Positions 1 to 64,000 of a stretch of 64,000 bases of DNA are shown piece after piece (positions within the stretch are counted from its first letter, which is position 1; the number at the start of each line of letters is the position of its first letter). The notes beneath the pieces are model-generated. The model was not told the origin of the DNA. It saw only the letters and a list, made by a program, of their open reading frames with translations, and did no database searches. The stretch is taken from the IMG/VR virus record IMGVR_UViG_3300043446_001534, positions 1-64,000 of that record; one strand, given 5' to 3'. This DNA comes from a virus. The translations under genes were made by a program, and so were the position numbers.

Positions 1-2783
1 CTGTTACTGCTTCCGGACTTATTCCTATCTTTAGTTTAGATGACCTAGGAAATCTCATAGACGAGGAAGAGGACTCACGCTATGTCGACTCCTTAGTTGC
101 TTCTGTATTTACCGGACTAGATGACTACAGCGAAGATGAAGATGACTACTTCTCGCTGCTCTCGAATGAAGAATATGAGATGCTAAAAGAAGAAGGTCTT
201 CTAGAAGACTTTTCCATTCAGGCTGCCGGTGGGTTAGACCGCAACCGGGGGAACGCCGAAAAACTACGTCGTTACTGGACTCATGGTAGGGGTGCTGCTA
301 AGATTCGCTGGGGAACTCCTGGCGACTGGACGCGCTGCGTTCGTCACCTTTCCAAGTACATGGGTCCTAGAGCGAAAGGATATTGTCAACTCCGACACAA
401 AGATGCCCTTGGATTCTACACATCTACACATGCAAAGATGGATAAAGCTAGAAACTTCTCTATAGATGAAACATTCGAATCAGCAGTTATAGAGCAGGCT
501 TTCTTAACTGCTCAGGCTAATAAAGCTAGGGCCAGAATTTCTATGACTGCCGCTGCCACGGCTCAGACATACGGTGCAGAGTTTTCTATCCCACTGGTAC
601 TCCCGGAAGACCACGAATCTGGAGATGGACGTAAATTTAAGCCAGAATCGGTCGAGATTAGAGAACTACCTCTACCACTTCTATGGCAATACAAGACTGG
701 TGAAGGTCACTCGGGTTCGGTAGTAGTCGGCCGTATTGACTACATGGAGAGAATTGATGGCGGAATTGGAAATGCACGGGGTGTATTTGACAATGGGCCT
801 CACGGAAAAGAAGCCGAGCGTTTGGTTCGTAACGGGTTCCTTCGTGGTGTCTCTGCTGACCTAGACCAGTTTGAAGCAAAGACAATTAAATCAGATGAAG
901 CTTCTGCCGAACTCGGAGACGAGCTAGGTAAGGATAAAATTACTATAAATCATGCCCGTGTTATGGCTGTTACAATTGTACCTAAGCCGGCCTTCCAAGA
1001 GTGTGTAATTATGCTCGTTGAAGACGAGGACCAGGAGGAAGAAATGATTCCTAAAGATGGAATCTACGAAGAAACTGTTGACGCCCAGGAAGGCGGTGCT
1101 TTGGTTGCATCTGGCTTCCTAAGTGCCCCTATTCCAGCAGTACCACCAACCGAGTGGTTCACTGACCCGGGTCTAAGCAAGCCTACCCCGCTAACTATTA
1201 CAGAAGATGGTCGAGTCTACGGCCACATTGCTGCGTGGAATGTTAGCCACATAGGACTTCCTAACAGCACCAAGCCACCTCGCAGCCGCAGTAACTACGC
1301 TTACTTCCACACCGGTGTCGTCCGTACTAACTCTGGTAAGGACATGCCTGTTGGTCAATTAACACTTGCTGGTGGGCATGCTTCTCTGCACGCTAGCGCA
1401 GCTCAGGCAGCTAAGCACTATGACGACACTGCATCTGCAATTGCAGACGTTCATGCCGGCGAGGACCGCCACGGCATTTGGGTAGCAGGTTCGCTACGTC
1501 CAGAGGCTACCGAATCACAGATTCGCACCTTGCGTGCTTCCGCTCCTTCTGGTGACTGGCGTCCAGTTGCTGGTTCACTTGAGCTTGTTGCTGTATGTCA
1601 GGTAAACGTTCCTGGATTCCCGATTGCTCGTGCTCTTGTAGCGTCTGGCTCGGTTATGGCTCTTGTAGCTGCTGGTGCCTATGAAATGGCAATGATGAAG
1701 CTAGATGCTGCTGGCAGACTTTCTGCTAAGGCAGATGCCCTTGGAGCACTTAGCTCGAGCGTAGCAGACCTAAACATTCGTGAACGTGTTGCAGCTAAAG
1801 CAGTAGACGCCGAGTTTGGCTACGTTTCTCGTGATGAAAGAAACAAACTTGCTGAAGAAGGAAAAGCTCTACCAGACGGTTCCTACCCAATCCGAAATGT
1901 TGAAGACCTAAAGAACGCTATTCAGGCTTATGGCCGTTCAAAAGAAGCAGACCGTTCTAAAGTGCGTCGTCACATAATCAAGCGTGCAAACGCTCTTAAG
2001 GTTCGCCACATGATTCCGGAAGAGTGGAAGACCGCGGCGTCCGCCGAGGCGTATTCTGCTCTTTCTTCTATGCGTGCCAAGATTGAAGCCCTAACTGCTG
2101 CAGTTCCAGCTCCAATTGAAATTAAGGACACCGACCTAAAAAAACTTGAAGACGCCAAGATTGCTGCCGACTTAGAGCGTGAACAAGTTAAGGCAGAAAT
2201 TGAAGCCCGTAAAGCTAAGTCATCTCTTCCTGATAGTGCACTACCTAAGTATGACCCAGATACTGGTCGTACAAAGTATGTTCCTGGTAAGACTCAGCCT
2301 CGTGACGCTGCTGGCAAGTTCCGTAAAGTTCTTGCTCGTCTAAAGCAAGACCTAGGTGTGGCCGGTCTGCAGGAAGCTTTGAAGCAAGTAGAGCACGCAG
2401 AAAACCTAGAGTTTGCTGGTAACTACACTGAAGCTGCTAAGGCTGCTAATGACCTTATCGGCACAATCGACCGTCTCGACTCGGGTGCTCTAGATGCAAC
2501 TAAACTCGAGAATGTTCGCCTTACAGCGAAAGACCTTGGAAAAGTGATTGCTAACCTTCCGTTACCATTTACCAACCAAGCACAAAAAGTTAGATTTAGC
2601 GATTTGCCTCCTGCACTGAAGAATCTTGTCGATGACATGATTTCTCGTGTAGAAAGCAAAATCGGTAAAAAGGACGCTGATATTGCAACTGCAAAACTGC
2701 GTGCCTATAAATCAGGAGGAGACTTGTTCTCTCAGTCAGAGATTTCGTCTGAGATGGCAACCTTGCTCCGACTCCTTACCTAA
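1..2783 (+). CDS. Capsid maturation protease, 5' partial
   Basis: The reading frame is open from the first in-frame codon (position 3) to the TAA at 2781-2783, so the gene begins before the window; an internal ATG lies at 180. Segments in order: an acidic stretch; a module with GNAEKLRRYWTHGRGAAK and CQLRHKDALG (about nt 230-440); a prohead-protease-like region (about nt 560-1020, with ELPLPLLWQ and VRNGFLRGVSADLDQ); a second protease-like half (about nt 1190-1670, with GEDRHGIWVAGSLRPEAT); a DUF6582-like module (about nt 1840-2030, EGKALPDGSYPIRN); and a charged helical tail. The type is known from actinophages as the protease that cleaves the capsid precursor, and it sits directly before the capsid gene. 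The catalytic residues were not identified with certainty. Confidence 0.75.
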   Translation, partial: VTASGLIPIFSLDDLGNLIDEEEDSRYVDSLVASVFTGLDDYSEDEDDYFSLLSNEEYEMLKEEGLLEDFSIQAAGGLDRNRGNAEKLRRYWTHGRGAAKIRWGTPGDWTRCVRHLSKYMGPRAKGYCQLRHKDALGFYTSTHAKMDKARNFSIDETFESAVIEQAFLTAQANKARARISMTAAATAQTYGAEFSIPLVLPEDHESGDGRKFKPESVEIRELPLPLLWQYKTGEGHSGSVVVGRIDYMERIDGGIGNARGVFDNGPHGKEAERLVRNGFLRGVSADLDQFEAKTIKSDEASAELGDELGKDKITINHARVMAVTIVPKPAFQECVIMLVEDEDQEEEMIPKDGIYEETVDAQEGGALVASGFLSAPIPAVPPTEWFTDPGLSKPTPLTITEDGRVYGHIAAWNVSHIGLPNSTKPPRSRSNYAYFHTGVVRTNSGKDMPVGQLTLAGGHASLHASAAQAAKHYDDTASAIADVHAGEDRHGIWVAGSLRPEATESQIRTLRASAPSGDWRPVAGSLELVAVCQVNVPGFPIARALVASGSVMALVAAGAYEMAMMKLDAAGRLSAKADALGALSSSVADLNIRERVAAKAVDAEFGYVSRDERNKLAEEGKALPDGSYPIRNVEDLKNAIQAYGRSKEADRSKVRRHIIKRANALKVRHMIPEEWKTAASAEAYSALSSMRAKIEALTAAVPAPIEIKDTDLKKLEDAKIAADLEREQVKAEIEARKAKSSLPDSALPKYDPDTGRTKYVPGKTQPRDAAGKFRKVLARLKQDLGVAGLQEALKQVEHAENLEFAGNYTEAAKAANDLIGTIDRLDSGALDATKLENVRLTAKDLGKVIANLPLPFTNQAQKVRFSDLPPALKNLVDDMISRVESKIGKKDADIATAKLRAYKSGGDLFSQSEISSEMATLLRLLT

Positions 2784-2786
2784 AAA

Positions 2787-2822
2787 GTAAGGTAAAATTA
2801 GGTATAGGTGGAGTGCCTCCAC
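2787..2822 (+). promoter_or_regulatory. Candidate promoter -10 box with 5' hairpin upstream of capsid gene
   Basis: TAAAAT at 2793-2798 is preceded by GG, as at several other candidate promoters in this window; the -35 region is weak. Ten bases further on, GTGGAG (2808-2813) pairs with CTCCAC (2817-2822) around a 3-nt loop, which would place a hairpin at the very 5' end of the transcript. A second hairpin follows at 2864. Promoter function is inferred. Confidence 0.35.
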
Positions 2823-2863
2823 ACCAGCTGCGTGTGTAGTCCCTCGGCCTGACTGTTCACCCA

Positions 2864-2883
2864 TGAGTACGAACCCGTACTCA
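2864..2883 (+). promoter_or_regulatory. Leader stem-loop before capsid gene
   Basis: TGAGTAC (2864-2870) pairs perfectly with GTACTCA (2877-2883) around a 6-nt loop, 28 nt before the GTG start of the capsid gene. No U-tract follows, so a classical terminator is unlikely. It is one of a recurring set of leader stem-loops. Confidence 0.55.
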
Positions 2884-2911
2884 GTAAACAAAAACTGGCC
2901 TAGGAGGTACA

Positions 2912-4894
2912 GTGGACCACATCAATGCACAGCTTGATATGCTGGCTGAACTGAGCGACGAACAAGTCGCTGAGCTTCAGAGTGCTATCATCAGTGAATT
3001 TGAAGTAGTCGAAGGCGAAGAGCCTACTCCTGAGACAGTTGATGCCATGACGTCGCTTGCCGACTCCTTGGACACAGTACGTGGTGAGCTTTCGCGCCGC
3101 GAGGCGCTAGCTGCCGAGCTTGCTGCCGCAGCAGCTGAAGCCACCGCACGTGTTAAAGGGTCAGATGACGCCGAGGAAAATGGAGAGGTTATGACTGACG
3201 ATTCACAAGAAGCTCCGGTGGAAGAAGTTCCAGCGGACGCCCCGCCAGCTGAGGAGATGCCTGCAGAGGCAGCTCCAGCTCCAGCTGAAGACATGCCTGT
3301 AGAGGAAGTTCCTGCAGAGGAAGTTCCTGTAGAGGGAGTCGTTGAAGAGGAAGTCGGAGAAACTCCTGTAGATGAAGAGGAAGAAAAGAAGAAAGAAGCT
3401 TCTGAGTATGCCGCTGAAACCGCAGACGCATCAATTGCCGAAGAAGTAAGCACCGAGCTTTCGGCCACCGATGGAGTCCCTGCAAACGCAGAGGCTCCAG
3501 CAGAAGAATCACCAGTAGTCGTAGAGGCTGTTGAAGGTTCCGAAGCATCAACCCAAGAAACATCGATTGAGCTAGAAGCTCAGGAAGGGCAGGCACCCGT
3601 GACCGCCGCAGCAGAAGAGGGCTTCTCAGCCCCTGCAGACCGTCAGCCTGTTATCCAGGTATCCGAGGCAGCTCCAGTGGCAATCACTGCAGGTGCTGAC
3701 ATTCCTGGCTACACAGCTGGCTCAGAAATCAAAGACATGTACGAAGTAGCTCAGGCTATGGAGAAGCGCATCCACTCGCTTCGTCGTGTCAACGGAGGAG
3801 ACGGAGAGCAGCACATCGTTGCTTCCCTAACCACCCAGTACCCAGAGGAGCGCACTCTGACAACCGACGCAGAGTCGAACCAGCTGAAGATTAACAGCGT
3901 TGTAGGCCCTGAGGCACTTGTTGCTTCTGGTGGTCACGCTGCTCCATTCGAGGTTAAGTACGACATCTATGCAATCGGTTCGACCAACGTACGTCCTGTA
4001 CGTGACGCCCTGCCTAAGTTCCAGGCTGACCGCGGCGGTATCCGCTTCGTAACTCCACCGAGTTTCGCAGCTGACACCTACAATGCTGCTGTTGGTATTT
4101 GGACTGCAGCAACCGACACCACTCCTTACGCTAACACCAAGGCATCTCTTACTGTCTCGGCTGCTCAGGAAAACACCGTGTCTACAGACGCTGTCACTTT
4201 GCAGCTACAGTTTGGTAACCTGATGACTCGTGCTTACCCAGAGTTGATTGCTCGTCACAACGAGCTAGCTCTTGTACAGCACGCTCGTGAGGCAGAAGAC
4301 AACCTGCTAAGCAAGATTGGCAACGCATCTACAGCTGTTACAACCACAAGCCTTATTGGTTTCGGTCGTGACTTCCTAGTTCAGATTCGTCGTGCCGCTA
4401 CTGCTTACCGTAGCCGTCACCGTCTAGACCCTAAGACCAACCTTAAGGCTATCATTCCTGCATGGGTATACTCAGCTATGGCTGCAGACCTTACTCTATC
4501 TATGCCAGGTGACGGTACTCTATCGGTCTCTGAGTCAGAAATCAATGGCTACTTGGCTAACGTCAACGTAACCTTGACTCCTACCCTTGACGGTACAGTG
4601 TTCGGTTCGCAGGGTGCTACCGCACTACTTGAGTTCCCAGACAGCTTTGTTTGGTACCTCTTCGCAGAGGGTTCATTCCTCTTCCTAGATGGTGGAACTC
4701 TAGACCTCGGTATCATCCGTGACAGCTCGCTAGTCGGCACCAACGACTACAAGATGTTCGTTGAAACCTTCGAGAACGTTGCCTTTGTTGGTATCGAGTC
4801 TCTAAAGATTACATCGACCATCTCGGTCAACGGTGTAGCCGCTGCTCTACGCGACACCACTGGTGGCGCAACTGCAGCTGCAATCGAGTACTAA
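2912..4894 (+). CDS. Major capsid protein with long acidic scaffold-like N-terminus
   Basis: GTG start with a strong ribosome site (AGGAGG at 2903-2908). The 660-residue product has two parts. Residues about 1-255 are helical, then extremely acidic and repetitive (Glu/Pro/Ala/Val-rich, VEEVPAEEVP-type repeats), like a fused scaffold or delta domain. Residues about 258-660 look like an HK97-type shell protein (GYTAGSEIKDMYEVAQAMEKR, then beta-rich segments ending in VGIESLKITSTISVNG). HK97 gp5 is about 385 residues with a delta domain near 100, so this N-terminal region is unusually long. The protease gene just upstream is its likely processing enzyme; the cleavage site was not located. The identity rests on position, size and domain character. 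Confidence 0.8.
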   Translation: MDHINAQLDMLAELSDEQVAELQSAIISEFEVVEGEEPTPETVDAMTSLADSLDTVRGELSRREALAAELAAAAAEATARVKGSDDAEENGEVMTDDSQEAPVEEVPADAPPAEEMPAEAAPAPAEDMPVEEVPAEEVPVEGVVEEEVGETPVDEEEEKKKEASEYAAETADASIAEEVSTELSATDGVPANAEAPAEESPVVVEAVEGSEASTQETSIELEAQEGQAPVTAAAEEGFSAPADRQPVIQVSEAAPVAITAGADIPGYTAGSEIKDMYEVAQAMEKRIHSLRRVNGGDGEQHIVASLTTQYPEERTLTTDAESNQLKINSVVGPEALVASGGHAAPFEVKYDIYAIGSTNVRPVRDALPKFQADRGGIRFVTPPSFAADTYNAAVGIWTAATDTTPYANTKASLTVSAAQENTVSTDAVTLQLQFGNLMTRAYPELIARHNELALVQHAREAEDNLLSKIGNASTAVTTTSLIGFGRDFLVQIRRAATAYRSRHRLDPKTNLKAIIPAWVYSAMAADLTLSMPGDGTLSVSESEINGYLANVNVTLTPTLDGTVFGSQGATALLEFPDSFVWYLFAEGSFLFLDGGTLDLGIIRDSSLVGTNDYKMFVETFENVAFVGIESLKITSTISVNGVAAALRDTTGGATAAAIEY

Positions 4895-4908
4895 AAATCG
4901 CAGTGGAG

Positions 4909-4930
4909 GGGGGCCTGGCAACGGGCCCCC
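4909..4930 (+). promoter_or_regulatory. GC-rich intergenic stem-loop after capsid gene
   Basis: GGGGGCC (4909-4915) pairs with GGCCCCC (4924-4930) around an 8-nt loop, 12 nt after the capsid stop codon and 38 nt before the next start. The following sequence (TAACACAACAAC) has no U-run. It may be a weak terminator that tunes capsid expression against downstream genes, or an mRNA-stabilising or processing hairpin. Confidence 0.55.
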
Positions 4931-4968
4931 TAACACAACAACTTTGAACTTATAGTTAAGGAACATAA

Positions 4969-6111
4969 ATGGCCACTTTTGATGGAGCATTTCCAGCACC
5001 GAAGATTGTACCCTCGGCGTTTGGCCTATTTTCCGTATTTGACCCAAAGAATCCAAATACTGAAGATAAGTGGGTACGAGGTTTTGACCAGTGGTGGGAA
5101 ACTAGACCTAACTATGTTAGAAACTGGGACGAAACTAGCACTACTTCTTACGTAGTTGACTCAAACCCTGGTGCTGCTCGTTACAGCCACCACGTACCAT
5201 TCTTTATTGAAGCTGAAGATTACGCTTCGACTTTCGGTCTCAACGGTGAAGACCGTTTTGCACGTGTCCTACGTCAGCTAGAAGGCTGTTCTCAGAAGGC
5301 TTGTGAAGTAGAACTCTGGGACGGAACAGTAGCCCTGCAGGGAACTGGTACTGACCTAGTAAACCCATACCTGGCTAAAGGTTCTACTCTTACTATTCTT
5401 TCTGGTCGCAAGTCTGACGGCTCACTTGCTGACCCTACAGCCGATGGTGCTGCTATTTCGGTCAAGCATGGTATATCTGTACTTGAATACAACATTGGTC
5501 AGTACTCGTCTGGCGGTGAGCAGGGTTGGATTCACATGACTCGTGATACTGCTGCAATCCTTAGCTCATATAACCAGATGGTATTTCACCAGCCTGGAGC
5601 AGTTAAGACCGAACACCTACAAACTTTTGGTGGAACTCCAATGGTTGTTGGTTCTGGTTACTCTGGTAATGGTCCAGTTGTAAACGTTACTAACAAAGTT
5701 GCAGACGGAACCAACGCTACACTCACTACTGCTACAAACCACGGTCTAGCTGTAGGAGATACTGTGACTGTTGTTGGTGTTGACTCTACATTCAACGGAA
5801 CTTATACAACTATCACTGGTACAGCAGGAACTACAATCAAGTACGCTAAAGCAGCTACTGTGTCCTCAGCTGCTACCAGCGGCGGAACTGCTCAGATGCA
5901 GGCCAATAGCCGCTACAAATGGATTTACGCTTCGGGTGAAGTACGAGTTTATCTCGGAAAGTCTGAAGTGGTAAACGACAGCTTAGCTCAAGGCTATGGT
6001 GTTGCAGCAAATCAGAATGACATAAGAATTAAAGCTACTCGAGCAGCCGCCGTGTACTTTGATACATCCATCCACCTAGGTGTCAAGGTCGACTTGACCC
6101 TAACCAACTAA
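4969..6111 (+). CDS. Structural protein, second capsid-type or minor head protein
   Basis: ATG start preceded by AAGGAACATAA. The 380-residue product opens with an N-terminal arm (FDGAFPAPKIVPSAFGLFSVF). Its closing segment (DIRIKATRAAAVYFDTSIHLGVKVDL) resembles the closing strand of shell proteins. Inserted at about residues 235-310 is a beta module (TTATNHGLAVGDTVTVVGVD...FNGTYT...IKYAKAA) that recurs in the tail proteins of this phage. Position between the major capsid and tail tube genes suggests a minor capsid, decoration or pseudo-capsid subunit. Exact role unknown. Confidence 0.5.
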   Translation: MATFDGAFPAPKIVPSAFGLFSVFDPKNPNTEDKWVRGFDQWWETRPNYVRNWDETSTTSYVVDSNPGAARYSHHVPFFIEAEDYASTFGLNGEDRFARVLRQLEGCSQKACEVELWDGTVALQGTGTDLVNPYLAKGSTLTILSGRKSDGSLADPTADGAAISVKHGISVLEYNIGQYSSGGEQGWIHMTRDTAAILSSYNQMVFHQPGAVKTEHLQTFGGTPMVVGSGYSGNGPVVNVTNKVADGTNATLTTATNHGLAVGDTVTVVGVDSTFNGTYTTITGTAGTTIKYAKAATVSSAATSGGTAQMQANSRYKWIYASGEVRVYLGKSEVVNDSLAQGYGVAANQNDIRIKATRAAAVYFDTSIHLGVKVDLTLTN

Positions 6112-6128
6112 TATAAGGAGAAAAGGCT

Positions 6129-7295
6129 ATGCCTACTCAAGATTATGCAGCCAGCATCCAGGGTGTGTCGATTCGTGTCACCCGTCTGGACGCTGCTGGT
6201 AACCTACTAACTGGTCCTCTGGACAGCTACACAACATCAGCATTTATGCGTGTTTCGTTTACCCCTGAATATGAAGAGGGTGACGAAATCACCGAAAAGG
6301 GTGCTAACGGTGTTATTTGTGTATCTTACAAGGCTCCAGACACTCTGAAGCGTATTACCATGGAGCTCGCTATTTGTGAGCCAGACCCAGAGCTTTCTGC
6401 TTTGATTTCTGGTGGTTTACTGCTTCGTAAGAACATTTCTAACGATGCAACTAACAACTTTAAATCAGTTGGTTGGGCTGCTCCAGGCGTTGGAGATGAC
6501 CCAGCCGGTAACGGTGTAGCCATCGAAGCATGGTCGCACGCAGTTTCTGGTGGTAAGCGTGCTTCGGTATTGCCTTACTTCCACTGGGTATTCCCATATG
6601 TGAAGATGCGTCAATCAGGTGACCGTGTTATTGAAAACGGTATGCTCGCCAACACATTCGAAGGTTACGGCCTTGGAAACGTTGGTTTCGGTTCAGGTAT
6701 CGACGGCCGCTGGGAGTTCCCGGTTGCTACTGACCGTCCGTACTCTTACGCACGTACATCATGGGCACCAACCGGACTATCTGGTTTCTACACCTGGTCT
6801 GACAACTCAACCAACCAGGTTGTATTCTCAGCTAGCGGTGCTGGTACTAAGAACAAGACCACAATCACCATTGCTAACGTTGCTGCAAGCAACACAGCTT
6901 CGACTAACAACATCACCATGGGCTTCTCTGCAGACCCTGCACTTGCTGTCGGTGACGTTATTCGTGTGGCTAACATTGGTGTCGAGTTCGACGGTGACGT
7001 AACTGTTATTTCGAGTGCTTCGAACACAATTACATACACCTCGCCTGTTGCTAACACCACATTCAATACATTGACAGCCAACACTGCTTTGGTCACTAAC
7101 ACCACTGCCCGTGTTCAGGTTATCAATGCTGTTACTGAGGTCCGCACTACACCGGTCGCTACAACTGAAACCGACTTCAACTCGTCTGTTTCAGACCAGA
7201 GCTTCAACGTTCCTGGAAGCAAGACCTACAATGCTGACAATGCAATTGACAACATTATTACTGCAAATGAGTCTGGCACCACAAGCGCTAACTAA
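6129..7295 (+). CDS. Major tail protein (tail tube subunit), probable
   Basis: ATG preceded by AAGGAGAAAAGGCT. The 388 residues begin MPTQDYAASIQGVSIRVTRL and contain FMRVSFTPEYEEGDEITEKGANG and YKAPDTLKRITMELAIC, which resemble actinophage tail tube proteins with a rigid beta core. A beta-rich, Thr/Asn-rich insertion at about residues 235-320 (LAVGDVIRVANIGVEFDGDVTVIS) is a diverged copy of the module seen in the neighbouring structural proteins, probably displayed on the tube surface. It lies upstream of the connector genes rather than just before the chaperones, a slightly unusual order. Confidence 0.62.
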   Translation: MPTQDYAASIQGVSIRVTRLDAAGNLLTGPLDSYTTSAFMRVSFTPEYEEGDEITEKGANGVICVSYKAPDTLKRITMELAICEPDPELSALISGGLLLRKNISNDATNNFKSVGWAAPGVGDDPAGNGVAIEAWSHAVSGGKRASVLPYFHWVFPYVKMRQSGDRVIENGMLANTFEGYGLGNVGFGSGIDGRWEFPVATDRPYSYARTSWAPTGLSGFYTWSDNSTNQVVFSASGAGTKNKTTITIANVAASNTASTNNITMGFSADPALAVGDVIRVANIGVEFDGDVTVISSASNTITYTSPVANTTFNTLTANTALVTNTTARVQVINAVTEVRTTPVATTETDFNSSVSDQSFNVPGSKTYNADNAIDNIITANESGTTSAN

Positions 7296-7311
7296 TAGCA
7301 GGTAACTCAGT

Positions 7312-7345
7312 GGGCGGTGCATCCAGTAAAATGGATGTACCGCCC
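7312..7345 (+). promoter_or_regulatory. Strong intergenic stem-loop
   Basis: GGGCGGTGCATCCA (7312-7325) pairs with TGGATGTACCGCCC (7332-7345): 14 bp with one G-U pair and a 6-nt loop (GTAAAA). It sits between the tail tube stop codon and the next ATG, 29 nt before that start, with no U-run after it. This is the strongest of the leader stem-loops in the structural region. Confidence 0.65.
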
Positions 7346-7374
7346 GCTTAGTTTGAGAGACAGACAGAGGAATT

Positions 7375-8484
7375 ATGGCAAATAATTTGTGGATTCAGCC
7401 AGAAGAACTGGGTCACTATGCCAATACTGAATATGCCCAGGAGGCGTGTGAAGTTGCATCGTTTCTACTGTGGGCTATGTCTGGCCGTAAATATACTGGC
7501 GAGACTGTTGTAACCGAGCGTTATACCTGTGTTCTTCGCAACAACAGAATGGGCCCGTCTACTAAAACAAATTCTCCAGTTCTGTTTGGTGGAGATGTAT
7601 ATAACATCCCATCAGGTGACTATGACGAATACTCAGAGCTCACCGCAGACGGCCTCTCCCCAGATGCTCGTATTAGACTGCGTGGTAGACCGGTTTCTAA
7701 AGTTATTGCAATTCGTAATAAGACTGGCGCAATCATTGACCCGTCTAAATATTACCTAGTTGACCACTCTACTATTCATATTGCTGCCGGAACCCCGTGG
7801 ACCCCTTGTAATACAGAAATTACTTATATGTATGGTACCCCCGTTCCAGTTGCTGGAAAAATGGCTGCACTGACTATGGCTACAGAATTTGCCAAACTTT
7901 GGGCCGGCGATGACGACTGTGCTCTACCTCAGCGTATTACATCTGTATCTCGTCAGGGTGTTTCTTTCACGATTCTAGATAACCAAGAGTTTATTGCCGA
8001 GCTTCGTACTGGTCTTTACGCAGTTGACCTGTTCTTGAAGACTGTAAACCCAGACAATGCTCGTAGGAAGTCAAAGGTATTTACCCCTGATGTCCCTCGT
8101 GCTCGCCGTTACACAGCTAAGCCTCTCTACCTAACTGCGGACCCAGACTTCGACGTAACAGTTGTTAGAACTACCCCTGGTACTTGGACTTCTAGCGGAA
8201 CTACCGCTAATGTGACTGCACTTGTAGATGAGGTCGGGTGGACTCCAGTAGTGACTCTTCGTAACTACGGGGGTACTAAGTCTGTTGATTTAGATATTTC
8301 AGCAATAACTATTGACACCGTAGGTAACGTAGTTTCCTTCGAGGTTTCATACGATAAGGCTTTTGCAGCTCTTGGAATGGTTGACCCTGGAACTTGGACA
8401 CTGTACGCTACCAAGACAATTGCTGGTGTTCTAAACGTAAATGAAATAGCTACTGGAAACTTAACTATACAGATGTGGCCGTAA
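7375..8484 (+). CDS. Head-to-tail adaptor with C-terminal beta domain
   Basis: ATG preceded by AGAGGAATT. Residues about 1-240 resemble head-tail adaptors: a helical start (WIQPEELGHYANTEYAQEACEVASFLLWAMSGRKYTGETVVTERY reads as continuous helix then strand), a central KVIAIRNKTG...IIDPSKYYLVDHSTIHI region, and a helix-rich end at FAKLWAGDDDCALPQRITSV. Residues about 250-369 form a separate Ig-like beta domain (TWTSSGTTANVTALVDEVG) that connector proteins usually lack. The following genes are other connector components, which supports a portal-neck location. The family call is by character and position. Confidence 0.55.
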   Translation: MANNLWIQPEELGHYANTEYAQEACEVASFLLWAMSGRKYTGETVVTERYTCVLRNNRMGPSTKTNSPVLFGGDVYNIPSGDYDEYSELTADGLSPDARIRLRGRPVSKVIAIRNKTGAIIDPSKYYLVDHSTIHIAAGTPWTPCNTEITYMYGTPVPVAGKMAALTMATEFAKLWAGDDDCALPQRITSVSRQGVSFTILDNQEFIAELRTGLYAVDLFLKTVNPDNARRKSKVFTPDVPRARRYTAKPLYLTADPDFDVTVVRTTPGTWTSSGTTANVTALVDEVGWTPVVTLRNYGGTKSVDLDISAITIDTVGNVVSFEVSYDKAFAALGMVDPGTWTLYATKTIAGVLNVNEIATGNLTIQMWP

Positions 8485-8497
8485 GGATAAATAGCAT

Positions 8498-8995
8498 ATG
8501 AGAGACTTAAGTGGAGTTGACTCTGATGCACTACGTCTAAAGAACATGCTTGACGGAGTGCTAGAGCGAGTACAAAGTGTATACCAAAGCTACAACGTTC
8601 CGCTTCCTGGTCGTCAATATTGGATGATTGGCGAACCAGCCCTCGACTGTGAGCAAGTTGTTGTTGCGTTTGACCAGCTGTATTTAGGCACTCCCGGAGA
8701 TGAAATTGCTCAGCCTAACCGCTGTAACGTTCCTCGTAGTGCCACTTTCCGTATTCTAATATCACGTGAAGTTGCTATTGTTGGCATGAATGGTCGCCCG
8801 CCTACAGGTGATAAGATTCAGCAAACTTCTGTACTACCTACTATTGACGCCTGGATTCTAATGGAAACCGTGCGTGAGTTTGACATGTGGGATGAGACTG
8901 GCTACGGTCTTGGTGTTGTGGCTAGCCTAGAAATTGCTGGTCCCGAGGGTGGGTTCAACACAGTTGGACTTCGACTTACTATGGCGGTTCCGTAA
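8498..8995 (+). CDS. Head-tail connector / tail completion protein, probable
   Basis: 165 residues starting at ATG 8498, 13 nt after the previous stop, preceded by AAGGATAAATAG. The N-terminal half is helical (DALRLKNMLDGVLERVQSVY). The middle has QVVVAFDQLYLGTPGDEIAQPNRC followed by ATFRILISREV, and the C-terminus is beta (VASLEIAGPEGGFNTVGLRLTMAV). The mixed alpha/beta fold, size and position between adaptor and gp10-like genes fit a stopper or tail terminator. No definitive motif was recognised. Confidence 0.45.
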   Translation: MRDLSGVDSDALRLKNMLDGVLERVQSVYQSYNVPLPGRQYWMIGEPALDCEQVVVAFDQLYLGTPGDEIAQPNRCNVPRSATFRILISREVAIVGMNGRPPTGDKIQQTSVLPTIDAWILMETVREFDMWDETGYGLGVVASLEIAGPEGGFNTVGLRLTMAVP

Positions 8996-8996
8996 A

Positions 8997-9419
8997 ATGG
9001 CTACACCTAGATACAGACTAACCATTTACGATTCAAAGCTTCATTTGTTCTTAAATACTCCCAACTCGGGCGACCGTGAAGACCTATGGAAATATATAGA
9101 GCGTCGATTGAATCGCACTGTTTTTGCGGCTAAAAGAGATGTTGGAGTGAGGACTGGTGCTTTGCGTGCCAGCATTTCTAGCTATCACCTAGGTAACTCA
9201 ACTGGTCAATATGCGGGAGTTCGTGCTACCAGGCCATATGCTTTGATGCATCACGAGGGAACTAGACCTCACCTCATAAAGCCAAGTTCGGCTCCTAAAT
9301 TGGTGTTTGTGAGTAAAAGTCGAGTTGTTAGGACCTCTCTCGTTAAGCACCCTGGAACAAAGCCTAACAAGTTCCTAGCAAATAACCTAGATATCCTCGC
9401 TGGAATAAAGCGGGGCTAA
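8997..9419 (+). CDS. HK97 gp10-like neck/tail component, probable
   Basis: The ATG at 8997 lies one base after the previous stop codon and is preferred to an upstream in-frame start at 8934, which would be buried in the preceding gene. The 140-residue product is basic. It has VGVRTGALRASISSYHL and RATRPYALMHHEGTRPHLIKP, the pattern of HK97 gp10-type proteins (RTG..R.S followed by a short beta core and YA.....G). These proteins sit at the head-tail junction or tail terminus. A basic C-terminus (SKSRVVRTSLVKHPGTKP) follows. Confidence 0.6.
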   Translation: MATPRYRLTIYDSKLHLFLNTPNSGDREDLWKYIERRLNRTVFAAKRDVGVRTGALRASISSYHLGNSTGQYAGVRATRPYALMHHEGTRPHLIKPSSAPKLVFVSKSRVVRTSLVKHPGTKPNKFLANNLDILAGIKRG

Positions 9420-9504
9420 TAGCCATTTTTGAGGCATAGTACAATAGACATAGGCGTAATCCAACGCTTTTCTACTACAACTACAAAAGAAAGATACTAC
9501 TAAG

Positions 9505-9846
9505 ATGGCAAGATTCAAAGATTTTGGCAAAGGCAAAGACGACGGTTCAGAGACCAGAGAACCAATCAAATTTGCAATACATGGTGAAGAGTTTGTCTGT
9601 CACCCACGCATGCAGGGTAAGACCCTACTACAGTTCGTAGAACTAGCTAACTCGGAAGACGCTGGTGACTCTGCAAAAATCACTCGAGTTTTCTTCGAGA
9701 AAGTTATGTCCCCTAAAGAGTACGAGCGTTTCAACACTCTGCTAGATGACCCAGAAAAAATTGTCTCGGTTGAAACACTCGGTGAGATTATTGGATGGTT
9801 GATTGAGGAATACAGCAACCGCCCAAATCAGCAGCCAGAGGCTTAA
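9505..9846 (+). CDS. Tail assembly chaperone (upstream frame)
   Basis: 113 residues, acidic, with EPIKFAIHGEEFVCHPRMQGKTLLQFVE followed by helices; this is the gpG-type layout. It lies directly before the tape measure gene, where siphovirus chaperones are found. The frame ends at TAA 9844-9846, but a slippery heptamer at 9822-9828 allows ribosomes to move to the -1 frame and make a roughly 242-residue fusion ending at 10232. Chaperones of this family bind the tape measure protein during tail assembly. Confidence 0.78.
   Translation: MARFKDFGKGKDDGSETREPIKFAIHGEEFVCHPRMQGKTLLQFVELANSEDAGDSAKITRVFFEKVMSPKEYERFNTLLDDPEKIVSVETLGEIIGWLIEEYSNRPNQQPEA
9822..9828 (+). promoter_or_regulatory. Programmed -1 ribosomal frameshift site C CCA AAT
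   Basis: In the chaperone frame the codons read CGC CCA AAT, so the heptamer C CCA AAT fits the canonical X XXY YYZ rule exactly. Slipping back one base opens the frame that runs without stops (open from 9807) through the downstream coding sequence to 10232. The last stop in that frame lies at 9804-9806, just upstream of the heptamer, as expected for a true shift window. Confidence 0.85.
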
Positions 9847-9893
9847 CACTCTGGGCGGTTGACCTCTGGCCGTATGTAAATGGAAAAGCACTA

Positions 9894-10232
9894 GTGAATG
9901 GACTCAGACTTGAAGAGATGGAACTCTCTGACATGCTAGATGTCATTCACTACTTCTATGAAGAAGACTTAAATTACGCTACTGTAGAGCAGGCTCAGAT
10001 GAGTGACGCTAGACGTGTCACTCTGTTTAAGCAGCTTTATGGAATCGAATATAAGTACGCTTCTGAAGATGTTAAAAACAGGACTGCTGGAAACAGTTTT
10101 GATTTTGACTTAGATGACCCAGTTCCATTTGACCCAGCTAATGCTAAGACTAAACCGTTCATCCCTGCAACACAGGTAGATGCTGATTCGTACAACCCGT
10201 TTGGCAGCATCTTAGATGCTCCTATCAACTAG
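9894..10232 (+). CDS. Tail assembly chaperone, -1 frameshift extension (gpGT-type)
   Basis: This frame has a GTG at 9894 but is most likely translated only by -1 frameshifting from the 9505 gene. The protein sequence is continuous upstream of that GTG through WAVDLWPYVNGKALVNGL, back to the slippery site at 9822-9828. From the slip point the extension is about 134 residues. It has EMELSDMLDVIHYFYEEDLNYAT and ends in an acidic, Pro-rich tail. The tape measure gene follows 21 nt later. The arrangement matches lambda gpG/gpGT. Confidence 0.75.
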   Translation: MNGLRLEEMELSDMLDVIHYFYEEDLNYATVEQAQMSDARRVTLFKQLYGIEYKYASEDVKNRTAGNSFDFDLDDPVPFDPANAKTKPFIPATQVDADSYNPFGSILDAPIN

Positions 10233-10253
10233 AGACTATAAGGAGGTGAGCAC

Positions 10254-13200
10254 ATGGCAGTAGTCGGTGAAGCCAGAATTACCGTCGTCGCGGATACCCG
10301 CGGCGTAAAAGACCAAATCCGCAGAGGATTTCAAGGTGCTACTGCCGAAGCTCAGCGGGCTGCGGAGGATGTTTCCAAAGCATTCAACAAAGGAATCTCT
10401 GACGGCAGTAATGGTAGCGGGTTTACTAAATGGGCTAAAGAAGCTAAAAAACTTTCTAGTGAATTCCACAAAGCTATTAGAAATAGCTACAAGTGGCAAG
10501 CCGCCACCGGTGCATTACTCCAATCCATTATGGCACTTGGTGGCGGTCTTCTAGCCCTTGTCGGTAATATTGCAGGAGCGGCTTCGGCTGGTGTAGCACT
10601 GGTTGGAGTAATGGTCCAACTGAAAGTTGCCAGCTTAGTTGGTAAACAAGCATTTAGCGGTGTAATGGCGGCTGTCAAAGCCGGTGGCACAGCTGCTGGT
10701 GGTACTGGAAAAACTATTAGAGAGCTTCGAGAAGAGATGCAGCAACTTGCATTCTCTGCTGAAGAGGCTGCTCTAAGTCAAGAAAAAGCTAGCATAAGTC
10801 TAGAAAAAGCAAGAGAGAATCTTGCTAGAGTACAAAATCTACCACCAGACAACCGTGCTCGTCGCGAGGCAGAGCTTGCCTATCAAGAAGCTGACCTGGC
10901 TTATAGAAAAGCTAAAGATAGAAATGCTGACCTTCAAGAGCAGATAAATAATCCTCAAAAGAAGAGTCGTTCAGGTGCTGGTGCCGACCCGTACAAGAAC
11001 CTCACTGAGACTCAAAAGAAGTTCGCTCAGTATCTAGTTAGCGTACAGCCTAAGATGAAGGAGCTAAGAGAGGCGGCTGCGTCTAGCTTCCTTCCTGAGC
11101 TCACTAGGCAGATGCAAGTCATGTTCAAGGGTGGCTTTTTTCAAATGCTTGTCAAGGGCTTTGAAAACGTTAGCAGTGGACTTGCTAAAGCAACTAGGGG
11201 CTTCACTAATACCCTGTTTGACCCTAATACTAAGAAAAACATGGCTGAGCTATTTAAGAATAGCGCGACTACTGTTGGTACGCTTGGCGGAGCCTTAGGT
11301 AAAGTATTTGGCGGATTCCTGACTTTGATGAGGGCGATTCAGCCACTAATTGGTAGATTTGTCCTATTTCTAAATTCCAGAGCTGATAATTTTGGCAGAA
11401 GCATGCAGGGCAACTTTGCAAATATTATGGAATTCTTTAGAAAAGCCGGAGATGCTGCAGCTGGCTGGGGGCAGCTGCTAGAAAAACTTTTCACTAAGTT
11501 CAAAGAAATGATTAAGGCTAACGTTGGGCCTGGAACTGGTGGACAACTACTACTTGACTTCTTTAACAAAGGTACCGCTGGGTTTAGAGGTCTTGACGGT
11601 GCAGCAGGAGAGTTTGCTCGTAAGCAGCACTTCTTAGCTGCGGCTACTAACTTAAAAGCAATGTTAGAGAGCCTCGGTAAGATATTTAGCTTTATGTCTG
11701 ACCTCGGTACTGACCCAGCTATTGCTGGTTTCTGGGGAATTTTAGCAGAACTAGAAGAACCTCTCGGACACATATTTAGCTCAATTACAGGTGCTGGCGA
11801 CGAGCTTGCTAAACTTCTAGTTACTGTAGTTGAGATTGTTGCATCGTTCACTGACTCTGGTCAGCTAACTATGTACTTAGAAGTTCTTGGAACTACTTTA
11901 AAAGTAATTGGCTCAGTGGTGGGAACACTATCTCCGATAATTCAAGCCTTTGGACCGCTTGTTGGAACCATTGGTGCTCTAGTAACTACAATGTTGCTTC
12001 TATCTAAGACCACGAAAATTGTTGCTGGAACTTGGATGGCTTTTAGTGGTGTCGTTAGTGGTACAACTAGAGTTCTTACAATTTATAGAACAGCTTTAAA
12101 ACTGAATACTGCTGCAGAAACATTTGGAGCTAGAGTTAAGGCTGGACTTCTGCTTCTTACAACTAAGCAAGGACGAGCAGACGCCATTGCTGCAATAAAA
12201 ACTGCGTTCTCTGCTAGTAAAAAAACTGTTGAAACTGCCGCTACTGCAGCACTGGTTGGGGCAAAGACGGCAGACGGAGTTGCTACAACTGGAGTTGGAA
12301 TAGCATCCTCGGTTGCGACCCCGCAGGTGGCAGCATTCTCTGTGGCTGTAAACTCGGCTATCTGGCCACTAACTCTTATAGCTTTAGCTATTGCCGCTGT
12401 GGTGGCTGCAGTGGTTCTTCTAGTTTCTTGGATGAACCAAATTAAAGCTGACAATATTAAAAAAGCCAACAAGGCAATCAGCAAAGAGTTTGATGAAACT
12501 CGTGGAAAAGTAATTGGTGCCACTGATGCACAAAGACAGTGGACCGCAGCACTTCTCTCTGTGGGAGATAGTCAAAAGTCTGGAATTACAGACCTTAAGT
12601 CTATGGGTAAGGCCCTTAATGATACTGGAAAGGTCTACTACAGTAGGGCTGGTGCTGTAAGGTATTACAGCCAAGAGACCATGAATGCTAGAGAAGCTAT
12701 GGATGCCTATATTGGCAGCCTAGCTAAACTTGCTAAGAAGAATCTCCCGGAAGCTCAGCGTCAGTTCCGTAATATGGTCGTTGCCAGCGGAATGAACCGA
12801 AAGGCTACAGAACTTGCAGTAACCTCTAACAAAGATATGGTTGCTGCATTGGAGAAGCAAGCTAAGGCAATGGGTGACACCATTATGAACGCCGATGGTA
12901 CAGTCAACGCTCTTAAAGCAGTTGATTATGCAATTGGTGAAGGTAGTTATGTTCGTAGAAAAGCTGTACTTGAGCAGCAGAAGTTTGCTGAAACATTTAA
13001 GAATGCTGCTAAGTCGTTTATTGACTCGAACGATGCTATGCAGAAAGCAACAGATGACAAGGGTAAGTTCAGCCTAAGCAAGTACATAAAGAACTTGAGA
13101 GAGCAGGGCACGGCTCTTATCAACTGGAGACTAAATATCTCCAAACTAAATAAATTATTTACTGACAAAAAAGCACTTGAAGGTATTATTGCTCAGGGAG

Positions 13201-13976
13201 CTGCCGGGGCCGACTTAGTTGCATCTCTTGCAGCTGGTGGTCAAGCAGCAGTTGATAGCTATACCGCAGCTCAGGGGGCAGCCGCGGCAGCCACCAAAGA
13301 TGCTGAAACTTTTGCCGCGGCTTTTGGTGACACTACAGCGGTAGTTAATCTTATTAGAAAGAAGTTCAAGGGTGACTCTTGGCAGATGAGAGGATTGACC
13401 GAAGAGCTTGCTCAGGGATATGGTGCTTTGGAACTGCAGGCAAAGTATGGCATCAAGGAAAGCGATATTATTGCTGAGCAGAAGCGTCTTCAGGGTGGTG
13501 CTGACCTCGCTAGCACAGTAAACCTAAACGCTCAATGGGATGAGCAATCTCTAAAAGATGCAAAGGAACAGCTAAAAAAGGGTCTTGGAGATGTGACTCT
13601 AGAGGTTAAGAAAACTTCTAAAGATGGTGGTTTCTTCGACAGCGGTCTTGTGAATGGATTTAGAAGTGGTGGTTTAGTAGGTCGATTTGCAGATGGTTTT
13701 GGGCCTAGCTACACTGGTAGAGTTTCTGGTCTAGGCACTGCTCGCTCAGACCAAATCCCTGCAATGATTTCAAACGGTGAGTTTGTTGTAAATGCTCGTG
13801 CTACTGCTCAGAATCTTGCTCTTCTAACTGCCATCAACAGCAACAGAAATGTTTCTGCAGTGGGTGGTGGAATCTCTGTTGTAGTCAACGCCGCTCCAGG
13901 TATGGATGAGACTCAGGTAGCCAACATTGTTGTTAGGCAGCTAGACCGAGCTATCGGGCTTGGAGGAGCTAAGTAA
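10254..13976 (+). CDS. Tape measure protein
   Basis: ATG with a near-perfect ribosome site (AAGGAGGTGAG). The 1240-residue product is helical, starting with a coiled-coil region (GFQGATAEAQRAAEDVSKAF) and a second coil at about 160-235. Hydrophobic stretches lie near residues 90-130, 560-590 and 705-735 (PLTLIALAIAAVVAAVVLLVSW); such stretches are usual in tape measures, which help deliver DNA through the membrane. The C-terminus has GRVSGLGTARSDQIPAMISNGEFVVNA, a common tape measure ending. At about 1.5 angstrom per residue the length predicts a tail near 0.19 micrometre. It overlaps the next gene by one base (TAATG). Confidence 0.92.
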   Translation: MAVVGEARITVVADTRGVKDQIRRGFQGATAEAQRAAEDVSKAFNKGISDGSNGSGFTKWAKEAKKLSSEFHKAIRNSYKWQAATGALLQSIMALGGGLLALVGNIAGAASAGVALVGVMVQLKVASLVGKQAFSGVMAAVKAGGTAAGGTGKTIRELREEMQQLAFSAEEAALSQEKASISLEKARENLARVQNLPPDNRARREAELAYQEADLAYRKAKDRNADLQEQINNPQKKSRSGAGADPYKNLTETQKKFAQYLVSVQPKMKELREAAASSFLPELTRQMQVMFKGGFFQMLVKGFENVSSGLAKATRGFTNTLFDPNTKKNMAELFKNSATTVGTLGGALGKVFGGFLTLMRAIQPLIGRFVLFLNSRADNFGRSMQGNFANIMEFFRKAGDAAAGWGQLLEKLFTKFKEMIKANVGPGTGGQLLLDFFNKGTAGFRGLDGAAGEFARKQHFLAAATNLKAMLESLGKIFSFMSDLGTDPAIAGFWGILAELEEPLGHIFSSITGAGDELAKLLVTVVEIVASFTDSGQLTMYLEVLGTTLKVIGSVVGTLSPIIQAFGPLVGTIGALVTTMLLLSKTTKIVAGTWMAFSGVVSGTTRVLTIYRTALKLNTAAETFGARVKAGLLLLTTKQGRADAIAAIKTAFSASKKTVETAATAALVGAKTADGVATTGVGIASSVATPQVAAFSVAVNSAIWPLTLIALAIAAVVAAVVLLVSWMNQIKADNIKKANKAISKEFDETRGKVIGATDAQRQWTAALLSVGDSQKSGITDLKSMGKALNDTGKVYYSRAGAVRYYSQETMNAREAMDAYIGSLAKLAKKNLPEAQRQFRNMVVASGMNRKATELAVTSNKDMVAALEKQAKAMGDTIMNADGTVNALKAVDYAIGEGSYVRRKAVLEQQKFAETFKNAAKSFIDSNDAMQKATDDKGKFSLSKYIKNLREQGTALINWRLNISKLNKLFTDKKALEGIIAQGAAGADLVASLAAGGQAAVDSYTAAQGAAAAATKDAETFAAAFGDTTAVVNLIRKKFKGDSWQMRGLTEELAQGYGALELQAKYGIKESDIIAEQKRLQGGADLASTVNLNAQWDEQSLKDAKEQLKKGLGDVTLEVKKTSKDGGFFDSGLVNGFRSGGLVGRFADGFGPSYTGRVSGLGTARSDQIPAMISNGEFVVNARATAQNLALLTAINSNRNVSAVGGGISVVVNAAPGMDETQVANIVVRQLDRAIGLGGAK

Positions 13977-16303
13977 TGCCTACAAATCTAGTCTTTAACC
14001 CTACATTCTCGGTAAATACCGATGGCTGGGCAGCAACTAACTCTGCCACCATATCTCGTATCACGACCGATACCTACTTTGGTAGGGGTGCTCTACAAGT
14101 AACCCGTAGCTCGACCCAGTCGTGCGGTGCTTCTACTACTGCCCTATTTGATGTGTCATACGGCACGACCTATACAGCTTCTGCTTATGTTAAAGTGCCT
14201 GCTGGTAAAGCTAACATTGTTGCTGACATAGTTATAAACTATTACAACTCTTCAAAAGTATTTGTAGCTAGCACTAGTGCAGGGGACATTACAGTATCAA
14301 GCTCTAATGGCTGGACTAGGCTGTTTTTAAACTTTACCGTTGCTTCGTCTTCAGTTGCTTATGCAGCTGTAGCAATTCAAGACAATACGGCATCTCCAGT
14401 ATCTGGTGACACTTTCTTAGTTGATGCCGTTATGGTGTCTACTGGACCGCTCCTGACCCCATTTATCGAGCCAGAGCAGCCTCAGGAAGTTAAAAACCAG
14501 GCTGTAAATATTGCTTTAACTAAACTGCCTCAGCCTCATCTGACTGGTATGAAGTTGAAGGGGGACGTTAGAATCAACGGTCTTACCTTAAACTCTATCG
14601 ATGAGAACGACATCGTCTGGGTCTGTCGAGAAATTGAGGGTTGGTGGAATCTATCCAGCGTAGAGAGTCCAGACATAGCTCGTGGTTTAGATGACGGCTC
14701 CTACAATGTTCGAGGTAGACGTACTGCTAGAAGCATTACTTTAGAGGGCTCTATCTTGGTTCCAGACCCTTCTTGGACTGCAATTGCAAGAAAGAAACTT
14801 TTGGAAACAGCCAATCTTGTATACGAAGGTGGATGGCTATATGTCGATGAGTCCCCCACTAAAGCTGCCTATGTTCGCTTAATTGGACAGCCAACCATAA
14901 ATAATGTAAATGCTAGAGGTCGAATAGACTTCAGCATACCGCTACGTGCTGGTGACCCGATAAAGTACACTTGGAATGAAAATCATTTAGAAGGTTTTAC
15001 GGTAGTTGGATTAACTAATCTTTTAAGTGTTCCTGGATTTGAAAACTCTACTACTGGATGGTCAGTGCAAAATGGTACTGCCGCTACTAGTACTGCTGAT
15101 AAATACGAGGGCTCTTATTCGTTACTGGCCACGGCTAATGGCTCTGGGACTTTTGGCCCTAGGCGAGCTTCTAGTTCATACTACCCGTCTATTATTCCTG
15201 GAGAAACTTATACTTTCTCTATCTACGCAAAAGACATCAACACAGCTGGAACCTATACTGCCAGAATTGGATGGCTAGATAGTGCTAATACTCAGCTGCA
15301 GACTTCTATTGGTCAGCCAATTGCAATATCTTCTTCTAGCTGGACAAGATACACAGTTACCGCAATAGCTCCAAAAGATGCAGTTAAGGCTATTGTTTAC
15401 TGCTACAGTGCAGCTACGCCGACGAATGGTACTCAAGCGTACTTTGATGCAGCCTACTTTCACTTAGGAACATCTGCACTAACTTACACATCAAACAATG
15501 TTTCTAACTTGGCTATAAACAACTCTGGAAATTCTAACGTTGCTGTAGTTTATAAAATGACCGGGCCTATAACTGCACCGGCGTACATTAGGTCAACATC
15601 TGGAAACACGACTCAAACTATCACGGTTAATACAAACTTACGTGATACCACTACAACAGCATCTATTGATGCAAGCGAGTTCTCGGCTGGAGTAGCAACT
15701 ATTACCACCACCACTACTCACAGTTTCTTAGTTGGTGACCTAATTACTGTAGATGCATCTAACAACTACTATGATGCAGCGACGGCCGTAAAAGTTACAG
15801 CTGTCACTGATACTTCGATAAGCTATGCAAATCCGATTGCAAACATTACTAGTATCACGCACTCTTCTAACCGGGCAGATGTGATTACAGATGCTGCTCA
15901 CGGATTGAGTGCCGGAGACACATTCTATATCGGTGGGTCTAGCAACCCTATCTTTGATGGGGCATATACTGTTCTAGCATCTCCGACTCCCACTTCAACT
16001 ACATTTTCTTATACTAAAACTACGTCTAATCAGACCACTGGATATGGTGGTCAGATGTCTCGTCAAATTGCATACAGTTCAGGGACAACCGGAACTGTTA
16101 CGCTCGCTCAAACTGACACCCTAGAAATTGACACCTACAACAAAACGGTGCTTTATCGCGGGCTGCCAGACAGCTCTAGGTCAACTCTTGCGGTAAATGT
16201 TGACTGGATTCAACTACAACCTGGAGATAATAACCACACCGTATCTGTAACTGGCGGTACTGGAAATACCTACATCAAATACCGTTCCGGCTGGATAGGC
16301 TAA
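13976..16303 (+). CDS. Distal tail (Dit-like) minor tail protein with carbohydrate-binding modules
   Basis: Starts at ATG 13976, overlapping the tape measure stop. The 775 residues show: a jelly-roll carbohydrate-binding-like domain (about 1-160, NPTFSVNTDGWAA...GTTYTASAYVKV); a Dit-like core (about 180-325, GDVRINGLTLNSI...RSITLEGSILVPDPSW); a second carbohydrate-binding-like domain (about 350-505, LLSVPGFENSTTGWSVQNG); and two copies of the recurrent beta module (TTTHSFLVGDLITVDA and TDAAHGLSAGDTFYIGG). First gene after the tape measure, so probably the baseplate hub ring. The sugar-binding folds suggest host surface contact. Confidence 0.65.
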   Translation: MPTNLVFNPTFSVNTDGWAATNSATISRITTDTYFGRGALQVTRSSTQSCGASTTALFDVSYGTTYTASAYVKVPAGKANIVADIVINYYNSSKVFVASTSAGDITVSSSNGWTRLFLNFTVASSSVAYAAVAIQDNTASPVSGDTFLVDAVMVSTGPLLTPFIEPEQPQEVKNQAVNIALTKLPQPHLTGMKLKGDVRINGLTLNSIDENDIVWVCREIEGWWNLSSVESPDIARGLDDGSYNVRGRRTARSITLEGSILVPDPSWTAIARKKLLETANLVYEGGWLYVDESPTKAAYVRLIGQPTINNVNARGRIDFSIPLRAGDPIKYTWNENHLEGFTVVGLTNLLSVPGFENSTTGWSVQNGTAATSTADKYEGSYSLLATANGSGTFGPRRASSSYYPSIIPGETYTFSIYAKDINTAGTYTARIGWLDSANTQLQTSIGQPIAISSSSWTRYTVTAIAPKDAVKAIVYCYSAATPTNGTQAYFDAAYFHLGTSALTYTSNNVSNLAINNSGNSNVAVVYKMTGPITAPAYIRSTSGNTTQTITVNTNLRDTTTTASIDASEFSAGVATITTTTTHSFLVGDLITVDASNNYYDAATAVKVTAVTDTSISYANPIANITSITHSSNRADVITDAAHGLSAGDTFYIGGSSNPIFDGAYTVLASPTPTSTTFSYTKTTSNQTTGYGGQMSRQIAYSSGTTGTVTLAQTDTLEIDTYNKTVLYRGLPDSSRSTLAVNVDWIQLQPGDNNHTVSVTGGTGNTYIKYRSGWIG

Positions 16304-16339
16304 AATAGTCTTATAAAGACGACCGACGTGAGGATGTAA

Positions 16340-19300
16340 ATGCCAGATAGTCTGCAACCAGTAGATAACGTGCTAGGAGCACGCTATCGCTACTATACTG
16401 TCAACATCGTTACCAATACCGTTATTGGTGAAATTCCTTTTGAAGATGTAAGCTACGAGCGTTCAGTAAAAGCTCCTGGAGCGTTTGATGGAAAGATTAC
16501 AATTTCTGACCAAACTTCTAATTTAGACCTGTATAACGCTACACTTCCTGGAAAAACTGCACTTTACGTTGTAAGAAATGATGAGGCAGTTTGGGGTGGC
16601 ATAATTTGGGGACGCACTTATGACCTCAAAGGCAGAAGTCTTGCTGTTTCAGCTAGCGAATTTACTAGCTATCTAAGCCACAGAATTATCTGGAAGACCT
16701 ACTCTCACGACTGCTCCGCTAAGCTGACTAAAGCCACTTCTAGCAGCTACGTGCTTGTTACTATTCAAGATAAAGTTTTGAAAGCTGCTCCAGCTATTAC
16801 CGATAATGCTGGCAATCCAAACTATGTAACTATTACATTTAGTGATAATGCTTACAGAAAGTATAGCGGTAGCTACAAGATTGTTGGGAAATCATCATCT
16901 CCGGCTGCTCCAGCTAATCCTGGTAGAGCTGCTTTTTATGTGGACATACCAGCCCTGCCTAAAAAGTCTGTTGGAGTATATGACGGGGTGGGGGTAACCT
17001 TAAAGGCCGATACATATGAATTCCTGAGAGACATAATCACATCTACCTTCTCCGACTTTACTGACATAGAGTTTCCAAACGCCATCATAGAGCCTGGTAT
17101 TAAAATTCCTTATGAACTTGATACTAAACAACTCACTATTACTGATGACTCTAATGGTGTTGCAACTATAACCACCAAAAGCGAGCATGACTTAACTGCA
17201 GGTCAGAGAATTGAAATTGTAAACGTTGACCCGATGTTAGATGGGTTTCACACTATCTCGGCAACTCCAACTAAGTACAGCTTCCAATATGTTCTTACTA
17301 ATCCAATCAGCAGACATGATAATGTCTCCAGAGTTTACCTAGATAGTTCTTTATCTACTCCTGTCTCGCTGAGTGCTAGCGTGGACATGGTAAAAGTTAG
17401 ACAGGTAGTAGAATACCTTCCTCAGTATGTAAATTATGTCCAGCGAGTTTCTGGTGTCATAACTGCCACGTTTAATTCAGTGCACACTTTTAAAAAAGGC
17501 GATAAAGTTATTGTTAACTTTGAAAAAAATGGCGTAACTGAAAAACTGGAAGAAGTAAAGACTAAAAACACTGATGGTACAACTACTACCAAAAAAGAAA
17601 AAGTCAACACTTTTGATTTTAAAAAGTATAACGACACTGTTACTGTAACCTCGGCTACCGCCAACGCTATTACATTTCTAGACCCGGACCCGGACCACGT
17701 ATCGCCTGGGTACGATACAAAAGGAAATGTAAGTCCATCTAAAAACTCTATAAAAAATGCGGCCCCGCTTCCATTGCTACTTCTATATCCGCAAAACTCT
17801 TCTGGATACAATATGGGAGACGATATTAGAGTTGATGGGGTAGATGACGCTGGATGGCAGTACCCTGTATATGATGGTTACCATAAAGTCTACGAGGTAA
17901 GCCCGGGTAAGACTTACTCGATTACTAAATACAAAGCTGAGTCTGATTGGCTAACTGAAGATACAGATGATGTTGATGATAAGAGAGTCATTGCTTATGT
18001 GTATTGCACTACCGACCCCGGCATAGAAGCTGGCGACGAGTTTGTTGTGTCTGGCATCACTGGAACAACTGCGTTAAATGGTACATATACTGCGCTATTA
18101 GACTCGTTCCTTGACCCCACTTACAGTCTTTATGCAGTTCCTTACATTAAGCAAATATCTGCGGTTTCTATAACTACTCAGGCATCGGGTGCCTCTTTGG
18201 TTAAAAACGGTGAGACTTGGATTGCTTATCAACCAGGCACCAGTGAACTTAGATACAGTTTAAAAAATGAACCTGATGCCGATTCCGGAATATCAAAGTT
18301 TGAGTATACAGCTGCTAAAGGCGACAAAAAGAACGTTGTACAAATCACAACAAAGTCTAGACATGGCTTAAAAATTGGCGATACTGTAAAAATTGTCTAC
18401 GGTCAGTCAGATAAAAATGTCGACCAAGAAACCTACGGTGGTACAGTAAAAGTCACTGCGGTTCAAGATTACGATACTTTTTCTTACACTCTTATAAAAG
18501 GTAAGCATAAAAAAGATGCCCCTAAAAAGGATGTAGAACTTACCGATAAGAGTGGAACCGTAACAAGGCTAAGACATGGAATATTGAATCCTGAAATAGT
18601 TCAAGAAGAAATAGATTCTGTCAGAACCGAGATTACTGCCGCAGGTGCTACTCAAGTTACTGTCTATGCTCCGGGTCACAACTTTAAAAAGGGAGATTAC
18701 ATATCTGTATCGGTAAATGACTCAAACTATAAAGGCATTAATACCGAAGCTACTCCTAAAAAAATTACTTCTGCGGCTGGCAACTATTTCAGGTATATTT
18801 CTGGGTCTCCGGTGGTTGAGGGTCAGACTTCTAGTCTTTCTCAGATTATCTATAGTAAAGACGGAAGCACTGTAAAGTATAAAGCTTCTAAGTTTGCAGC
18901 GGCCTACACAGCTGCGACTAGAACGGCAACTCTTTTAGAGCCTAATAAAACTACCGGATTTGTTACGTTTACTACTTCTGTAAGCCACGGATTTGTAGTC
19001 GGTCAGAAAGTAACTGTTGCTGGTTTTGTGGCACCTACAGCATCAAGTTCTACAACTACAACTAGAAATCATACAATTTCTAGCGTCACTTATGATGCTA
19101 ATACAAAGACTGCAATTGTTAGATTTACATCCGCTCACAGCTTGCGTCCTCTTGTCGATGTTGGTGCTTCATTTACTGTAGCCGGTGCAAACAAAACAGC
19201 AGTTTGGCCTTCAGGAACCACAACTTTTCCATTTGTCGATATTTCTTGGTTAAATGCTACGCATACAATTGTCGACATACCAGACACCACTTCTATTGCT

Positions 19301-21340
19301 ATAAAGTACTTAGGTTTAACTGGCAACTGGGTTGTCTTTAGCGGAGCATCTGGTGTAGGTAGCCCTACTACAGTACAAACAGTAACCGTTACTCAAAATG
19401 TCTATGACCCACAAGATTTGACTGCTTTTAATATGACTGCAGAGGTCGCCTCTGTGCCTAGCGTAACTAAGATAGCTTTAAAGTACCCTGACTCTTCTGA
19501 CTCTGCCTTAGGCTCGTCTATAAGCCTGACCGGTCTAGGGATTACAATTCAAGGATTTGCCTCTAATGCCACTACCGCTGAACAATTAGAAGCTGGCGAC
19601 TTTATCTACATATCCGGGCTTACTGATTCTGGAGAAAACTACTACTCTAAGCTAAATGGCGATGGATTTAAAGTAAAGTCAATAGCTGCCATATCTGGAG
19701 ACACTACTAACGTCTACGTGACAATAGCTAATCCAGTTCGTGCTGATGGTAAGTATATTAAGTACGCTGATAAAACTAGCGGTGTTCCTAGCACTGCCAA
19801 AATGTATCGAGGCTACGATGTAGACGGCACTGCTTATTTGTCTCCTGCTGCTTTAGAGTCAGGTGACACAAAGAACAACTACATTTTGACAAATGTAGCT
19901 AGAAGTTCTGGTTCAAACACGGCCACTATCACTATCGGAACGCACGACTTAACAGTCGGTGATTACATAAACGTTGAAGTGTTTGCTTCAAATCAAGCCG
20001 CCTTTAGCCAAAATAGTAGAGACTGTAAAATAACATCGATTACAGATACTACTATTTCATATACCATGAAAGCAAATAACGACATCGAGTATGTGTCGTG
20101 GAGAGCCGGAAGAGCTACTCTTTATTTCAAAAATAGTACAGCCGGAGCTCACAATTATGTGGTTGGTGATGTTATTACTGTTTCAAGCCTGCCAGCTCCA
20201 TTTACTGGATATAACGGAACTGGAAAGACTATTGTAGCCACTGGACCATTTAGCATTACTTATACATACAGCGGCCCCACTAAGAAGGTTGCAAAGACTG
20301 CTGTAACTGCTGGTTCCATAACTAGGACAACAAGTCAAAGCGTAAATAAAGCTGTTTATGGAATCGTTACTAGAGTACCTGCTATCTATAAAAAACCAAT
20401 AGCGTACGCTAGAACATACGGAGAGTTTCCTACCAACGCAAACATTGGTGGTTTAACATTTTCCACCAACAATTACAGCACCAAGAATCAAGGAACAAGT
20501 CCTATCTACGGTAGCGAATTAAAAACCGTATCTGAAATTCTAGACCAGTATTCAAACAGTTTGACTGGATTTGACTATCGAATTGATGTTTCTCTATCGA
20601 CCGACCAGAACGGTAATAAGTCTTTTAGCAGGCAGTTTGTGCTAATTCCTACATATCCAGAAAGTCTAACTAACTATCTAGCATCTTTGCCTGGAGGTAA
20701 GTTGGCAAAGGGTCAAGTTGCTAGACCTAGTGCTTTTGGCGCAGATAAATTAGTATTTGAGTATCCCGGGAATATCTCTAACGTAAGTATGGCTGAAAAA
20801 GCAGAAAATTCAGCTACTCGTGTATTTGTAACTGGGAGCAGCAGTAAAGCTGGAGATGGTACAGAAACTCCTTATGCAGCAGCGGCTGACAATAGTTTGC
20901 TTGCTGATAATTGGCCACTACTTGATAAAAAAGAAACTGTAACATGGCCGGCTCAGGGCAATAATAGTGCATCAAGTACTAGTAAAACAAGCAATACCTA
21001 TACTGATGAGTGGGGTAATCACGACGATGAGACAGACTACTATGCCAGTGCAAAACGGTTCCTTGCTGAAACTAAGCCTCCGGCTGGTGACTTTGTAATT
21101 ACAGTAAACGGTTCGCTTACTCCTGTGGTAGGGTCGTACAACCCTGGCGAGTGGTGCAGTATAATTATTAATGATAACTTTGTTAAAACTCGCTTAAACA
21201 GCGTGCTTGAGCCACGAAAAGACGTAATTGTGAGAAAAATTGACGCAATTAAGGTAGACGTGCCTAATAATCCGGCATTCCCTGAGAACATCAACCTCAC
21301 CTTAGTTGCTGATTGGCAGGTGGACTCCGTTGGCAAGTAG
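16340..21340 (+). CDS. Tail-associated (Tal-like) minor tail protein with about ten repeated beta modules
   Basis: ATG at 16340 with GAGGATG upstream; a small hairpin (GTCTT ATA AAGAC) lies near 16310. The 1666 residues begin like a baseplate hub protein (EIPFEDVSYERSVKAPGAFDGKITISDQ...ALYVVRNDEAVWGGIIWGRTYD). From about residue 260 to 1340 comes a long series of diverged modules with the signature H-x(4)-GD-x-(V/I) (TTKSEHDLTAGQRIEIV, TTKSRHGLKIGDTVKIV, APGHNFKKGDYISVSV, TSVSHGFVVGQKVTVAG, IGTHDLTVGDYINVEV and others). The last 300 residues return to a hub-like fold (DQYSNSLTGFDYRIDV; VGSYNPGEWCSIII). The repeats probably form an elongated tip or shaft. Confidence 0.6.
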   Translation: MPDSLQPVDNVLGARYRYYTVNIVTNTVIGEIPFEDVSYERSVKAPGAFDGKITISDQTSNLDLYNATLPGKTALYVVRNDEAVWGGIIWGRTYDLKGRSLAVSASEFTSYLSHRIIWKTYSHDCSAKLTKATSSSYVLVTIQDKVLKAAPAITDNAGNPNYVTITFSDNAYRKYSGSYKIVGKSSSPAAPANPGRAAFYVDIPALPKKSVGVYDGVGVTLKADTYEFLRDIITSTFSDFTDIEFPNAIIEPGIKIPYELDTKQLTITDDSNGVATITTKSEHDLTAGQRIEIVNVDPMLDGFHTISATPTKYSFQYVLTNPISRHDNVSRVYLDSSLSTPVSLSASVDMVKVRQVVEYLPQYVNYVQRVSGVITATFNSVHTFKKGDKVIVNFEKNGVTEKLEEVKTKNTDGTTTTKKEKVNTFDFKKYNDTVTVTSATANAITFLDPDPDHVSPGYDTKGNVSPSKNSIKNAAPLPLLLLYPQNSSGYNMGDDIRVDGVDDAGWQYPVYDGYHKVYEVSPGKTYSITKYKAESDWLTEDTDDVDDKRVIAYVYCTTDPGIEAGDEFVVSGITGTTALNGTYTALLDSFLDPTYSLYAVPYIKQISAVSITTQASGASLVKNGETWIAYQPGTSELRYSLKNEPDADSGISKFEYTAAKGDKKNVVQITTKSRHGLKIGDTVKIVYGQSDKNVDQETYGGTVKVTAVQDYDTFSYTLIKGKHKKDAPKKDVELTDKSGTVTRLRHGILNPEIVQEEIDSVRTEITAAGATQVTVYAPGHNFKKGDYISVSVNDSNYKGINTEATPKKITSAAGNYFRYISGSPVVEGQTSSLSQIIYSKDGSTVKYKASKFAAAYTAATRTATLLEPNKTTGFVTFTTSVSHGFVVGQKVTVAGFVAPTASSSTTTTRNHTISSVTYDANTKTAIVRFTSAHSLRPLVDVGASFTVAGANKTAVWPSGTTTFPFVDISWLNATHTIVDIPDTTSIAIKYLGLTGNWVVFSGASGVGSPTTVQTVTVTQNVYDPQDLTAFNMTAEVASVPSVTKIALKYPDSSDSALGSSISLTGLGITIQGFASNATTAEQLEAGDFIYISGLTDSGENYYSKLNGDGFKVKSIAAISGDTTNVYVTIANPVRADGKYIKYADKTSGVPSTAKMYRGYDVDGTAYLSPAALESGDTKNNYILTNVARSSGSNTATITIGTHDLTVGDYINVEVFASNQAAFSQNSRDCKITSITDTTISYTMKANNDIEYVSWRAGRATLYFKNSTAGAHNYVVGDVITVSSLPAPFTGYNGTGKTIVATGPFSITYTYSGPTKKVAKTAVTAGSITRTTSQSVNKAVYGIVTRVPAIYKKPIAYARTYGEFPTNANIGGLTFSTNNYSTKNQGTSPIYGSELKTVSEILDQYSNSLTGFDYRIDVSLSTDQNGNKSFSRQFVLIPTYPESLTNYLASLPGGKLAKGQVARPSAFGADKLVFEYPGNISNVSMAEKAENSATRVFVTGSSSKAGDGTETPYAAAADNSLLADNWPLLDKKETVTWPAQGNNSASSTSKTSNTYTDEWGNHDDETDYYASAKRFLAETKPPAGDFVITVNGSLTPVVGSYNPGEWCSIIINDNFVKTRLNSVLEPRKDVIVRKIDAIKVDVPNNPAFPENINLTLVADWQVDSVGK

Positions 21341-24300
21341 AAGAATGCAAAGAACTAAAAGCTTTAGTTCTTACATTAACTCCATAAACCAAGACGTAAA
21401 CCTTGCAAAAGGTAAAAGCGACATTACTAGCCTTAGTGCTGGTGCGATTACTGGTAATACTTTTTCCGAAGACGTTGTCTTGTTTGGAAGTGCAATCAAG
21501 AGTAGCGATTATGTTGGAGGCGAGTCAGGCTGGATAATTGATGGAACTGGTGTAGCCGAGTTTGCAGATGTCTACGTACGTGGAGATATCAACGCTCAGA
21601 CCGGGACCATTGGTTATTGGAACATAAGCTCTCCAGGAGTTGTACGCCGTATTGGCCCGTCCACCCTATTTGGTACTTTTCTAGAAAGCGAAGACGTCGG
21701 AGCAAATGACGACTCTAAGACTTCTGGTGTATATGTAGGTCTATTTAAGTCTTACTTTGAAGATGCTGTTCCTCTAATAAATAGAAGAAGACTGTCAAAT
21801 ATTGCCACTTTGACTATTCAGGGTAACACTTTTGTTGCAGGGGATAGAGTGATTGTTGATGTAGTAGACGACTCTACTTACAACAACGGCGGGCTTCCGG
21901 TTACTGTAATTTCTGCGACTGGCGATTCTATTAGCTACATAAACAATGGCTCTGATTATCCAGCCTCTGGCAGTGAGCCCACTACTGATACCACTTCTAC
22001 TGGAACTGTAACGTTCTATAATCCAGATGTTGCTGGTCTTTACATAAAAGACTACGGAAAAGCAGATATAGATTATGGTTACTTTTCTAGTGAAGGGCTG
22101 GCTTTTGTTAGTGGTAGCAGAATTAACTTAGTTCACAACCCTAGCTTTGAGTTCATCCGCTCCGTAGACGTAACTGCTATATCTGGAAGCGGTAGTACCG
22201 TAACCTATACTGCAAGTAATAACTTTATAGCTAATGAAACTGTAACCATTCAGGGAGCAGAAACTGCTGGATATAACTTAACTGGAGCAACGATTGCTAG
22301 TGCAAGTTCTACTCAGTTTACTGTTAGCAACTCTGCCACTGGAGCAACATCCACTGCTACTGCACTTTCTAGAGTTTCTAATGCTGCAAGCTGGAACTAT
22401 GTTGCTGCAACCACTTCTGTTGTTAGTTTGAAACAGTTTAGTACGCTAACTAACAAATATTTGACATCAAGCACTCATGGTGCAATTGTTTCATGGTCAA
22501 ATACAATGTCGAGTAGTTATACGGTTGACGGAGTGATTGAGTACTCAAAGGGTGTGGAGTACAATCTATTCTCTAATGAAAGAACTTTAATCCTCGGATA
22601 CGAGTCATTCTTAGATTACAAACCATTTGAAGCTGTTCCTAGTGCCGTATCAGCCACTACAACTACAATTACTTTTACCACCACTGGTGCTCATGGTCTA
22701 TCAACCAATGATTTAGTGTACCTAGACTTTGTTACAACTGGCGACAGTGGTCTTTATGGACCTGGCGAATGGTCTCTTGGAAATGGATTCTATACTGTTA
22801 CTGGCTCAACTACAAATACTACGTTTACCATAGCTAATCCAGATACCGGAAATGATTTAACTAGTGCTGGCACTTTCTCGGCTCCTGAAGGTAGTACTAG
22901 AGCCGTAAAGATGTATCATTGCATATATCCTGGAATTGACTTAAGTACTATTAAGTTTAAGTTTAGTAACTCTACCTCTACCGCTATTGCAAACGTAGTT
23001 AGCGATATTACAACTGCCAGCTGGGCAACAAATAATAACAAGTATTTATATCTAACTCCAGAAGAGTGGACTGTAGCCTACGCTAGTGGCACCTACATTA
23101 AATCTTTAAAACCAAAATCTGGTGACCCTATCTACATTGATGCCAATAAGCTTAGGCTCGAGTATGCTCGACTAGATTCTTCGGGGTTTGATGCAGAGTC
23201 AGATATTACAATATCTCTTCCGGCTGCAATCCATGACCAGCCAAGGACCGGAAGCTATAACACAAGTAATATTGCTTATATGAGCTCCACTGTTAGGGCT
23301 ACTGCTATTTCTGGAAACGGAACTACTGTAACTGTAACTGCAACTAATAACTTTTCGGCCGGAGATTTAGTTACAATCACTGGAGCTACAACTACTGCTT
23401 ACAATAATATTATAAATCTACCAGTTGTTACTGCTAGTTCCACCTCGTTTACTGTGTCTAGTTCAGCTACTGGTACTACATCCACATGTACTGCAACTGC
23501 TCGCAGGGTTGTTTCTCAATTAATTGACTCGGTCTCACTATCTACCGAGCCGGTAGCGTTTTATGGAAATTCCTCGACCGACTATACGTGGGAAGATACA
23601 ACACTAAATACACCTGCTCAGATTTCTATTCAAGATAGCAAAAAGTGGGTTGACATTGATTTGGCTACTCAGAGCGGTTATGTGTCTAACTTGGATTACG
23701 TTGGTTTAAAACAATCCAGACTCAATGTCCCCATGCTGTCTCAGCCTCTGATTGAGGCCGATGCTGACTATAGTAGCGATATTGGAACCAACTTTGCTCC
23801 AGATTATGAGTATGAAAATCTCAAACTGAGTAGCGGTATTGTCTCTTTCCTAGATAGCTCCACTTATAAGAACTATGAATCTAAAGTAAACTTAGCCACT
23901 TCTAAAACTAAAGCTGTTGCTCAAGTTCTTGCTTCGCTTACTGACAATCCGGGAAGCACGTATACTGCAGGAATAACTTTGTCTACAGATGCGACAGGTT
24001 TTACAAGTATGGCAGTAAGCAGTAATAGGACATCATTCTCGGGAACCATTTTAGCTAATACAACCGCAGTTAGCTTCACTACTACCGGCACTGCTACTGG
24101 GGTTTGGGTGAGCAGTGCCAAATATGTAGCTGTCTCTAGGTCTTCAGGAATCCCTCTTTATGTAAAAAGAGTTACAACCAGCGGAACATTAGTGTCTTTT
24201 GTTGGAATAACATCTTCTGCAAATACTGCTCCTAGCACAGTTGGAACTATCTCGCTAGATGGGGCAGGAGTTGTTAGCTATAACAACTTTATGGGCTCGC

Positions 24301-24710
24301 ACTACTCTGAAACTGAAGAAGATAATTTACTAAAGGGTACCATTATGGAAACACTTAATGACCTAGTAGAAGATGCTTATTCCGGTCAAAATCGTCTTCC
24401 TAAAGTTAAAATTTCTAATGTAGCTGGTAGTTCTAGAGTGTACGGTGTCTATCTTGGAGTTGAAAAGAATGAAGCCGAGCAGGATAGAGGCCACCTAATA
24501 TCGGCAATCGGGGCAAGTTGGATTAGAATTGCTAGTGGTGTCTTAGTTAAGGCCGGTGACCTCATTGAGTCTAACGGAGATGGATGCGGCAGAGTTCAAG
24601 GCGACGATGTGATTCGCTCTTCTACCGTTGGTAAAGTTACTTCAAACTCTATTGTTGAGACTTACCCGGATGGTTCTTACCTTGTACCGTGCGTACTGTA
24701 TTGTGGGTAG
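21330..24710 (+). CDS. Minor tail protein / receptor-binding fibre candidate
   Basis: A TTG at 21330 with AGGTGG seven bases upstream is the preferred start; ATG 21345 and TTG 21306 are alternatives. It overlaps the upstream gene. The roughly 1126-residue product has a short N-terminal anchor with coil character (SYINSINQDVNLAKGKSDITSLSAGAI), an attachment-like segment (GWIIDGTGVAEFADVYVRGDINAQTGTIGYW), several copies of the recurrent module (TAISGSGSTVTYTASNNFIANETVTIQGA and a close paralogue TAISGNGTTVTVTATNNFSAGDLVTITGA), and a C-terminal domain ending DLIESNGDGCGRVQGDDVIRSSTVGKV, a typical fibre C-terminal fold. Last gene of the tail operon, as expected for a host-recognition fibre. Confidence 0.6.
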   Translation: MASRRMQRTKSFSSYINSINQDVNLAKGKSDITSLSAGAITGNTFSEDVVLFGSAIKSSDYVGGESGWIIDGTGVAEFADVYVRGDINAQTGTIGYWNISSPGVVRRIGPSTLFGTFLESEDVGANDDSKTSGVYVGLFKSYFEDAVPLINRRRLSNIATLTIQGNTFVAGDRVIVDVVDDSTYNNGGLPVTVISATGDSISYINNGSDYPASGSEPTTDTTSTGTVTFYNPDVAGLYIKDYGKADIDYGYFSSEGLAFVSGSRINLVHNPSFEFIRSVDVTAISGSGSTVTYTASNNFIANETVTIQGAETAGYNLTGATIASASSTQFTVSNSATGATSTATALSRVSNAASWNYVAATTSVVSLKQFSTLTNKYLTSSTHGAIVSWSNTMSSSYTVDGVIEYSKGVEYNLFSNERTLILGYESFLDYKPFEAVPSAVSATTTTITFTTTGAHGLSTNDLVYLDFVTTGDSGLYGPGEWSLGNGFYTVTGSTTNTTFTIANPDTGNDLTSAGTFSAPEGSTRAVKMYHCIYPGIDLSTIKFKFSNSTSTAIANVVSDITTASWATNNNKYLYLTPEEWTVAYASGTYIKSLKPKSGDPIYIDANKLRLEYARLDSSGFDAESDITISLPAAIHDQPRTGSYNTSNIAYMSSTVRATAISGNGTTVTVTATNNFSAGDLVTITGATTTAYNNIINLPVVTASSTSFTVSSSATGTTSTCTATARRVVSQLIDSVSLSTEPVAFYGNSSTDYTWEDTTLNTPAQISIQDSKKWVDIDLATQSGYVSNLDYVGLKQSRLNVPMLSQPLIEADADYSSDIGTNFAPDYEYENLKLSSGIVSFLDSSTYKNYESKVNLATSKTKAVAQVLASLTDNPGSTYTAGITLSTDATGFTSMAVSSNRTSFSGTILANTTAVSFTTTGTATGVWVSSAKYVAVSRSSGIPLYVKRVTTSGTLVSFVGITSSANTAPSTVGTISLDGAGVVSYNNFMGSHYSETEEDNLLKGTIMETLNDLVEDAYSGQNRLPKVKISNVAGSSRVYGVYLGVEKNEAEQDRGHLISAIGASWIRIASGVLVKAGDLIESNGDGCGRVQGDDVIRSSTVGKVTSNSIVETYPDGSYLVPCVLYCG

Positions 24711-24713
24711 TAT

Positions 24714-24845
24714 ATGTTGATTATTGTTGAATCTTTAGATGCTGATGGTAACCAGGTGTACCTAGTTATTAATAAAGTTACAAAAAAGACTGTTCAAACT
24801 TTTGATAATTATGAATCAGCTCGTCTTTACCTACTCGGAAAGTGA
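24714..24845 (+). CDS. Small hypothetical protein (43 aa)
   Basis: ATG three bases after the fibre stop. The product begins MLIIVESLDADGNQVYLVIN, continues with a basic beta segment, and ends with the helix ESARLYLLGK. It looks like a compact beta-beta-alpha peptide. Its 3' end overlaps the convergent WhiB-like gene by 15 nt. No family recognised; reality is supported by tight spacing and coherent amino-acid composition only. Confidence 0.5.
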   Translation: MLIIVESLDADGNQVYLVINKVTKKTVQTFDNYESARLYLLGK

Positions 24846-25358
24846 ATCGCGCTTTTCTTTAGCTTTGGCTCTAGCAGCTTTAATCTTAGCTTGATTCTTT
24901 TGAGCTTTAATCATTCGTTCCGCTCTTTGAGCATGATAAGCGTCTACAGCATTTGCACTAGTTCTGCTTTGCCACTCAAACCCACATTCCGTACATTCAA
25001 CCATTCGCATAGTTGCCCAGCGTCCGCCAGCCGGACGTTGTACAGTTTTAGTCACTAAATCATAAGTTCCAGTTTTACAACCAGGGCACTTAGGAAATCG
25101 TTTTCTGCGAATCTCTTGTCCTTCCCAGTTGACGGACAAAGTTCGCTTAATCTCTTTTTCTGACATCCCTCCCCATACGCCATTTATCTGCTTATTTTCT
25201 AGTGCCCACTTTGCACACTCTTTTCTTACCGGGCATGCATCGCATAGTAGCTTTGCGGAAAATATGTCGTTGTTTTTGGTCGAGAAGAAGAGCTCTATCT
25301 TGTCTCGATGTTTTGGTTTTGCGCATTCTGCATCCTCATGCCATTCTTCGCCTATCAC
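24831..25358 (-). CDS. WhiB-like transcription factor fused to a zinc ribbon
   Basis: 175 residues. The N-terminus has the WhiB [4Fe-4S] cysteines C12, C39, C42 and C48 (C-x2-C-x5-C) followed by the G-V/I-W-G-G turn at residues 60-64. After it comes a second metal site, C91-x2-C94 ... C122-x2-C125, arranged like a zinc ribbon, then a long Lys/Arg/Ala-rich helix (KAQKNQAKIKAARAKAKEKR). WhiB proteins are actinobacterial regulators that act with the main sigma factor, so this is strong host evidence. The added zinc ribbon and basic helix are unusual and may supply DNA binding. It overlaps the start-side neighbour by 4 nt. Confidence 0.85.
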   Translation of the reverse strand: MIGEEWHEDAECAKPKHRDKIELFFSTKNNDIFSAKLLCDACPVRKECAKWALENKQINGVWGGMSEKEIKRTLSVNWEGQEIRRKRFPKCPGCKTGTYDLVTKTVQRPAGGRWATMRMVECTECGFEWQSRTSANAVDAYHAQRAERMIKAQKNQAKIKAARAKAKEKRDSLSE

Positions 25359-25702
25359 AGGTATTGCACCTCGACGTAGGTAATTTCTATAACTTTATCT
25401 ACTTGGTCGCCGTCAAGTGTAGACCCGTCGTCTTCGCAGACTGTAAGATATATGTCTCCATCTATGGGGCCAGCATACCCCTGAGAGATACGACCATTAT
25501 TTATAAGTTGGAAAGCTTGAGCTAGTGATGAGACTACTCCGTCTCTTTGAATTGCTGATGCTAGGGCTTTTCTTACAACTTCTATGTCTAAATCAACGTG
25601 ACCTTCAGTGTAGTAGACCAGTGATAGGTCACCAAAGTTGTAGTGGTAGCCATAGCCTTCCCACTCGGACCAGAGTGACTCGCCTTTTCTTGAATCTTTC
25701 AT
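25355..25702 (-). CDS. Hypothetical protein (115 aa)
   Basis: Acidic and Tyr/Trp-rich at the N-terminus (SLWSEWEGYGYHYNFGDLSLVYY), with a central helix (EVVRKALASAIQRDGVVSSLAQAFQL) and an acidic C-terminal beta segment. No membrane segment, metal motif or family recognised. It is cotranscribed with and overlaps the WhiB-like gene downstream by 4 nt, so a regulatory partnership is possible but unproven. Confidence 0.6.
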   Translation of the reverse strand: MKDSRKGESLWSEWEGYGYHYNFGDLSLVYYTEGHVDLDIEVVRKALASAIQRDGVVSSLAQAFQLINNGRISQGYAGPIDGDIYLTVCEDDGSTLDGDQVDKVIEITYVEVQYL

Positions 25703-25762
25703 AAGAAAAATTTTAGCGAGATTATTTAAGTTTTGTGGTTAGATTACCCGTAAATTACAAAA

Positions 25763-26251
25763 CTAAACTGGCCACACGTATTCGTAGGTATCAGGTCTAT
25801 ATCCTGGGTCCTCTGCCCAATTAAACTGGGAATACCACTCGTAGTCTTTGTTAAGCAGAGCAGTTCGATGGCTAGAAGCAATTGTTTTAAAATAAGCAAA
25901 ATCTGAAAGCCAGGACGGATTATCACTATGCCCATTAATCAGACCAAGCTGGGTGGCTCGCAAAATTGTTGAGTGTGCTTTGTCGCCGATAGTAGACTTA
26001 AAGCCGCGACGCTTCCACTCGTCAACCATTGCCTGAATATAGCGATATAGGGCATACTCGTGACCACGCCACATTTTAACTGCAGGGTGGTTTACCCAGC
26101 CCTTAGGGACGCGGTGGTTTCCTTGAGGGTCAAGCTCAAGCAGAGTCATAAGAATCTGCCAGCCTTCTAGGGCTTGCTTGTTGAGACGCTTGTTGTCAAG
26201 TACTTTAGCAATGTCTTCAAAGCTGGATGTCAGCGGTACAAATGTTTGCAT
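25763..26251 (-). CDS. Pyrimidine-dimer DNA glycosylase-like protein
   Basis: 162 residues beginning MQTFVPLTSSFEDIAKVLDNKRLNKQALEG, then NHPAVKMWRGHEYALYRYIQAMVDEWKRRGF. This matches the small pyrimidine-dimer excision glycosylase family (T4 endonuclease V-like, Pyr_excise) common in actinobacteria and their phages. The conserved N-terminal segment, the HPAVKMWRG motif and the C-terminal SSHRTALLNKD..YY-like segment are all present. Role: removal of UV-induced dimers from phage DNA, useful for a phage of sunlit water. The enzyme family is clear; activity is inferred. Confidence 0.78.
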   Translation of the reverse strand: MQTFVPLTSSFEDIAKVLDNKRLNKQALEGWQILMTLLELDPQGNHRVPKGWVNHPAVKMWRGHEYALYRYIQAMVDEWKRRGFKSTIGDKAHSTILRATQLGLINGHSDNPSWLSDFAYFKTIASSHRTALLNKDYEWYSQFNWAEDPGYRPDTYEYVWPV

Positions 26252-26269
26252 ATTTAAAAAATAGCACTC

Positions 26270-26494
26270 TTACTTGTGTTTGTCAAGTCCAAATGCACTA
26301 AAATTTGCTTTAAGTTTTCCAAAAGCGGTGACTTCAAACTTGCCATCGACTAGCTCGACTTTTAGTTCAGTGTCTACTTTCTCGGCAACTTGGTCTTGCG
26401 AAATGTCAAAAAATCTAGAAATGTGAGTATTTGCTATTTCCTTGGCTGACTCGTAGTCGCTTGCAAAGAACTTAAGCTCGAAAGATGCTCTCAC
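26270..26494 (-). CDS. Hypothetical protein (74 aa)
   Basis: Small alpha/beta protein: MRASFELKFFASDYESAKEIANTH, then DISQDQVAEKVDTELKVELVDG and a beta segment KFEVTAFGKLKANF. The pattern beta-helix-beta-beta looks like a small ferredoxin-like fold; this is a guess from secondary-structure pattern. It abuts the next gene with a 1-nt overlap. No function assigned. Confidence 0.6.
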   Translation of the reverse strand: MRASFELKFFASDYESAKEIANTHISRFFDISQDQVAEKVDTELKVELVDGKFEVTAFGKLKANFSAFGLDKHK

Positions 26495-26922
26495 TATTTT
26501 ACTCTCTTTTCTAGCCTATCTGGAGAGTAGTGAACTCCCTTAATAGCTGGCTCTTTGTTGTCAGTAATGTCTACGATGATATCACCATAGCGAATACCAG
26601 TCACCTTACCGCGTCTTCCGTTGTGGATTGTTCCAGAGGTATCGGTAAAAGCATTAGTCTTAACTCTTACTTCATCCCCAACAACAATTTGCCCTGGGAC
26701 AGCCTGCACCCATACCTCATTGGTAGACGACTTTGGCTCTGATAATGCCTCGTTTAGGGCTAGTTTACTAAACACCTCGATTGCTTCCTTAGCAAGGTTT
26801 GGCGATAGCTTTTGGTCTGCTGCCCAAAGCTCGAGAAGCTTTAGCACCATGTTACCTGAGCCAACCTTTACTTTGGCATCTTGCATTTGCTGGCGTACCC
26901 AGTCAAAATTTACTTCTGGCAT
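26494..26922 (-). CDS. Hypothetical protein with SH3/KOW-like C-terminus (142 aa)
   Basis: N-terminal half is helical (VRQQMQDAKVKVGSGNMVLKLLELWAADQKL). The C-terminal half (about residues 70-142) has VPGQIVVGDEVRVKTNAF followed by GTIHNGRRGKVTGIRYGDIIVDI, a beta-barrel pattern like KOW or SH3-type nucleic-acid or protein-binding modules. Lies in the replication transcript. Function unknown. Confidence 0.6.
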   Translation of the reverse strand: MPEVNFDWVRQQMQDAKVKVGSGNMVLKLLELWAADQKLSPNLAKEAIEVFSKLALNEALSEPKSSTNEVWVQAVPGQIVVGDEVRVKTNAFTDTSGTIHNGRRGKVTGIRYGDIIVDITDNKEPAIKGVHYSPDRLEKRVK

Positions 26923-26923
26923 G

Positions 26924-27949
26924 TTATCTCCTATTTGTCTGTAGCAGGTTTTGTAATGTTTCTAGGGAGTCCTCTTTGCTAGGTATAGAGGCTAAATATG
27001 CTTCTTTTTGCCTTAAAGCTAGCATAATTCTATCCTCCCCTGACAGCTCTTCTATCCTTGAAGGTAAGACTGCCCAACTCGGAGAAATCGAGTAAGCCTC
27101 CCGCCATTCGGTAGCTATAGGGGTGGTTAAGGTCATGGCTTGGGCGTACGAGGCTGTCCACCAAGTGCCCCCAATTCGGTCCTGAGGGGCTGCTAGGAGC
27201 CCTATTGAAGACCTAATGGCATTCTCTGCGTCTAGGTCATTTTCCTTCTTAGACGCCTTTAGTGGCTTAATAGGCAGTACTACATGATTTACAAGTTTTG
27301 TTGCCCATTTAGATTTAGAATCCGTTGTTACCCACTGGGAAGGCTCCAGATTAGGGTCTAAACCAGCTAAATCAGATGATTTAATCAGTAAAGTGTCAAA
27401 ATTCAACCCTATAGTGCTTGTACTGGCTCCACTAGGCAGGAGGTCGCTAACAGACTCGTCTGATTTCCAAGGAAGGCTTGGGTAGACAGTTATTGGCCAT
27501 GTTTCACTAAGTAGTCTTTCGCAGGCTCTTAGCATTTTATCTAGATTTTTTGGTTCTTTAGCCTGTAGGTACTGTGTTCTTTTTTGATAAAAAGGCTTTA
27601 CTAGGCTAGTCGGGTCTTTTAAAACTGACTTCAAACTTGGCTTAATCAGCCAATGTTTTGGATTATCAATAACTAGGTAAAGATTAGGTGATGTAAAGAG
27701 TTCATCGATTAGTGTCAATGCCCCATAGACTTGGTTTGCGCTCAGGCTGGTAGGCGGTACAAGTCCTACAAATACGGCATCATAAATGTCTAGGTCAGAC
27801 TTAGTCCAATTGATATCTGGCTTAGACCAAATAACTTCGTGACCTAGTTCTAAAAGTGCTTGCTCTAGCACTCCATAAAAACCAAGATTTGATTGATGTG
27901 GTTTCTTAGAGGAGTGGCTGGATGTCATTCCGGTAAGAAGTATCTTCAT
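26924..27949 (-). CDS. Glycosyltransferase-like protein (GT-B type), putative
   Basis: 341 residues. It begins MKILLTGMTSSHSSKKPHQSNLGFYGVLEQALLELGHEV, a Rossmann opening of the type found in GT-B glycosyltransferases, followed by DLDIYDAVFVGLVPPTSL and LYLVIDNPKHWL. The C-terminal half has RIGGTWWTASYAQAMTLTTPIATEW and ends EAYLASIPSKEDSLETLQNLL, like the activated-sugar side and terminal helix of phage GT-B proteins. The target could be phage DNA or a virion or host glycan. It is preceded by a strong leader stem-loop. Confidence 0.5.
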   Translation of the reverse strand: MKILLTGMTSSHSSKKPHQSNLGFYGVLEQALLELGHEVIWSKPDINWTKSDLDIYDAVFVGLVPPTSLSANQVYGALTLIDELFTSPNLYLVIDNPKHWLIKPSLKSVLKDPTSLVKPFYQKRTQYLQAKEPKNLDKMLRACERLLSETWPITVYPSLPWKSDESVSDLLPSGASTSTIGLNFDTLLIKSSDLAGLDPNLEPSQWVTTDSKSKWATKLVNHVVLPIKPLKASKKENDLDAENAIRSSIGLLAAPQDRIGGTWWTASYAQAMTLTTPIATEWREAYSISPSWAVLPSRIEELSGEDRIMLALRQKEAYLASIPSKEDSLETLQNLLQTNRR

Positions 27950-27964
27950 AAGTACCTAACTTAG

Positions 27965-27996
27965 TAAGGGAAGGCATCTTTCGATGCCCTCCCCTA
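27965..27996 (-). promoter_or_regulatory. Leader stem-loop between SSB-like and glycosyltransferase-like genes
   Basis: Minus-strand RNA forms a 14-bp stem around a GAAA loop (arms 27965-27978 and 27983-27996 on the plus strand). Two positions pair only as U-G in the minus-strand transcript and would be A-C mismatches in the opposite strand, so the structure is selected in the minus-strand RNA. It ends 15 nt before the downstream start codon. Confidence 0.65.
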
Positions 27997-28004
27997 ACTT
28001 TAGT

Positions 28005-28529
28005 TTAGAATGGTGCGTCAGATGCTGTAACAGGAGCAGCGGGGGCTGGCGCAGGGGCAGGAGCCGGAGCTGGGGCAGGAGCTGGAGCTGCTGCAACAGG
28101 GGCGGATACTGCGGTATCAGCAGGGGACGAGACGTAGTACATCTTAATCTCGTTCTTCTTGTTACCCTGCCATACACGTGAACCAACCTGGCCACGGAAA
28201 GTGCGACCAATAAGAGCCTGCTCAATCTGTGCATTAGATGGGTTCTGGTCAAAGTATGCACGATTCAGGCCAAGAGCAGCCATCTTCTTGAAGAACATAC
28301 CTAGGGCAGCTGAAGAGTCTGGAGAAACAACGAGGTTGTCCCATACCAAACGCTTAGCGTGTGGACCGGTCTGCACCTCGGTCTTTAGCGAGAACATAGT
28401 CTTGCCTGACTGAGATACCTTAGCGGTGGCTTCTAGAACCTTTAGGTCGTAGTCGCCGTCTGGTAGTGGCTCGTAGTTGCCTACTTCGCCTGCCTCTTTA
28501 ACGAGGTCGCTCCAATTAAGTGAGCTCAT
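28005..28529 (-). CDS. Single-stranded DNA-binding-like protein (DUF669-type)
   Basis: 174 residues. The body (about 1-130) reads LPDGDYDLKVLEATAKVSQSGKTMFSLKTEVQTGP, then ALIGRTFRGQVGSRVW, an OB-fold-like pattern of the DUF669/SSB-like family. The C-terminus is a (Pro-Ala)n linker of more than 20 residues ending in SDAPF, which imitates the acidic-hydrophobic tip (DDIPF) by which SSBs recruit partners. It sits beside a Sak4-like recombinase gene, the usual neighbour of DUF669 proteins. Confidence 0.68.
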   Translation of the reverse strand: MSSLNWSDLVKEAGEVGNYEPLPDGDYDLKVLEATAKVSQSGKTMFSLKTEVQTGPHAKRLVWDNLVVSPDSSAALGMFFKKMAALGLNRAYFDQNPSNAQIEQALIGRTFRGQVGSRVWQGNKKNEIKMYYVSSPADTAVSAPVAAAPAPAPAPAPAPAPAPAAPVTASDAPF

Positions 28530-28534
28530 AGGGA

Positions 28535-29302
28535 TTAGCCTACTTTCTTTGTAGTGGTTTTAGCCTTCTCGCCGAAGACCATGTCGAGCATACGTTCAAT
28601 ACCTAAGTCACCCTGCTCGACAACTTTGCCGAGGCGACCTTGGACACGCTCACCAGCTTCATATTCTGGAGTGCGTTCCACATACATACGACGAACCTTG
28701 TAAGGTGGTTGCATCGGGTCAGGGTTGGGTACCTGCTCCACGGTAATTGCACCTAGGATGTCGTAGAAATATGGAGCCTGAATTGCTAGCTGACCCTGTA
28801 GGTAAGGACGATAAACATTGTCCTGCCCTTTACGAGACATAGCAGTCAGAACGATAGCCTCTAGAGGCTGGGTGGGGTGCATCGTTAGGTCACGCAAGTC
28901 ACGAAGAAGAGCACCCATGTGGCGAAGCAATTCGCCCCACTGCTGCATCTTCATCTGCTCTGTGCCAGCGATGTTGTCCATGCACTTCACCTGCAACTCC
29001 GAGATGGAGTCGATGATGAGGGACTTGAACTGGTGCTTGCCGCTCTGAAGCCATTGGAATGCCTTCATAACGACGTCGTAGTCGCGAACCTGGACTACAA
29101 CTGTATCCCAGGTACCGTCAGCCACTGGTGGCTCTTCGCGTACCGGGTCCCAATACTTAACATTGATTGGTAGGAAGCGGTGGCCTCCCTCAACGTCAAG
29201 CATTAGGCGTGGGTATGGTGCTGTGACAGCAAAGGTAGATTTACCAACCTTTGACTCGCCGTGGACCATAATGGTCAAACTGCGTTGTACGTCAGACATC
29301 AT
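28535..29302 (-). CDS. RecA/Sak4-like AAA ATPase (recombinase)
   Basis: 255 residues with a Walker A at residues 15-22 (GESKVGKS), a Walker B-like FKSLIIDSISEL near residue 95, and a RecA-like core with VVQVRDYDVVMKAFQWL. The length and short single-domain structure fit Sak4-type phage single-strand annealing recombinases. Neighbours on the same transcript are an SSB-like protein downstream and a Cas4-like nuclease upstream, a standard phage recombination set. The gene overlaps the nuclease gene by 4 nt. Confidence 0.78.
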   Translation of the reverse strand: MMSDVQRSLTIMVHGESKVGKSTFAVTAPYPRLMLDVEGGHRFLPINVKYWDPVREEPPVADGTWDTVVVQVRDYDVVMKAFQWLQSGKHQFKSLIIDSISELQVKCMDNIAGTEQMKMQQWGELLRHMGALLRDLRDLTMHPTQPLEAIVLTAMSRKGQDNVYRPYLQGQLAIQAPYFYDILGAITVEQVPNPDPMQPPYKVRRMYVERTPEYEAGERVQGRLGKVVEQGDLGIERMLDMVFGEKAKTTTKKVG

Positions 29303-30246
29303 TCACTTCCTTTTTTCTCTTCGGTGGTTCCGTAGTAATCGTAAGGGTTACCAGCCACAAACGAATCTTGTATTGCTGCTTCTGCAGCACTTCCGTCATC
29401 CATCAAAGGACAAACGGCAAAGAATGGACATTTCCATTTGCAGTCACGACTTGGTCGTGGGTAGGCAACTAACTGATGGCTTACTCCCTCGTCAAGAGCC
29501 TTGCGGACGTTAAGCATATCACCAATTGAGCCCTGAAGTCGTTGCCAGAAGTTACGCAACGAGTAGATGTTGTGCCTAACTTCAATCTGCTGATAGAACG
29601 GAGGCTTTGCGTTAGCAGTACGCTTTACTTTTTTTAGAAGTGTAAAGATACCACCATCAGAACGCTCTCCATCTTTGTTTTGAGCGGCTTCCAAAGTCAT
29701 GTAGGTAAGAATCTGTTCGTTCATATGTGCAGTTGCACCAAACTCTGTAAAAGAGCCACCAACAGTTTTGAAGTCGCGGAACATGCGAGCACCATCTGAC
29801 TTACGACGAACACGCATATCCAACTTACCTTGAAGTTCAACAGCACCGTCAAACATAGGCATAGAGATAATTTCTTCGTTAGAAATGCGGTCAAGCTCTA
29901 CGTCAATGCCTTCATCTTCCACCCAGTCTAGGTAGCCTGAAAGCATGATGTGTCCTAGTTCTGCTTCTGACTCTAGGTCTGAAGTGTCGCGGTACTCGTC
30001 CATCAAAATCTTGCGGTCTTTAGCAACCAACTCTGAGTGTACTTCTAGCAAATCAACCGACATATCAGATGAATAGTATTGGTCTAAAGCTTCGTGAATA
30101 CGTGAACCAAGAGCAAGAGCACCAGTAAAGTCTTTCATCTTTGGCTGAAGTCTCAGGTAGTAAGCAAAGTACCAACGTCTACGGCAGTCTTTAAAAGCTT
30201 GGATTTCTGAGTTGGAGATTCTTAGTGGGGGTTGTAGTTCTGTCAT
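29299..30246 (-). CDS. Cas4/RecB-like PD-(D/E)XK exonuclease with Fe-S cluster
   Basis: 315 residues. C21 near the N-terminus (FKDCRRRWYFAY) and C269, C273, C279 near the C-terminus (DCKWKCPFFAVC) form the four-cysteine [4Fe-4S] pattern of Cas4/AddB-type nucleases. GSRIHEALDQYY at about 48-58, ELQGKLDMRVRR and the RDFKTVGG motif (catalytic D and K) give the nuclease core; the QILTYM segment is also typical. It probably resects DNA ends for the Sak4-like recombinase encoded just downstream. Confidence 0.82.
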   Translation of the reverse strand: MTELQPPLRISNSEIQAFKDCRRRWYFAYYLRLQPKMKDFTGALALGSRIHEALDQYYSSDMSVDLLEVHSELVAKDRKILMDEYRDTSDLESEAELGHIMLSGYLDWVEDEGIDVELDRISNEEIISMPMFDGAVELQGKLDMRVRRKSDGARMFRDFKTVGGSFTEFGATAHMNEQILTYMTLEAAQNKDGERSDGGIFTLLKKVKRTANAKPPFYQQIEVRHNIYSLRNFWQRLQGSIGDMLNVRKALDEGVSHQLVAYPRPSRDCKWKCPFFAVCPLMDDGSAAEAAIQDSFVAGNPYDYYGTTEEKKGSE

Positions 30247-30253
30247 TGTTGAA

Positions 30254-32077
30254 TCATCTTACCTTGTCTGACCTAAGCATGTCAAGTAGCTTAGCCCTAT
30301 CTTTTACAACTTGTTCAAAGTTATCTGCTTTGGTGTCTAGAGCCTGAATTACACGCTCTTCGATTGTGTCCTCGGTCACGTAGTCGGTAATGAGAATCGA
30401 GTCGTGAATCTCAGAGCCGATGCGGTGAACTCGGTCCAGTGCCTGTTTGTAGTCTACGAGAGACCATGGACGCTGAAGCATTACTAGGCGACGTGCAGCT
30501 GTAAGAGTTACGCCCACACCACCAGCCTGTGCAGTGAATAAAATCCACTTGATGCGACCAGACTGGAAGTCATCAATAGCTTTCTGACGCTCGTCTTCGG
30601 ACTGGGCACCAGTAATTAAGCCGTGAGCAATTCCGGCTTTAGTCATGCGTGCACTAAGTAACTCAATTAGTTGTCTGGACACTGCACAGACTGCAACAGA
30701 GTCATCTCCAAAGTCGCCTTCATCAATATCATCCATTAGAGCATCTACCTTACATGATGGCTCTGACAAAACAATTTTTTCTTCTCCAGTAGTTTCATCA
30801 ACTACTACATCAGCATACGAACTTGCTAGCTGTAGAAGTCTCAAGGTCTGAGTGAGTGGGTTAGGTGCAACGACCAGTTCTCCAGAAGATGCGGACTCTT
30901 CTTTTTCTAGCATTGCAATCATGTTGTCACGCATCTGCTCATAGGCTTTTTTCTGCTTTGCAGACATTTCAACATCTCGTCTATCAGTGATAACTTCTGG
31001 AAGCCAAGGAAGAACTCGTTGCTTGAGCATTCGCCTCATTCTTGGATTTACAGCAGAGTAGAATTCTTCCTCCATATGAGGTTTAACTCCGAGCACCATC
31101 ATTCCGCCAAAAGCATTCAACATCACATTTACCATACGGTCAATCCACTTGGTTTTGCTAGGCCACTCTTCTGGAGAAATCCAGTGCAAGATAGCCCACA
31201 TGTCTACAACGTTATTAGCGATAGGGGTACCAGTTAGAGCAAAGCGAATATCTGCATCGCCGCTTGCGGCCCAAAGTGCGCGGCTCTGCTTAGATTTAGG
31301 GTCCTTTGAGCGGTGCATTTCGTCAGCAATAACTGCTTTGAAGTCAATAGTGTTTAGCTCACGCTGATGCACTTCGCACTTAGTTGGGGTTACACGAGTA
31401 TCGTGACCACCGCAGTTTGCACAACGCGATAAGGCAATTGAGCCGTATGGTGCAAGCTTGGAGTGGGTACGCAGCGATTCCCAGTTGATTACATAGACAT
31501 TAGCTTGATGTTCGAACTGAGCGCGACGTTGAGTTGCTGTACCTTTGATAACTTGAACATCAACTCCAGGCCACCATTTTTCAAACTCTCGTTGCCAGTT
31601 CTTCTTCAATGTATTTGGACACACAATCAGGGCGGGGAAAACTTGCTCGCCTCTATCATGCAGCATCTTTAGTCCACGAATTGCCTGAGCTGTCTTACCT
31701 AAACCTGGTTCGTCGGCAAGTAGGGCACGTCGTGCTGTTGATAAAAACTCGACTCCAGCACGCTGGTGAGGGAATAAGTCAGAATTATGTGGGTAATCAT
31801 CTGGCATTACTTCTAAATCGCGAAGTTCATTAGATGGATTGATTCTGGCATTTCTTTCGTTAGCTGCCCAGGCGGAAAGATTAGGTCCAATTTCTAAACT
31901 GTCTTTAAATGTAGAGCGTAGGGCCAAGCAACTTGCCCAAGAGGTTGGTACTCGCCAAATCTGTTCTTTGGCTGACCAGGCGGCTCCCGGTAAGCTTTTG
32001 CAAAGTTCTTTCAAACGCCACTCTGCGTTGATTACGATGTGTCTACCCGTGCTATCGAGTTCTACAGTTACAGGCAC
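30254..32077 (-). CDS. SNF2-family DNA helicase/translocase
   Basis: 607 residues. An N-terminal domain of about 60 residues (ELDSTGRHIVINAEWRLKELCKSLPG...WRVPTSW) resembles HARP-type DNA-binding. Walker A is at 121-130 (ADEPGLGKTA), then a DEXH-type box ADEMHRSKD, motif III LTGTPIANN, a C-terminal lobe with FTAQAGGVGVTLT and motif VI QALDRVHRIG. A small cysteine insertion (CANCGGHDTRVTPTKC) sits between motifs. HARP-like SNF2 proteins remodel or anneal stalled forks; here the gene lies between nuclease and resolvase genes. Confidence 0.88.
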   Translation of the reverse strand: MPVTVELDSTGRHIVINAEWRLKELCKSLPGAAWSAKEQIWRVPTSWASCLALRSTFKDSLEIGPNLSAWAANERNARINPSNELRDLEVMPDDYPHNSDLFPHQRAGVEFLSTARRALLADEPGLGKTAQAIRGLKMLHDRGEQVFPALIVCPNTLKKNWQREFEKWWPGVDVQVIKGTATQRRAQFEHQANVYVINWESLRTHSKLAPYGSIALSRCANCGGHDTRVTPTKCEVHQRELNTIDFKAVIADEMHRSKDPKSKQSRALWAASGDADIRFALTGTPIANNVVDMWAILHWISPEEWPSKTKWIDRMVNVMLNAFGGMMVLGVKPHMEEEFYSAVNPRMRRMLKQRVLPWLPEVITDRRDVEMSAKQKKAYEQMRDNMIAMLEKEESASSGELVVAPNPLTQTLRLLQLASSYADVVVDETTGEEKIVLSEPSCKVDALMDDIDEGDFGDDSVAVCAVSRQLIELLSARMTKAGIAHGLITGAQSEDERQKAIDDFQSGRIKWILFTAQAGGVGVTLTAARRLVMLQRPWSLVDYKQALDRVHRIGSEIHDSILITDYVTEDTIEERVIQALDTKADNFEQVVKDRAKLLDMLRSDKVR

Positions 32078-32104
32078 TAATGCCTTCCTTTCGTCATTAC
32101 GTAC

Positions 32105-32149
32105 ATACTAGCACAAAAAAGTTTCAGTTATTGCATTTTTTGCTAGTAT
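32105..32149 (-). promoter_or_regulatory. Large stem-loop before SNF2 helicase gene
   Basis: ATACTAGC (32105-32112) pairs with GCTAGTAT (32142-32149), and inside it AAAAAA (32115-32120) pairs with TTTTTT (32136-32141), giving 14 bp with a 2-nt bulge and 15-nt loop. It fills the gap between the resolvase stop and the helicase start, 27 nt before the latter. It could act as a terminator, RNA processing site or stabiliser. Confidence 0.5.
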
Positions 32150-32154
32150 TTTCT

Positions 32155-32622
32155 CTAATCCAGCAAATTCACAGGTTTCCACCCGGATTTGACTAATCTT
32201 AGCAGACCATGGCGGATTGCGTCAAGGGCGTGTCCTTCTCCACCTTTATGCCAGTATCCAAGCTTTTTTAGCTTCTCATTGGTAAACATTGCTTTTGCAT
32301 CAGCTGGCGATTGGAAGTAGATATCGTCAGCAGCCATTCCTAGGTCCATCATGCACTGTTTAAGAATGCCAATCTGCTCAAGTGAGTATGGGGCTTGCGA
32401 GTTCTTCACTGTCTGAGCATTGATGGTAAATCGCTCGCACACAATCTCGATTGGAATTGAACGCATCATTGCATCGGCTAATGCTTCACGAATAGGACGT
32501 GCATATTTGTCTTGTTGATACTCACCTGACCACATAATCTCTGGCTCTGAGCCATCAATATATGCAAACAGTGCAATACCACTTGCTTTTCCTGGGTCTA
32601 CAGATAGAACGAGTTTAGACAT
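32155..32622 (-). CDS. RuvC-like Holliday junction resolvase
   Basis: 155 residues with an RNase H-type nuclease fold: LVLSVDPGKASGIAL (catalytic D and the G..GIA turn) at residues 4-18, IEIVCERF (catalytic E) near 58-65, and GEGHALDAIRHGL (acidic pair and His) near 130-142. This is the pattern of phage RuvC-like resolvases. Overlaps the polymerase gene by 8 nt, so both are translated from one message. It resolves recombination and replication junctions before packaging. Confidence 0.75.
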   Translation of the reverse strand: MSKLVLSVDPGKASGIALFAYIDGSEPEIMWSGEYQQDKYARPIREALADAMMRSIPIEIVCERFTINAQTVKNSQAPYSLEQIGILKQCMMDLGMAADDIYFQSPADAKAMFTNEKLKKLGYWHKGGEGHALDAIRHGLLRLVKSGWKPVNLLD

Positions 32623-34435
32623 ATTTTGCTCCCCAGTTTTCTAGTGGGCCATCGACATCGGCAGTGAGGGGCACTGCCCAACCTTCGCGTGTGGTCATGC
32701 ACTCACGAACAATCTGCTGAATCTCGGCAGCATCTTCGCGTGGAGCATTTAATACAATTTCATCGTGTACAGGAACGATAAGAAGCTCGGTAAGGTCTGC
32801 TTGGTCAAGCTTGACAAGATTTGACTTAAACACTTCTGCAGCACCACCCTGAATTAGATAGTTGACTAGAGTATACACACGGTCTTCGTCGCAAGGCAGG
32901 CGACGGCCAGTCCAAGTATTTACATATCCCTGACCCTCGGACTGTAGTCGACGCATGCCGATATCTTCTACCTTTTTCTGGAATAAAGCCATGCCAGGGA
33001 ATCTTTCGTCAAAAGCATTAGATACAGCACGCATCTGGTCTTCAGGCACGCCAGCAGTAAGAGCCTGCTTAGCAACACCTGCACCATAGAGGCGTCCATA
33101 AACTACACCCTTGATTAGACCACGACGTTTATCTGATTTTTGCATTGACGGGTCTTGATAGATTTCACGACCAATCTCGGTAAATGGGTCAGAACCAGTT
33201 GCGTCAGCAAGGTTAAATAGGTTAATCAAGTTCTCGTCTTGCGACATAGATGCAAACATGCGAAACTCAACCTGGTCCAAGTCAGAGGTAATGATTACGT
33301 GGTTGTCATCTTTGGGCAAGAATGCACGACGCACCGTGTCGTCACCTTTGGGTAGGGTCTGTAAAGCCGGGTTTTGGATGGACATACGACCGGTGCGGGC
33401 ACCAAGGGTTTTGACGGATGGATGGACAAAGCCATTTACGTTGTCGTTGATGAAGTTTGAAAAGTAAGTAGATGCCAGTTTGTCTGCTTTACGCTGCTTC
33501 AATACTGTAGATGCTAGCTCTTGCACCGCTGGCGAGCCATCTCTTACTAAAAGTTTCAATTGGTCTGCAGATGCTGATTTCTGACCAGATGGTGTGGTTT
33601 CTGTAATAACTGCACCTAGTGCTTCAAACTGACGAACTAGCTGGGCATTACTAGTAATAGATAGCCCATTGTAGTTAGTCTTGGCCCATTCTTTCACTTG
33701 TTCGGTGTACTGCACTAGTTCGTCATATTTACGTTTTGAATAGTCAAGGTCTAGTCTGGCACCGTTGAGTTCCATGCGGGTAACAATGCGTCGAGTATTC
33801 ATCTCTAACTCGTATGCGCGAGAGTATGGTCCGTTTGGTCCACACTTTTCCCAGAACATTTCCCAGAGACGCATAGTTAAGATTGGGTCAAGAGCACCAT
33901 AAGCCCAGTATGGTTGATAGTTGATTGGCACTGTGCCCCAAGTCCAACCGTTCTTAATTAGTCCTTCGTCTAGTTGTCCTTGTAGAGCAGCGGCCTGAGG
34001 GTCTACATATTGTTGTGTAAGTTTTTTCAAAGCACCAGAACCAAGTGGGTCAATCAAGTGAGCCATAATCATCGTATCGTGAGCACGTTCCCATGGCATT
34101 TTCCAGCGGGATTGAATTTCAAACCAGCGGGCTTCAAACGCGATGTTGTGGCAAACTAGTGGACCATCAAACTTATCCATAGCTTCGTAGAAGACGCCAT
34201 TCCACTCGTCCCACGGAATTGACCAACCAGTTTGGCCATCGCCGACTTGAACTAATCGAAGTTTACCGTGCCAAGGTGATAGCGCATCTTCACGCTTTCC
34301 ACCTGGAAGTTCTCCGGTTTCTGTGTCTACTGCTATTGCATTGTATGGGCGACGTTCACTAAGCCAGCTAATAAATCTTTGTGCTTGTTCTACGCTGTCT
34401 ACTAGCTCTAGTCTGATGTCTCCTAGACCTGTCAT
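32615..34435 (-). CDS. Family A DNA polymerase with 3'-5' exonuclease domain
   Basis: 606 residues. The exonuclease domain has Exo I AIAVDTETGELPG (D37, E39), Exo II with LVCHNIAFEARWF and Exo III near YWAYGALDP. The polymerase domain has motif A ITSDLDQVEFRMFASMS, motif B KSDKRRGLIKGVVYGRLYG and motif C VPVHDEIVL. The size is typical of phage PolA enzymes, which lack the 5'-nuclease domain. All catalytic carboxylates I can see are retained. This is the phage replicative polymerase; the primase-helicase is encoded divergently at 38510. Confidence 0.94.
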   Translation of the reverse strand: MTGLGDIRLELVDSVEQAQRFISWLSERRPYNAIAVDTETGELPGGKREDALSPWHGKLRLVQVGDGQTGWSIPWDEWNGVFYEAMDKFDGPLVCHNIAFEARWFEIQSRWKMPWERAHDTMIMAHLIDPLGSGALKKLTQQYVDPQAAALQGQLDEGLIKNGWTWGTVPINYQPYWAYGALDPILTMRLWEMFWEKCGPNGPYSRAYELEMNTRRIVTRMELNGARLDLDYSKRKYDELVQYTEQVKEWAKTNYNGLSITSNAQLVRQFEALGAVITETTPSGQKSASADQLKLLVRDGSPAVQELASTVLKQRKADKLASTYFSNFINDNVNGFVHPSVKTLGARTGRMSIQNPALQTLPKGDDTVRRAFLPKDDNHVIITSDLDQVEFRMFASMSQDENLINLFNLADATGSDPFTEIGREIYQDPSMQKSDKRRGLIKGVVYGRLYGAGVAKQALTAGVPEDQMRAVSNAFDERFPGMALFQKKVEDIGMRRLQSEGQGYVNTWTGRRLPCDEDRVYTLVNYLIQGGAAEVFKSNLVKLDQADLTELLIVPVHDEIVLNAPREDAAEIQQIVRECMTTREGWAVPLTADVDGPLENWGAKYV

Positions 34436-34469
34436 TTATGTCCTTAATCGTCGTTTGTGTCGTTATTGG

Positions 34470-34940
34470 TTATGGAATTATTTCGTATCGGTAGATTTCA
34501 GAAATCTTTTCATCTACCTTAGACGCTTCCTCCAGCAATCTTTGAGCAACATTGGTTAGATAGCGAGCTCCACCATCGTCAAACTTATATAGAGCATCTA
34601 AGACAGCTGTTGGCTCATCGCTAACTTGTGCCCAGTATCTGTGCTTTTCTGGAAAAACTAGTTCCGCTTCTTTTGTTGGTCTACACTCTTCGCATGGGAT
34701 GGCATCTTTGTGAAGTTCTTCAAAGCTAACTTCAGTAAGTCCATACCTTTTTACTAGAGCGCAGCTGGAACCGTGAAACACTAATGATACTCCAATTCTA
34801 GAAAGAATGTAAGAGCCACTTTCGGTGCGGTAAAGCTCGAACTCAATCCATCTGGTTGAGCCCTTGCGCCATGACGAAGACTTGCCTAGTAACTTTCCGT
34901 TAAATTGGAGGGTCCTCGCTCCATCTTTAACTTCAATCAC
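34470..34940 (-). CDS. Hypothetical protein (156 aa)
   Basis: Begins MIEVKDGARTLQFNGKLLGKSSSWRKGSTRWIEFELYRTESGSY, a beta-rich N-terminus; a C-x2-C pair (IPCEECRP) near residue 85; and a helical C-terminus (ARYLTNVAQRLLEEASKVDEKISEIYRYE). Similar architecture is common among actinophage proteins of unknown role encoded near the polymerase. A single C-x2-C could bind metal as a dimer. Overlaps the next upstream gene by 4 nt. Confidence 0.62.
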   Translation of the reverse strand: MIEVKDGARTLQFNGKLLGKSSSWRKGSTRWIEFELYRTESGSYILSRIGVSLVFHGSSCALVKRYGLTEVSFEELHKDAIPCEECRPTKEAELVFPEKHRYWAQVSDEPTAVLDALYKFDDGGARYLTNVAQRLLEEASKVDEKISEIYRYEIIP

Positions 34941-35137
34941 TTTTGGTCCTTGGCATCCTTATCTTTGTCCTTAGCATTGACTAGTTTGTCTAGCTCTGCT
35001 TGAAGATTTTCTACCTTTTGACGCTCCATAGCTAGAGCAGCCTCTAGTTCTGCATTAAGGTTTACGGAACGAGTTAGCTGCTCTCTAGTGATTTGAAGAA
35101 CAGTAGCTACGTATTCGACGTTTTGTGTTTCTGACAT
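34937..35137 (-). CDS. Small coiled-coil protein (66 aa)
   Basis: Mostly one helix with heptad character (LQITREQLTRSVNLNAELEA, then AMERQKVENLQAELDKL) and a Lys/Asp-rich tail (KDKDKDAKDQK). ATG preceded by TAGGAGAG. Possibly an oligomerisation or adaptor peptide. A short inverted repeat (GTATC/GATAC at 35158-35172) lies 20 nt upstream. Confidence 0.6.
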   Translation of the reverse strand: MSETQNVEYVATVLQITREQLTRSVNLNAELEAALAMERQKVENLQAELDKLVNAKDKDKDAKDQK

Positions 35138-35177
35138 TTGTCTCTCCTAATTAATCGGTATCTCTATGATACACCTT

Positions 35178-35597
35178 TTACTTGTAGCCCATTCGATTTT
35201 TGATGTCTGTGGTGCTAATTCCTTGAGTATACGGCACATAAATCAGCCCTATTCCTCGCTCATCTAGCCAATCCTGGGTAAATCCCATCTGTATATAGTA
35301 ATCTTTTTTGGCCCAGTCTGAGCCAATAATAATGTAGTCAGGCTTAACTAGCTCGATAGCAATAGTAGAGTCGGCCCCTCCCACGTTTGGCACTACTTGG
35401 TCGACCCAGCGGCATGCTAATAGTGCCTCCATTCGCTCTTCATAGGTGAGGATTGGTGGTCTACCTTTATAACTAGCAACAAACTCGTCTGTATTTAAGG
35501 CAACTACTACTTTTCCAATTTGCGCGGCTCGCTCTAGAAGTCTGTAGTGACCTTTGTGGGGGAGGTCAAAGGTACCTCCGGTATAAACTACTGGCAT
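35178..35597 (-). CDS. Cytidylyltransferase-like nucleotidyltransferase
   Basis: 139 residues with the HxGH signature at 14-17 in YTGGTFDLPHKGHYRLLERA, then VVALNTDEFVASYKGRPPILTYEERMEAL and a C-terminal IST-T motif (GISTTDIKNRMG). This is the TagD/RfaE-type nucleotidyltransferase fold that activates small phosphorylated sugars or polyols with CTP or ATP. The R-x-P-I-L-T-Y-x-E-R segment is also typical. It overlaps a glycosyltransferase-like gene by one base, suggesting both serve one glycan or DNA modification route. Confidence 0.85.
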   Translation of the reverse strand: MPVVYTGGTFDLPHKGHYRLLERAAQIGKVVVALNTDEFVASYKGRPPILTYEERMEALLACRWVDQVVPNVGGADSTIAIELVKPDYIIIGSDWAKKDYYIQMGFTQDWLDERGIGLIYVPYTQGISTTDIKNRMGYK

Positions 35598-36406
35598 TAC
35601 ACATCCAAACTTTCTAAGTTTTTATAGATTAATTCTAGCGGCATTTCTGTCAAAGGCTCTGAAAGCAAACTTTTTTGAAAAATGCTGTATAGAAATCTAA
35701 CATCCCTTGGGTCAACACCCTTAAGGAACATATAGTCTGCAAAAGCATCTACAACTTTCATGCCTTCTTTTAGTCCGTTAGTTGTATAGCTGCTGCCAAT
35801 TCTGGTAGTTACTAAAAAGTTTAAATCCTTATAGATTTTTTTACCACTAAGCATAGCCAAAGTGCAGTAGACCACATCAAGTGCGTGACCAGAATGCATG
35901 GTTTCAAAGTTCATAATGTTCTTGCTAAGCATCCAGTCGTAAAACTTTAGAATGTGTAATGCAAGCTCCCTTCTTAGCATTACTATAGTTCCGTCTATAT
36001 GAACCGCTAGCCCAACGTTTTCGTACTTATTTGACATCCTTAGCAGAGATACTTTTGGGTCATCTTTTCTCCACATTAAGTCTGGACCCAGGACCCAGAT
36101 GCTTGAGTCTTCAGCCATCATCTCGGTAAACTTGTTTGTCATTTCAGCGTGCTGAGTTGTAAATGCATCTCCAGCATTGAATACAAACATTAGATGGTCT
36201 GTTTCTTTGAAGTCTAAAAGTGCATTGTAGAAGTGACCGTAGTATCTAACTTTTTCTGCCACTTTCCAGTTTGGTTTTGCTACTGGCTCGCTGGTTACGT
36301 CAAAAACTAGAAAATCTAAATTTGCTTCTGTAAGTTGCCTATCTACTTCAATTGAGTTGTACAGTAACTCATCCCAGGCAACTAGGTATGTTTTACTAGT
36401 AGCCAA
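35597..36406 (-). CDS. Glycosyltransferase-like protein, putative
   Basis: 269 residues, TTG start immediately after the upstream stop codon with GTGAGG as ribosome site. MATSKTYLVAWDELLYNSIEVDRQLTEANLDFLVFDV has a GT-A-like opening; HLMFVFNAGDAFT carries an N-x-G-D acidic motif where GT-A enzymes bind the nucleotide sugar; NKYENVGLAVHIDGTIVMLRRELAL and a FETMHSGHALDVVYC helix follow. The layout (donor strand, DxD-like motif, acceptor side) suggests a glycosyltransferase, but no exact family was recognised. Its partner gene is the nucleotidyltransferase downstream. Confidence 0.45.
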   Translation of the reverse strand: MATSKTYLVAWDELLYNSIEVDRQLTEANLDFLVFDVTSEPVAKPNWKVAEKVRYYGHFYNALLDFKETDHLMFVFNAGDAFTTQHAEMTNKFTEMMAEDSSIWVLGPDLMWRKDDPKVSLLRMSNKYENVGLAVHIDGTIVMLRRELALHILKFYDWMLSKNIMNFETMHSGHALDVVYCTLAMLSGKKIYKDLNFLVTTRIGSSYTTNGLKEGMKVVDAFADYMFLKGVDPRDVRFLYSIFQKSLLSEPLTEMPLELIYKNLESLDV

Positions 36407-37603
36407 CTACAACCTCACGGGAAGTACGTTCAAAAATTCTCTCGGGTCAAAACTTCCACCAATTGCCATAGTAAGCATTCCGGGTTTTGATTCCATACCT
36501 GCACGGTCTCTAAACCATTCGCTACCGGGGTCAGTAGTTGGGCATTGAACCCAGAGTCGTTGACTGATATCCATGCATTTAAAGTTGTGATAGTGGCCGG
36601 AGACCCAGAGGTCTGCGTTACCTAAAGCAGTTTGCCCGGCGGCTTGATTTGATAAATACTTTAGCGGGTCGCGTGCTTGGTGTCCGTGGAATAGCCCGAG
36701 CATACATCCGTCAATGTTTACGGTAAGCGTTTGATGTCCGGAAGCTGGGTATCGGAATTCAATATGTTGCAGTGCTGGGTTTTCTGCACATGCGTCTTGC
36801 ACTGCTGATGCAATCTCAACGTTCCATCCATCTGCCGGGTCGGCTGCAACCTGACGGGTAACTTCGTCGTGGTTACCGTTGATTACTGGAACTACCATTC
36901 TTTCCGTAAGTGGTGCCAAAGCTTTAATCTGTGCCATAAGCAAACGACGTGCAACACGCACCTGTTCGGTAAGACCTAAGTCAGACGCTGCTTGACCTTG
37001 TAGTCGACCACCTTGTGAAACAATTCCTTCTACGTGGTCACCCACTAGGCTAAGCACGATTCCGCCAATTGGAATACCAGACTTAACTAGCAGTTGTTGT
37101 CTAGCTACGGCAGATTCTGTTAAGTGCAATAGCCGAGCAATTGATTGCTCGGTGCCGTTGCCGTTTGCCTTTTTACCAATTTGTTGGTCACTAAGAAATA
37201 CTGCGTAAGAACCATCTCCTGTAGAAGGTTTGATTCCTTTTTCTGGTCTCCACTTTTTGATTTCGTCTACAAGTTTTTCTGCATCTAGACGGTCAGCTAA
37301 AGCAACTCTTGCTGGTACAACATTGACTCGAAGCGACTCTAGGTACTCACCGTCATATTTCTGCCACTTGCCACGACGAACGGAAGTGATTTCCCAGTCG
37401 TCCGGGTTTAGGTCAAAGTCGATTAGTATCTGTCTTGCATCTTGCGGCTGTCCTGGTTGGTGTGGTTCTGAGATAATAAAACCGCCAGTCAAGTCATCTA
37501 CGTCCATTCGCGGACGCCAACTTTCTGGCGTATTTAGATTTTTGGTATCAGACCCTGTTTTTCCCGGATTAGATAGTTGTTCGAACTTGTCTGAAAGGCT
37601 CAT
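36407..37603 (-). CDS. Calcineurin-like metallophosphoesterase
   Basis: 398 residues. A phage-specific N-terminal region (about 1-130, with FDLNPDDWEITSVRRGKWQ) precedes the metallophosphoesterase core: VFLSDQQIG, LSLVGDHVEG (GDxxE variant of the GDxxD motif), VVPVINGNHDEV (GNHD/E), CMLGLFHGHQ, and WVSGHYHNF (GHxH). The metal-binding pattern is essentially complete. Such phage enzymes may be nucleases or 2',3'-cyclic phosphodiesterases. The HTH gene just upstream (1-nt overlap) probably forms a unit with it. Confidence 0.8.
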   Translation of the reverse strand: MSLSDKFEQLSNPGKTGSDTKNLNTPESWRPRMDVDDLTGGFIISEPHQPGQPQDARQILIDFDLNPDDWEITSVRRGKWQKYDGEYLESLRVNVVPARVALADRLDAEKLVDEIKKWRPEKGIKPSTGDGSYAVFLSDQQIGKKANGNGTEQSIARLLHLTESAVARQQLLVKSGIPIGGIVLSLVGDHVEGIVSQGGRLQGQAASDLGLTEQVRVARRLLMAQIKALAPLTERMVVPVINGNHDEVTRQVAADPADGWNVEIASAVQDACAENPALQHIEFRYPASGHQTLTVNIDGCMLGLFHGHQARDPLKYLSNQAAGQTALGNADLWVSGHYHNFKCMDISQRLWVQCPTTDPGSEWFRDRAGMESKPGMLTMAIGGSFDPREFLNVLPVRL

Positions 37604-37872
37604 TAGTTGTTCTTTCTGTTACAACCGCATTCGGCACGACGGTGTCTATCCACTGCGCTATTAGAGAGGTCAAATCCTTCTTCTCTAAGTACCTTAGCTA
37701 TTGTAGCGTTATTTAGTCTGTCAGGAGCACCTACTGGCGTGTCTAACATTTTTTGTAGAGTTTCTCGGTCTTTCTCCGAGAGAGCATCTCCATGAACGAT
37801 AGAGCCAATCTTACAGAGCGTTACACGCTTTTCGGTTTTCTTGGCTTCAGCAAACTTGTCTGCAAGTGACAT
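37603..37872 (-). CDS. Small helix-turn-helix protein (89 aa)
   Basis: Basic N-terminus (MSLADKFAEAKKTEKRVTLC), then GAPDRLNNATIAKVLREEGFDLSNSAVDRHRR, which reads as a helix-turn-helix with a Cys-x-Cys ending (ECGCNRKNN). C20, C83 and C85 could bind zinc. The N-terminal SLADKF segment is echoed in the downstream phosphoesterase (SLSDKFEQL), which suggests interaction or a shared start. Probably binds DNA; target unknown. Confidence 0.6.
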   Translation of the reverse strand: MSLADKFAEAKKTEKRVTLCKIGSIVHGDALSEKDRETLQKMLDTPVGAPDRLNNATIAKVLREEGFDLSNSAVDRHRRAECGCNRKNN

Positions 37873-37907
37873 ACTGGTCCTTCCGTACTGTGTATCTGTC
37901 GTTTGTC

Positions 37908-37913
37908 ATTCTA
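37908..37913 (-). promoter_or_regulatory. Candidate -10 box upstream of HTH gene
   Basis: TAGAAT on the minus strand, 36 nt before the HTH gene start, matches the TARAAT boxes seen elsewhere in this window. The -35 region is poor, so this rests on the recurring -10 pattern only. Confidence 0.25.
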
Positions 37914-37941
37914 CTACAATTGCGAGGCTATTGATGGATAT

Positions 37942-38304
37942 TTAGCTAGCCTTTTTTCGTGTTCTACGAACCTTAACTGGAACGGTTTCTTGAGTCACAT
38001 CTAGGGCTGGGACATACCCCGGATAGTTAGCAAGCAACAGTTGTTTTACAAACTTTATCTCTACTTGATTTTCTTTAGACATGTCTGAGATGTCTTTTAC
38101 TTGGTCAGCTAGTGAACTTCCACCGTTTGGCCAAAGTTGATGCTCGACTCTATCTAGTCTTTCGGAAATTGTCCTGCCGTCTGAGTCTAATCCGATGGAA
38201 TCGCTGATTCTTCGTGCTACTCTATATGTAGCTACAAGTCCTCCAACAATGACTCCAATAGCGGTTATGACGGCTGCTGTTGTGAAAATAGGGTCTAGTT
38301 CCAT
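37942..38304 (-). CDS. Membrane-anchored coiled-coil protein (DUF2746-like)
   Basis: 120 residues with one N-terminal transmembrane segment (about 8-28, FTTAAVITAIGVIVGGLVATY), then a soluble part with SISERLDRVEHQL-like coil and QVEIKFVKQLLLANYPG, ending in a basic tail (VRRTRKKAS). The layout resembles actinophage DUF2746/holin-like small membrane proteins. It is the first gene of the leftward early transcript. Function unknown; a lysis role is only one option. Confidence 0.55.
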   Translation of the reverse strand: MELDPIFTTAAVITAIGVIVGGLVATYRVARRISDSIGLDSDGRTISERLDRVEHQLWPNGGSSLADQVKDISDMSKENQVEIKFVKQLLLANYPGYVPALDVTQETVPVKVRRTRKKAS

Positions 38305-38509
38305 GAGCTATACTTGTAGTTACCTTCGGTAGAAGCGATTAGGTTTGCTTCTATAATTCTACCCTAGTAGGGTCGCCCTGATTCGGCAGATTGTTAGGTC
38401 AATCACTCTCGGTCAGTTTTAGCGCATTCGCGCACAAAAAATTGTCGTGTCACGCTTGCAACGTGCATACTTTCGTGTATGCTGTTGCCAGTAGATTTAG
38501 GAGAGTTAC
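38305..38509. promoter_or_regulatory. Divergent control region between leftward early genes and primase
   Basis: 205 nt of non-coding DNA. It holds three dyads: TAGAAGC (38330-38336) with GCTTCTA (38347-38353); the palindrome ACCCTAGTAGGGT (38362-38374); and GCATAC (38465-38470) with GTATGC (38477-38482). A minus-strand -10 (TAGAAT, 38356-38361) lies between the first two; a plus-strand promoter overlaps the third. The dyads at promoter positions look like operators, so this is a plausible genetic switch. Confidence 0.55.
38456..38483 (+). promoter_or_regulatory. Plus-strand promoter for prim-pol/helicase with overlapping operator-like dyad
   Basis: TTGCAA (38456-38461), a 16-nt spacer and TATGCT (38478-38483) fit a vegetative sigma factor promoter, 27 nt before the ATG. 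The inverted repeat GCATAC-N6-GTATGC (38465-38482) covers the spacer and -10, where a repressor would block RNA polymerase. Confidence 0.5.
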
Positions 38510-41113
38510 ATGTCCAATTGGGATTCAGCAAGCAACGGTAGGTTAGCAAAAGGTGCGGAATGGTACGCATCTAAAGGGTGGAAACTACTTCCCTGTCACG
38601 GTATTGCTGACGGTGGACGCTGCACTTGTAGTCAGCCTCACGGTGAGCCGAAAGATGTAGGTAAGCACCCGGCAATTCGTGAGTGGAACATCAATGCCAC
38701 TGACGATGCTGCAACTGTAGCTGGCTGGTGGGAACGTAACCCTGACTATAACATTGGTGTTTTTTGTGGTCCATCTGGATTCCTTGTAATTGATGTCGAC
38801 CCTCGCTCTGGGGGGTTAGAGTCATTTGAAAAGTTTGAAGAACTATTAGAGGGTGTTCTACCTGCTACTGTTGAGGCCCAAACCGGTGAATACATGCACA
38901 ACGGTAAGATTGTGCGCGGTCGCCACCTCTACTTCAAGTGTGACCCTGAAGAGCAGTTTGTCGGAAACCTAATTAAGAATGGCCTTAAGGGTATCGATAT
39001 CAAACACAATGGGTATGTTTTGATTGCTCCATCTAGACACTTCTCTGGAACTGCTTATGACTGGAAGCCAGGACATGCTCCCTGGGAAATGGAAATGGCA
39101 GAAGCCCCCGAGGAGTTGCTACAGGCCATTCGCAAAAAAGCACGTCGTGGAACTGGAACTAGCTACGCCGAGGGTAGCTGGGACTGGATGTCAGAACTTG
39201 ATTTTAAAGGTGAAAAAGTTGACATCCAAAAGATGCTTGAAGACGGCATTGATGAAGGCTCCCGTGCTGTAGACATTTATAAACTAGCGTGTGCTCTTGC
39301 TAACAAGTTTGGTACTACTCCGGACGCTCAGATGATGATTGAGACGATGATGATTCGTTTCAATCACGAAAAGGTTCGCCCTCCAATGGAGCTTGAGGGC
39401 CCTAACTCTCTACTTATGCACACTCGTCGTGCGATTGAGTTTGTAGCCAATAATCCTAAGAGTAATCGGCTGTGGCCTGGTATTGATGACTGGGAGAAAG
39501 GTCGCCAGTGGGCTCAGGAAATTTCATCACCGGAAGCTCAGGCTCAGATTGGCGGTGGTTATCCCGGTTCAAATGTTGTAGGTAGTCAAATTACTAGGCT
39601 AGTCGAATCTGGAATGTCTCTCACTGAAGCAACTACAAATGGCAACATTGATATCCCAGAAGATGCTGATGCAATTGATGAAGCCGGCGGTGGACGTCCT
39701 GGATTCCGTACGCTTACTGATATGGGTAATGGTCGTCGTTTAGTTGATAGCTACGGCTCGGCTATTCGCTATACTCCTGGTCTTGGTTGGTTCCGCTGGG
39801 ATGGAAATTACTGGAAGCCAGATTTGGAAAGCCTAGAACTACAGGAGCTAGCAAAAAATGTTGCGACAGTGATTGCTGCTGAAGTAAGTAATCACGACGA
39901 CCCGGACAAGAAAACAGAGATTCTTAAGTGGGCCTATCAGACTAAGTCAAACAGTCGCATCAAAAACATGATTGTCAGTGCTAACTCGGACCCTCGTGTT
40001 GTGGTTGGAGTAAACCAGTGGGATAGCGATGACAACTTACTTGGTGTTCAGAATGGTGTAATTGACCTTAAAACTGGAGAACTATTAAAAGGCCAACCAA
40101 ATCTCTACATTACGCGTCGTGCTCCTGTGGCTTACAACCCGGGAATTCGTAATCCACGCTGGGAGCAGTTTATCGACTTTGCTACTGGTGGAGATAAAGA
40201 ACTTCAAGACTGGCTACAACGTGCTGTTGGTTACACGCTTACTGGTAGGAAAAACCACGACATTATGTTCTTGGTTTACGGTCCTCCAGGGTCTGGTAAG
40301 AACACATTTGTCGAGGCTATTGTAAAAGCGCTGGGAACTCAGCAGTACTCATGGCCACTTGATTCTGGAGTGTTGGCCGCTGGCGATGGTTCGGCTAGCC
40401 GTTCTGATGAATACCACTGGGCTCAGTTGCGTGGTCGTCGTATGGTTTGGGTTGACGAGCTTCCAGAATCTGAGCGTCTTAAGGAGAACTCGGTCAAAAA
40501 GCTTACTGGTTCATCTGAAATCTCGGCGCGTTCTCCGGGTGAACAGCCGTTTACTTTTCAGGCTCAGGCTAAACTTTGGGTGACAACTAACCACCGCCCT
40601 ACCATTACTGATGATGCTATGTGGCGTCGTCTTCGCCCTATCCCGCTAGAAAATGTCCCGGAGAAGCCGGACCCAGATTTGAAGGCTTACTTATTTGACC
40701 CTGAAGGCGGTCTTCCGGGAGTTCTTGCCTGGGCTGTTGAAGGTGCTATTAAATACCTAAACTCTAGTGCCAAGGACCCTTTGGCTATGTGCTCTGCTGT
40801 TGAAGAAGCCGCATCTGTGTATCGTAAGAATGAGGATAGAATCGGTTTGTTCCTGGAAGAAGAGACTATTGAGTCCGAAGGTGCTTCGCTTGGAGTAAAG
40901 GCTCTATACACAATCTATAAGATGTGGACAGAAGAGCGTGGAGAGCGTTCTTTGTCTCAGACTAACTTTCAGCGTCGTATGGCTGACCGTGGCATTAAGA
41001 TTGAAGGTCAGGGCTCTAAAGCTGTAATTCTCGGTAGAATAATGGTTCCTAGGGCTGTACCTAGTGGAGAAGTTGACTGGGGGACCGCAACACGATTTGC
41101 TAAAAACTTCTAA
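38510..41113 (+). CDS. Prim-pol / D5-type primase-helicase
   Basis: 867 residues with ATG preceded by TAGGAGAG. N-terminal bifunctional primase-polymerase domain (about 1-220): CHGIADGGRCTCSQPHG zinc-like motif, WWERNPDYNIGVFCGPSGFLVIDVDP (catalytic DxD) and GRHLYFKC. A linker (220-420) leads to a D5_N-like region (LVDSYGSAIRYTPGLGWFRWDGNYWKPD) and an SF3 helicase: Walker A VYGPPGSGKNTF near 590, MVWVDELPESERL (B/B') and WVTTNHRP (sensor). These P4-like proteins unwind and prime phage DNA. It is the only replication gene on the plus strand, facing away from the polymerase cluster. Confidence 0.9.
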   Translation: MSNWDSASNGRLAKGAEWYASKGWKLLPCHGIADGGRCTCSQPHGEPKDVGKHPAIREWNINATDDAATVAGWWERNPDYNIGVFCGPSGFLVIDVDPRSGGLESFEKFEELLEGVLPATVEAQTGEYMHNGKIVRGRHLYFKCDPEEQFVGNLIKNGLKGIDIKHNGYVLIAPSRHFSGTAYDWKPGHAPWEMEMAEAPEELLQAIRKKARRGTGTSYAEGSWDWMSELDFKGEKVDIQKMLEDGIDEGSRAVDIYKLACALANKFGTTPDAQMMIETMMIRFNHEKVRPPMELEGPNSLLMHTRRAIEFVANNPKSNRLWPGIDDWEKGRQWAQEISSPEAQAQIGGGYPGSNVVGSQITRLVESGMSLTEATTNGNIDIPEDADAIDEAGGGRPGFRTLTDMGNGRRLVDSYGSAIRYTPGLGWFRWDGNYWKPDLESLELQELAKNVATVIAAEVSNHDDPDKKTEILKWAYQTKSNSRIKNMIVSANSDPRVVVGVNQWDSDDNLLGVQNGVIDLKTGELLKGQPNLYITRRAPVAYNPGIRNPRWEQFIDFATGGDKELQDWLQRAVGYTLTGRKNHDIMFLVYGPPGSGKNTFVEAIVKALGTQQYSWPLDSGVLAAGDGSASRSDEYHWAQLRGRRMVWVDELPESERLKENSVKKLTGSSEISARSPGEQPFTFQAQAKLWVTTNHRPTITDDAMWRRLRPIPLENVPEKPDPDLKAYLFDPEGGLPGVLAWAVEGAIKYLNSSAKDPLAMCSAVEEAASVYRKNEDRIGLFLEEETIESEGASLGVKALYTIYKMWTEERGERSLSQTNFQRRMADRGIKIEGQGSKAVILGRIMVPRAVPSGEVDWGTATRFAKNF

Positions 41114-41131
41114 AAACACGAGTCTGTATTA

Positions 41132-41159
41132 TTCAGATTTCAGAACCGTGCTATAGAAT
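41132..41159 (+). promoter_or_regulatory. Candidate promoter for glycosyltransferase gene
   Basis: TTCAGA (41132-41137), a 16-nt spacer and TAGAAT (41154-41159) give a fair vegetative promoter. Transcription would start near 41166 and the RNA would carry the strong stem-loop at 41191-41220. Confidence 0.35.
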
Positions 41160-41190
41160 ATAGATGTGCACTCTGGGGAGAGGCACAGGA

Positions 41191-41220
41191 GGGGGCTGGC
41201 GGTACCAACTGTCAGCCCCC
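41191..41220 (+). promoter_or_regulatory. Leader stem-loop of glycosyltransferase gene
   Basis: GGGGGCTGGC (41191-41200) pairs with GTCAGCCCCC (41211-41220): 10 bp including one G-U, 10-nt loop, 20 nt before the ATG. No U-run follows, so it is not a simple terminator. Confidence 0.6.
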
Positions 41221-41240
41221 AACAATTACTTAGGAGAACT

Positions 41241-42044
41241 ATGAAAATTTGCATCGCCACCCCGATGTATGGCGGAAACGCTAAAAGCATGTATGTAGCT
41301 TCGCTCGTCGAACTACTAAATAAGTTGGTATTGAACGGTCATCAAGCGTTTCAGACTGTAATCACTAACGAAAGTCTAATCACTAGAGCAAGAAATTCTT
41401 TGGTGCACGAGTTTCTAAAAACTGATGCGGATGCTATCTTGTTCATAGACGCTGACCACGGGTTCTTTGCTGATGATATTTTAAGAATGGTTGAATCTGG
41501 TAAAGACCTGATTGGTGGTATTTACCCAATGAAAGCTATTAACTGGAACAATGTCAGAAAAGCAGCACTTGCTGGTAAAGAGAATCTTTCAGAATATTCT
41601 GGATTTTTTGCGGTAAACTTTTTACCTGAGGCTCAAACTTTTCAGTACTATGAACCTTTTAAAGTTCGTGATATTGGTACCGGGATGATGTTTATCACTA
41701 GAAAAGTTTTTGAAGAACTTAAGCCTCATTGCAACAAGTATAGAAATAACTCCATTAATAATGGAAGCATTGAAGATGCGGAAATCACCGAGTACTTCAC
41801 CACTATGATTGACCCTGATGACAAGGTCCTTCTATCAGAAGACTATGCTTTCTGCTACATGTGGAGAAAATTAGGAAATGATGTATATGCTGCCCCGTGG
41901 GTAAGACTTACTCACGCTGGTGATTATAACTTTGCCGGAAACTTCTTAAATATGCTGGAAGCTAATGAAATGCCAGACATTCCTATCGATGCTCCAGCAG
42001 ATTCCGCACAGTCGTCGGATACCACTTCCGCTGATTCTGAGTAG
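41241..42044 (+). CDS. Glycosyltransferase, GT-A type
   Basis: ATG at 41241 with TAGGAGAAC upstream is preferred; a GTG at 41166 would place the leader hairpin inside the coding sequence. The 267 residues start MKICIATPMYGGNAKSMYVASLV. They contain SLITRARNSLVHEFL, the DxD motif ADAILFIDADHGF (about residue 65-77), DLIGGIYPMKA and DIGTGMMFITRKVFEEL, then SEDYAFCYMWRKLG and VYAAPWVRLTHAG. This is the pattern of phage and cyanophage GT-A transferases. The C-terminus is low complexity (DSAQSSDTTSADSE) and overlaps the convergent recombinase gene by 62 nt. Confidence 0.8.
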   Translation: MKICIATPMYGGNAKSMYVASLVELLNKLVLNGHQAFQTVITNESLITRARNSLVHEFLKTDADAILFIDADHGFFADDILRMVESGKDLIGGIYPMKAINWNNVRKAALAGKENLSEYSGFFAVNFLPEAQTFQYYEPFKVRDIGTGMMFITRKVFEELKPHCNKYRNNSINNGSIEDAEITEYFTTMIDPDDKVLLSEDYAFCYMWRKLGNDVYAAPWVRLTHAGDYNFAGNFLNMLEANEMPDIPIDAPADSAQSSDTTSADSE

Positions 42045-42642
42045 GTATTCCATCACGGTTTAGTCCGTCGGCAATAGTTTTATACGAAGCCCCTGAAGCT
42101 CTTTCAGAGATAACTCTCTGTTTAATTTCTTCGGGGGTTTTGTTACGTGGTCCCATGTCTACGCCCCAGACTACGCCTCTTGCTCTACGGTCTTTATGAA
42201 CATCACGCTGACGTTCAGCAATAATGCCACGTTCCATCTCGGCAAGAGCAGACATAATAGTCACTACAAATCTTCCCTGATACGAAGATGTGTCTAGATT
42301 CAAATCAAGCATTACTAATCGCCAGTTATTTTTATTAGCTCTATCAACAATGCTTAAGAAGTCTTGGGTAGAGCGAGCAAGTCTATCTATTCTTGTCACA
42401 AATAATGCTTGTGCGTTACCAGCATCTAGTCTTTTCAATGCTTCTGTTAGTGCCGGTCTACCAGAGATAGATTTTCCGGAGCGACCTTCTTCGCGTACTA
42501 TTTCTATATTTGTAAACCCGGCCATTTCTGCCGCTTGTTGTAGCTGACGCTCTTGAACATCAAGAGATACACCATCGTTTACTTGTAGCTGCGTAGATAC
42601 ACGGGCATACAATAGTGCTAGTCCTGGATTATCTGTACTCAC
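41983..42642 (-). CDS. Short serine recombinase (resolvase/invertase type)
   Basis: 219 residues. Catalytic domain about 1-145: LLYARVSTQLQ (nucleophile S16), REEGRSGKSISGRPALTEAL, LFVTRIDRLARS (catalytic arginines), and ALAEMERGIIAERQ. A C-terminal helix-turn-helix-like part (TPEEIKQRVISERASGASYKTIADGLNRDGIPTQ reads as helices) ends at TTVRNLLEHR. It lacks the large zinc-ribbon/coiled-coil part of serine integrases. It could resolve multimers, invert DNA or integrate. It sits next to the inverted fibre cassette. Its 3' end overlaps the convergent glycosyltransferase gene. Confidence 0.82.
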   Translation of the reverse strand: MSTDNPGLALLYARVSTQLQVNDGVSLDVQERQLQQAAEMAGFTNIEIVREEGRSGKSISGRPALTEALKRLDAGNAQALFVTRIDRLARSTQDFLSIVDRANKNNWRLVMLDLNLDTSSYQGRFVVTIMSALAEMERGIIAERQRDVHKDRRARGVVWGVDMGPRNKTPEEIKQRVISERASGASYKTIADGLNRDGIPTQNQRKWYPTTVRNLLEHR

Positions 42643-42649
42643 CTATTAA

Positions 42650-43543
42650 TTATAGGTTGTTTAGAAGTGCCCCTACTCTAGACTGCAATCCATCTACTGT
42701 GGTTGAGTTTTCAATAATTTCATCAAATGCATAGTTGTTTAGAGCATGCTCTGATGCATGGTCATTTGCTGGTCCCACTCCCAGCCTATTTACCCGCCAA
42801 ACTTTACCATTTAACTTCTTAATAGCGTCTGCCTCGTTCGGGAATCTGACATCCGAAAATACGGCTTTTGCTCCGTCTGGAATTTCTTTAATGGCTGCGT
42901 CTACCCAGAAATCCTGGCCAAACATTTCTCTACCGACTTCTGTTCCAAATCTTTGAAGTAACCCTCTAATATCAGGGCTTCGTTCTTTGATTCCGTCCCA
43001 GCCGTAGATGTCAATTCCAATTCTAAGGGCGGTGTTTTGAACATCGTTTACAGTAATTCTTGGATTCAGTCTGTACATTGCTTCTTTCATCGGAGCGGCA
43101 AAAGACATCTTTATATACCCATGGTTTTCCACTAAGTAGTCAGCAATGGTGTCCTTACCTGACCTAGCCCAGCCGGCGAGTCCGATACATGTAATTCTGG
43201 GCTGTAGTTGTCCATCTTTAAGAATTAGTAAAGGAATACCTACTGCTTCTGCGACATGCACTTCAAGTGATGCTCCTTTAGATGATTGCCAGCCAGGAAG
43301 AACACAGACTGCATCAACACTCAGTACATGAGGTAGGTCTCGTTTCATGTAGTATGACCAAGAGTTGTTTGGACGTTCTGGACTACCGGCACTAATTAGT
43401 GCTTCTTCTAGAGTTCCCCCATCATTGTGCGCAGGATTAATAACTTCATGCCCTAATGCTTCAAGTTTAGCTTGAGCTTCAAAAAATGCTAGGAAGTTCC
43501 AGTCGGTTATACCGCTCATCGGGCCTGCAATGTATACCTTCAT
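42650..43543 (-). CDS. DUF4406 domain fused to deoxynucleoside monophosphate kinase
   Basis: 297 residues. Residues 1-115 are a DUF4406/nucleoside 2-deoxyribosyltransferase-like domain (MKVYIAGPMSGITDWNFLAFFEAQAKLEALGHEV reads in two parts, with LPHVLSVDAVCVLPGWQSSKGASLEVHVA). Residues 118-297 are a kinase with the P-loop GLAGWARSGKDT (121-132), FAAPMKEAMY, LQRFGTEVGREMFGQDFWVD and SDVRFPNEADAI, as in T4 gp1-type dNMP kinases. Both parts act on nucleotides, so the fusion could salvage or convert deoxynucleotides for phage DNA. Overlaps the upstream gene by 4 nt. Confidence 0.8.
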   Translation of the reverse strand: MKVYIAGPMSGITDWNFLAFFEAQAKLEALGHEVINPAHNDGGTLEEALISAGSPERPNNSWSYYMKRDLPHVLSVDAVCVLPGWQSSKGASLEVHVAEAVGIPLLILKDGQLQPRITCIGLAGWARSGKDTIADYLVENHGYIKMSFAAPMKEAMYRLNPRITVNDVQNTALRIGIDIYGWDGIKERSPDIRGLLQRFGTEVGREMFGQDFWVDAAIKEIPDGAKAVFSDVRFPNEADAIKKLNGKVWRVNRLGVGPANDHASEHALNNYAFDEIIENSTTVDGLQSRVGALLNNL

Positions 43544-43887
43544 TTATCTTCTTCCTTTTTGCGTACTCGTTCTTCAAGCTCGTTGATGGCTTCTTCCAAA
43601 TCATCTAGGCTAAAGAAGTTTGCTTCTTCGTTTTCCATGTCTTTAAACCGCTCAGTAATAATGGCAATGTCATAGCCATCTTCGTAGCCCGCTACGTAGG
43701 CTTCTATTTCTTCTTTAGATGCCTCTCTAACAACAAAGTCTGTTCCGTTAATCCCGTAAACAGCTTCTTCAGGGCTTGCAGCCCCTACATAGGCATAGTC
43801 TTCATCTACACCTTTATCCAGGTCGATGAATTTCCAGTCGACTCTGTAAAGTTTTTTGCTGTTGTTGTCTTCACCATTATCTTGCAT
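43540..43887 (-). CDS. Acidic hypothetical protein (115 aa)
   Basis: Highly acidic with DKGVDEDYAYVGAASPEEAVYGING, VREASKEEIEAYVAGYEDGYDI and a C-terminal helix (DDLEEAINELEERVRKKEEDK). No metal site or membrane segment. The EEA.Y...G pattern resembles small phage alpha/beta proteins without assigned role. It overlaps the dNMP-kinase fusion by 4 nt. Confidence 0.6.
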   Translation of the reverse strand: MQDNGEDNNSKKLYRVDWKFIDLDKGVDEDYAYVGAASPEEAVYGINGTDFVVREASKEEIEAYVAGYEDGYDIAIITERFKDMENEEANFFSLDDLEEAINELEERVRKKEEDK

Positions 43888-43913
43888 GCATTAATGCTAC
43901 ACCCTTATAGAAC

Positions 43914-43941
43914 AAAAAGCCACCATTTCTGGTGGCTTTTT
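43914..43941. terminator. Bidirectional terminator
   Basis: AAAAAGCCACCA (43914-43925) pairs perfectly with TGGTGGCTTTTT (43930-43941) around TTTC. With A-runs before and T-runs after the GC core in both orientations, it should stop transcription from either side. It lies 26 nt upstream of the leftward acidic-protein gene. Confidence 0.75.
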
Positions 43942-43995
43942 AGGTATTCTGCATCTCTGTACAAGATTAATACTTAGCCAGTTTAGTGGTGTTTT

Positions 43996-44023
43996 TTGGC
44001 CGTGTCAACTTGTGGAATAATAG
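43996..44023 (+). promoter_or_regulatory. Candidate promoter for small zinc-binding gene
   Basis: TTGGCC (43996-44001), 16-nt spacer, TAATAG (44018-44023). The predicted start point near 44030 suits the GTG at 44052 better than an upstream in-frame GTG at 43986. Confidence 0.35.
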
Positions 44024-44051
44024 AAATACAACTTCACAGCGTAAGGATGTC

Positions 44052-44207
44052 GTGGCTCCTAGACAAGATGACCCAAATGTCTGCAAAGTATGCGGAGAGT
44101 TTTTTGTGGTAGCTTCTCTTGCTCGTTGTTGCGAGCTAAAACATGAAGGTGTAGTTTTTGTTAGACCGGAGTTTAAGCCGCGTCCTGGTCAGCGGCCAAA
44201 AGATTGA
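44052..44207 (+). CDS. Small zinc-finger-like protein (51 aa)
   Basis: GTG 44052 is preferred because GTAAGGAT lies just before it and a candidate promoter overlaps the 5' part of the longer frame (GTG 43986, 73 aa). The product has VCKVCGEFF...RCCELKH, a C-x2-C and C-C-x3-H pattern that could bind zinc, and a basic Pro-rich tail (PEFKPRPGQRPKD). The gene ends flush against a convergent gene. It is an isolated plus-strand gene in a minus-strand block. Confidence 0.5.
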   Translation: MAPRQDDPNVCKVCGEFFVVASLARCCELKHEGVVFVRPEFKPRPGQRPKD

Positions 44208-44450
44208 TTACCACTTTCCAAGCGGGCATTTGGCTGCTTTTAGCTTAGTTTTATACTCCATAAAGCATCCGCACTGCTTGCATTGATTAAGTACTTTTAT
44301 TAGTTCCGGACATTGCTTACAAATGTCCATTCTTTCATCGGCATGACTTTCATCAATCTTTACAACTTTTGGATTAAGAAGGTCTAACGGTGTAACACCG
44401 TTTTTTTCTTTGTACTGCTCCCAGCGGGATTTCTTAGGTTCAGTTGTCAT
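44208..44450 (-). CDS. Small cysteine-rich zinc-binding protein (80 aa)
   Basis: N-terminal basic helix (KKSRWEQYKEKNG), then VTPLDLLNP and a metal-binding half: MDICKQCPEL, LNQCKQCGCFMEYKT and KCPLGKW, giving C-x2-C, C-x2-C-x-C and a last C. Proteins of this type (DUF6171-like) are frequent in phages of aquatic bacteria, often near structural genes. Function unknown. Overlaps the next upstream gene by 11 nt. Confidence 0.65.
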   Translation of the reverse strand: MTTEPKKSRWEQYKEKNGVTPLDLLNPKVVKIDESHADERMDICKQCPELIKVLNQCKQCGCFMEYKTKLKAAKCPLGKW

Positions 44451-44838
44451 GGGTGTGATAGGGCTCTAGCTGAGACATGTCAGTATCTATAATCACAAAC
44501 TGGTTATCAACAAATAGCGCGTTAGGTGATGCTACATACATTCCGTAAGGGTAGTCCATGAGGTTTAACACTTGTGGGTTGCTTAGCAGGATACTTCCAA
44601 AATATTCTGAAGTTTGAAACTCTTCTAAAACTTCGCCGTTCTTTAAAAACCTAACAGTGATGCCGTCGTGGTCTGGATAGTTTTCAGAGATGTCTAGAAT
44701 TTCATCGTATCCAGTAAAAATAGCAGCGTGCTCGATGGACAGTGGTAAATCGTATAAACATTGGGTATCTATTACCCAAACTAAAGGTATTCCATTTACA
44801 CCTTGATGAATGAAAGTTATTGAATCGTCAGTTAGCAT
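44440..44838 (-). CDS. Hypothetical protein (132 aa)
   Basis: Acidic, beta-rich: ITFIHQGVNGIPLVWVIDTQCLYDL, YDEILDISENYPDHDGITVRFL, and YPYGMYVASPNALFVDNQFVIID. It ends EPYHTHDN. The gene lies at the distal end of the fibre cassette, next to a zinc-binding gene of a type often linked with structural genes, so a virion or chaperone role is possible but not shown. Confidence 0.6.
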   Translation of the reverse strand: MLTDDSITFIHQGVNGIPLVWVIDTQCLYDLPLSIEHAAIFTGYDEILDISENYPDHDGITVRFLKNGEVLEEFQTSEYFGSILLSNPQVLNLMDYPYGMYVASPNALFVDNQFVIIDTDMSQLEPYHTHDN

Positions 44839-44847
44839 ATTTTAACC

Positions 44848-45048
44848 CTAACATGCAGTTGTCCAACCGCTGCCTTCAGGAGCGGCAGGGGAACATGTTG
44901 CACCAGCACCAAAAGTTGCATCTGCACAGATTCCGGTGCTTGTACAACACCCTAAAGAAACCTGAAAACTAGTACAGTATTTTCCAGATACGGGAGCAGC
45001 TGCTGCTGTACGTGAAGATGCTACTAATCCCTGAACGCAGCCTACCAT
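44848..45048 (-). CDS. Cysteine-rich small protein at end of fibre operon (66 aa)
   Basis: Seven cysteines (C4, C25, C34, C35, C41, C52, C66) in an Ala/Ser/Thr/Gly-rich chain, no charged core, no clear signal peptide. It overlaps the stop of the upstream fibre gene by one base, so the two are translated together. Disulfide-rich caps exist in some extracellular fibres; a fibre tip or cap is possible. No family recognised. Confidence 0.55.
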   Translation of the reverse strand: MVGCVQGLVASSRTAAAAPVSGKYCTSFQVSLGCCTSTGICADATFGAGATCSPAAPEGSGWTTAC

Positions 45049-46988
45049 TATGACAAACCGTTTCCGCTGATTACCCAGGTAGTTGCAGTAGTTTTGATAG
45101 CGGTTGCGATACCGTTTGCGGCTAAAGTTCTTGTTCCAGTTGTTGCGGTATTTGCTAGACGCAGGGTGTCTGTTGTAATGGCAATAGACAAAGATACAGA
45201 TGGTGCGGTAATAAATGTAATTGTGGTTCCAATTTCATAGGCTACAGAAGAGTTTGCTGGAATAGTAACTGTCTGTCCAGTAACTGTGTAGTAGATATGC
45301 TTTCCTGCATCTGCAGCTACAAGGGTATACGCACCGCTTTGAGAGTTCTGCGGCATACCAATATAACCGGCAGTGCTTGCGGCAGTTGCAGCTACAGCTG
45401 CGGCCGGGGTTAGGGTTTGGGCTCCTGTAAATGTTTGAGCAGCATCTGTTCTAGCGATAGTTGCAGATGTGCTAGGGAACGTCATTGTTGTTGAGTCGGT
45501 TCCAGTCAAAGTCAGTGTTCTTGACACAGTTAGAGTTTTACCTACGTCAACTGCTAGCGTTCCAGAAATAACTGCAATATTTCCAGTAAAGTCTGGAAGA
45601 GTGGCGGTTCTGCTGGCTGTAAGTGTTGTTGGAGTAATAGTTACACCAAGCGAAGTTGTTCCACCAGCTCTACCAGCAATAATTACAGCATCTTGAGTTG
45701 CTGCGGGTCTAACGGTTTGTGAGCCAGTAAATGTGTTTCCGGCATCTGTTCTAGCAATAGTTGCGCTAGTTGATGGAAAGGTCATGGTAGTTGAGTCTGT
45801 ACCAGCAAGCGTCAGCGTGTTGTTTACGTTTAAAGTTTTTGCGTTGGTAATTGTCAGTGTTCCAGTTGTTGTGGTAACCGTCAGACCGTTATAAGTCTTG
45901 CTTGTCAAAGCAGAAGCAATACGAGCATCGGCAACCGTACCAGTGGCTACGTTTGACCCGTTTAAGTTTGTAAGATTTGCACCTGACCCATTGAATATGG
46001 TTGCAGATAGAGTACCTGTTGATGGCACAAAGGATAATGCGGCAGATGTGGTTTTTGCTGGCAGATTGCCGGTGTTTGCTGTTACCCAGGTAGGGTATAC
46101 GGATACTGCAGTGGCAGCATCATTTGTAATTGTAATATTAGTTGCGTTGGCTGCAGTTCCAGTCAGAGATGCGGTAATGGTATTAGCTGAAAAGTTTCCA
46201 GATGCATCACGAATAACTAGTGTTGAAGCACCATTAGCTGAGCTTGCGTTTGAACCGATTGTCCACGTACCAGATGTCTCGCTGAGAGCGATTCCAGCAG
46301 TAGTGTTTCCTACAATATTTAATGTCTTTGCTGCAGAGCCATCAAAAGTAAACTTGTCAGTTCCTTCAGTGGTTCCGCCATCAGCAGTCAGAGTCAGTTG
46401 ATTGCTGGTTATGTTGGCTCCACTGGTCATTAAAGCTGCAGAGAACCAAGTACCCTGACCGCCTCCACCCCACTGAAGGCTTCTAGTTGTTGTGTCACCG
46501 TTGTACGCGGTAAAGTCTACATAATCTGTAGAGCCGTTTAAGTAGATAATTCTGCTGCCGCCCTGTGATAGTCCAGAGCCTGTGACTACCTGATTTTGAA
46601 AAATTGCAGAAGTATTGGCATTTTTACGAATTTGAATATTGTATTGGTTGGTAGTAGTTCCGCCAGCAGTCCACCATGCATGTAAAGCGATGTTATAGTA
46701 GCCAGCAATAGTTGGCTGAAATCGCTTAGTTGTTGGGTTCCACCAACCTTGTGGGTCAAAATCGTCTACAAAGGATATGAGCACATCATTTGTTGCGGAT
46801 GCGATTGTCTGGTCTCCAGATAAAGACCCCTGAACAACGTAACTACTAGCAGTTATTCCAGTAAAAGTTCCCCACGTTGGTACGGCATTAGAGCCGCCAG
46901 ATAGTAGGACTTGGCCAACGGTTCCAGCAGAACCGTTAGATTGAAGTTCATTGGTAAGGTTTAACCCAGTGAGTACTTTACGAGCCAT
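45048..46988 (-). CDS. Tail fibre protein with C1q-like domain
   Basis: 646 residues starting MARKVLTGLNLTNELQSNG. Residues about 45-190 look like a C1q/TNF-like jelly roll (FDPQGWWNPTTKRFQPTIAGYYNIALHAWW ... TDYVDFTAYNGDTTTRSLQW). The rest is a series of short beta repeats rich in Thr/Ser/Asn/Ala, typical of fibre shafts, with ARTDAGNTFTGSQT and ARTDAAQTFTGAQT repeats and a hydrophobic C-terminus. A stretch near residues 285-375 is nearly the same as part of the 999-residue fibre upstream. Likely host recognition. Confidence 0.75.
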   Translation of the reverse strand: MARKVLTGLNLTNELQSNGSAGTVGQVLLSGGSNAVPTWGTFTGITASSYVVQGSLSGDQTIASATNDVLISFVDDFDPQGWWNPTTKRFQPTIAGYYNIALHAWWTAGGTTTNQYNIQIRKNANTSAIFQNQVVTGSGLSQGGSRIIYLNGSTDYVDFTAYNGDTTTRSLQWGGGGQGTWFSAALMTSGANITSNQLTLTADGGTTEGTDKFTFDGSAAKTLNIVGNTTAGIALSETSGTWTIGSNASSANGASTLVIRDASGNFSANTITASLTGTAANATNITITNDAATAVSVYPTWVTANTGNLPAKTTSAALSFVPSTGTLSATIFNGSGANLTNLNGSNVATGTVADARIASALTSKTYNGLTVTTTTGTLTITNAKTLNVNNTLTLAGTDSTTMTFPSTSATIARTDAGNTFTGSQTVRPAATQDAVIIAGRAGGTTSLGVTITPTTLTASRTATLPDFTGNIAVISGTLAVDVGKTLTVSRTLTLTGTDSTTMTFPSTSATIARTDAAQTFTGAQTLTPAAAVAATAASTAGYIGMPQNSQSGAYTLVAADAGKHIYYTVTGQTVTIPANSSVAYEIGTTITFITAPSVSLSIAITTDTLRLANTATTGTRTLAANGIATAIKTTATTWVISGNGLS

Positions 46989-47008
46989 AAGCTAATCCTA
47001 TCACTCTA

Positions 47009-50008
47009 CTAGCCAATAACTACTGCGCGGTACTCGCTACCTGCCAATGTGGCTGAGTTGAAGGTTAGGGTTACAACGTTGGCACTTGTGGTTACGACAT
47101 CAACCTCGACTGAAGCATTGGTTGAGTTTTGGTACACATCAACAACTACGTTAGAAGTGTTGAGGTTGTGAGTGACTGTCCAAGTTACAACTCCTGAAGA
47201 AGCAGTAAGCGCGCCGTTGTTTTCTGCGTACTTCTTAGTGTAAGTACTTGAGTCAGAAGTTAGGTTACCGCTTGCATCTACCTTTACAAAACCTGCGGTT
47301 CCACCGGATAGTGGGCCAACCTTTGTAAGAACAGATGATGTACCGGCAGTTGGAGTCAAGTAATCAGTTCCAGCAGTACCTGCAGATAGAGCACCCGAAG
47401 CACCAAGCTTAACTAGACCAGAAGTTCCAACACCTGAAAGTCTTACAGAACCGGCAATGTCTGTGTATAGGGTGTTGCTAGTACCAATTTGAATGTAACC
47501 ATTTGAGCCGGAACCTGCTCCAGCGTTGATTGTTACTAAACCACCTTGGCCGTCAGCGACTCCGGTTGCAGACCCAGCGACGAGTGATACGCTACCACCA
47601 GTAGCTCCAACTCCAAGAGTTCCTGCAGTAGAAGCACCACCAGTAATGCTTACAGAACCACCAGTAGCCGGACCTCCTGACCATGATGTAGCACCACCGG
47701 TTAAGGTTATGCCGGTTCCGCTAGCTGTGGTTCTGTTTGGTAGAGTCACTGCCAGTGTTGTTCCAGCAGTACCAGTAATTGTAGTTACGCTGCTAAGTGC
47801 TCCAGTAACATCTGCAGAGCCGTTGAAGTTTTGACCCCATAGAGTTCTGGTTGTTGTAAGTGTTGCAGCTGAACCAGTCGTATTTCCAGACATTGTTGAG
47901 TCTGTAAACGCGATTGTCTTACGAGTTGTGCTTGGTGTGAAGTAAAGGCTAGTACCATCAAATTCAACGGCACCGGCTGCAGCTGTAGTTAGGTTTGTAC
48001 CTGACTGTAGATATAGAGGAGCAGTTCCTGCGGTTGCAGTTCCAGCACGAAGTGTAAGAGTTCCAGTTAGTGTACCTGGTGTAGCCAGAGTCATAACCGT
48101 GCTGCTTGAGCTTGGGAACGTCATTGTTGTAGAATCGGTTCCAGAGAAAGCAAGAGTATTGTTTACTGTCAAAGTCTTGCTTGTTGTACCACCAGCAATG
48201 GTGAATCCAGTTGCGGCTGCGGTTAAAGTTAGACCGTTATACGTCTTACCAGTTAGAGCAGAAGCAATTCTTGCATCAGCTACTGTTCCTGTAGCAACGT
48301 TTGAACCGTTTAGGTTAGTAAGGCTAGCACCAGAACCGCTAAAGACAGTTGCAGAAAGTGTTCCAGTTGAAGGCACAAACGATAGTGCAGCTGAAGTTGT
48401 CTTAATTGCGTTGTTACCAGTATTTGCACCAACCCAAGCGATGTAGACAGAAGTTGCGGTTGCTGCATCGTTAGTTACACCAACGTTAGTTGTGTTGGTC
48501 GAAAGTGTTACAGCATTTGCACCAATTGCCGTAGTAATGTCTGTTCCTGATGCAACAGATACAGCTGAGGTGCCGTTTCCTCTAAGAATTCCACCGCTTG
48601 TGAAAGTTGTAGCTCCAGTACCACCAGATGCCACTGGAAGAGTTCCAGTTGTCAAAGCCGAGCTAGAACTTGCGTATACTGCACCACCAGAAGTAAATGT
48701 TGTAAGTCCAGTACCACCGTAGCCTGTGCCAATAGTGGTTCCATTCCATGTACCTGTAGATACAGTTCCAAGAGTATTTATGGATGTTTGACCCTGATAA
48801 GTACTCTTTATGGCAAAGGTTGTTCCAGAAAGGGTAAGGGTAGTTTCATCTGCAAGATATGTACCAGCACCAGAGAACTGAGTGTACTCTATGTTGTCGG
48901 TACCAATCTTAATGGTTCCACTGGTTGCAGTACCTGAGTTCTTTTGGGTCCAACCGGTACTTGCTAGAGTATTACCACCAGTAACAAATACAAAGTCACC
49001 AGCGGACATCTCTCCAAGGACCGAGTTATTTCCATCTGCTGTACGAGTAAGAGTAATGTTCGTGCTTACAGTGGTTACTTCATAAAGACCGTTATGTAGC
49101 TTATTAGTTTGGTTCTTAACAAGAATACGAGTTTTATCTGTGGCATCTTGGGAAACAAGAGCTACACCATCAATTGAGTTTCCGGCTGCTGGGTAGACAA
49201 GAGTTGCTCCAACACCTGTACCGCCATCAGCACCGGTAGTACCTGCAGTGTATGTGGCTGAGGTAATGTTTGCAGTGGTTGCATACTTAACTGCGTCGTG
49301 AACGTTTAAACCTGCGGTTACCGAGTCAACATAGGCAATGGTAGCAATTGTGTTGGTATCAACGCTTACAGTACGAGCAGCAGAACCATCAAACGTAGTT
49401 CCAGAAGATAGCGTTAGCCCAGTGCTAAAAGTGAGGGCATTGGCAAGAGAGCCAGCGGTACCGCTTACGTTTCCTGTAAGGTTTGCGGTAATTGTGTTCG
49501 CAGTAAAGTTACCGGATGCATCGCGGGCAACAATTGTTGAAGCCCCGTTTGCAGAGGCGGCTGTTGTAGCAGAGTTTAGAACCTTACCGGCACTTGAAAT
49601 AGTTGCTAAGTAGGAATCAGCGATGGTTGCAGTGCTAGATAGGGCACCGGCTGCGTTAGTTAGAACTATACCAGCGGTTGTAAGTGGTGTGGTAATAGTT
49701 CCTGTAAAAGTTGGAGATGCAGTAGGCGCGGCCCCGATTGTGTTGTAAGAAACGGTTAGGGTGCTAGAGCCATCAAATGTGGACCCCGAAGCTCCTCCGG
49801 AACCAGCACTGTTAAAAGTAAGGGTGCTAATGGTTCCTGTTGTGATAACCTTCCAGGTGCTACCGTTGTAGTACTTTAGGCTTCCACCAGTGTTGTAGTA
49901 GATTTGACCAGTAGCTGGGGTAGACGGGTCGCTAGCAAGGTTCTGAAGAGCAGCATTTTGCAACTCATTCTTGTTGAGGTCAATCGGTACTAAAAATTTA
50001 CGAGCCAT
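47009..50008 (-). CDS. Large tail fibre protein (999 aa)
   Basis: Starts [28 protein letters not shown] with [17 protein letters not shown], a typical fibre N-terminal attachment segment. Then come long Thr/Ser/Ala/Gly-rich beta repeats ([51 protein letters not shown]), a middle domain with [18 protein letters not shown] and [24 protein letters not shown], and a C-terminus ending [20 protein letters not shown]...EYRAVVIG, a head-binding-like or tip domain shared with the next gene upstream. Sequence sharing with the 646-residue fibre shows past duplication. Confidence 0.78.
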
Positions 50009-50019
50009 CGTTTAATTTC

Positions 50020-50448
50020 CTATGTTAAGTAAGCGTAGCCGCTAACAGCTTGTGATAGAGCTACAGTGACCTGATTTGCTGATGGATAGGAAACGTCGGC
50101 TTCAACCACCGTACCAGCTGAATCTGTCACTATAACGCTTGGTCGATAGCCCAAGTTATGGGTTATTTCCCAGTTATATGATACCGCATTCTGTACGTGG
50201 GTATATGAGACAGGTTGCTTATCTACCCACTGAGTGTCATATGAGGTATTTGATGATTTAGAAAGAATTTGCCCTGTACTACCGCCAGATGCTACTCCTG
50301 CACCAGCCACTCCCTGGGGTCCTTGCGGTCCAGTAACTACTGTAGTTACGACCACATCCCAGGTGGTGCCTGTCCATTTCCAGGTTCTTTCGCCTACTGT
50401 AAACGTCTGGTTTACAGTTGGGTTGTTTGGAAAGTCTATTGCTGTCAT
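50020..50448 (-). CDS. Short fibre-associated protein (142 aa)
   Basis: N-terminus FPNNPTVNQTFTVGERTWKWTGTTWDVV is a small fibre-adhesin motif; a short collagen-like run (GPQGPQGVAGAG); SGGSTGQILSKSSNTSYDTQW, a repeat also seen in the 337-residue neighbour; and the C-terminal domain SYNWEITHNLGYRPSVIVTD resembling the end of the 999-residue fibre. It appears to be a compact accessory fibre or an adaptor between fibres. Confidence 0.65.
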   Translation of the reverse strand: MTAIDFPNNPTVNQTFTVGERTWKWTGTTWDVVVTTVVTGPQGPQGVAGAGVASGGSTGQILSKSSNTSYDTQWVDKQPVSYTHVQNAVSYNWEITHNLGYRPSVIVTDSAGTVVEADVSYPSANQVTVALSQAVSGYAYLT

Positions 50449-50457
50449 ATGTATATC

Positions 50458-51471
50458 CTAACTTGCTGCTATATAAGTGCCATTCACATAAAATATGCTG
50501 GCTGTGGTAAATGTGGTTGGTGTCCCCTGTATAAGTAGGCTCTCAATCAAGGGTTTTGGACTGGCCGTGGTCTCCTTTAGCCAATGCAAGTCTAACGTCT
50601 GCGAGTTAGGTAGATGGTCGGCAACCATTTGAATATGGCCATTCAGTTCATCGGCTGGCTGAGATGGGTCCACCCAAGCCCAGGCTGAGAAGTGGTTAGC
50701 AGCTGTAGAAATAGGCATAAATGGCAAATCTACTTTAAACTGGCCTGTTCCAAAGTTTGTAACTGTGGTCATTTGTACTTTGATGTTAAACGACACTAAC
50801 TGACCGACTTTGATGTAGTACGAATTGTAAGTCGGATAGGTAGAGTTTGTTCCGGTAAAAGTTAGACCGGTGGCTTGAAAAGTTGGAGACCATCTAACTG
50901 CATTTGGGGAAAATACTGAAGATGGAGTCGACCAAGTTGTGTTGTAGTCCGTACTATCTACTTTTGTCAATATTTGTCCAGAAACCCCACCGGAAGCTAC
51001 CCCTTGTCCCGAAGAACCTGTCACTCCAGTATTGCCTCGGGGGATAGTAAGATTTAGTGTTTGACTTGGGGCATTACCAGTTATAGTTGCATAAGCATTA
51101 GAGCCGGGTGCTCCAGTTGTCACGGTTCCAATGTTAAAAGTAGTAGCTGGACCTAAGTAGCTTGAAGATGTCTCAACCCAGTATCCGTCATAGCGCAGAT
51201 ACATTTGACTAGTGGTTGAGTTGAACCATGTATCTCCAACATTAGGATTGACAGGAGCTGTTTCAGAAACTGTGTAAGTTCCTTTTGGCCCCTCTGGCCC
51301 CTGTGGTCCCTGACTGCCAGCTGGGCCAACTGCACCAGCTGGTCCGGGAATTCCCTGTGGGCCGCCCTGTGAAATCTCGATTTTGGTGACTTGCTCTTGA
51401 ACAATAATTTTGTTCTGGTCACGTTTATCAACTATGACTCTGTTTGGTTTGTCGTTACTCTCTAGTGCCAT
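50458..51471 (-). CDS. Collagen-like tail fibre protein (337 aa)
   Basis: A short charged N-terminus precedes collagen-type triplets (GGPQGIPGPAGAVGPAG, then SQGPQGPEGPKG) at about residues 34-63. Next is APVNPNVGDTWFNSTTSQMYLRYDGYW, a common fibre motif; a second short triplet run (IPRGNTGVTGSSGQG); and a C-terminal jelly-roll-like domain (VRWSPTFQATGLTFTGTNSTYPTYNSYYIKVGQLVSFNIK read in parts). Collagen-like segments trimerise phage fibres. First large fibre of the cassette; 1-nt overlap with the gene before it. Confidence 0.75.
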   Translation of the reverse strand: MALESNDKPNRVIVDKRDQNKIIVQEQVTKIEISQGGPQGIPGPAGAVGPAGSQGPQGPEGPKGTYTVSETAPVNPNVGDTWFNSTTSQMYLRYDGYWVETSSSYLGPATTFNIGTVTTGAPGSNAYATITGNAPSQTLNLTIPRGNTGVTGSSGQGVASGGVSGQILTKVDSTDYNTTWSTPSSVFSPNAVRWSPTFQATGLTFTGTNSTYPTYNSYYIKVGQLVSFNIKVQMTTVTNFGTGQFKVDLPFMPISTAANHFSAWAWVDPSQPADELNGHIQMVADHLPNSQTLDLHWLKETTASPKPLIESLLIQGTPTTFTTASIFYVNGTYIAAS

Positions 51472-51842
51472 TATCTAGTTACCTCTGGCTTAACAACAAA
51501 GTTGCCTTCGATTAGGCGGTCAACTACACCTCCGCCAGAGACCAGTTCCAAGTCATAGACGTATATGTCTGGTACTAAGTTAGCTGTATCTGCAGCAGAA
51601 ATAGTTAGTGTTATCTGTCCCTTAGTTGCAGCATTGCTTCCAAGGGTAATTCTAGAGTTAGATGTAGTTAATGTGATTACAGTGTTTGCAGCATCTATAG
51701 TCTCTCTGACGTGCATTCTTGCTGTATATCCAGTCAGGTCGATAGCAGCGTTTGCAGAGTCTTTCCATGTAATAGTGCGGCTAAAGGTAGCACCTTGATT
51801 ACATGTGAAATTATGGAGTCCAGTAGGTCCACAGCAGCTCAT
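51471..51842 (-). CDS. Fibre-base / baseplate-upper-like protein (123 aa)
   Basis: Starts MSCCGPTGLHNFTCNQGATFSRTITWKDSANAAIDLTG, then YTARMHVRETIDAANTVITL and a beta-rich end (DIYVYDLELVSGGGVVDRLIEGNFVVKPEV). The pattern resembles small phage structural proteins that attach collagen-like fibres to the baseplate (BppU-N-like). First gene of the minus-strand fibre operon, consistent with a fibre anchor. Three Cys in the first 14 residues are unusual. Confidence 0.6.
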   Translation of the reverse strand: MSCCGPTGLHNFTCNQGATFSRTITWKDSANAAIDLTGYTARMHVRETIDAANTVITLTTSNSRITLGSNAATKGQITLTISAADTANLVPDIYVYDLELVSGGGVVDRLIEGNFVVKPEVTR

Positions 51843-51944
51843 GTTGCCTCGTTTCTAGGGGAGAAGTTAGTCTCTTCTATTTTACAACAGTCTGCTGGTT
51901 CTAATAAGTGTATAGTTATAGGTATAACTACGCAGAACGGCTAA
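51813..51944 (+). CDS. Possible small leader ORF (43 aa)
   Basis: ATG at 51813 to TAA 51942-51944, antisense to the first 30 nt of the fibre-base gene, ending 4 nt before the TTG start of the next plus-strand gene. The peptide (MESSRSTAAHVASFLGEKL, then VSSILQQSAGSN and a hydrophobic end) is plausible as coding. The next gene has no good ribosome site of its own, so translational coupling from this ORF is possible. Weak support. Confidence 0.25.
   Translation: MESSRSTAAHVASFLGEKLVSSILQQSAGSNKCIVIGITTQNG
51913..51930. promoter_or_regulatory. 18-bp near-perfect palindrome
   Basis: TAGTTATA (51913-51920), GG, TATAACTA (51923-51930): perfect 8-bp arms with a 2-bp spacer, in the gap between the minus-strand fibre operon and the plus-strand glycosidase-like gene. 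It may be an operator for divergent transcription. A non-palindromic 2-bp centre is also what a serine recombinase crossover core has. Confidence 0.5.
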
Positions 51945-51948
51945 TGAC

Positions 51949-52947
51949 TTGATATCAAAGAACATACAGACTGTCTACCCAAAAATCGCGGACTGGGGAG
52001 GCAAAACCACTCAAATCCGTAGGTTAATAGAGCCAGACAATAAACGTTGGTCTGCTTTTAACCCTTCAATTGCCTATTCTCCAGAGCTAGGCTATGCTGC
52101 CACAATTAGGTCAAGTAACTATGTCTACAACGAAACCCTAGGGACTATTGATGTTACCGATGGCGGTATGGTTAAAAACAAGGTGTGGTTTGCTGATTTG
52201 GACCAAAATACCTTAGAAATACTTGATATCCGTGAAGTTCAGTTTGAGCTTGATGACTACTCTTTAAAACGTGGAATTGAAGATGCCAAGTTGTTCTGGA
52301 GAGACGGTTCATGGTACTTTTCTGGAATAATGCTGGAGCGAGGGCATACTGATATTCCTAGAGTCTGCTTGTACAGGTACGACCACAAGCTGAATATTGC
52401 TAGCTTGGTTAAAAAATGGGGTGGACCAGATGTGTTTAGACCCGAGAAAAACTGGATGTTTCCTTACGACAATAATCCTAACTTTGACTGCGTGTACGGC
52501 AGTACTGGGATAGTTAAAGACGACAAGTTGATTGCTACTTTTTCTAATCAATACGCTACTGGGGGGCTGCGCGGCGGTAGTAATTTATGGAAGCTGGCAG
52601 ATGGTGGATACCTTGGAGTGATGCACACTCTCTACCTAAAGACTCAGGCGACTTATAATCCAAGAACATTTGGGCATACTATGAGTCAGCAAAGACGCTA
52701 CACTCATCAGTTTGTTAAATTTGATAACTTTGGGAAGCTCTGTCTAATCTCTGAAGAGTTTGTTTTTGATAGTCTTCAGATTGAGTTTGCTGCCGGACTT
52801 GTAGAAAAAGACGGCAACTACGTCATCTCTTATGGAGTTAATGATGTTGCAGCCAAACTAGCAGTGATACCAGTTGGTCTGGTTCACGATAAACTAATGC
52901 CACTAGAAACTAAAACTGTTGATGTGTATCTTCAACCAATTCCATAA
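51949..52947 (+). CDS. Five-bladed propeller glycosidase-like protein (GH130/GH43-type)
   Basis: 332 residues. The only usable start after the upstream stop at 51925 is TTG 51949; no clear ribosome site. The sequence has RWSAFNPSIAYSPELGYAATIRSS, RGIEDAKLFWRDGSWYFSGI, CVYGSTGIVKDDKLIATFSNQ, RRYTHQFVKFDNFGKLCLISEEF and IEFAAGLVEKDGNYVISYGVNDVAAKLAV. These repeated blade motifs and the closing 'E.A.G......ISYG..D....' element match GH130-like beta-propellers that cleave or phosphorolyse mannosides, and related sugar-binding proteins. Activity on host surface mannose polymers or on phage-made sugars is inferred. Confidence 0.55.
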   Translation: MISKNIQTVYPKIADWGGKTTQIRRLIEPDNKRWSAFNPSIAYSPELGYAATIRSSNYVYNETLGTIDVTDGGMVKNKVWFADLDQNTLEILDIREVQFELDDYSLKRGIEDAKLFWRDGSWYFSGIMLERGHTDIPRVCLYRYDHKLNIASLVKKWGGPDVFRPEKNWMFPYDNNPNFDCVYGSTGIVKDDKLIATFSNQYATGGLRGGSNLWKLADGGYLGVMHTLYLKTQATYNPRTFGHTMSQQRRYTHQFVKFDNFGKLCLISEEFVFDSLQIEFAAGLVEKDGNYVISYGVNDVAAKLAVIPVGLVHDKLMPLETKTVDVYLQPIP

Positions 52948-53181
52948 ATGAGCGATTTAGACCTTTTAGAGAATCCAAATACTGACACTTCTGATACTGA
53001 CAGTAGTGATGATTTTGCACACTATGCGGAATCCTCTGAGGTGACGGAGGGGTATATTATGGGAACTCCCGTAATAGCCCTCTGTGGAAAAATTTTTATA
53101 CCCTCTAAAGACCCCAAAAACCTTAGGGTTTGCCCGATTTGCAAACAAATCGTAGAGGCACTATTCTTGAATCACGAGTAA
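52948..53181 (+). CDS. DUF3039 family zinc-binding protein (77 aa)
   Basis: ATG immediately after the previous stop. An acidic Asp/Ser-rich N-terminus precedes FAHYAESSEVTEGYIMGTPVIALCGKIFIPSKDPKN and VCPICKQIVE: the F-A-H-Y, G-x-P-V-x-A-L-C-G-K and C-P-x-C motifs define the actinobacterial DUF3039 family. Role unknown; three Cys and a His could bind zinc. Strong evidence for an actinobacterial host range. It precedes the nrdJ promoter region. Confidence 0.8.
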   Translation: MSDLDLLENPNTDTSDTDSSDDFAHYAESSEVTEGYIMGTPVIALCGKIFIPSKDPKNLRVCPICKQIVEALFLNHE

Positions 53182-53186
53182 TACTC

Positions 53187-53211
53187 GACTCTTTTGAGTC
53201 GTTGTATACTG
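53187..53211 (+). promoter_or_regulatory. Candidate nrdJ promoter with adjacent operator-like dyad
   Basis: TATACT at 53206-53211 is a good -10, 45 nt before the nrdJ ATG; the -35 is weak. Just upstream is the perfect dyad CGACTC-TTTT-GAGTCG (53187-53202), which could be a regulator site or, as RNA, the end of the preceding transcript. No cobalamin riboswitch-like structure was seen in this short gap. Confidence 0.4.
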
Positions 53212-53255
53212 GTAAAACGTCAAAAACTCCCCCAGAAAGAGCGGTATAACTGCAT

Positions 53256-55289
53256 ATGTTCTCGTTTAAACTAAATGAAGAATTTGTGGCGGAGTACAAG
53301 CAAAAAGAATCACCTTTCGGTTACAAAGATGCCGCTGGCAACTCTGTAGGCGAGATTACATTCCTACGCACGTACTCGCGCAAGAAAGAAGATGGCACTA
53401 AGGAAACCTGGGCGGAGGTGTGTGAGCGTGTTACTAACGGAACTTATTCAATTCAAAAAGACCACGCACGTGCTAACCGTCTGCCATGGTCAGATGCTAA
53501 GGCTGCTGCCTCGGCTAAAGAGTTTTTTGACTCGCTATTCCACCTAAAGTGGTCGCCTCCGGGCCGTGGCCTTTGGGTTATGGGGACTCATATTGTAAAT
53601 GTTCAAAAAAACTCGGCTGCTCTACAGAACTGTGCTTTTGTATCGACTTTGGAGATGACCAAGCAGAACCCAGGTAAGCCATTTGCGTTCCTAATGGAAG
53701 CGTCGATGCTAGGTGTAGGCGTAGGCTTTGACGATAAGGGTGCGGACAAGGGCTTTGAAATTTATGAGCCAGGCTCTCCGCAGGAGTACATTATCCCAGA
53801 TACCCGTGAAGGGTGGCAGGAAAGTACTGTTGCTCTAATCAACTCATACCTGAAGCCTGAACAACCTAGCTGGGACTTTAACTATGACCAGATTCGTCCT
53901 TATGGCTCACCTATTGCAACTTTTGGTGGAACTGCTTCCGGCCCTGACCCGCTAATCGCCCTACACAACAAGATTCGTGAAATTTTTATGGGTCGTAAGG
54001 GTCAGCTCTTAACTACTGTCGATATTGCTGACATCGGTAACCTAATTGGCCGCTGTGTTGTATCTGGAAACGTTCGCCGTTCGGCCGAGTTGCTGATTGG
54101 TCGTATTGACGATGACAACTTCCTAAATCTGAAGAATGCGGAGCGTTTCCCTGAGCGTAACTCTTATGACCCAGAAGTCCCCGGTTGGGGTTGGATGTCG
54201 AACAACTCGGTCATGGTAAACGTTGGGACTGACTTCTCTAAGATTATTGATGGCATCGTTCGCAACGGTGAGCCTGGCGTTATCTGGGAAGATATCTCGA
54301 AGGCTTATGGTCGTTTGATTGACCCGATAAACAATAAGGACCACCGCATTATGGGCTATAACCCTTGTGCAGAGCAGTCGCTTGAGAGCTACGAGATGTG
54401 CACCCTTGTTGAGACCTACCTAAACCGTCACGAAAGCAAGGAAGACTATCTTCGCACTTTGAAGTTTGCCTACCTATACGCTAAGACCGTGACTCTACTC
54501 CCTACCCACTGGGAGGAGACAAACGCAATCATGCAGAGAAATCGTCGTATCGGAACTTCCATGTCTGGTATTGCTAACTTTGCTGACCGCAAGGGTCTTC
54601 CGGAACTTCGTACTTGGATGAACGAAGGCTATGCAGTAGTAAAGAAGTATGACGTTACCTACTCTGAATGGCTAGGTATTCGTGAGTCAATCAAGACCAC
54701 AACCGTCAAGCCTTCTGGAACCGTGTCGATTCTTGCTGGTGAGTCGCCAGGAGTTCACTGGACCCCGGGTGGTGAGTACTTCCTGCGCGCTATTCGCTTT
54801 GGAAACAATGACCCTATGTTGCCTCTATTTAAGATGGCTAACTATCGCATTGAACCTGCTTCAGAATCGCCAGAAACTACCTCGGTTGTGTTCTTCCCAA
54901 TCAAGTCTGGTGCTATGAGAGCAGAACGCGATGTATCTATCTTTGAGAAGATGAACTTGGCTGTCATCGCTCAGCGTTACTGGTCGGATAACTCCGTCTC
55001 TGTAACAGTCACTTTTGACCCAGAAACTGAGTCAGACAAGATTGGCACTGTTCTACATATGCACGATGGTCAGTTGAAGACTGTGTCATTCCTACCTTCA
55101 GGAAACCACGTCTACCCTCAGATGCCGTATACCCAGATTACTAAGGAAGAGTATGAAGAAGCTGCTGCTAGCTTGTTCCCTATCTCTTTGACTGGTATCT
55201 ATCAGGGTCTAGGTATTGAAGCTATTGGCGACGCTTACTGCACTACAGATGCATGCGAGATTAAGCTGATTGTAGAAAACCAAAAGTAA
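53256..55289 (+). CDS. nrdJ: Class II (adenosylcobalamin-dependent) ribonucleotide reductase
   Basis: 677 residues, monomeric RTPR type. Features: N-terminal RTYSRKKEDGTKETWAEVCERV; LQNCAFVSTLEM with the first active-site Cys; MGVGVGFD-like substrate region (LGVGVGFDDKGADKG); GRCVVSGNVRRSAEL; the radical-site segment NPCAEQSLESYEMC; and TVKPSGTVSILAGESPGVHW. The C-terminus has CTTDAC (C-x4-C), like the thiol shuttle pair of Lactobacillus RTPR. It converts ribonucleotides to deoxynucleotides with coenzyme B12. The stop codon overlaps the start of a gene that makes that coenzyme. Confidence 0.93.
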   Translation: MFSFKLNEEFVAEYKQKESPFGYKDAAGNSVGEITFLRTYSRKKEDGTKETWAEVCERVTNGTYSIQKDHARANRLPWSDAKAAASAKEFFDSLFHLKWSPPGRGLWVMGTHIVNVQKNSAALQNCAFVSTLEMTKQNPGKPFAFLMEASMLGVGVGFDDKGADKGFEIYEPGSPQEYIIPDTREGWQESTVALINSYLKPEQPSWDFNYDQIRPYGSPIATFGGTASGPDPLIALHNKIREIFMGRKGQLLTTVDIADIGNLIGRCVVSGNVRRSAELLIGRIDDDNFLNLKNAERFPERNSYDPEVPGWGWMSNNSVMVNVGTDFSKIIDGIVRNGEPGVIWEDISKAYGRLIDPINNKDHRIMGYNPCAEQSLESYEMCTLVETYLNRHESKEDYLRTLKFAYLYAKTVTLLPTHWEETNAIMQRNRRIGTSMSGIANFADRKGLPELRTWMNEGYAVVKKYDVTYSEWLGIRESIKTTTVKPSGTVSILAGESPGVHWTPGGEYFLRAIRFGNNDPMLPLFKMANYRIEPASESPETTSVVFFPIKSGAMRAERDVSIFEKMNLAVIAQRYWSDNSVSVTVTFDPETESDKIGTVLHMHDGQLKTVSFLPSGNHVYPQMPYTQITKEEYEEAAASLFPISLTGIYQGLGIEAIGDAYCTTDACEIKLIVENQK

Positions 55290-55864
55290 TGGTAGTAATC
55301 AGTAGTGTATACACCAAGACTGGTGATGCTGGAACAACTGCTCTTGGCGACGGTAGTAGGACTTCCAAAAATGATGCCAGACTTGAAGCATTCGCAACAG
55401 TAGACGAGGCTAATTCGTTTATTGGTGTTGCTTTGTCATACGCTATTGAACAAGACGTGCGTGAGGTTCTGCTTTGTATTCAAAACGATTTGTTTGATGT
55501 CGGAGCAGACCTTTGCACTCCTGTTGTAGATGGCCCTAAAGTCACTCCACTAAGAGTTACAGAGGCTCAGGTGGAGAGACTAGAGGCTCTAATTGACCAC
55601 TACAACAAAAACTTGAGTGTGCTTAGAACTTTTGTGCTTCCTAGTGGTACAGAGTTAGCTGCTCATTTGCACGTTGCTAGAACCGTAACTCGACGTGCAG
55701 AACGCGAGACCTGGAAAGCTATTCATCTATTTGCCGATGGGGTAAACGTCCTAACCGCCAAATATTTGAATCGTTTGTCAGACCTCCTGTTTGTACTAGC
55801 AAGATACGCTAATCGCGAGATTGGCGACAACCTATGGGTTCCGGGAGGACCAAATGAAGAATAA
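55289..55864 (+). CDS. pduO: PduO-type cob(I)alamin adenosyltransferase
   Basis: 191 residues, start overlapping the nrdJ stop by one base (TAATG), so coupled. The N-terminus YTKTGDAGTTALGDGSRTSKNDAR holds the ATP-binding signature of PduO/MMAB adenosyltransferases. It continues with FATVDEANSFIGVAL, LLCIQNDLFDVGADLCTP, TFVLPSGTELAAHLHVARTVTRRAERE (the R..R.AER motif) and LNRLSDLLFVLARYAN (the N-R-L-S-D-L-L-F motif). It attaches adenosine to cobalamin, giving the cofactor that NrdJ needs. Complete by length and motifs. Confidence 0.93.
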   Translation: MVVISSVYTKTGDAGTTALGDGSRTSKNDARLEAFATVDEANSFIGVALSYAIEQDVREVLLCIQNDLFDVGADLCTPVVDGPKVTPLRVTEAQVERLEALIDHYNKNLSVLRTFVLPSGTELAAHLHVARTVTRRAERETWKAIHLFADGVNVLTAKYLNRLSDLLFVLARYANREIGDNLWVPGGPNEE

Positions 55865-56339
55865 AAATTTGATTGCACTTCTAGCAGTTGCTAGCTTGGT
55901 TGCGGTCTCATGGGTGTGGACTACAACCACTAATCCCAAGGCTGACTGTGTAACCGTCTATGTGGATTACGGAGTGTTAAAAAATCAAACTACTGATACT
56001 CAGTGCATTGCTGTAGATGGTCCTATTCGCGGTATGGATGCATTAAATGCCGCGGGGCTGGCTATTCTTGGTACAGAAAAGTATGGACTAGACATTGTAT
56101 GCAGAGTTAACTCTTTGCCAAGCGGTGCATCAGCTATTGGTATCAAGGGACATGAAAACTACATTGAGACATGTAAAGATATGCCAGCTGAGTTTGCTTA
56201 CTGGGCAATTCTTGTTCGTGATGGTTCTAATCCATGGGGTTGGTCTCAGACTGGGCTATCTGAAATTAAGCTAGATGCGGGTGACTCGATTGGTCTGGTA
56301 TTTTCAGATAACGAAAACGTGGAGTTCCCGAATGACTAA
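55854..56339 (+). CDS. Exported DUF4430 / transcobalamin-C-like protein
   Basis: ATG 55854 with GGGAGGACCAA upstream, overlapping the adenosyltransferase gene by 11 nt. The 161 residues have a signal/anchor helix (5-22, NLIALLAVASLVAVSWVW) and a soluble domain with C32, C51, C83 and C107, an even number expected of an exported, disulfide-bonded protein. The domain reads CVTVYVDYG...MDALNAAGLAI ... YIETC...FAYWAILVRDGSNPWGWSQTGLSEIKLDAGDSIGLVFSD read in parts: the Y-W...N-x-G...G......l.aGD pattern resembles DUF4430, the transcobalamin C-terminal-like fold. A role in capturing corrinoids outside the membrane is a hypothesis from context. Confidence 0.55.
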   Translation: MKNKNLIALLAVASLVAVSWVWTTTTNPKADCVTVYVDYGVLKNQTTDTQCIAVDGPIRGMDALNAAGLAILGTEKYGLDIVCRVNSLPSGASAIGIKGHENYIETCKDMPAEFAYWAILVRDGSNPWGWSQTGLSEIKLDAGDSIGLVFSDNENVEFPND

Positions 56340-56547
56340 GTTACTGACCAAGCCACTTAAAATTCAGGAAAGCTTTGAAGTTAGGGAATATGCACTGCTT
56401 CAATCTTTAACTCAGCCGCTTAAAAAGAAATCTAAACTTGGTTCCACTATGGACTTAGTTTCTAGAATTTCTTTGTTCTACATTATGTGGCTGCTGGCTA
56501 CGGACGCAGCAGTCTACATTTGGCGACTACTAACCTGTCCTTGCTAA
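56332..56547 (+). CDS. Small single-pass membrane protein (71 aa)
   Basis: ATG 56332 overlaps the preceding stop by 8 nt. The N-terminal 45 residues are charged and amphipathic (KLLTKPLKIQESFEVREYALL; QPLKKKSKLGS). They are followed by a hydrophobic helix (LVSRISLFYIMWLLATDAAVYIW) and a C-terminus LLTCPC with a C-x-C pair. It lies between the exported protein and NrdH, so it may anchor or couple the B12 module at the membrane; this is speculative. Confidence 0.6.
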   Translation: MTKLLTKPLKIQESFEVREYALLQSLTQPLKKKSKLGSTMDLVSRISLFYIMWLLATDAAVYIWRLLTCPC

Positions 56548-56557
56548 GAAAGAAACT

Positions 56558-56785
56558 ATGAGCGTAATTGTATATAGCAATCCAAACTGCACTGCATGTG
56601 AGCAAACCAAAAGGTTTTTAACCGTCAAGGGTATCGAGTTCGAGGCTAAAATGATTTCAGACAGTCCTGAAGTCTTTTCTTTAATTGAAGAGAAAGGGTA
56701 TACGTCAGCTCCTGTAGTAGTTGCTGGAGATGATAGTTGGTCTGGATTTCGTTTAGATAAGCTTAATACTTTAGTAGAGGAGTAG
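56558..56785 (+). CDS. nrdH: NrdH-type glutaredoxin-like protein
   Basis: 75 residues with a thioredoxin fold: VIVYSNPNCTACEQTKRFL (C11-x2-C14), SAPVVVAGDDSWSGFRLDKLNTL (cis-Pro region and the W-S-G-F-R motif typical of NrdH). NrdH proteins reduce ribonucleotide reductases with electrons from thioredoxin reductase. Its position four genes after nrdJ fits the role of electron donor. The CTAC active site differs from the common CVQC/CMQC. Confidence 0.88.
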   Translation: MSVIVYSNPNCTACEQTKRFLTVKGIEFEAKMISDSPEVFSLIEEKGYTSAPVVVAGDDSWSGFRLDKLNTLVEE

Positions 56786-56788
56786 TGG

Positions 56789-56983
56789 ATGCCGACGTAC
56801 TCATACAAGTGTTCATTAAACTCGGAACACACCTATCAAGAAACAAGGCCGATGTCGGCACCTGAACCAGAGAAGCTGATTTGCACTGAAGAGGGGTGTG
56901 AGGGTACAATGGTAAAAACGTTTGGTGCTCCTGCAATCAACTTCAAAGGTGGAGGCTGGAGTACTAAAGAATCGTGGCGTTAA
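56789..56983 (+). CDS. FmdB-type zinc ribbon protein (64 aa)
   Basis: MPTYSYKCSLNSEHTYQETRPMSAPEP is the typical opening of FmdB-family putative regulators (P-x-Y-x-Y-x-C). LICTEEGCEGTMVK supplies the other cysteines (C-x4-C in place of C-x2-C). It ends FKGGGWSTKESWR, also typical. Starts 3 nt after nrdH, so part of the same transcript. The function of the family is unknown. Confidence 0.75.
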   Translation: MPTYSYKCSLNSEHTYQETRPMSAPEPEKLICTEEGCEGTMVKTFGAPAINFKGGGWSTKESWR

Positions 56984-56997
56984 GATAAAGGAATAGC

Positions 56998-57309
56998 ATG
57001 ACCGACTTTCTACCTAAGGATTATCCGGACTTTAAAGAATTTGGTACTCCACCTTGTGCAGAAAGTTATCCAGACGCATTTTTTACAGACGAACCGCTAG
57101 AAGGTAGTCGCGTTTACAATCGAAAATATTCGTACGAGCAAGAGGCTAAGGCAATTTGTAAAGCCTGTCCGTACATGGCTAGATGCCTAGAATACGCAGT
57201 CAAGCACCCGGAACTGGTTGGAATCTGGGGCGGAACTACCGAAGCACAGCGGAAGAGGATGAGAAAAGCTTCAAAAAGTGGCGCTTCTACCCTTCCTAGT
57301 CAAAGCTAG
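56998..57309 (+). CDS. WhiB-like transcription factor (second copy)
   Basis: 103 residues. C20 and the C54-x2-C57-x5-C63 group bind a [4Fe-4S] cluster; GIWGG at 75-79 and the basic TEAQRKRMRKASK helix follow, as in WhiB DNA-binding ends. An acidic insertion separates the first two cysteines. Unlike the WhiB-like protein at 24.8 kb it has no zinc ribbon. Its place at the end of the B12/NrdJ transcript suggests a link with redox state or late control. Confidence 0.85.
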   Translation: MTDFLPKDYPDFKEFGTPPCAESYPDAFFTDEPLEGSRVYNRKYSYEQEAKAICKACPYMARCLEYAVKHPELVGIWGGTTEAQRKRMRKASKSGASTLPSQS

Positions 57310-57325
57310 TAAACTGCGGTAGAAT
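57297..57325 (+). promoter_or_regulatory. Promoter for small membrane protein gene
   Basis: TAGTCA (57297-57302), 17-nt spacer and TAGAAT (57320-57325), the latter preceded by GG as in other candidate boxes here. With the hairpin at 57341 and the terminator at 57673 it defines a one-gene transcript. Confidence 0.5.
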
Positions 57326-57340
57326 GGTAGTAGCTCTTGG

Positions 57341-57371
57341 GAGAGAGGGTCCTTAACCCTACTAGTCTCTC
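57341..57371 (+). promoter_or_regulatory. Leader stem-loop of holin-like gene
   Basis: GAGAGAGGGT (57341-57350) pairs with ACCCT (57356-57360) and, after a 5-nt bulge, TCTCTC (57366-57371). It begins near the predicted transcript start and ends 10 nt before the ATG, close to the GGAG ribosome site. Confidence 0.5.
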
Positions 57372-57381
57372 GGGAGAAAAC

Positions 57382-57663
57382 ATGAACATCGCAAAAATGA
57401 TTCTCAAGCGTACAATTGCTCTTGTAATCCTAAAGGTTAGTGCCGTTTTGGCCGCTGGTTCTATTGGTGGCGTTGAGCTATGGCAGTCAGCCCTAATCGC
57501 GGCTTTCGTTGGAATTATGGAAGTTGCAGAATCGCTGGCTCGTGCCTATGTTGTAGACGGAGTTCTAGACGAAGAAGAAATCAATGTTGCATTTGCTTCT
57601 TCGGCTGAAGCTGCCCTGGCTGACTCAAAGAAGAACAAGGCGTCTGACGACTCTGGTCTTTAA
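57382..57663 (+). CDS. Small membrane protein, holin-like
   Basis: ATG 57382 with GGGAG upstream; an in-frame TTG at 57337 would lie inside the leader hairpin. The 93 residues have a basic start (MNIAKMILKRT), two hydrophobic helices (about 11-30, ALVILKVSAVLAAGSIGG; and 34-55, LWQSALIAAFVGIMEVAESL), and an acidic, helical tail (DEEEINVAFASSAEAALADSKKNK). Similar small proteins in actinophages are suspected holins. It has its own promoter, leader hairpin and strong terminator, which implies separately timed or abundant expression. Confidence 0.55.
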   Translation: MNIAKMILKRTIALVILKVSAVLAAGSIGGVELWQSALIAAFVGIMEVAESLARAYVVDGVLDEEEINVAFASSAEAALADSKKNKASDDSGL

Positions 57664-57672
57664 TAACTAAAT

Positions 57673-57705
57673 AACAAATCCCTCCGAGTTTCGGGGGGAT
57701 TTGTT
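57673..57705 (+). terminator. Strong intrinsic terminator
   Basis: AACAAATCCCTCCG (57673-57686) pairs with CGGGGGGATTTGTT (57692-57705): 14 bp with one U-G, 5-nt loop, followed by GCTTTTG. Located 10 nt after the holin-like gene. The wobble fits plus-strand RNA. Confidence 0.85.
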
Positions 57706-57816
57706 GCTTTTGAGGCAACTATCTGCTAATGTGTATGTGTCGCAACCGCGGCAAACATCTAAGTATAAACAACTTAACATCGTTCACAATTGCTGCTTAG
57801 GTGTACGACCAAATTA

Positions 57817-57850
57817 GTTCCCCCGTCATGTTAGCGCCTGGCGGGGGAAC
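57817..57850 (+). promoter_or_regulatory. Leader stem-loop before 57867 gene
   Basis: GTTCCCCCG (57817-57825) pairs perfectly with CGGGGGAAC (57842-57850), 16-nt loop, ending 16 nt before the ATG. The 137-nt gap before it (57706-57816) has no other clear element apart from a weak TTGAGG/TATGTG promoter-like pair near 57710-57739. Confidence 0.55.
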
Positions 57851-57866
57851 ATTAAAAGGATTAGTC

Positions 57867-58127
57867 ATGGATTTTGAAGAATGGCTTAAATATGGTTTTG
57901 ACCAGGGATGGTGTGGTCCAGCAGTTTGTGAGACTCACGATGGGATTCCACTAACTGAAGCTGAAGCAGAGGAATTTGAAGAAAGTGACCCCTGCATTCA
58001 TATCATCAGGCTTTATGATGACGCTGACCACAAGAAAGCTGTAGAGGATGCTCACTCTGCTTCCGTATGGCGTGCTACTAATAGGGGTTATACTATTGAT
58101 AGTACGTCTGAAGCAGAGGAGGCTTAA
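57867..58127 (+). CDS. Acidic hypothetical protein (86 aa)
   Basis: ATG 57867 preceded by AAAAGGATT; an in-frame GTG at 57801 is rejected because the perfect leader hairpin would then be coding. Sequence MDFEEWLKYGFDQGWCGPAVCETHDGIPLTEAEAEEFEE reads as a helix, a short C-x4-C loop with His, and an acidic helix; WCGPAVCETHDGIP(L/M) is a motif seen in small actinophage proteins of unknown role. It ends TSEAEEA. Confidence 0.65.
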   Translation: MDFEEWLKYGFDQGWCGPAVCETHDGIPLTEAEAEEFEESDPCIHIIRLYDDADHKKAVEDAHSASVWRATNRGYTIDSTSEAEEA

Positions 58128-58129
58128 AT

Positions 58130-58261
58130 ATGGCAAAAGGTAAAGGCGGCGGTGCAAAGCCAGCTAAGGGCAGCAACGACAGCCGTCCTAATGGCAAAGC
58201 CAACAAAAAGCGTCCTAAGGTATTTGACGCAGTCAAGCGTAAGCTTGTCACCAAAAACTAA
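58130..58261 (+). CDS. Small very basic protein (43 aa)
   Basis: ATG 58130 with AGGAGG 8 nt upstream inside the preceding gene, 2 nt after its stop. MAKGKGGGAKPAKGSNDSRP, then a Lys/Arg-rich end (KKRPK...KRKLVTK). About a third of residues are Lys or Arg, so it probably binds nucleic acid. It lies just before the tmRNA gene (10 nt), possibly on the same primary transcript. Confidence 0.65.
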   Translation: MAKGKGGGAKPAKGSNDSRPNGKANKKRPKVFDAVKRKLVTKN

Positions 58262-58270
58262 ATAGTGTGA

Positions 58271-58591
58271 GGGGATGACTGGTTTCGACAGTTGTCTTAA
58301 TGTTAGTGAAGCAAGCCGAGACGGCCACGCACTCGTAAGTGTGGCAAAACAATAAATGCTGAATCACGTTCCGCATTCGCTCTAGCAGCCTGATAGTTGC
58401 ATAGAGCCCCCAGAAAAGCAGTAGTTCTAGCTGGGCATCTGGGTCTTAAATAAATAGAACAAACCAAAAGGTTGCAGCAGGAGACCTCTAAATATCCCGC
58501 CTTCGCAGTACCGTGGCTGGTAGAGCCTAAGCTTGTAGAAGAATAACTGAACGTCAATTGGACCGGGGTTCGATTCCCCGCATCTCCACTA
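58271..58591 (+). ncRNA. ssrA: tmRNA (transfer-messenger RNA)
   Basis: The 5' end GGGGATGACTGGTTTCGACA and the 3' end GGACCGGGGTTCGATTCCCC-GCATCTCCA are textbook tmRNA. The acceptor stem GGGGATG/CATCTCC includes the G3-U70 pair required for alanine charging. The tag frame starts at a GCT (58358) and reads AESRSAFALAA before TGA TAG (58391-58396); with the charged Ala the peptide would be A-AESRSAFALAA. The end after the discriminator A (58588) is CTA, not CCA, so the host must finish it. The gene rescues stalled ribosomes; phage copies are known in actinophages. Confidence 0.95.
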
Positions 58592-58843
58592 AAGGTCGGC
58601 TACCCCGAGCTAGCTATAGGGATGCTCCAGGCTGGTGTATTCCAGTGGCCTTTAAGTTTGAGCGTGACTGCTCAAGCGTGGACTACCGACGTTAAGAGGG
58701 TAGTGTAGGTGGTCGCCCTGAAGGAGCGAATCGGCATACCAAAGCCGTAAGTAGTCATAAAGGGCTCGCAATGGTGCTCGTTCCTCCGAGGTAGTTCGGC
58801 AGAGAGGCGGTGGTGGCAACCTAGTCAGTTGTGCATCACACTA
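58592..58843 (+). ncRNA. Unassigned, apparently structured RNA region between tmRNA and tRNA
   Basis: 252 nt without a convincing gene. Internal complementarity: AAAGG (58591-58595) with CCTTT (58649-58653); CCAGGCTGG... with CCAGTGGCCT; TTGAGC (58658-58663) with GCTCAA (58670-58675); GTCGG (near 58595) with CCGAC (near 58687); CTAGT (58821-58825) with ACTAG (58840-58844). No T-loop consensus, so not plain tRNAs. It could be a spacer processed from the tmRNA-tRNA transcript or a separate RNA gene. Confidence 0.3.
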
Positions 58844-58916
58844 GGCCCCTTAGCTCAGTTGGCAAGAGCGGTGCAATTAGGTCGCACAGGTCGCAGGTTC
58901 GATTCCTGCAGGGTCA
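58844..58916 (+). tRNA. Degenerate tRNA-like gene, anticodon UAG (reads CUA, Leu)
   Basis: D arm GCTC/GAGC, anticodon stem GTGC/GCAC with loop ATTAGGT (anticodon TAG at 58878-58880, U33 present), T arm GCAGG-TTCGATT-CCTGC are good. The acceptor stem GGCCCCT/AGGGTCA has mismatches at pairs 1 and 3, and the closing anticodon pair is A-C. The 5-nt variable loop does not fit a class II leucine tRNA. Either a decaying gene or an unusual tRNA-like RNA. No CCA encoded. Confidence 0.5.
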
Positions 58917-59043
58917 CAAAAGGCTCTTTACTGCTGAGTCCACAAGACCAACCAGCAGAGCGAAAGCTTGAGACGACCCGTAAGGGTGGGAACCTCTGGA
59001 ACCAAGGTCCAAACTTGGGAAAGGTCAGTACTAGGTCTTCCAA

Positions 59044-59115
59044 TGACCATTAGCTCAATGGCAGAGCAGAGAGCTGTTAACTCTAAGGTTCCTGGTTCGA
59101 GTCCAGGATGGTCAG
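59044..59115 (+). tRNA. tRNA-Asn (GTT)
   Basis: Perfect acceptor stem TGACCAT/ATGGTCA, D stem GCTC/GAGC, anticodon stem GAGAG/CTCT(A) with loop CTGTTAA (anticodon GTT at 59076-59078), T arm CCTGG-TTCGAGT-CCAGG, discriminator G. CCA is not encoded. The 127 nt before it (58917-59043) hold no gene; CTGCTG and CAGCAG near 58930-58960 could pair. Confidence 0.93.
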
Positions 59116-59124
59116 CAAATAAAC

Positions 59125-59153
59125 TTGACATCTTGAAACATGTGTGCTAGCTT
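59125..59153 (+). promoter_or_regulatory. Promoter for the small-gene operon
   Basis: Consensus TTGACA (59125-59130), 17-nt spacer and TAGCTT (59148-59153), ten bases after tRNA-Asn and 35 nt before the HicA-like ATG. Best -35 match found in the window. Confidence 0.6.
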
Positions 59154-59187
59154 TTCCTTACAGGTTAAAAACCTAGGAAGGAATGAC

Positions 59188-59415
59188 ATGGCGACACACG
59201 CTAAGGAGCTAAAAGAGCTCATAAAACAGGCCCAGAAGCAAGGTTGGATAATTACCCCAAATAACAAGAATCACTACAAGTGGACTTCCCCTAGCGGAGC
59301 ATTTTTCTTCTCTGCAGGAACACCCTCTGACTGGAGGGCTCTGAAGTACATTGTGCAGTATCTTAGGAAGTATGGGTTTGAGGACCAGTCTAAGAAATCG
59401 AAGGGTAATAAATAA
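59188..59415 (+). CDS. HicA-like protein (75 aa)
   Basis: ATG 59188 with AGGAAGGAATGAC upstream; an ATG at 59140 is inside the promoter and rejected. KELKELIKQAQKQGWIITPNNKNHYKWTSPSG is close to the HicA mRNA-interferase/dsRNA-binding fold (helix, then G-W..........H-x-K-W/F), with H29 at the catalytic position, followed by STPSD-like AGTPSDWRALKYIVQYLRK. No HicB antitoxin gene is adjacent. It may have been recruited as an RNA-binding or host-shutoff protein. Confidence 0.7.
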   Translation: MATHAKELKELIKQAQKQGWIITPNNKNHYKWTSPSGAFFFSAGTPSDWRALKYIVQYLRKYGFEDQSKKSKGNK

Positions 59416-59600
59416 TGGGTATTGATGCATATGACTATGGAATGAAAGACGGTATAGCAATAGAGCGTCAGCGCATTCTAGACTGGATAAACTCTAATCG
59501 AACTGCCATGGAGTTGGGAGAGGGTGTAGTAATCTACCGTGACCATTTTAGCTCCGATAGTCTAATCCAGTTCATCGAGAGTGGGGAGAAAGCAGAATGA
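59415..59600 (+). CDS. Small hypothetical protein (61 aa)
   Basis: Overlaps the previous stop by one base (TAATG). MGIDAYDYGMKDGIAIERQRILDWI followed by NSNRTAMELGEGVVIYRDHF and a short helix (SDSLIQFIESGEKAE). The first half, a G-x-x-x-A-x-E-R-x-R-I helix, is common in small actinophage and cyanophage proteins. Function unknown. Confidence 0.6.
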   Translation: MGIDAYDYGMKDGIAIERQRILDWINSNRTAMELGEGVVIYRDHFSSDSLIQFIESGEKAE

Positions 59601-59770
59601 CGCTTCCTACAAAAATTGCCTTGTGGCTATTCGCTATCGCCTTAATCTGGATTGGGGCCGCTAGTGGTCAGGTCGGAACTAAACCTGAACCTACTCCAAC
59701 CAACTGCTGGGACCAATACCAGACAGAATATGAAGCAATCTTGAACTGCGAAAAACACGATGACAACTGA
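59597..59770 (+). CDS. Small membrane/exported protein (57 aa)
   Basis: ATG overlaps the preceding TGA (ATGA). One hydrophobic helix (residues about 6-23, KIALWLFAIALIWIGAAS) followed by a soluble tail with two cysteines (PTNCWDQYQTEYEAILNC). Could be a cleaved signal peptide or an anchor. Too short for a family call; gene support is the overlap chain and coherent composition. Confidence 0.55.
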   Translation: MTLPTKIALWLFAIALIWIGAASGQVGTKPEPTPTNCWDQYQTEYEAILNCEKHDDN

Positions 59771-59915
59771 GGAAATAGTGCTAAGAGTTGGCTTGACTTA
59801 TTTAGCAATCTTTGTTATAGTCAACCTAGGCGGATACATCTACCTGAAACTATTTGTAGCGAAGAAAGACAAACAACATGGACCTAAACAACCAAGCACC
59901 CTATATCGAGATTGA
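59760..59915 (+). CDS. Small membrane protein (51 aa)
   Basis: Overlaps the previous gene by 11 nt and the next by 38 nt. MTTEEIVLRVGLTYLAIFVIVNL then GGYIYLKLFVAKK: one transmembrane helix and a basic cytoplasmic side (KKDKQHGPKQP). The long overlap with the next gene is unusual and may allow translational coupling. Weak alone, but in line with the neighbouring membrane peptides. Confidence 0.45.
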   Translation: MTTEEIVLRVGLTYLAIFVIVNLGGYIYLKLFVAKKDKQHGPKQPSTLYRD

Positions 59916-60153
59916 TACCCCTGCATTCCGTGCAGTAGCTAAAAGCTTTCTAAGTCTCCCCTATCCTGTAGTCTTAGCTGCTATGACTTCAATGCAAAGT
60001 ACTGATGCTGTTCAGCAGGTGTCTGGAGTTGTAAAGGCACTTGAGATTGCCCTAGAACCTAAAGACTTTGTTCGCTTACAAACCTTAACCGTAGACCAGT
60101 TAATAGCAGTGATTCAGGACTGGGTAGAGCCAATTAGCGGTATTGGAGTCTAA
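59878..60153 (+). CDS. Hypothetical protein (91 aa)
   Basis: Helical: TPAFRAVAKSFLSLPYPVVLAAM, TDAVQQVSGVVKALEIALEPKDFVRLQTL and TVDQLIAVIQDWVEP. No charge clusters or metal site. The EPKDFVRLQ-L-VDQL-V-Q-W pattern has the character of small phage helical-bundle proteins (in layout similar to tail assembly chaperone helices), but no family is certain. ATG preceded by AAGAAAGACAAACAAC, a poor ribosome site, so coupling to the upstream gene is likely. Confidence 0.6.
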   Translation: MDLNNQAPYIEIDTPAFRAVAKSFLSLPYPVVLAAMTSMQSTDAVQQVSGVVKALEIALEPKDFVRLQTLTVDQLIAVIQDWVEPISGIGV

Positions 60154-60155
60154 CG

Positions 60156-60227
60156 TTGTATAAACTTAGGTTTAAAGTTATACGGGAGATTGTCCGTTCT
60201 GTTGTGTACGAAGTTGATACCTTATGA
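60156..60227 (+). CDS. Possible micro-ORF (23 aa)
   Basis: TTG 60156 with GGAG seven bases upstream, ending in TGA overlapping the next ATG (ATGA). The peptide MYKLRFKVIREIVRSVVYEV plus three residues is a basic beta/helix segment. The good ribosome site and ATGA junction suggest a coupling peptide for the cupin gene; it may not act as a protein. Confidence 0.35.
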   Translation: MYKLRFKVIREIVRSVVYEVDTL

Positions 60228-60565
60228 AACCAGAGCAACGCCCATGGGGTTCCTACGAGATTATGTCAGACTTTAACCCGCCTTGCTGTGTGAAGATTAT
60301 TACCATCAATCCGCACTCACGACTATCGCTACAAAGACACCGCTATCGCTCTGAGCGTTGGAGGGCTTTGGACAAGGGTCTTATCGCAGTGGTAGGTGGC
60401 GAAGAAATCAAGATGCGTCTAGACAAAGACGTTTTCGTCGACGCCCTTACTGAACACCGAATAGTCAATCCAACCGATGAACCGCTGAGAGTTCTAGAGT
60501 TGATGTTTGGTCTCTATGACGAGGATGACATTACCAGAATCGAGGATGATTATGAACGAGTCTAA
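60224..60565 (+). CDS. Mannose-6-phosphate isomerase type II-like cupin
   Basis: 113 residues matching the C-terminal isomerase/cupin part of ManC-type proteins: RPWGSYEIM, VKIITINPHSRLSLQRHRYRSERW (metal-binding His/Glu cupin motif 1), DKDVFVDALTEHRIVNPTDEPLRVLEL (cupin motif 2, HRI.N) and FGLYDEDDITRIEDDYERV (the EDDI.R.EDDY.R ending). Free-standing single-domain forms interconvert fructose-6-P and mannose-6-P, feeding GDP-mannose. It may supply sugar for the phage glycosyltransferases; that link is inferred. Confidence 0.82.
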   Translation: MKPEQRPWGSYEIMSDFNPPCCVKIITINPHSRLSLQRHRYRSERWRALDKGLIAVVGGEEIKMRLDKDVFVDALTEHRIVNPTDEPLRVLELMFGLYDEDDITRIEDDYERV

Positions 60566-60713
60566 CGAAGACTACAAGCGTATAGTTCGGGCTTTGCGTG
60601 AGGAAAGAATGCGACAACAGAAAAGGCTTTACCAGCAAGCTAAGAAAGCTAGAAAATCTAATATCGTCGACGCCAGTAAGGATAGACCAAAAGAAGGAGA
60701 AACCAATGGCTGA
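60552..60713 (+). CDS. Small basic helical protein (53 aa)
   Basis: ATG 60552 overlaps the cupin gene by 14 nt. One long charged helix (NEDYKRIVRALREERMRQQK, then RLYQQAKKARKS) followed by IVDASKDRPKEGETNG. The VDASKD segment is encoded by the recurring GTCGACGCCAGTA motif discussed in the findings. Probably a coiled-coil or RNA/DNA-binding peptide; function unknown. Confidence 0.55.
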   Translation: MNESNEDYKRIVRALREERMRQQKRLYQQAKKARKSNIVDASKDRPKEGETNG

Positions 60714-60876
60714 TGGATGGACATGTACAATCTGTAACACCAGACTGAGTACCAATAGCAGTAGTGCCCATAGCGTGGCTTTTGACCTAGAGATTATCTC
60801 TCATGCTAGGGGTCACGAATGCACTTGTACTGGTGATGGTGAAAAGTGCGAGAGATGTAGGTTAATGATTCAATGA
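60706..60876 (+). CDS. Small zinc-binding protein (56 aa)
   Basis: ATG 60706 with AAGGAGAAACC upstream, overlapping the previous gene by 8 nt. Cysteines lie in WTCTICNTRL (C-x2-C), HECTC and EKCERCRL (C-x2-C), with histidines in between (HSVAFDLEIISHARGH). The treble-clef-like arrangement should bind one or two zinc ions. Function unknown. Confidence 0.65.
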   Translation: MADGWTCTICNTRLSTNSSSAHSVAFDLEIISHARGHECTCTGDGEKCERCRLMIQ

Positions 60877-61112
60877 GAGACTATGAACTAGAATGTGTTC
60901 ATGGAATTGGTCATTCAGCCGGATTGCATGGCTGTGATGGCTGCTGTCTGCCACTAACCAAGGCTGCCAGCGACACTGAAATCAGAATGCAGGCTGCTAT
61001 GGCCGCCGCAGTTATTGTTGGAGCAAAGGGGTTCCCTTTGAGTATGACTCCAGAGATAGCCGAGAAGTTTGTTAGATATATCAAGGAAGGTCCAGAATGC
61101 GAGAGTTTTTAA
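60873..61112 (+). CDS. Small Cys/His protein (79 aa)
   Basis: ATGA overlap with the previous gene. LECVHGIGHSAGLHGCDGCCLPL is a His/Cys-rich cluster that could bind zinc (four Cys, three His). It is followed by a helical half (ASDTEIRMQAAMAAAVIVGAKG and TPEIAEKFVRYIKEG). The start VHG.GH...LHGCDGCC resembles a motif widespread in small phage proteins of unknown function. Confidence 0.62.
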   Translation: MRDYELECVHGIGHSAGLHGCDGCCLPLTKAASDTEIRMQAAMAAAVIVGAKGFPLSMTPEIAEKFVRYIKEGPECESF

Positions 61113-61261
61113 ATCCAGACCCCGAGGGTAAAACCGTCGACGCCAGTATTGATGAAATCGACGAGCGACTAGAGTTGCTCGGGATTGAGTTAAACGTTAT
61201 CCGTGAGCACGCCGACGCCCTTAAGGATAGATTAGACAAGCTACAGCAGGATTTGTTGTAG
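61097..61261 (+). CDS. Small coiled-coil protein (54 aa)
   Basis: ATG 61097 with AAGGAAGG upstream, overlapping the previous gene by 16 nt and ending 11 nt before tRNA-Thr. MREFLNPDPEGKTVDASIDE then a heptad helix (IDERLELLGIELNVIREHAD, ALKDRLDKLQQDLL). Carries two copies of the recurring GTCGACGCC-like DNA motif (61135 and 61210). Likely oligomerises; function unknown. Confidence 0.6.
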   Translation: MREFLNPDPEGKTVDASIDEIDERLELLGIELNVIREHADALKDRLDKLQQDLL

Positions 61262-61272
61262 ACTGTAAATCT

Positions 61273-61345
61273 GCCCCTATAGCTCATCTGGTAGAGCGAC
61301 GCACTTGTAATGCGTAGGTGACGGGTTCAAGTCCTGTTGGGGGCT
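61273..61345 (+). tRNA. tRNA-Thr (TGT)
   Basis: Acceptor GCCCCTA/TGGGGGC, D stem GCTC/GAGC, anticodon stem ACGCA/TGCGT with loop CTTGTAA (anticodon TGT), T arm ACGGG-TTCAAGT-CCTGT, discriminator T, then CCC rather than CCA. Complete cloverleaf. It reads ACA most directly. Confidence 0.95.
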
Positions 61346-61366
61346 CCCATACAAATAAGGAGAATG

Positions 61367-61585
61367 ATGGAAGACCTAACAACAATGGTGGGTAAGCGAG
61401 TAGAAATCTGGTGGAATGCATCAGTACACAAGAACGCTGAAAGCGAGGAACTACTGGTTCCTGTGTCCCATGGTTATGGTGTAGTTGAGGCTGAGAATGA
61501 CTTTGGTATCTCTATCCACAACGAGAATGACCAGCACGTGTTCATTCCGTGGACCTCAATTGCGAGCTTGTCTGTAGACAGATAG
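61367..61585 (+). CDS. Hypothetical protein (72 aa)
   Basis: Two adjacent ATGs (61364, 61367); the second sits better after TAAGGAG. A short helix is followed by a beta sandwich: MEDLTTMVGKRVEIWWNASV, LVPVSHGYGVVEAENDFGISIHNENDQ and HVFIPWTSIASLSV. The V-G-x-x-V...G.G.V........I......FIPW..I..L layout resembles Sm- or KOW-like small barrels. Function unknown. Confidence 0.6.
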   Translation: MEDLTTMVGKRVEIWWNASVHKNAESEELLVPVSHGYGVVEAENDFGISIHNENDQHVFIPWTSIASLSVDR

Positions 61586-61604
61586 TCACAGAAAATGGTA
61601 AAAT
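61575..61604 (+). promoter_or_regulatory. Promoter for HSP20 gene
   Basis: TAGACA (61575-61580), 18-nt spacer, TAAAAT (61599-61604) preceded by GG. Fits the GGTARAAT -10 pattern of other single-gene units here. It overlaps the end of the preceding gene. Confidence 0.5.
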
Positions 61605-61610
61605 AGGTTT

Positions 61611-61665
61611 AGATACGCCAAACGGGTATCTATAAATCAGCTGGTCTTCGGACAGCGAAGACTAG
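61611..61665 (+). promoter_or_regulatory. Two leader stem-loops of HSP20 gene
   Basis: AGATAC (61611-61616) pairs with GTATCT (61626-61631); then CTGGTCTTCG (61641-61650) pairs with CGAAGACTAG (61656-61665), 10 bp with one G-U and a 5-nt loop. The second ends 24 nt before the ATG. A heat-sensing role can be imagined for an HSP20 leader, but neither stem sequesters the ribosome site. Confidence 0.55.
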
Positions 61666-61689
61666 CATAATCACGTCTAAGGAGTGAAT

Positions 61690-62190
61690 ATGAGTAAAAA
61701 CCATGGCTGGGACTCTTTCCCGCCAGACAAGCACGACTACTGGAAAAAGCTACAAAAACCAGAGCAACCAAAGGTTCTAACAATTCAGGACCTATTCCCC
61801 CGCATTGAGCGTTGGGGTATTGGATGGAATCCAGTACTAGAAACGCTAAAGCAAATCTCCGAAATCAAGCCAAGCTACCCGCCTTATGACATCATCCGCT
61901 CGGGTGATGACTATCAGATTGTCATCGCGGTAGCTGGTATCAAGAGGCATGAGCTTCAAATTACCCTTGATAATCGGAGCCTTATCGTCGCCGCAGGTAC
62001 TGATACATCAGAAGACCCTGTAGGTGAGGTAATCCATCATGGAATCGCCCAGAGGGACTTTAAACTGACCTTCGCGCTCGCCGAGTACGTTGAAGTTAAG
62101 TCAGCCAAGCTTGAGGATGGTCTCCTAACTATTAAGCTAAAGTTGGAGCTGCCAAAGCACCTGGAACCAAAATCCGTCAAAATCGACTAA
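61690..62190 (+). CDS. HSP20 / alpha-crystallin small heat shock protein
   Basis: ATG 61690 follows AAGGAGTGAAT; a GTG at 61684 overlaps that ribosome site. The 166 residues have an N-terminal arm (about 1-60, KNHGWDSFPPDKHDYWKKLQ), the alpha-crystallin domain (PPYDIIRSGDDYQIVIAVAGIKRHELQITLDNRSLIV ... RDFKLTFALAEYVEVKSAKLEDGLLTIKLKLELP) with the conserved A-x-L-x-x-G-L-x-I motif as AKLEDGLLTI, and a short tail. It is IbpA-like. Such ATP-independent chaperones occur in some aquatic phages and may protect virion proteins. It has its own promoter, leader and terminator. Confidence 0.93.
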   Translation: MSKNHGWDSFPPDKHDYWKKLQKPEQPKVLTIQDLFPRIERWGIGWNPVLETLKQISEIKPSYPPYDIIRSGDDYQIVIAVAGIKRHELQITLDNRSLIVAAGTDTSEDPVGEVIHHGIAQRDFKLTFALAEYVEVKSAKLEDGLLTIKLKLELPKHLEPKSVKID

Positions 62191-62201
62191 GTTCCCTAAG
62201 G

Positions 62202-62228
62202 AAACCCCTCGCTAAGGCGGGGGGTTTT
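62202..62228 (+). terminator. Intrinsic terminator of HSP20 gene
   Basis: AAACCCCTCGC (62202-62212) pairs with GCGGGGGGTTT (62217-62227) around TAAG, one U-G pair, followed by T. Located 11 nt after the HSP20 stop. Confidence 0.8.
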
Positions 62229-62244
62229 CTACTAGAATAGACAT

Positions 62245-62475
62245 ATGAACGAGTATGGCGTTATTCAGCTGGGAGGCTATCTGCTATCCCTACCTGGGGC
62301 GTTTCTGTATCTTTCTAGTATGTATTTAGCTATTCGTCTTGCTTGGTTAGTTTCTGGAGACGAGAATGTTAAGCACTTTAGATTAACTAAGTTCTCTGTC
62401 TTTGGAATGTTGTTCATCTCGTCAGTTGTGTTGCTTTGGATTCAGTTGGGAGTTTGGTTCTATGTCAAAGCGTGA
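62245..62475 (+). CDS. Small membrane protein with two helices (76 aa)
   Basis: Hydrophobic helices at about 9-34 (LGGYLLSLPGAFLYLSSMYLA and following) and 51-73 (VFGMLFISSVVLLWIQLGVWFY), separated by a charged loop (SGDENVKHFRLTKF). No signal peptide. It is followed by another membrane peptide with a 14-nt overlap, so they may form a complex. Phage small membrane pairs can act in lysis or superinfection control; not shown here. Confidence 0.6.
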   Translation: MNEYGVIQLGGYLLSLPGAFLYLSSMYLAIRLAWLVSGDENVKHFRLTKFSVFGMLFISSVVLLWIQLGVWFYVKA

Positions 62476-62635
62476 TTTTTGGATTGCTGTTTTTATTTAC
62501 TTCTTCTCTGCAAATATTGCATGGACGCTTGTAACTATCTCGCTGCCTTGGATAGTCTGGTTGATTGGTCAACCGTTTCTTGTCCTTCTTAGCATGATGA
62601 TTGTAGCTATTACCGTAGGAGGTAGAAACAAATGA
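62462..62635 (+). CDS. Small membrane protein (57 aa)
   Basis: ATG 62462 inside the end of the previous gene. Two closely spaced hydrophobic stretches (FWIAVFIYFFSANIAWTLVTI and WIVWLIGQPFLVLLSMMIVAI), short basic ends (MSKRD; GGRNK). Holin-like size and topology. Ends with a 4-nt overlap to the metallopeptidase gene. Confidence 0.58.
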   Translation: MSKRDFWIAVFIYFFSANIAWTLVTISLPWIVWLIGQPFLVLLSMMIVAITVGGRNK

Positions 62636-62979
62636 GAATACCTTCGATGCCAAATGAGATAAAGGTTGGCACTCAGATTTACCAAGTAATCCTTCGTACT
62701 CCGAAGGAAGATGGAATGTTGAATGATGGTAACTTTGGCTATACTCTTGACTCTGGATTAGTCATTGTCATCGACGCCACTATTTCCCCTACTAAGCAAA
62801 GAGTGACCCTTCTACACGAACTAATGCATGCTATTCAAATGACGTTTGGTTCTCCAACTAAACCTAGCAAAGATGCTGACTTTGAAGAGTGGGAGCATTA
62901 CTTCATTGGTACTTATGAAGAGTCAATGCTTATTGTTTTACAAGACAACCCCAGTCTTCTGAAGTATTTAAGCGCATGA
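62632..62979 (+). CDS. HExxH metallopeptidase-like protein (115 aa)
   Basis: IPSMPNEIKVGTQIYQVILR, a beta N-terminus with DSGLVIVIDATISPTKQRVTLLHELMHAIQMTFG: H62-E63-x2-H66 is the zinc-protease motif, followed by a Glu-rich helix (FEEWEHYFIGTYEESMLIVLQDNP) that could hold the third ligand. The compact form resembles ImmA/IrrE- or SprT-like phage metallopeptidases. A target such as a host or prophage repressor is only a suggestion. Overlaps both neighbours by 4 nt. Confidence 0.72.
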   Translation: MRIPSMPNEIKVGTQIYQVILRTPKEDGMLNDGNFGYTLDSGLVIVIDATISPTKQRVTLLHELMHAIQMTFGSPTKPSKDADFEEWEHYFIGTYEESMLIVLQDNPSLLKYLSA

Positions 62980-63686
62980 TTTTCCACGGCGATGCTGTGG
63001 AGTTTATGCGTCAACTGGAAGACAACTCTGTTCAGCTAATTTGGACTGACCCTCCGTTTGGAACCGATATGGTGCAACGGATTGAGTCATCTGGTAAGAA
63101 GTACAGAGACCTTTCCGTCGACGCAGTTATTGAGTTAATGAAAGAAGTAGCAGATGAATCTCTTCGCGTTTTATCTCCTAGTGGCGTTCTTGCTGTTTGT
63201 CTCGACTATCGCTCGGTTCACCAGGTTTATTGTGCGATTCTCGAAGCGGGGTTTACGCCTCGTGGCGAAATTATTTGGACGTTCGGTTTAGGTCGCGGAG
63301 CAACTAAGTGGTGGGCTAATAAGCACAACACTATTCTGCTATTCAGTAAAAGTGAATCCCCTCTCTTCGACGCCAGTAAGGTTCCTATGGTAGTTAGAAA
63401 GTGGCCGAAGAAAGGCTACGAAGGAGACAAGAAAGTTTCGTCTGTTTGGGACATCACGCTATCGAACACCCATCCAGAAAGAGTTGGGTATCCAAACCAG
63501 AAACCGCTGGAACTTATTGAACCGTTTATAGAGGTACACACGCTAGAAGGTGATTTAGTGGTAGACCCGTTTGGTGGTTCAGGCAGTACTGCAGCCGCAG
63601 CTAAGAAACTTGGACGCAGGTATGCAACTGCTGATACAAACCCAGTGGCGATTGATACAATTAAGAAAAGACTTGCCGAGGACTAA
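62976..63686 (+). CDS. DNA methyltransferase (N6-adenine/N4-cytosine, beta-type)
   Basis: 236 residues. IFHGDAVEFMRQLEDNSVQLIWTDPPFG holds the catalytic (D/N)PP(F/Y) motif IV (D25-PPF), and VVDPFGGSGSTAAAAKKLGRRYATADTNPVAI holds motif I (DPFxGSGxT) for S-adenosylmethionine near the C-terminus, so the order is the beta/N4-N6 class. NQKPLELIEPFIEVHT is also typical. No recognition domain of large size and no restriction partner: a solitary phage enzyme, probably protecting phage DNA. ATGA overlap with the metallopeptidase gene. Confidence 0.9.
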   Translation: MIFHGDAVEFMRQLEDNSVQLIWTDPPFGTDMVQRIESSGKKYRDLSVDAVIELMKEVADESLRVLSPSGVLAVCLDYRSVHQVYCAILEAGFTPRGEIIWTFGLGRGATKWWANKHNTILLFSKSESPLFDASKVPMVVRKWPKKGYEGDKKVSSVWDITLSNTHPERVGYPNQKPLELIEPFIEVHTLEGDLVVDPFGGSGSTAAAAKKLGRRYATADTNPVAIDTIKKRLAED

Positions 63687-63749
63687 CTTGCCACAGGGCT
63701 GTTAGTGCAGTAAGCTGGTCTCAGTTCAATAGCAAGAAAGAAGGCTCCT

Positions 63750-64000
63750 ATGCGAGAAAGACATGTTCGTAAACTACAGAAAGAGCGTCACCTCGCTGAG
63801 ATTGCCTTCACCCTGCTTCGTAACCCGACCTTCAAGAACTTAAGTCGCTCTGAGCGTTACAAGATGGCCAAGTTAATCTACAAAGCCGAGCTTTTGGAGA
63901 TGGAACTAAAGAGCAAAGAAATTGGAAGAACGCTTGCTGCATTCCAGGACATCATCAATCAGGTGGAAAACCAGATGCTTGAAGGCCCTGATGATGAGGA
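63750..64000 (+). CDS. Helical hypothetical protein, 3' partial
   Basis: ATG 63750 preceded by AAGAAGG; the frame is open to the window end. The 83 visible residues are basic then acidic: MRERHVRKLQKERHLAEIAF, NLSRSERYKMAKLIYKAELL, EIGRTLAAFQDIINQVENQ and EGPDDE. All helical; no family recognised. The 63 nt before it hold no gene. Confidence 0.6.
   Translation, partial: MRERHVRKLQKERHLAEIAFTLLRNPTFKNLSRSERYKMAKLIYKAELLEMELKSKEIGRTLAAFQDIINQVENQMLEGPDDE

What the first reader, a model, noticed from the sequence alone, without database searches (positions are those of the whole stretch)
60436..63381. In-frame dispersed motif GTCGACGCCAGTA inside unrelated genes
Seen: TCGACGCCAGTAAGG occurs identically at 60667-60681 and 63367-63381; GTCGACGCCAGTA at 60666 and 61136; near copies at 60436 (CGTCGACGCCCTTA), 61210 (CCGACGCCCTTAAGGAT), 62771 (TCGACGCCACTA) and 63116 (CGTCGACGCAGTTA). 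All lie within about 3 kb, in five or six unrelated genes and always in the frame encoding (V/I/F/A)-D-A-x. Three matches of 12 nt in 3 kb is far above chance. Inference: a protein-binding or recombination site embedded in coding DNA, or a mobile micro-repeat tolerated only in one frame.
Basis: seen in the sequence. Interest (0 to 1): 0.6.

Follow-up and report, generated by a model that had tools for sequence, protein, structure and literature searches.

The report
One-strand-only DNA tag in phage genes
A group of uncultured actinobacterial-type phages carries a short DNA word on one strand only, tucked into genes and sometimes into the core of gene switches in one stretch of the genome; it is real and kept by selection on the DNA, probably as a docking site for a regulatory protein, but the protein and the job are unproven.

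Summary
Seven copies of NYCGACGCnnnTA lie at 60437-63378, all on the + strand and in five genes; CGACGCC occurs elsewhere in the 68-kb record only once, on the other strand. It is not codon bias: in ten phage regions the in-gene copies exceed every one of 300 synonymous-codon shuffles, with no copy on the opposite strand. It is not a protein motif or a mobile insert either. In relatives the same stretch of the methyltransferase has other amino acids with no indel, and one relative gained its own copy 13 nt away in another frame. Over a dozen related phage contigs carry strand-exclusive clusters (consensus GTCGACG[T/C]C[C/A]NTAAGG, lineage dialects), in two sense frames, antisense and intergenic. 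Eight copies sit exactly in the spacer of a sigma70 promoter (TTGACA-17/18-TAnnnT; seven have 6 nt to ATG). Best model: asymmetric binding sites of a transcription regulator, operator in promoters and stoperator-like in genes. A two-HTH protein encoded divergently beside the clusters is a candidate (132 sites in the predicted quadrant, 2/2/0 elsewhere), but no homologue was found in the window phage's group and synteny could explain the link. Strand-specific nick sites remain a live rival.

The parts
60437..60449 (+). motif copy GTCGACGCCCTTA inside a cupin / mannose-6-phosphate-isomerase-like gene (60224-60565)
   Evidence: PWM 18.3 bits; gene by Pfam PF01050
60666..60681 (+). motif copy GTCGACGCCAGTAAGG near the 3' end of a small basic ORF (60552-60713)
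61136..61148 (+). motif copy GTCGACGCCAGTA (then TTGAT) in a 54-aa coiled-coil-like ORF (61097-61261)
   Evidence: same position and sequence in relative L017 7329
61211..61223 (+). motif copy GCCGACGCCCTTA (then AGGAT) in the same ORF
62770..62782 (+). motif copy ATCGACGCCACTA in an M78/IrrE-like metallopeptidase gene (62632-62979)
   Evidence: codon comparison across 22 sequence variants: motif only in window, L017/G001 and, in another dialect, L101
63117..63129 (+). motif copy GTCGACGCAGTTA in the DNA methyltransferase gene (62976-63686)
63366..63381 (+). motif copy TTCGACGCCAGTAAGG in the DNA methyltransferase gene
   Evidence: FDASKV only in window and L017; other relatives FQADFV/FNAEFV/FLEDEV
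61987..61999 (+). possible degenerate copy GTCGCCGCAGGTA in the HSP20 gene (61690-62190), identical in G001 at 33499
   Evidence: 12.8 bits with the first PWM; weak
62976..63686 (+). DNA N6/N4 methyltransferase gene holding two copies
   Evidence: Pfam PF01555, E 9e-38

Best explanation
The repeats are an asymmetric DNA recognition element, about 13-16 bp (GTCGACG[T/C]C[C/A]NTAAGG; window dialect GTCGACGCCAGTA), kept on one strand only across one operon and, in several relatives, the adjoining inverted gene block of a phage lineage. Most likely a phage (or host) transcription regulator binds it. In the spacer between -35 and -10 of leaderless promoters it would act as an operator; copies inside genes would act as stoperator-like sites on elongating RNA polymerase or as extra binding sites. 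Shown: the motif, its strand exclusivity, DNA-level (not codon or protein) maintenance, lineage dialects, and promoter-spacer placement in five relatives. Inferred: protein binding, regulation and the stoperator-like action. Not identified: the protein that reads it in the window phage; a two-HTH protein encoded divergently beside the clusters is the candidate in its relatives.
For: Strand exclusivity: PWM hits such as L101 0/-11, G019 0/-6, G000 +9/0 and G012 +11/-2, against 0-1.8 expected per strand. Codon null: in-gene hits 3-9 per region against shuffle means of 0.09-0.76, maxima 2-5, and 0 on the other strand in all ten regions. DNA-level: two sense frames, antisense and intergenic copies; copy gained in a different frame in L018's methyltransferase. 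Promoter placement: 8 copies with a perfect TTGACA 17/18 nt before the motif's TA, 7 of 8 with TAnnnT-6 nt-ATG; promoters of the same geometry outside the clusters in these genomes lack the motif. Candidate regulator: a ~157-aa two-HTH protein on the opposite strand beside the cluster in 7 phages; in 80 loci chosen by that protein, 132 motif hits in the predicted quadrant against 2, 2 and 0 in the others.
Against: The window group (G000, G001, G002) has the motif but no homologue of the candidate regulator and no TTGACA-type operator copy, so its reading protein is unknown. The regulator-motif link may be plain synteny; deeper homologues, including those in Microbacterium phages and DSL-LC01, have no motif cluster, and roughly a dozen of the 80 loci had first been found through the motif. 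About a fifth of sites are antisense to the gene they lie in, unlike most cluster A stoperators. Only a minority of sites are in promoters. No prophage or lysogeny evidence: no homologue of the candidate in the GTDB genome scan.
Confidence: 0.5

Rival explanations
1. Strand-specific nick sites: a phage endonuclease makes localized single-strand interruptions at the motif, as in T5, phiKMV-like and LUZ24-like phages, for packaging, replication or injection.
For: Known nick motifs are short, asymmetric and largely one-strand-only, with different main sequences between related phages at similar map positions (PMC3517423); the phiKMV motif CGACxxxxxCCTA/CTCCGG has letters in common with CGACGTCCCTAAGG. 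Antisense sites in the inverted block fit naturally, because nicks ignore gene direction.
Against: No reason for eight copies to sit exactly in promoter spacers. Sites are mostly confined to one 4-13 kb region instead of spread over the genome as in tf. Spacing differs from phiKMV (3 against 5 nt) and CCTA is only one form among several here. No nickase gene was sought or identified.
Confidence: 0.2
2. An RNA-polymerase-associated element other than a repressor site: a phage antiterminator, activator or pause factor loads at the promoter spacer (as lambda-type Q does at its binding element), and in-gene copies with the conserved TA are sigma-dependent pause, loading or internal start sites.
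For: The motif keeps the TA of a -10 element at fixed distance in genes too; very weak antitermination-Q-like matches of the candidate protein's first HTH (E 0.063 Pfam, 0.01 PHROGs).
Against: The sixth base of a -10 hexamer is not conserved in gene copies (T 23%) and they have no -35; the Q match is below any cut-off.
Confidence: 0.13
3. Replication or partition sites (iteron-like direct repeats bound by an initiator or centromere protein).
For: Direct orientation, clustering in one region, and disregard for gene direction in the inverted block.
Against: Irregular spacing of about 75-1560 bp in the window; no GC-skew switch at the cluster; promoter-spacer placement is unexplained.
Confidence: 0.08
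4. Codon usage, conserved amino acids or chance.
For: In the window all copies are in the frame encoding V/I/F/A-D-A-x.
Against: Codon shuffles, zero copies on the other strand in the shuffled regions, other frames and antisense in relatives, and differing codons and residues at homologous positions.
Confidence: 0.02

Closest known systems
Operators/stoperators of cluster A mycobacteriophage immunity repressors (L5 gp71, Bxb1, TipsytheTRex)
   Same: About 13-bp asymmetric sites, predominantly in one orientation, in promoter regions and also downstream, with lineage-specific dialects; reader is a monomer with two DNA-binding domains, as predicted for the candidate here (PMC9283540, PMC6550527)
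   Different: Sites here are mostly inside coding sequence and confined to one region; some run antisense to their gene; sequence unrelated; motif overlaps the spacer and -10; no lysogeny, immunity or repressor shown; no PDB fold match of the candidate at E <= 0.001
Localized single-strand interruption (nick) sites of phages tf/LUZ24, phiKMV and T5
   Same: Short asymmetric motif, essentially one strand only, with variants between related phages (PMC3517423)
   Different: Clustered in one region; placed in promoter spacers; different sequence and spacing; no nick shown
Q binding element of lambdoid late promoters (from general knowledge)
   Same: Protein site lying in the promoter region between -35 and -10
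   Different: Many downstream in-gene copies; no antiterminator established

Membership tests
cluster A-type operator/stoperator system | asymmetric ~13-bp consensus with many copies per genome in a consistent strand orientation | tested here: met
   13-15-nt consensus, several to 11 copies, essentially one strand per phage
cluster A-type operator/stoperator system | some copies overlap promoters in fixed register | tested here: met
   eight copies in TTGACA-17/18-TAnnnT spacers (geometry only, promoter activity not measured); none in the window's own group
cluster A-type operator/stoperator system | orientation follows the direction of transcription | tested here: inconclusive
   about 60 non-redundant sense copies but 11 antisense, mostly in an inverted block
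cluster A-type operator/stoperator system | cognate repressor gene of the gp71 family encoded by the phage | tested here: inconclusive
   candidate two-HTH protein in relatives; no repressor-like fold hit; absent from the window group; direct comparison with L5 gp71 not possible (record not held)
cluster A-type operator/stoperator system | site blocks transcription elongation in one orientation | not testable with these tools
   needs a reporter assay
phage single-strand-interruption sites | recognition motif essentially restricted to one strand | tested here: met
phage single-strand-interruption sites | 3'-OH/5'-P nick at the motif in virion DNA | not testable with these tools
   needs native DNA
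phage single-strand-interruption sites | match to a known nick consensus (TACTRTGMC; CGACxxxxxCCTA/CTCCGG; R/GCGCRGG) | tested here: not met
   consensus here is GTCGACG[TC]C[CA]NTAAGG; resemblance to phiKMV only partial
mobile repeat / recombination site | copies present as insertions relative to empty sites | tested here: not met
   aligned relatives differ by substitution, no gap at either methyltransferase site
recognition site of the phage methyltransferase (GTCGAC) | GTCGAC always present in the motif and GTCGAC sites in general part of it | tested here: not met
   14 GTCGAC sites in the record, 4 in the motif; copies with ATCGAC, TTCGAC, GCCGAC

The most novel reading that the evidence does not exclude
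A previously undescribed regulatory architecture in freshwater-type actinophages: a monomeric two-HTH phage protein reads an asymmetric 13-16-bp word that is both the spacer of leaderless promoters and an array of one-orientation sites written into coding sequence across an operon, even antisense through an inverted gene block, with each lineage having its own dialect.
Probability: 0.3. Interest if true: 0.8.

Novelty: new variant of a known kind. Interest (0 to 1): 0.6.

Why it matters
Short binding words written into coding sequence are easily dismissed as codon bias. Here selection on a DNA word appears to force amino-acid changes in genes and keeps the word on one strand. If it is a regulator site, stoperator-like control would extend beyond cluster A mycobacteriophages to a further group of aquatic phages; if a nick site, it would add a new phage group to an unexplained phenomenon known in only a few. 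Either reading is directly testable with one protein and one native DNA preparation.

Tried and rejected
Codon bias / protein motif: rejected by codon shuffles and by alignment to relatives. An intermediate codon-shuffle run was discarded because its gene set left many sites unshuffled; one search replaces it. Methyltransferase recognition: rejected. Mobile repeat: no indels at sites. Internal promoters: gene copies have no -35 and no conserved sixth -10 base. RNA-level element: promoter copies lie upstream of the inferred leaderless start, and only tRNA and tmRNA families match the region. Origin at a GC-skew switch: none. ClgR-like Xre protein as reader: far from the cluster. A second two-HTH family (G001 82562-83113) also occurs in phages whose sampled 20-kb regions show no motif, so it does not single out motif phages. 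Fold search of the candidate gave no PDB match at E <= 0.001. L374 repeats (TGATATAAT) are an unrelated promoter-like element. Text search for the motif found nothing on such a phage element among the papers listed. L5 record not held, so no direct comparison with gp71.
Full report
CHECK OF THE OBSERVATION. Every quoted string is present. The window is bases 1-64000 of a 67,988-b virus record. In that record CGACGCC occurs six times on the + strand, all within 60439-63368, and once on the other strand at 40629; TCGACGCCAGTA is the only 12-mer occurring three times within 3 kb. The seven strong copies start at 60437, 60666, 61136, 61211, 62770, 63117 and 63366 and lie in five genes: a cupin/mannose-6-phosphate-isomerase-like gene, a small basic ORF, a coiled-coil-like ORF (two copies), an M78/IrrE-like peptidase and an N6/N4 DNA methyltransferase (two copies). 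Shuffling synonymous codons within the region gives a mean of 0.33 copies, maximum 3 in 1000, against 7.

NOT A PROTEIN MOTIF, NOT A MOBILE INSERT. In a codon alignment of the methyltransferase, the 63366 site reads TTC GAC GCC AGT AAG GTT (FDASKV) only in the window and its nearest relative L017 (87% identical protein); other relatives have FQADFV, FNAEFV or FLEDEV, with no gap. L018 has a strong copy, TCGTCGACGCCCCTA, 13 nt upstream in a different frame. At the 62770 site only 3 of 22 codon variants carry the motif: the window, G001 and, in another dialect, L101. The frame preference has a simple cause (inference): in one of the three sense frames the motif's TAA would be a stop.

RELATIVES. 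L017 (contig of 125.8 kb, G001) has the same cluster, all on +, with four positions shared and others gained or lost. L034/G009 carries GTCGACGTCNNTAAGG on one strand in two frames, between genes and antisense in a 900-aa gene. Collection scans with degenerate patterns, then filtering for strand-biased clusters, found further contigs of GC 0.41-0.48 with the same behaviour: L083, L093, L101, L105, L109, L115, L157, L186, L188, L198, L206; some of these are near-duplicates of each other. A 15-position PWM gives, for example, G012 +11/-2, G005 0/-7, L101 0/-11, G019 0/-6, G000 +9/0, against 0-1.8 expected per strand in base-shuffled sequence. A codon null over ten regions gives 3-9 in-gene copies observed against means of 0.09-0.76 (maxima 2-5) and none on the opposite strand. 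Since the loci were chosen by the motif, a copy in each is expected; their number, strand exclusivity and clustering are not.

PROMOTER PLACEMENT. Eight copies between genes or at gene edges, in G009 (2), G012, G019 (2), L101 (2) and L109, have a perfect TTGACA 17 or 18 nt before the motif's TA; seven of eight have TAnnnT-6 nt-ATG, the geometry of leaderless promoters. Promoters of the same shape outside the clusters in these genomes lack the motif. In-gene copies have no such -35. The window group has no such copy, so this evidence is from relatives only. Promoter activity is inferred from geometry.

CANDIDATE READER. A ~157-aa protein with two predicted helix-turn-helix segments is encoded on the strand opposite to the sites, beside the cluster, in G005, G009, G012, G014, G016, G018 and G019. 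In 80 loci fetched by this protein, PWM hits at 14 bits or more number 132 on the opposite strand on the 5' side, against 2, 2 and 0 in the other three quadrants, with reversed-matrix controls of 4, 2, 0 and 2. Three limits apply. Roughly a dozen of these contigs had already been found by motif; many loci are near-duplicates; and shared gene order alone could produce the pattern. Deeper homologues (mostly 50% identity and below), including those in isolated Microbacterium phages and in the lake phage DSL-LC01, show no cluster, and no homologue was found in G000, G001 or G002. AlphaFold gives two helical domains (pLDDT 85, pTM 0.50), and no PDB fold match passes E 0.001.

MECHANISM. Best supported: an asymmetric regulator-binding site, operator in promoters and stoperator-like in genes (confidence 0.5). 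Shown: motif, strand exclusivity, DNA-level maintenance, dialects, promoter-spacer placement. Inferred: binding, regulation, elongation block. The main rival is strand-specific nicking: phages tf, LUZ24, phiKMV and T5 have such motifs, for tf and LUZ24-like phages on one strand only and with dialect differences at similar positions (PMC3517423). Antisense copies in the inverted block fit nicking better; promoter-spacer placement and restriction to one region fit a regulator better. Cluster A stoperators are asymmetric, predominantly of one orientation, vary between relatives, and are read by a monomer with two DNA-binding domains (PMC9283540, PMC6550527). This works like them in layout; membership is not claimed.

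SCOPE. The host is not established; WhiB, tmRNA and relatives among actinobacterial phages point to actinobacteria. No evidence of lysogeny was found: a scan of the GTDB genome collection found no homologue of the candidate, and a 219-aa serine recombinase (41983-42642) is not by itself evidence of integration.

Noticed in passing
G001 (contig IMGVR_UViG_3300032217_000845), about 49.9 kb onwards: 40 copies of TGTATTCGTTTTTTC; the 33 listed all lie outside called genes, about 350-750 bp apart through much of 56-74 kb: probably a phage promoter or terminator-like element, unexplained.
   Followed up: partly
G012 18541-20680, G019 48842-49993, G009 38775-38995: Runs of small overlapping genes whose products end in EEPDIVY-like sequence, with a repeated junction (GAAGAGCCTGACATTGTCTA-like) that often overlaps the next start: a cassette-like linker.
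   Followed up: partly
L029 20 kb locus: Many copies of TACCTTGTGTACC / CCTTGAATACC-type repeats on one strand.
   Followed up: no
L374 positions 1090-4923: Repeated ACCTGATATAATTAGA-like promoter-like element, one strand only, in a GC 0.53 phage that has the candidate regulator's homologue but not the motif cluster.
   Followed up: partly
window 58271-58591: Phage-encoded tmRNA (tag AESRSAFALAA), confirmed by Rfam, next to tRNA-Leu, tRNA-Asn and, at 61273, tRNA-Thr.
   Followed up: partly
window 56998-57309, 53256-55289, 41983-42642: WhiB-family regulator, B12-dependent ribonucleotide reductase (76% identical to lake phage DSL-LC01) and a short serine recombinase.
   Followed up: partly
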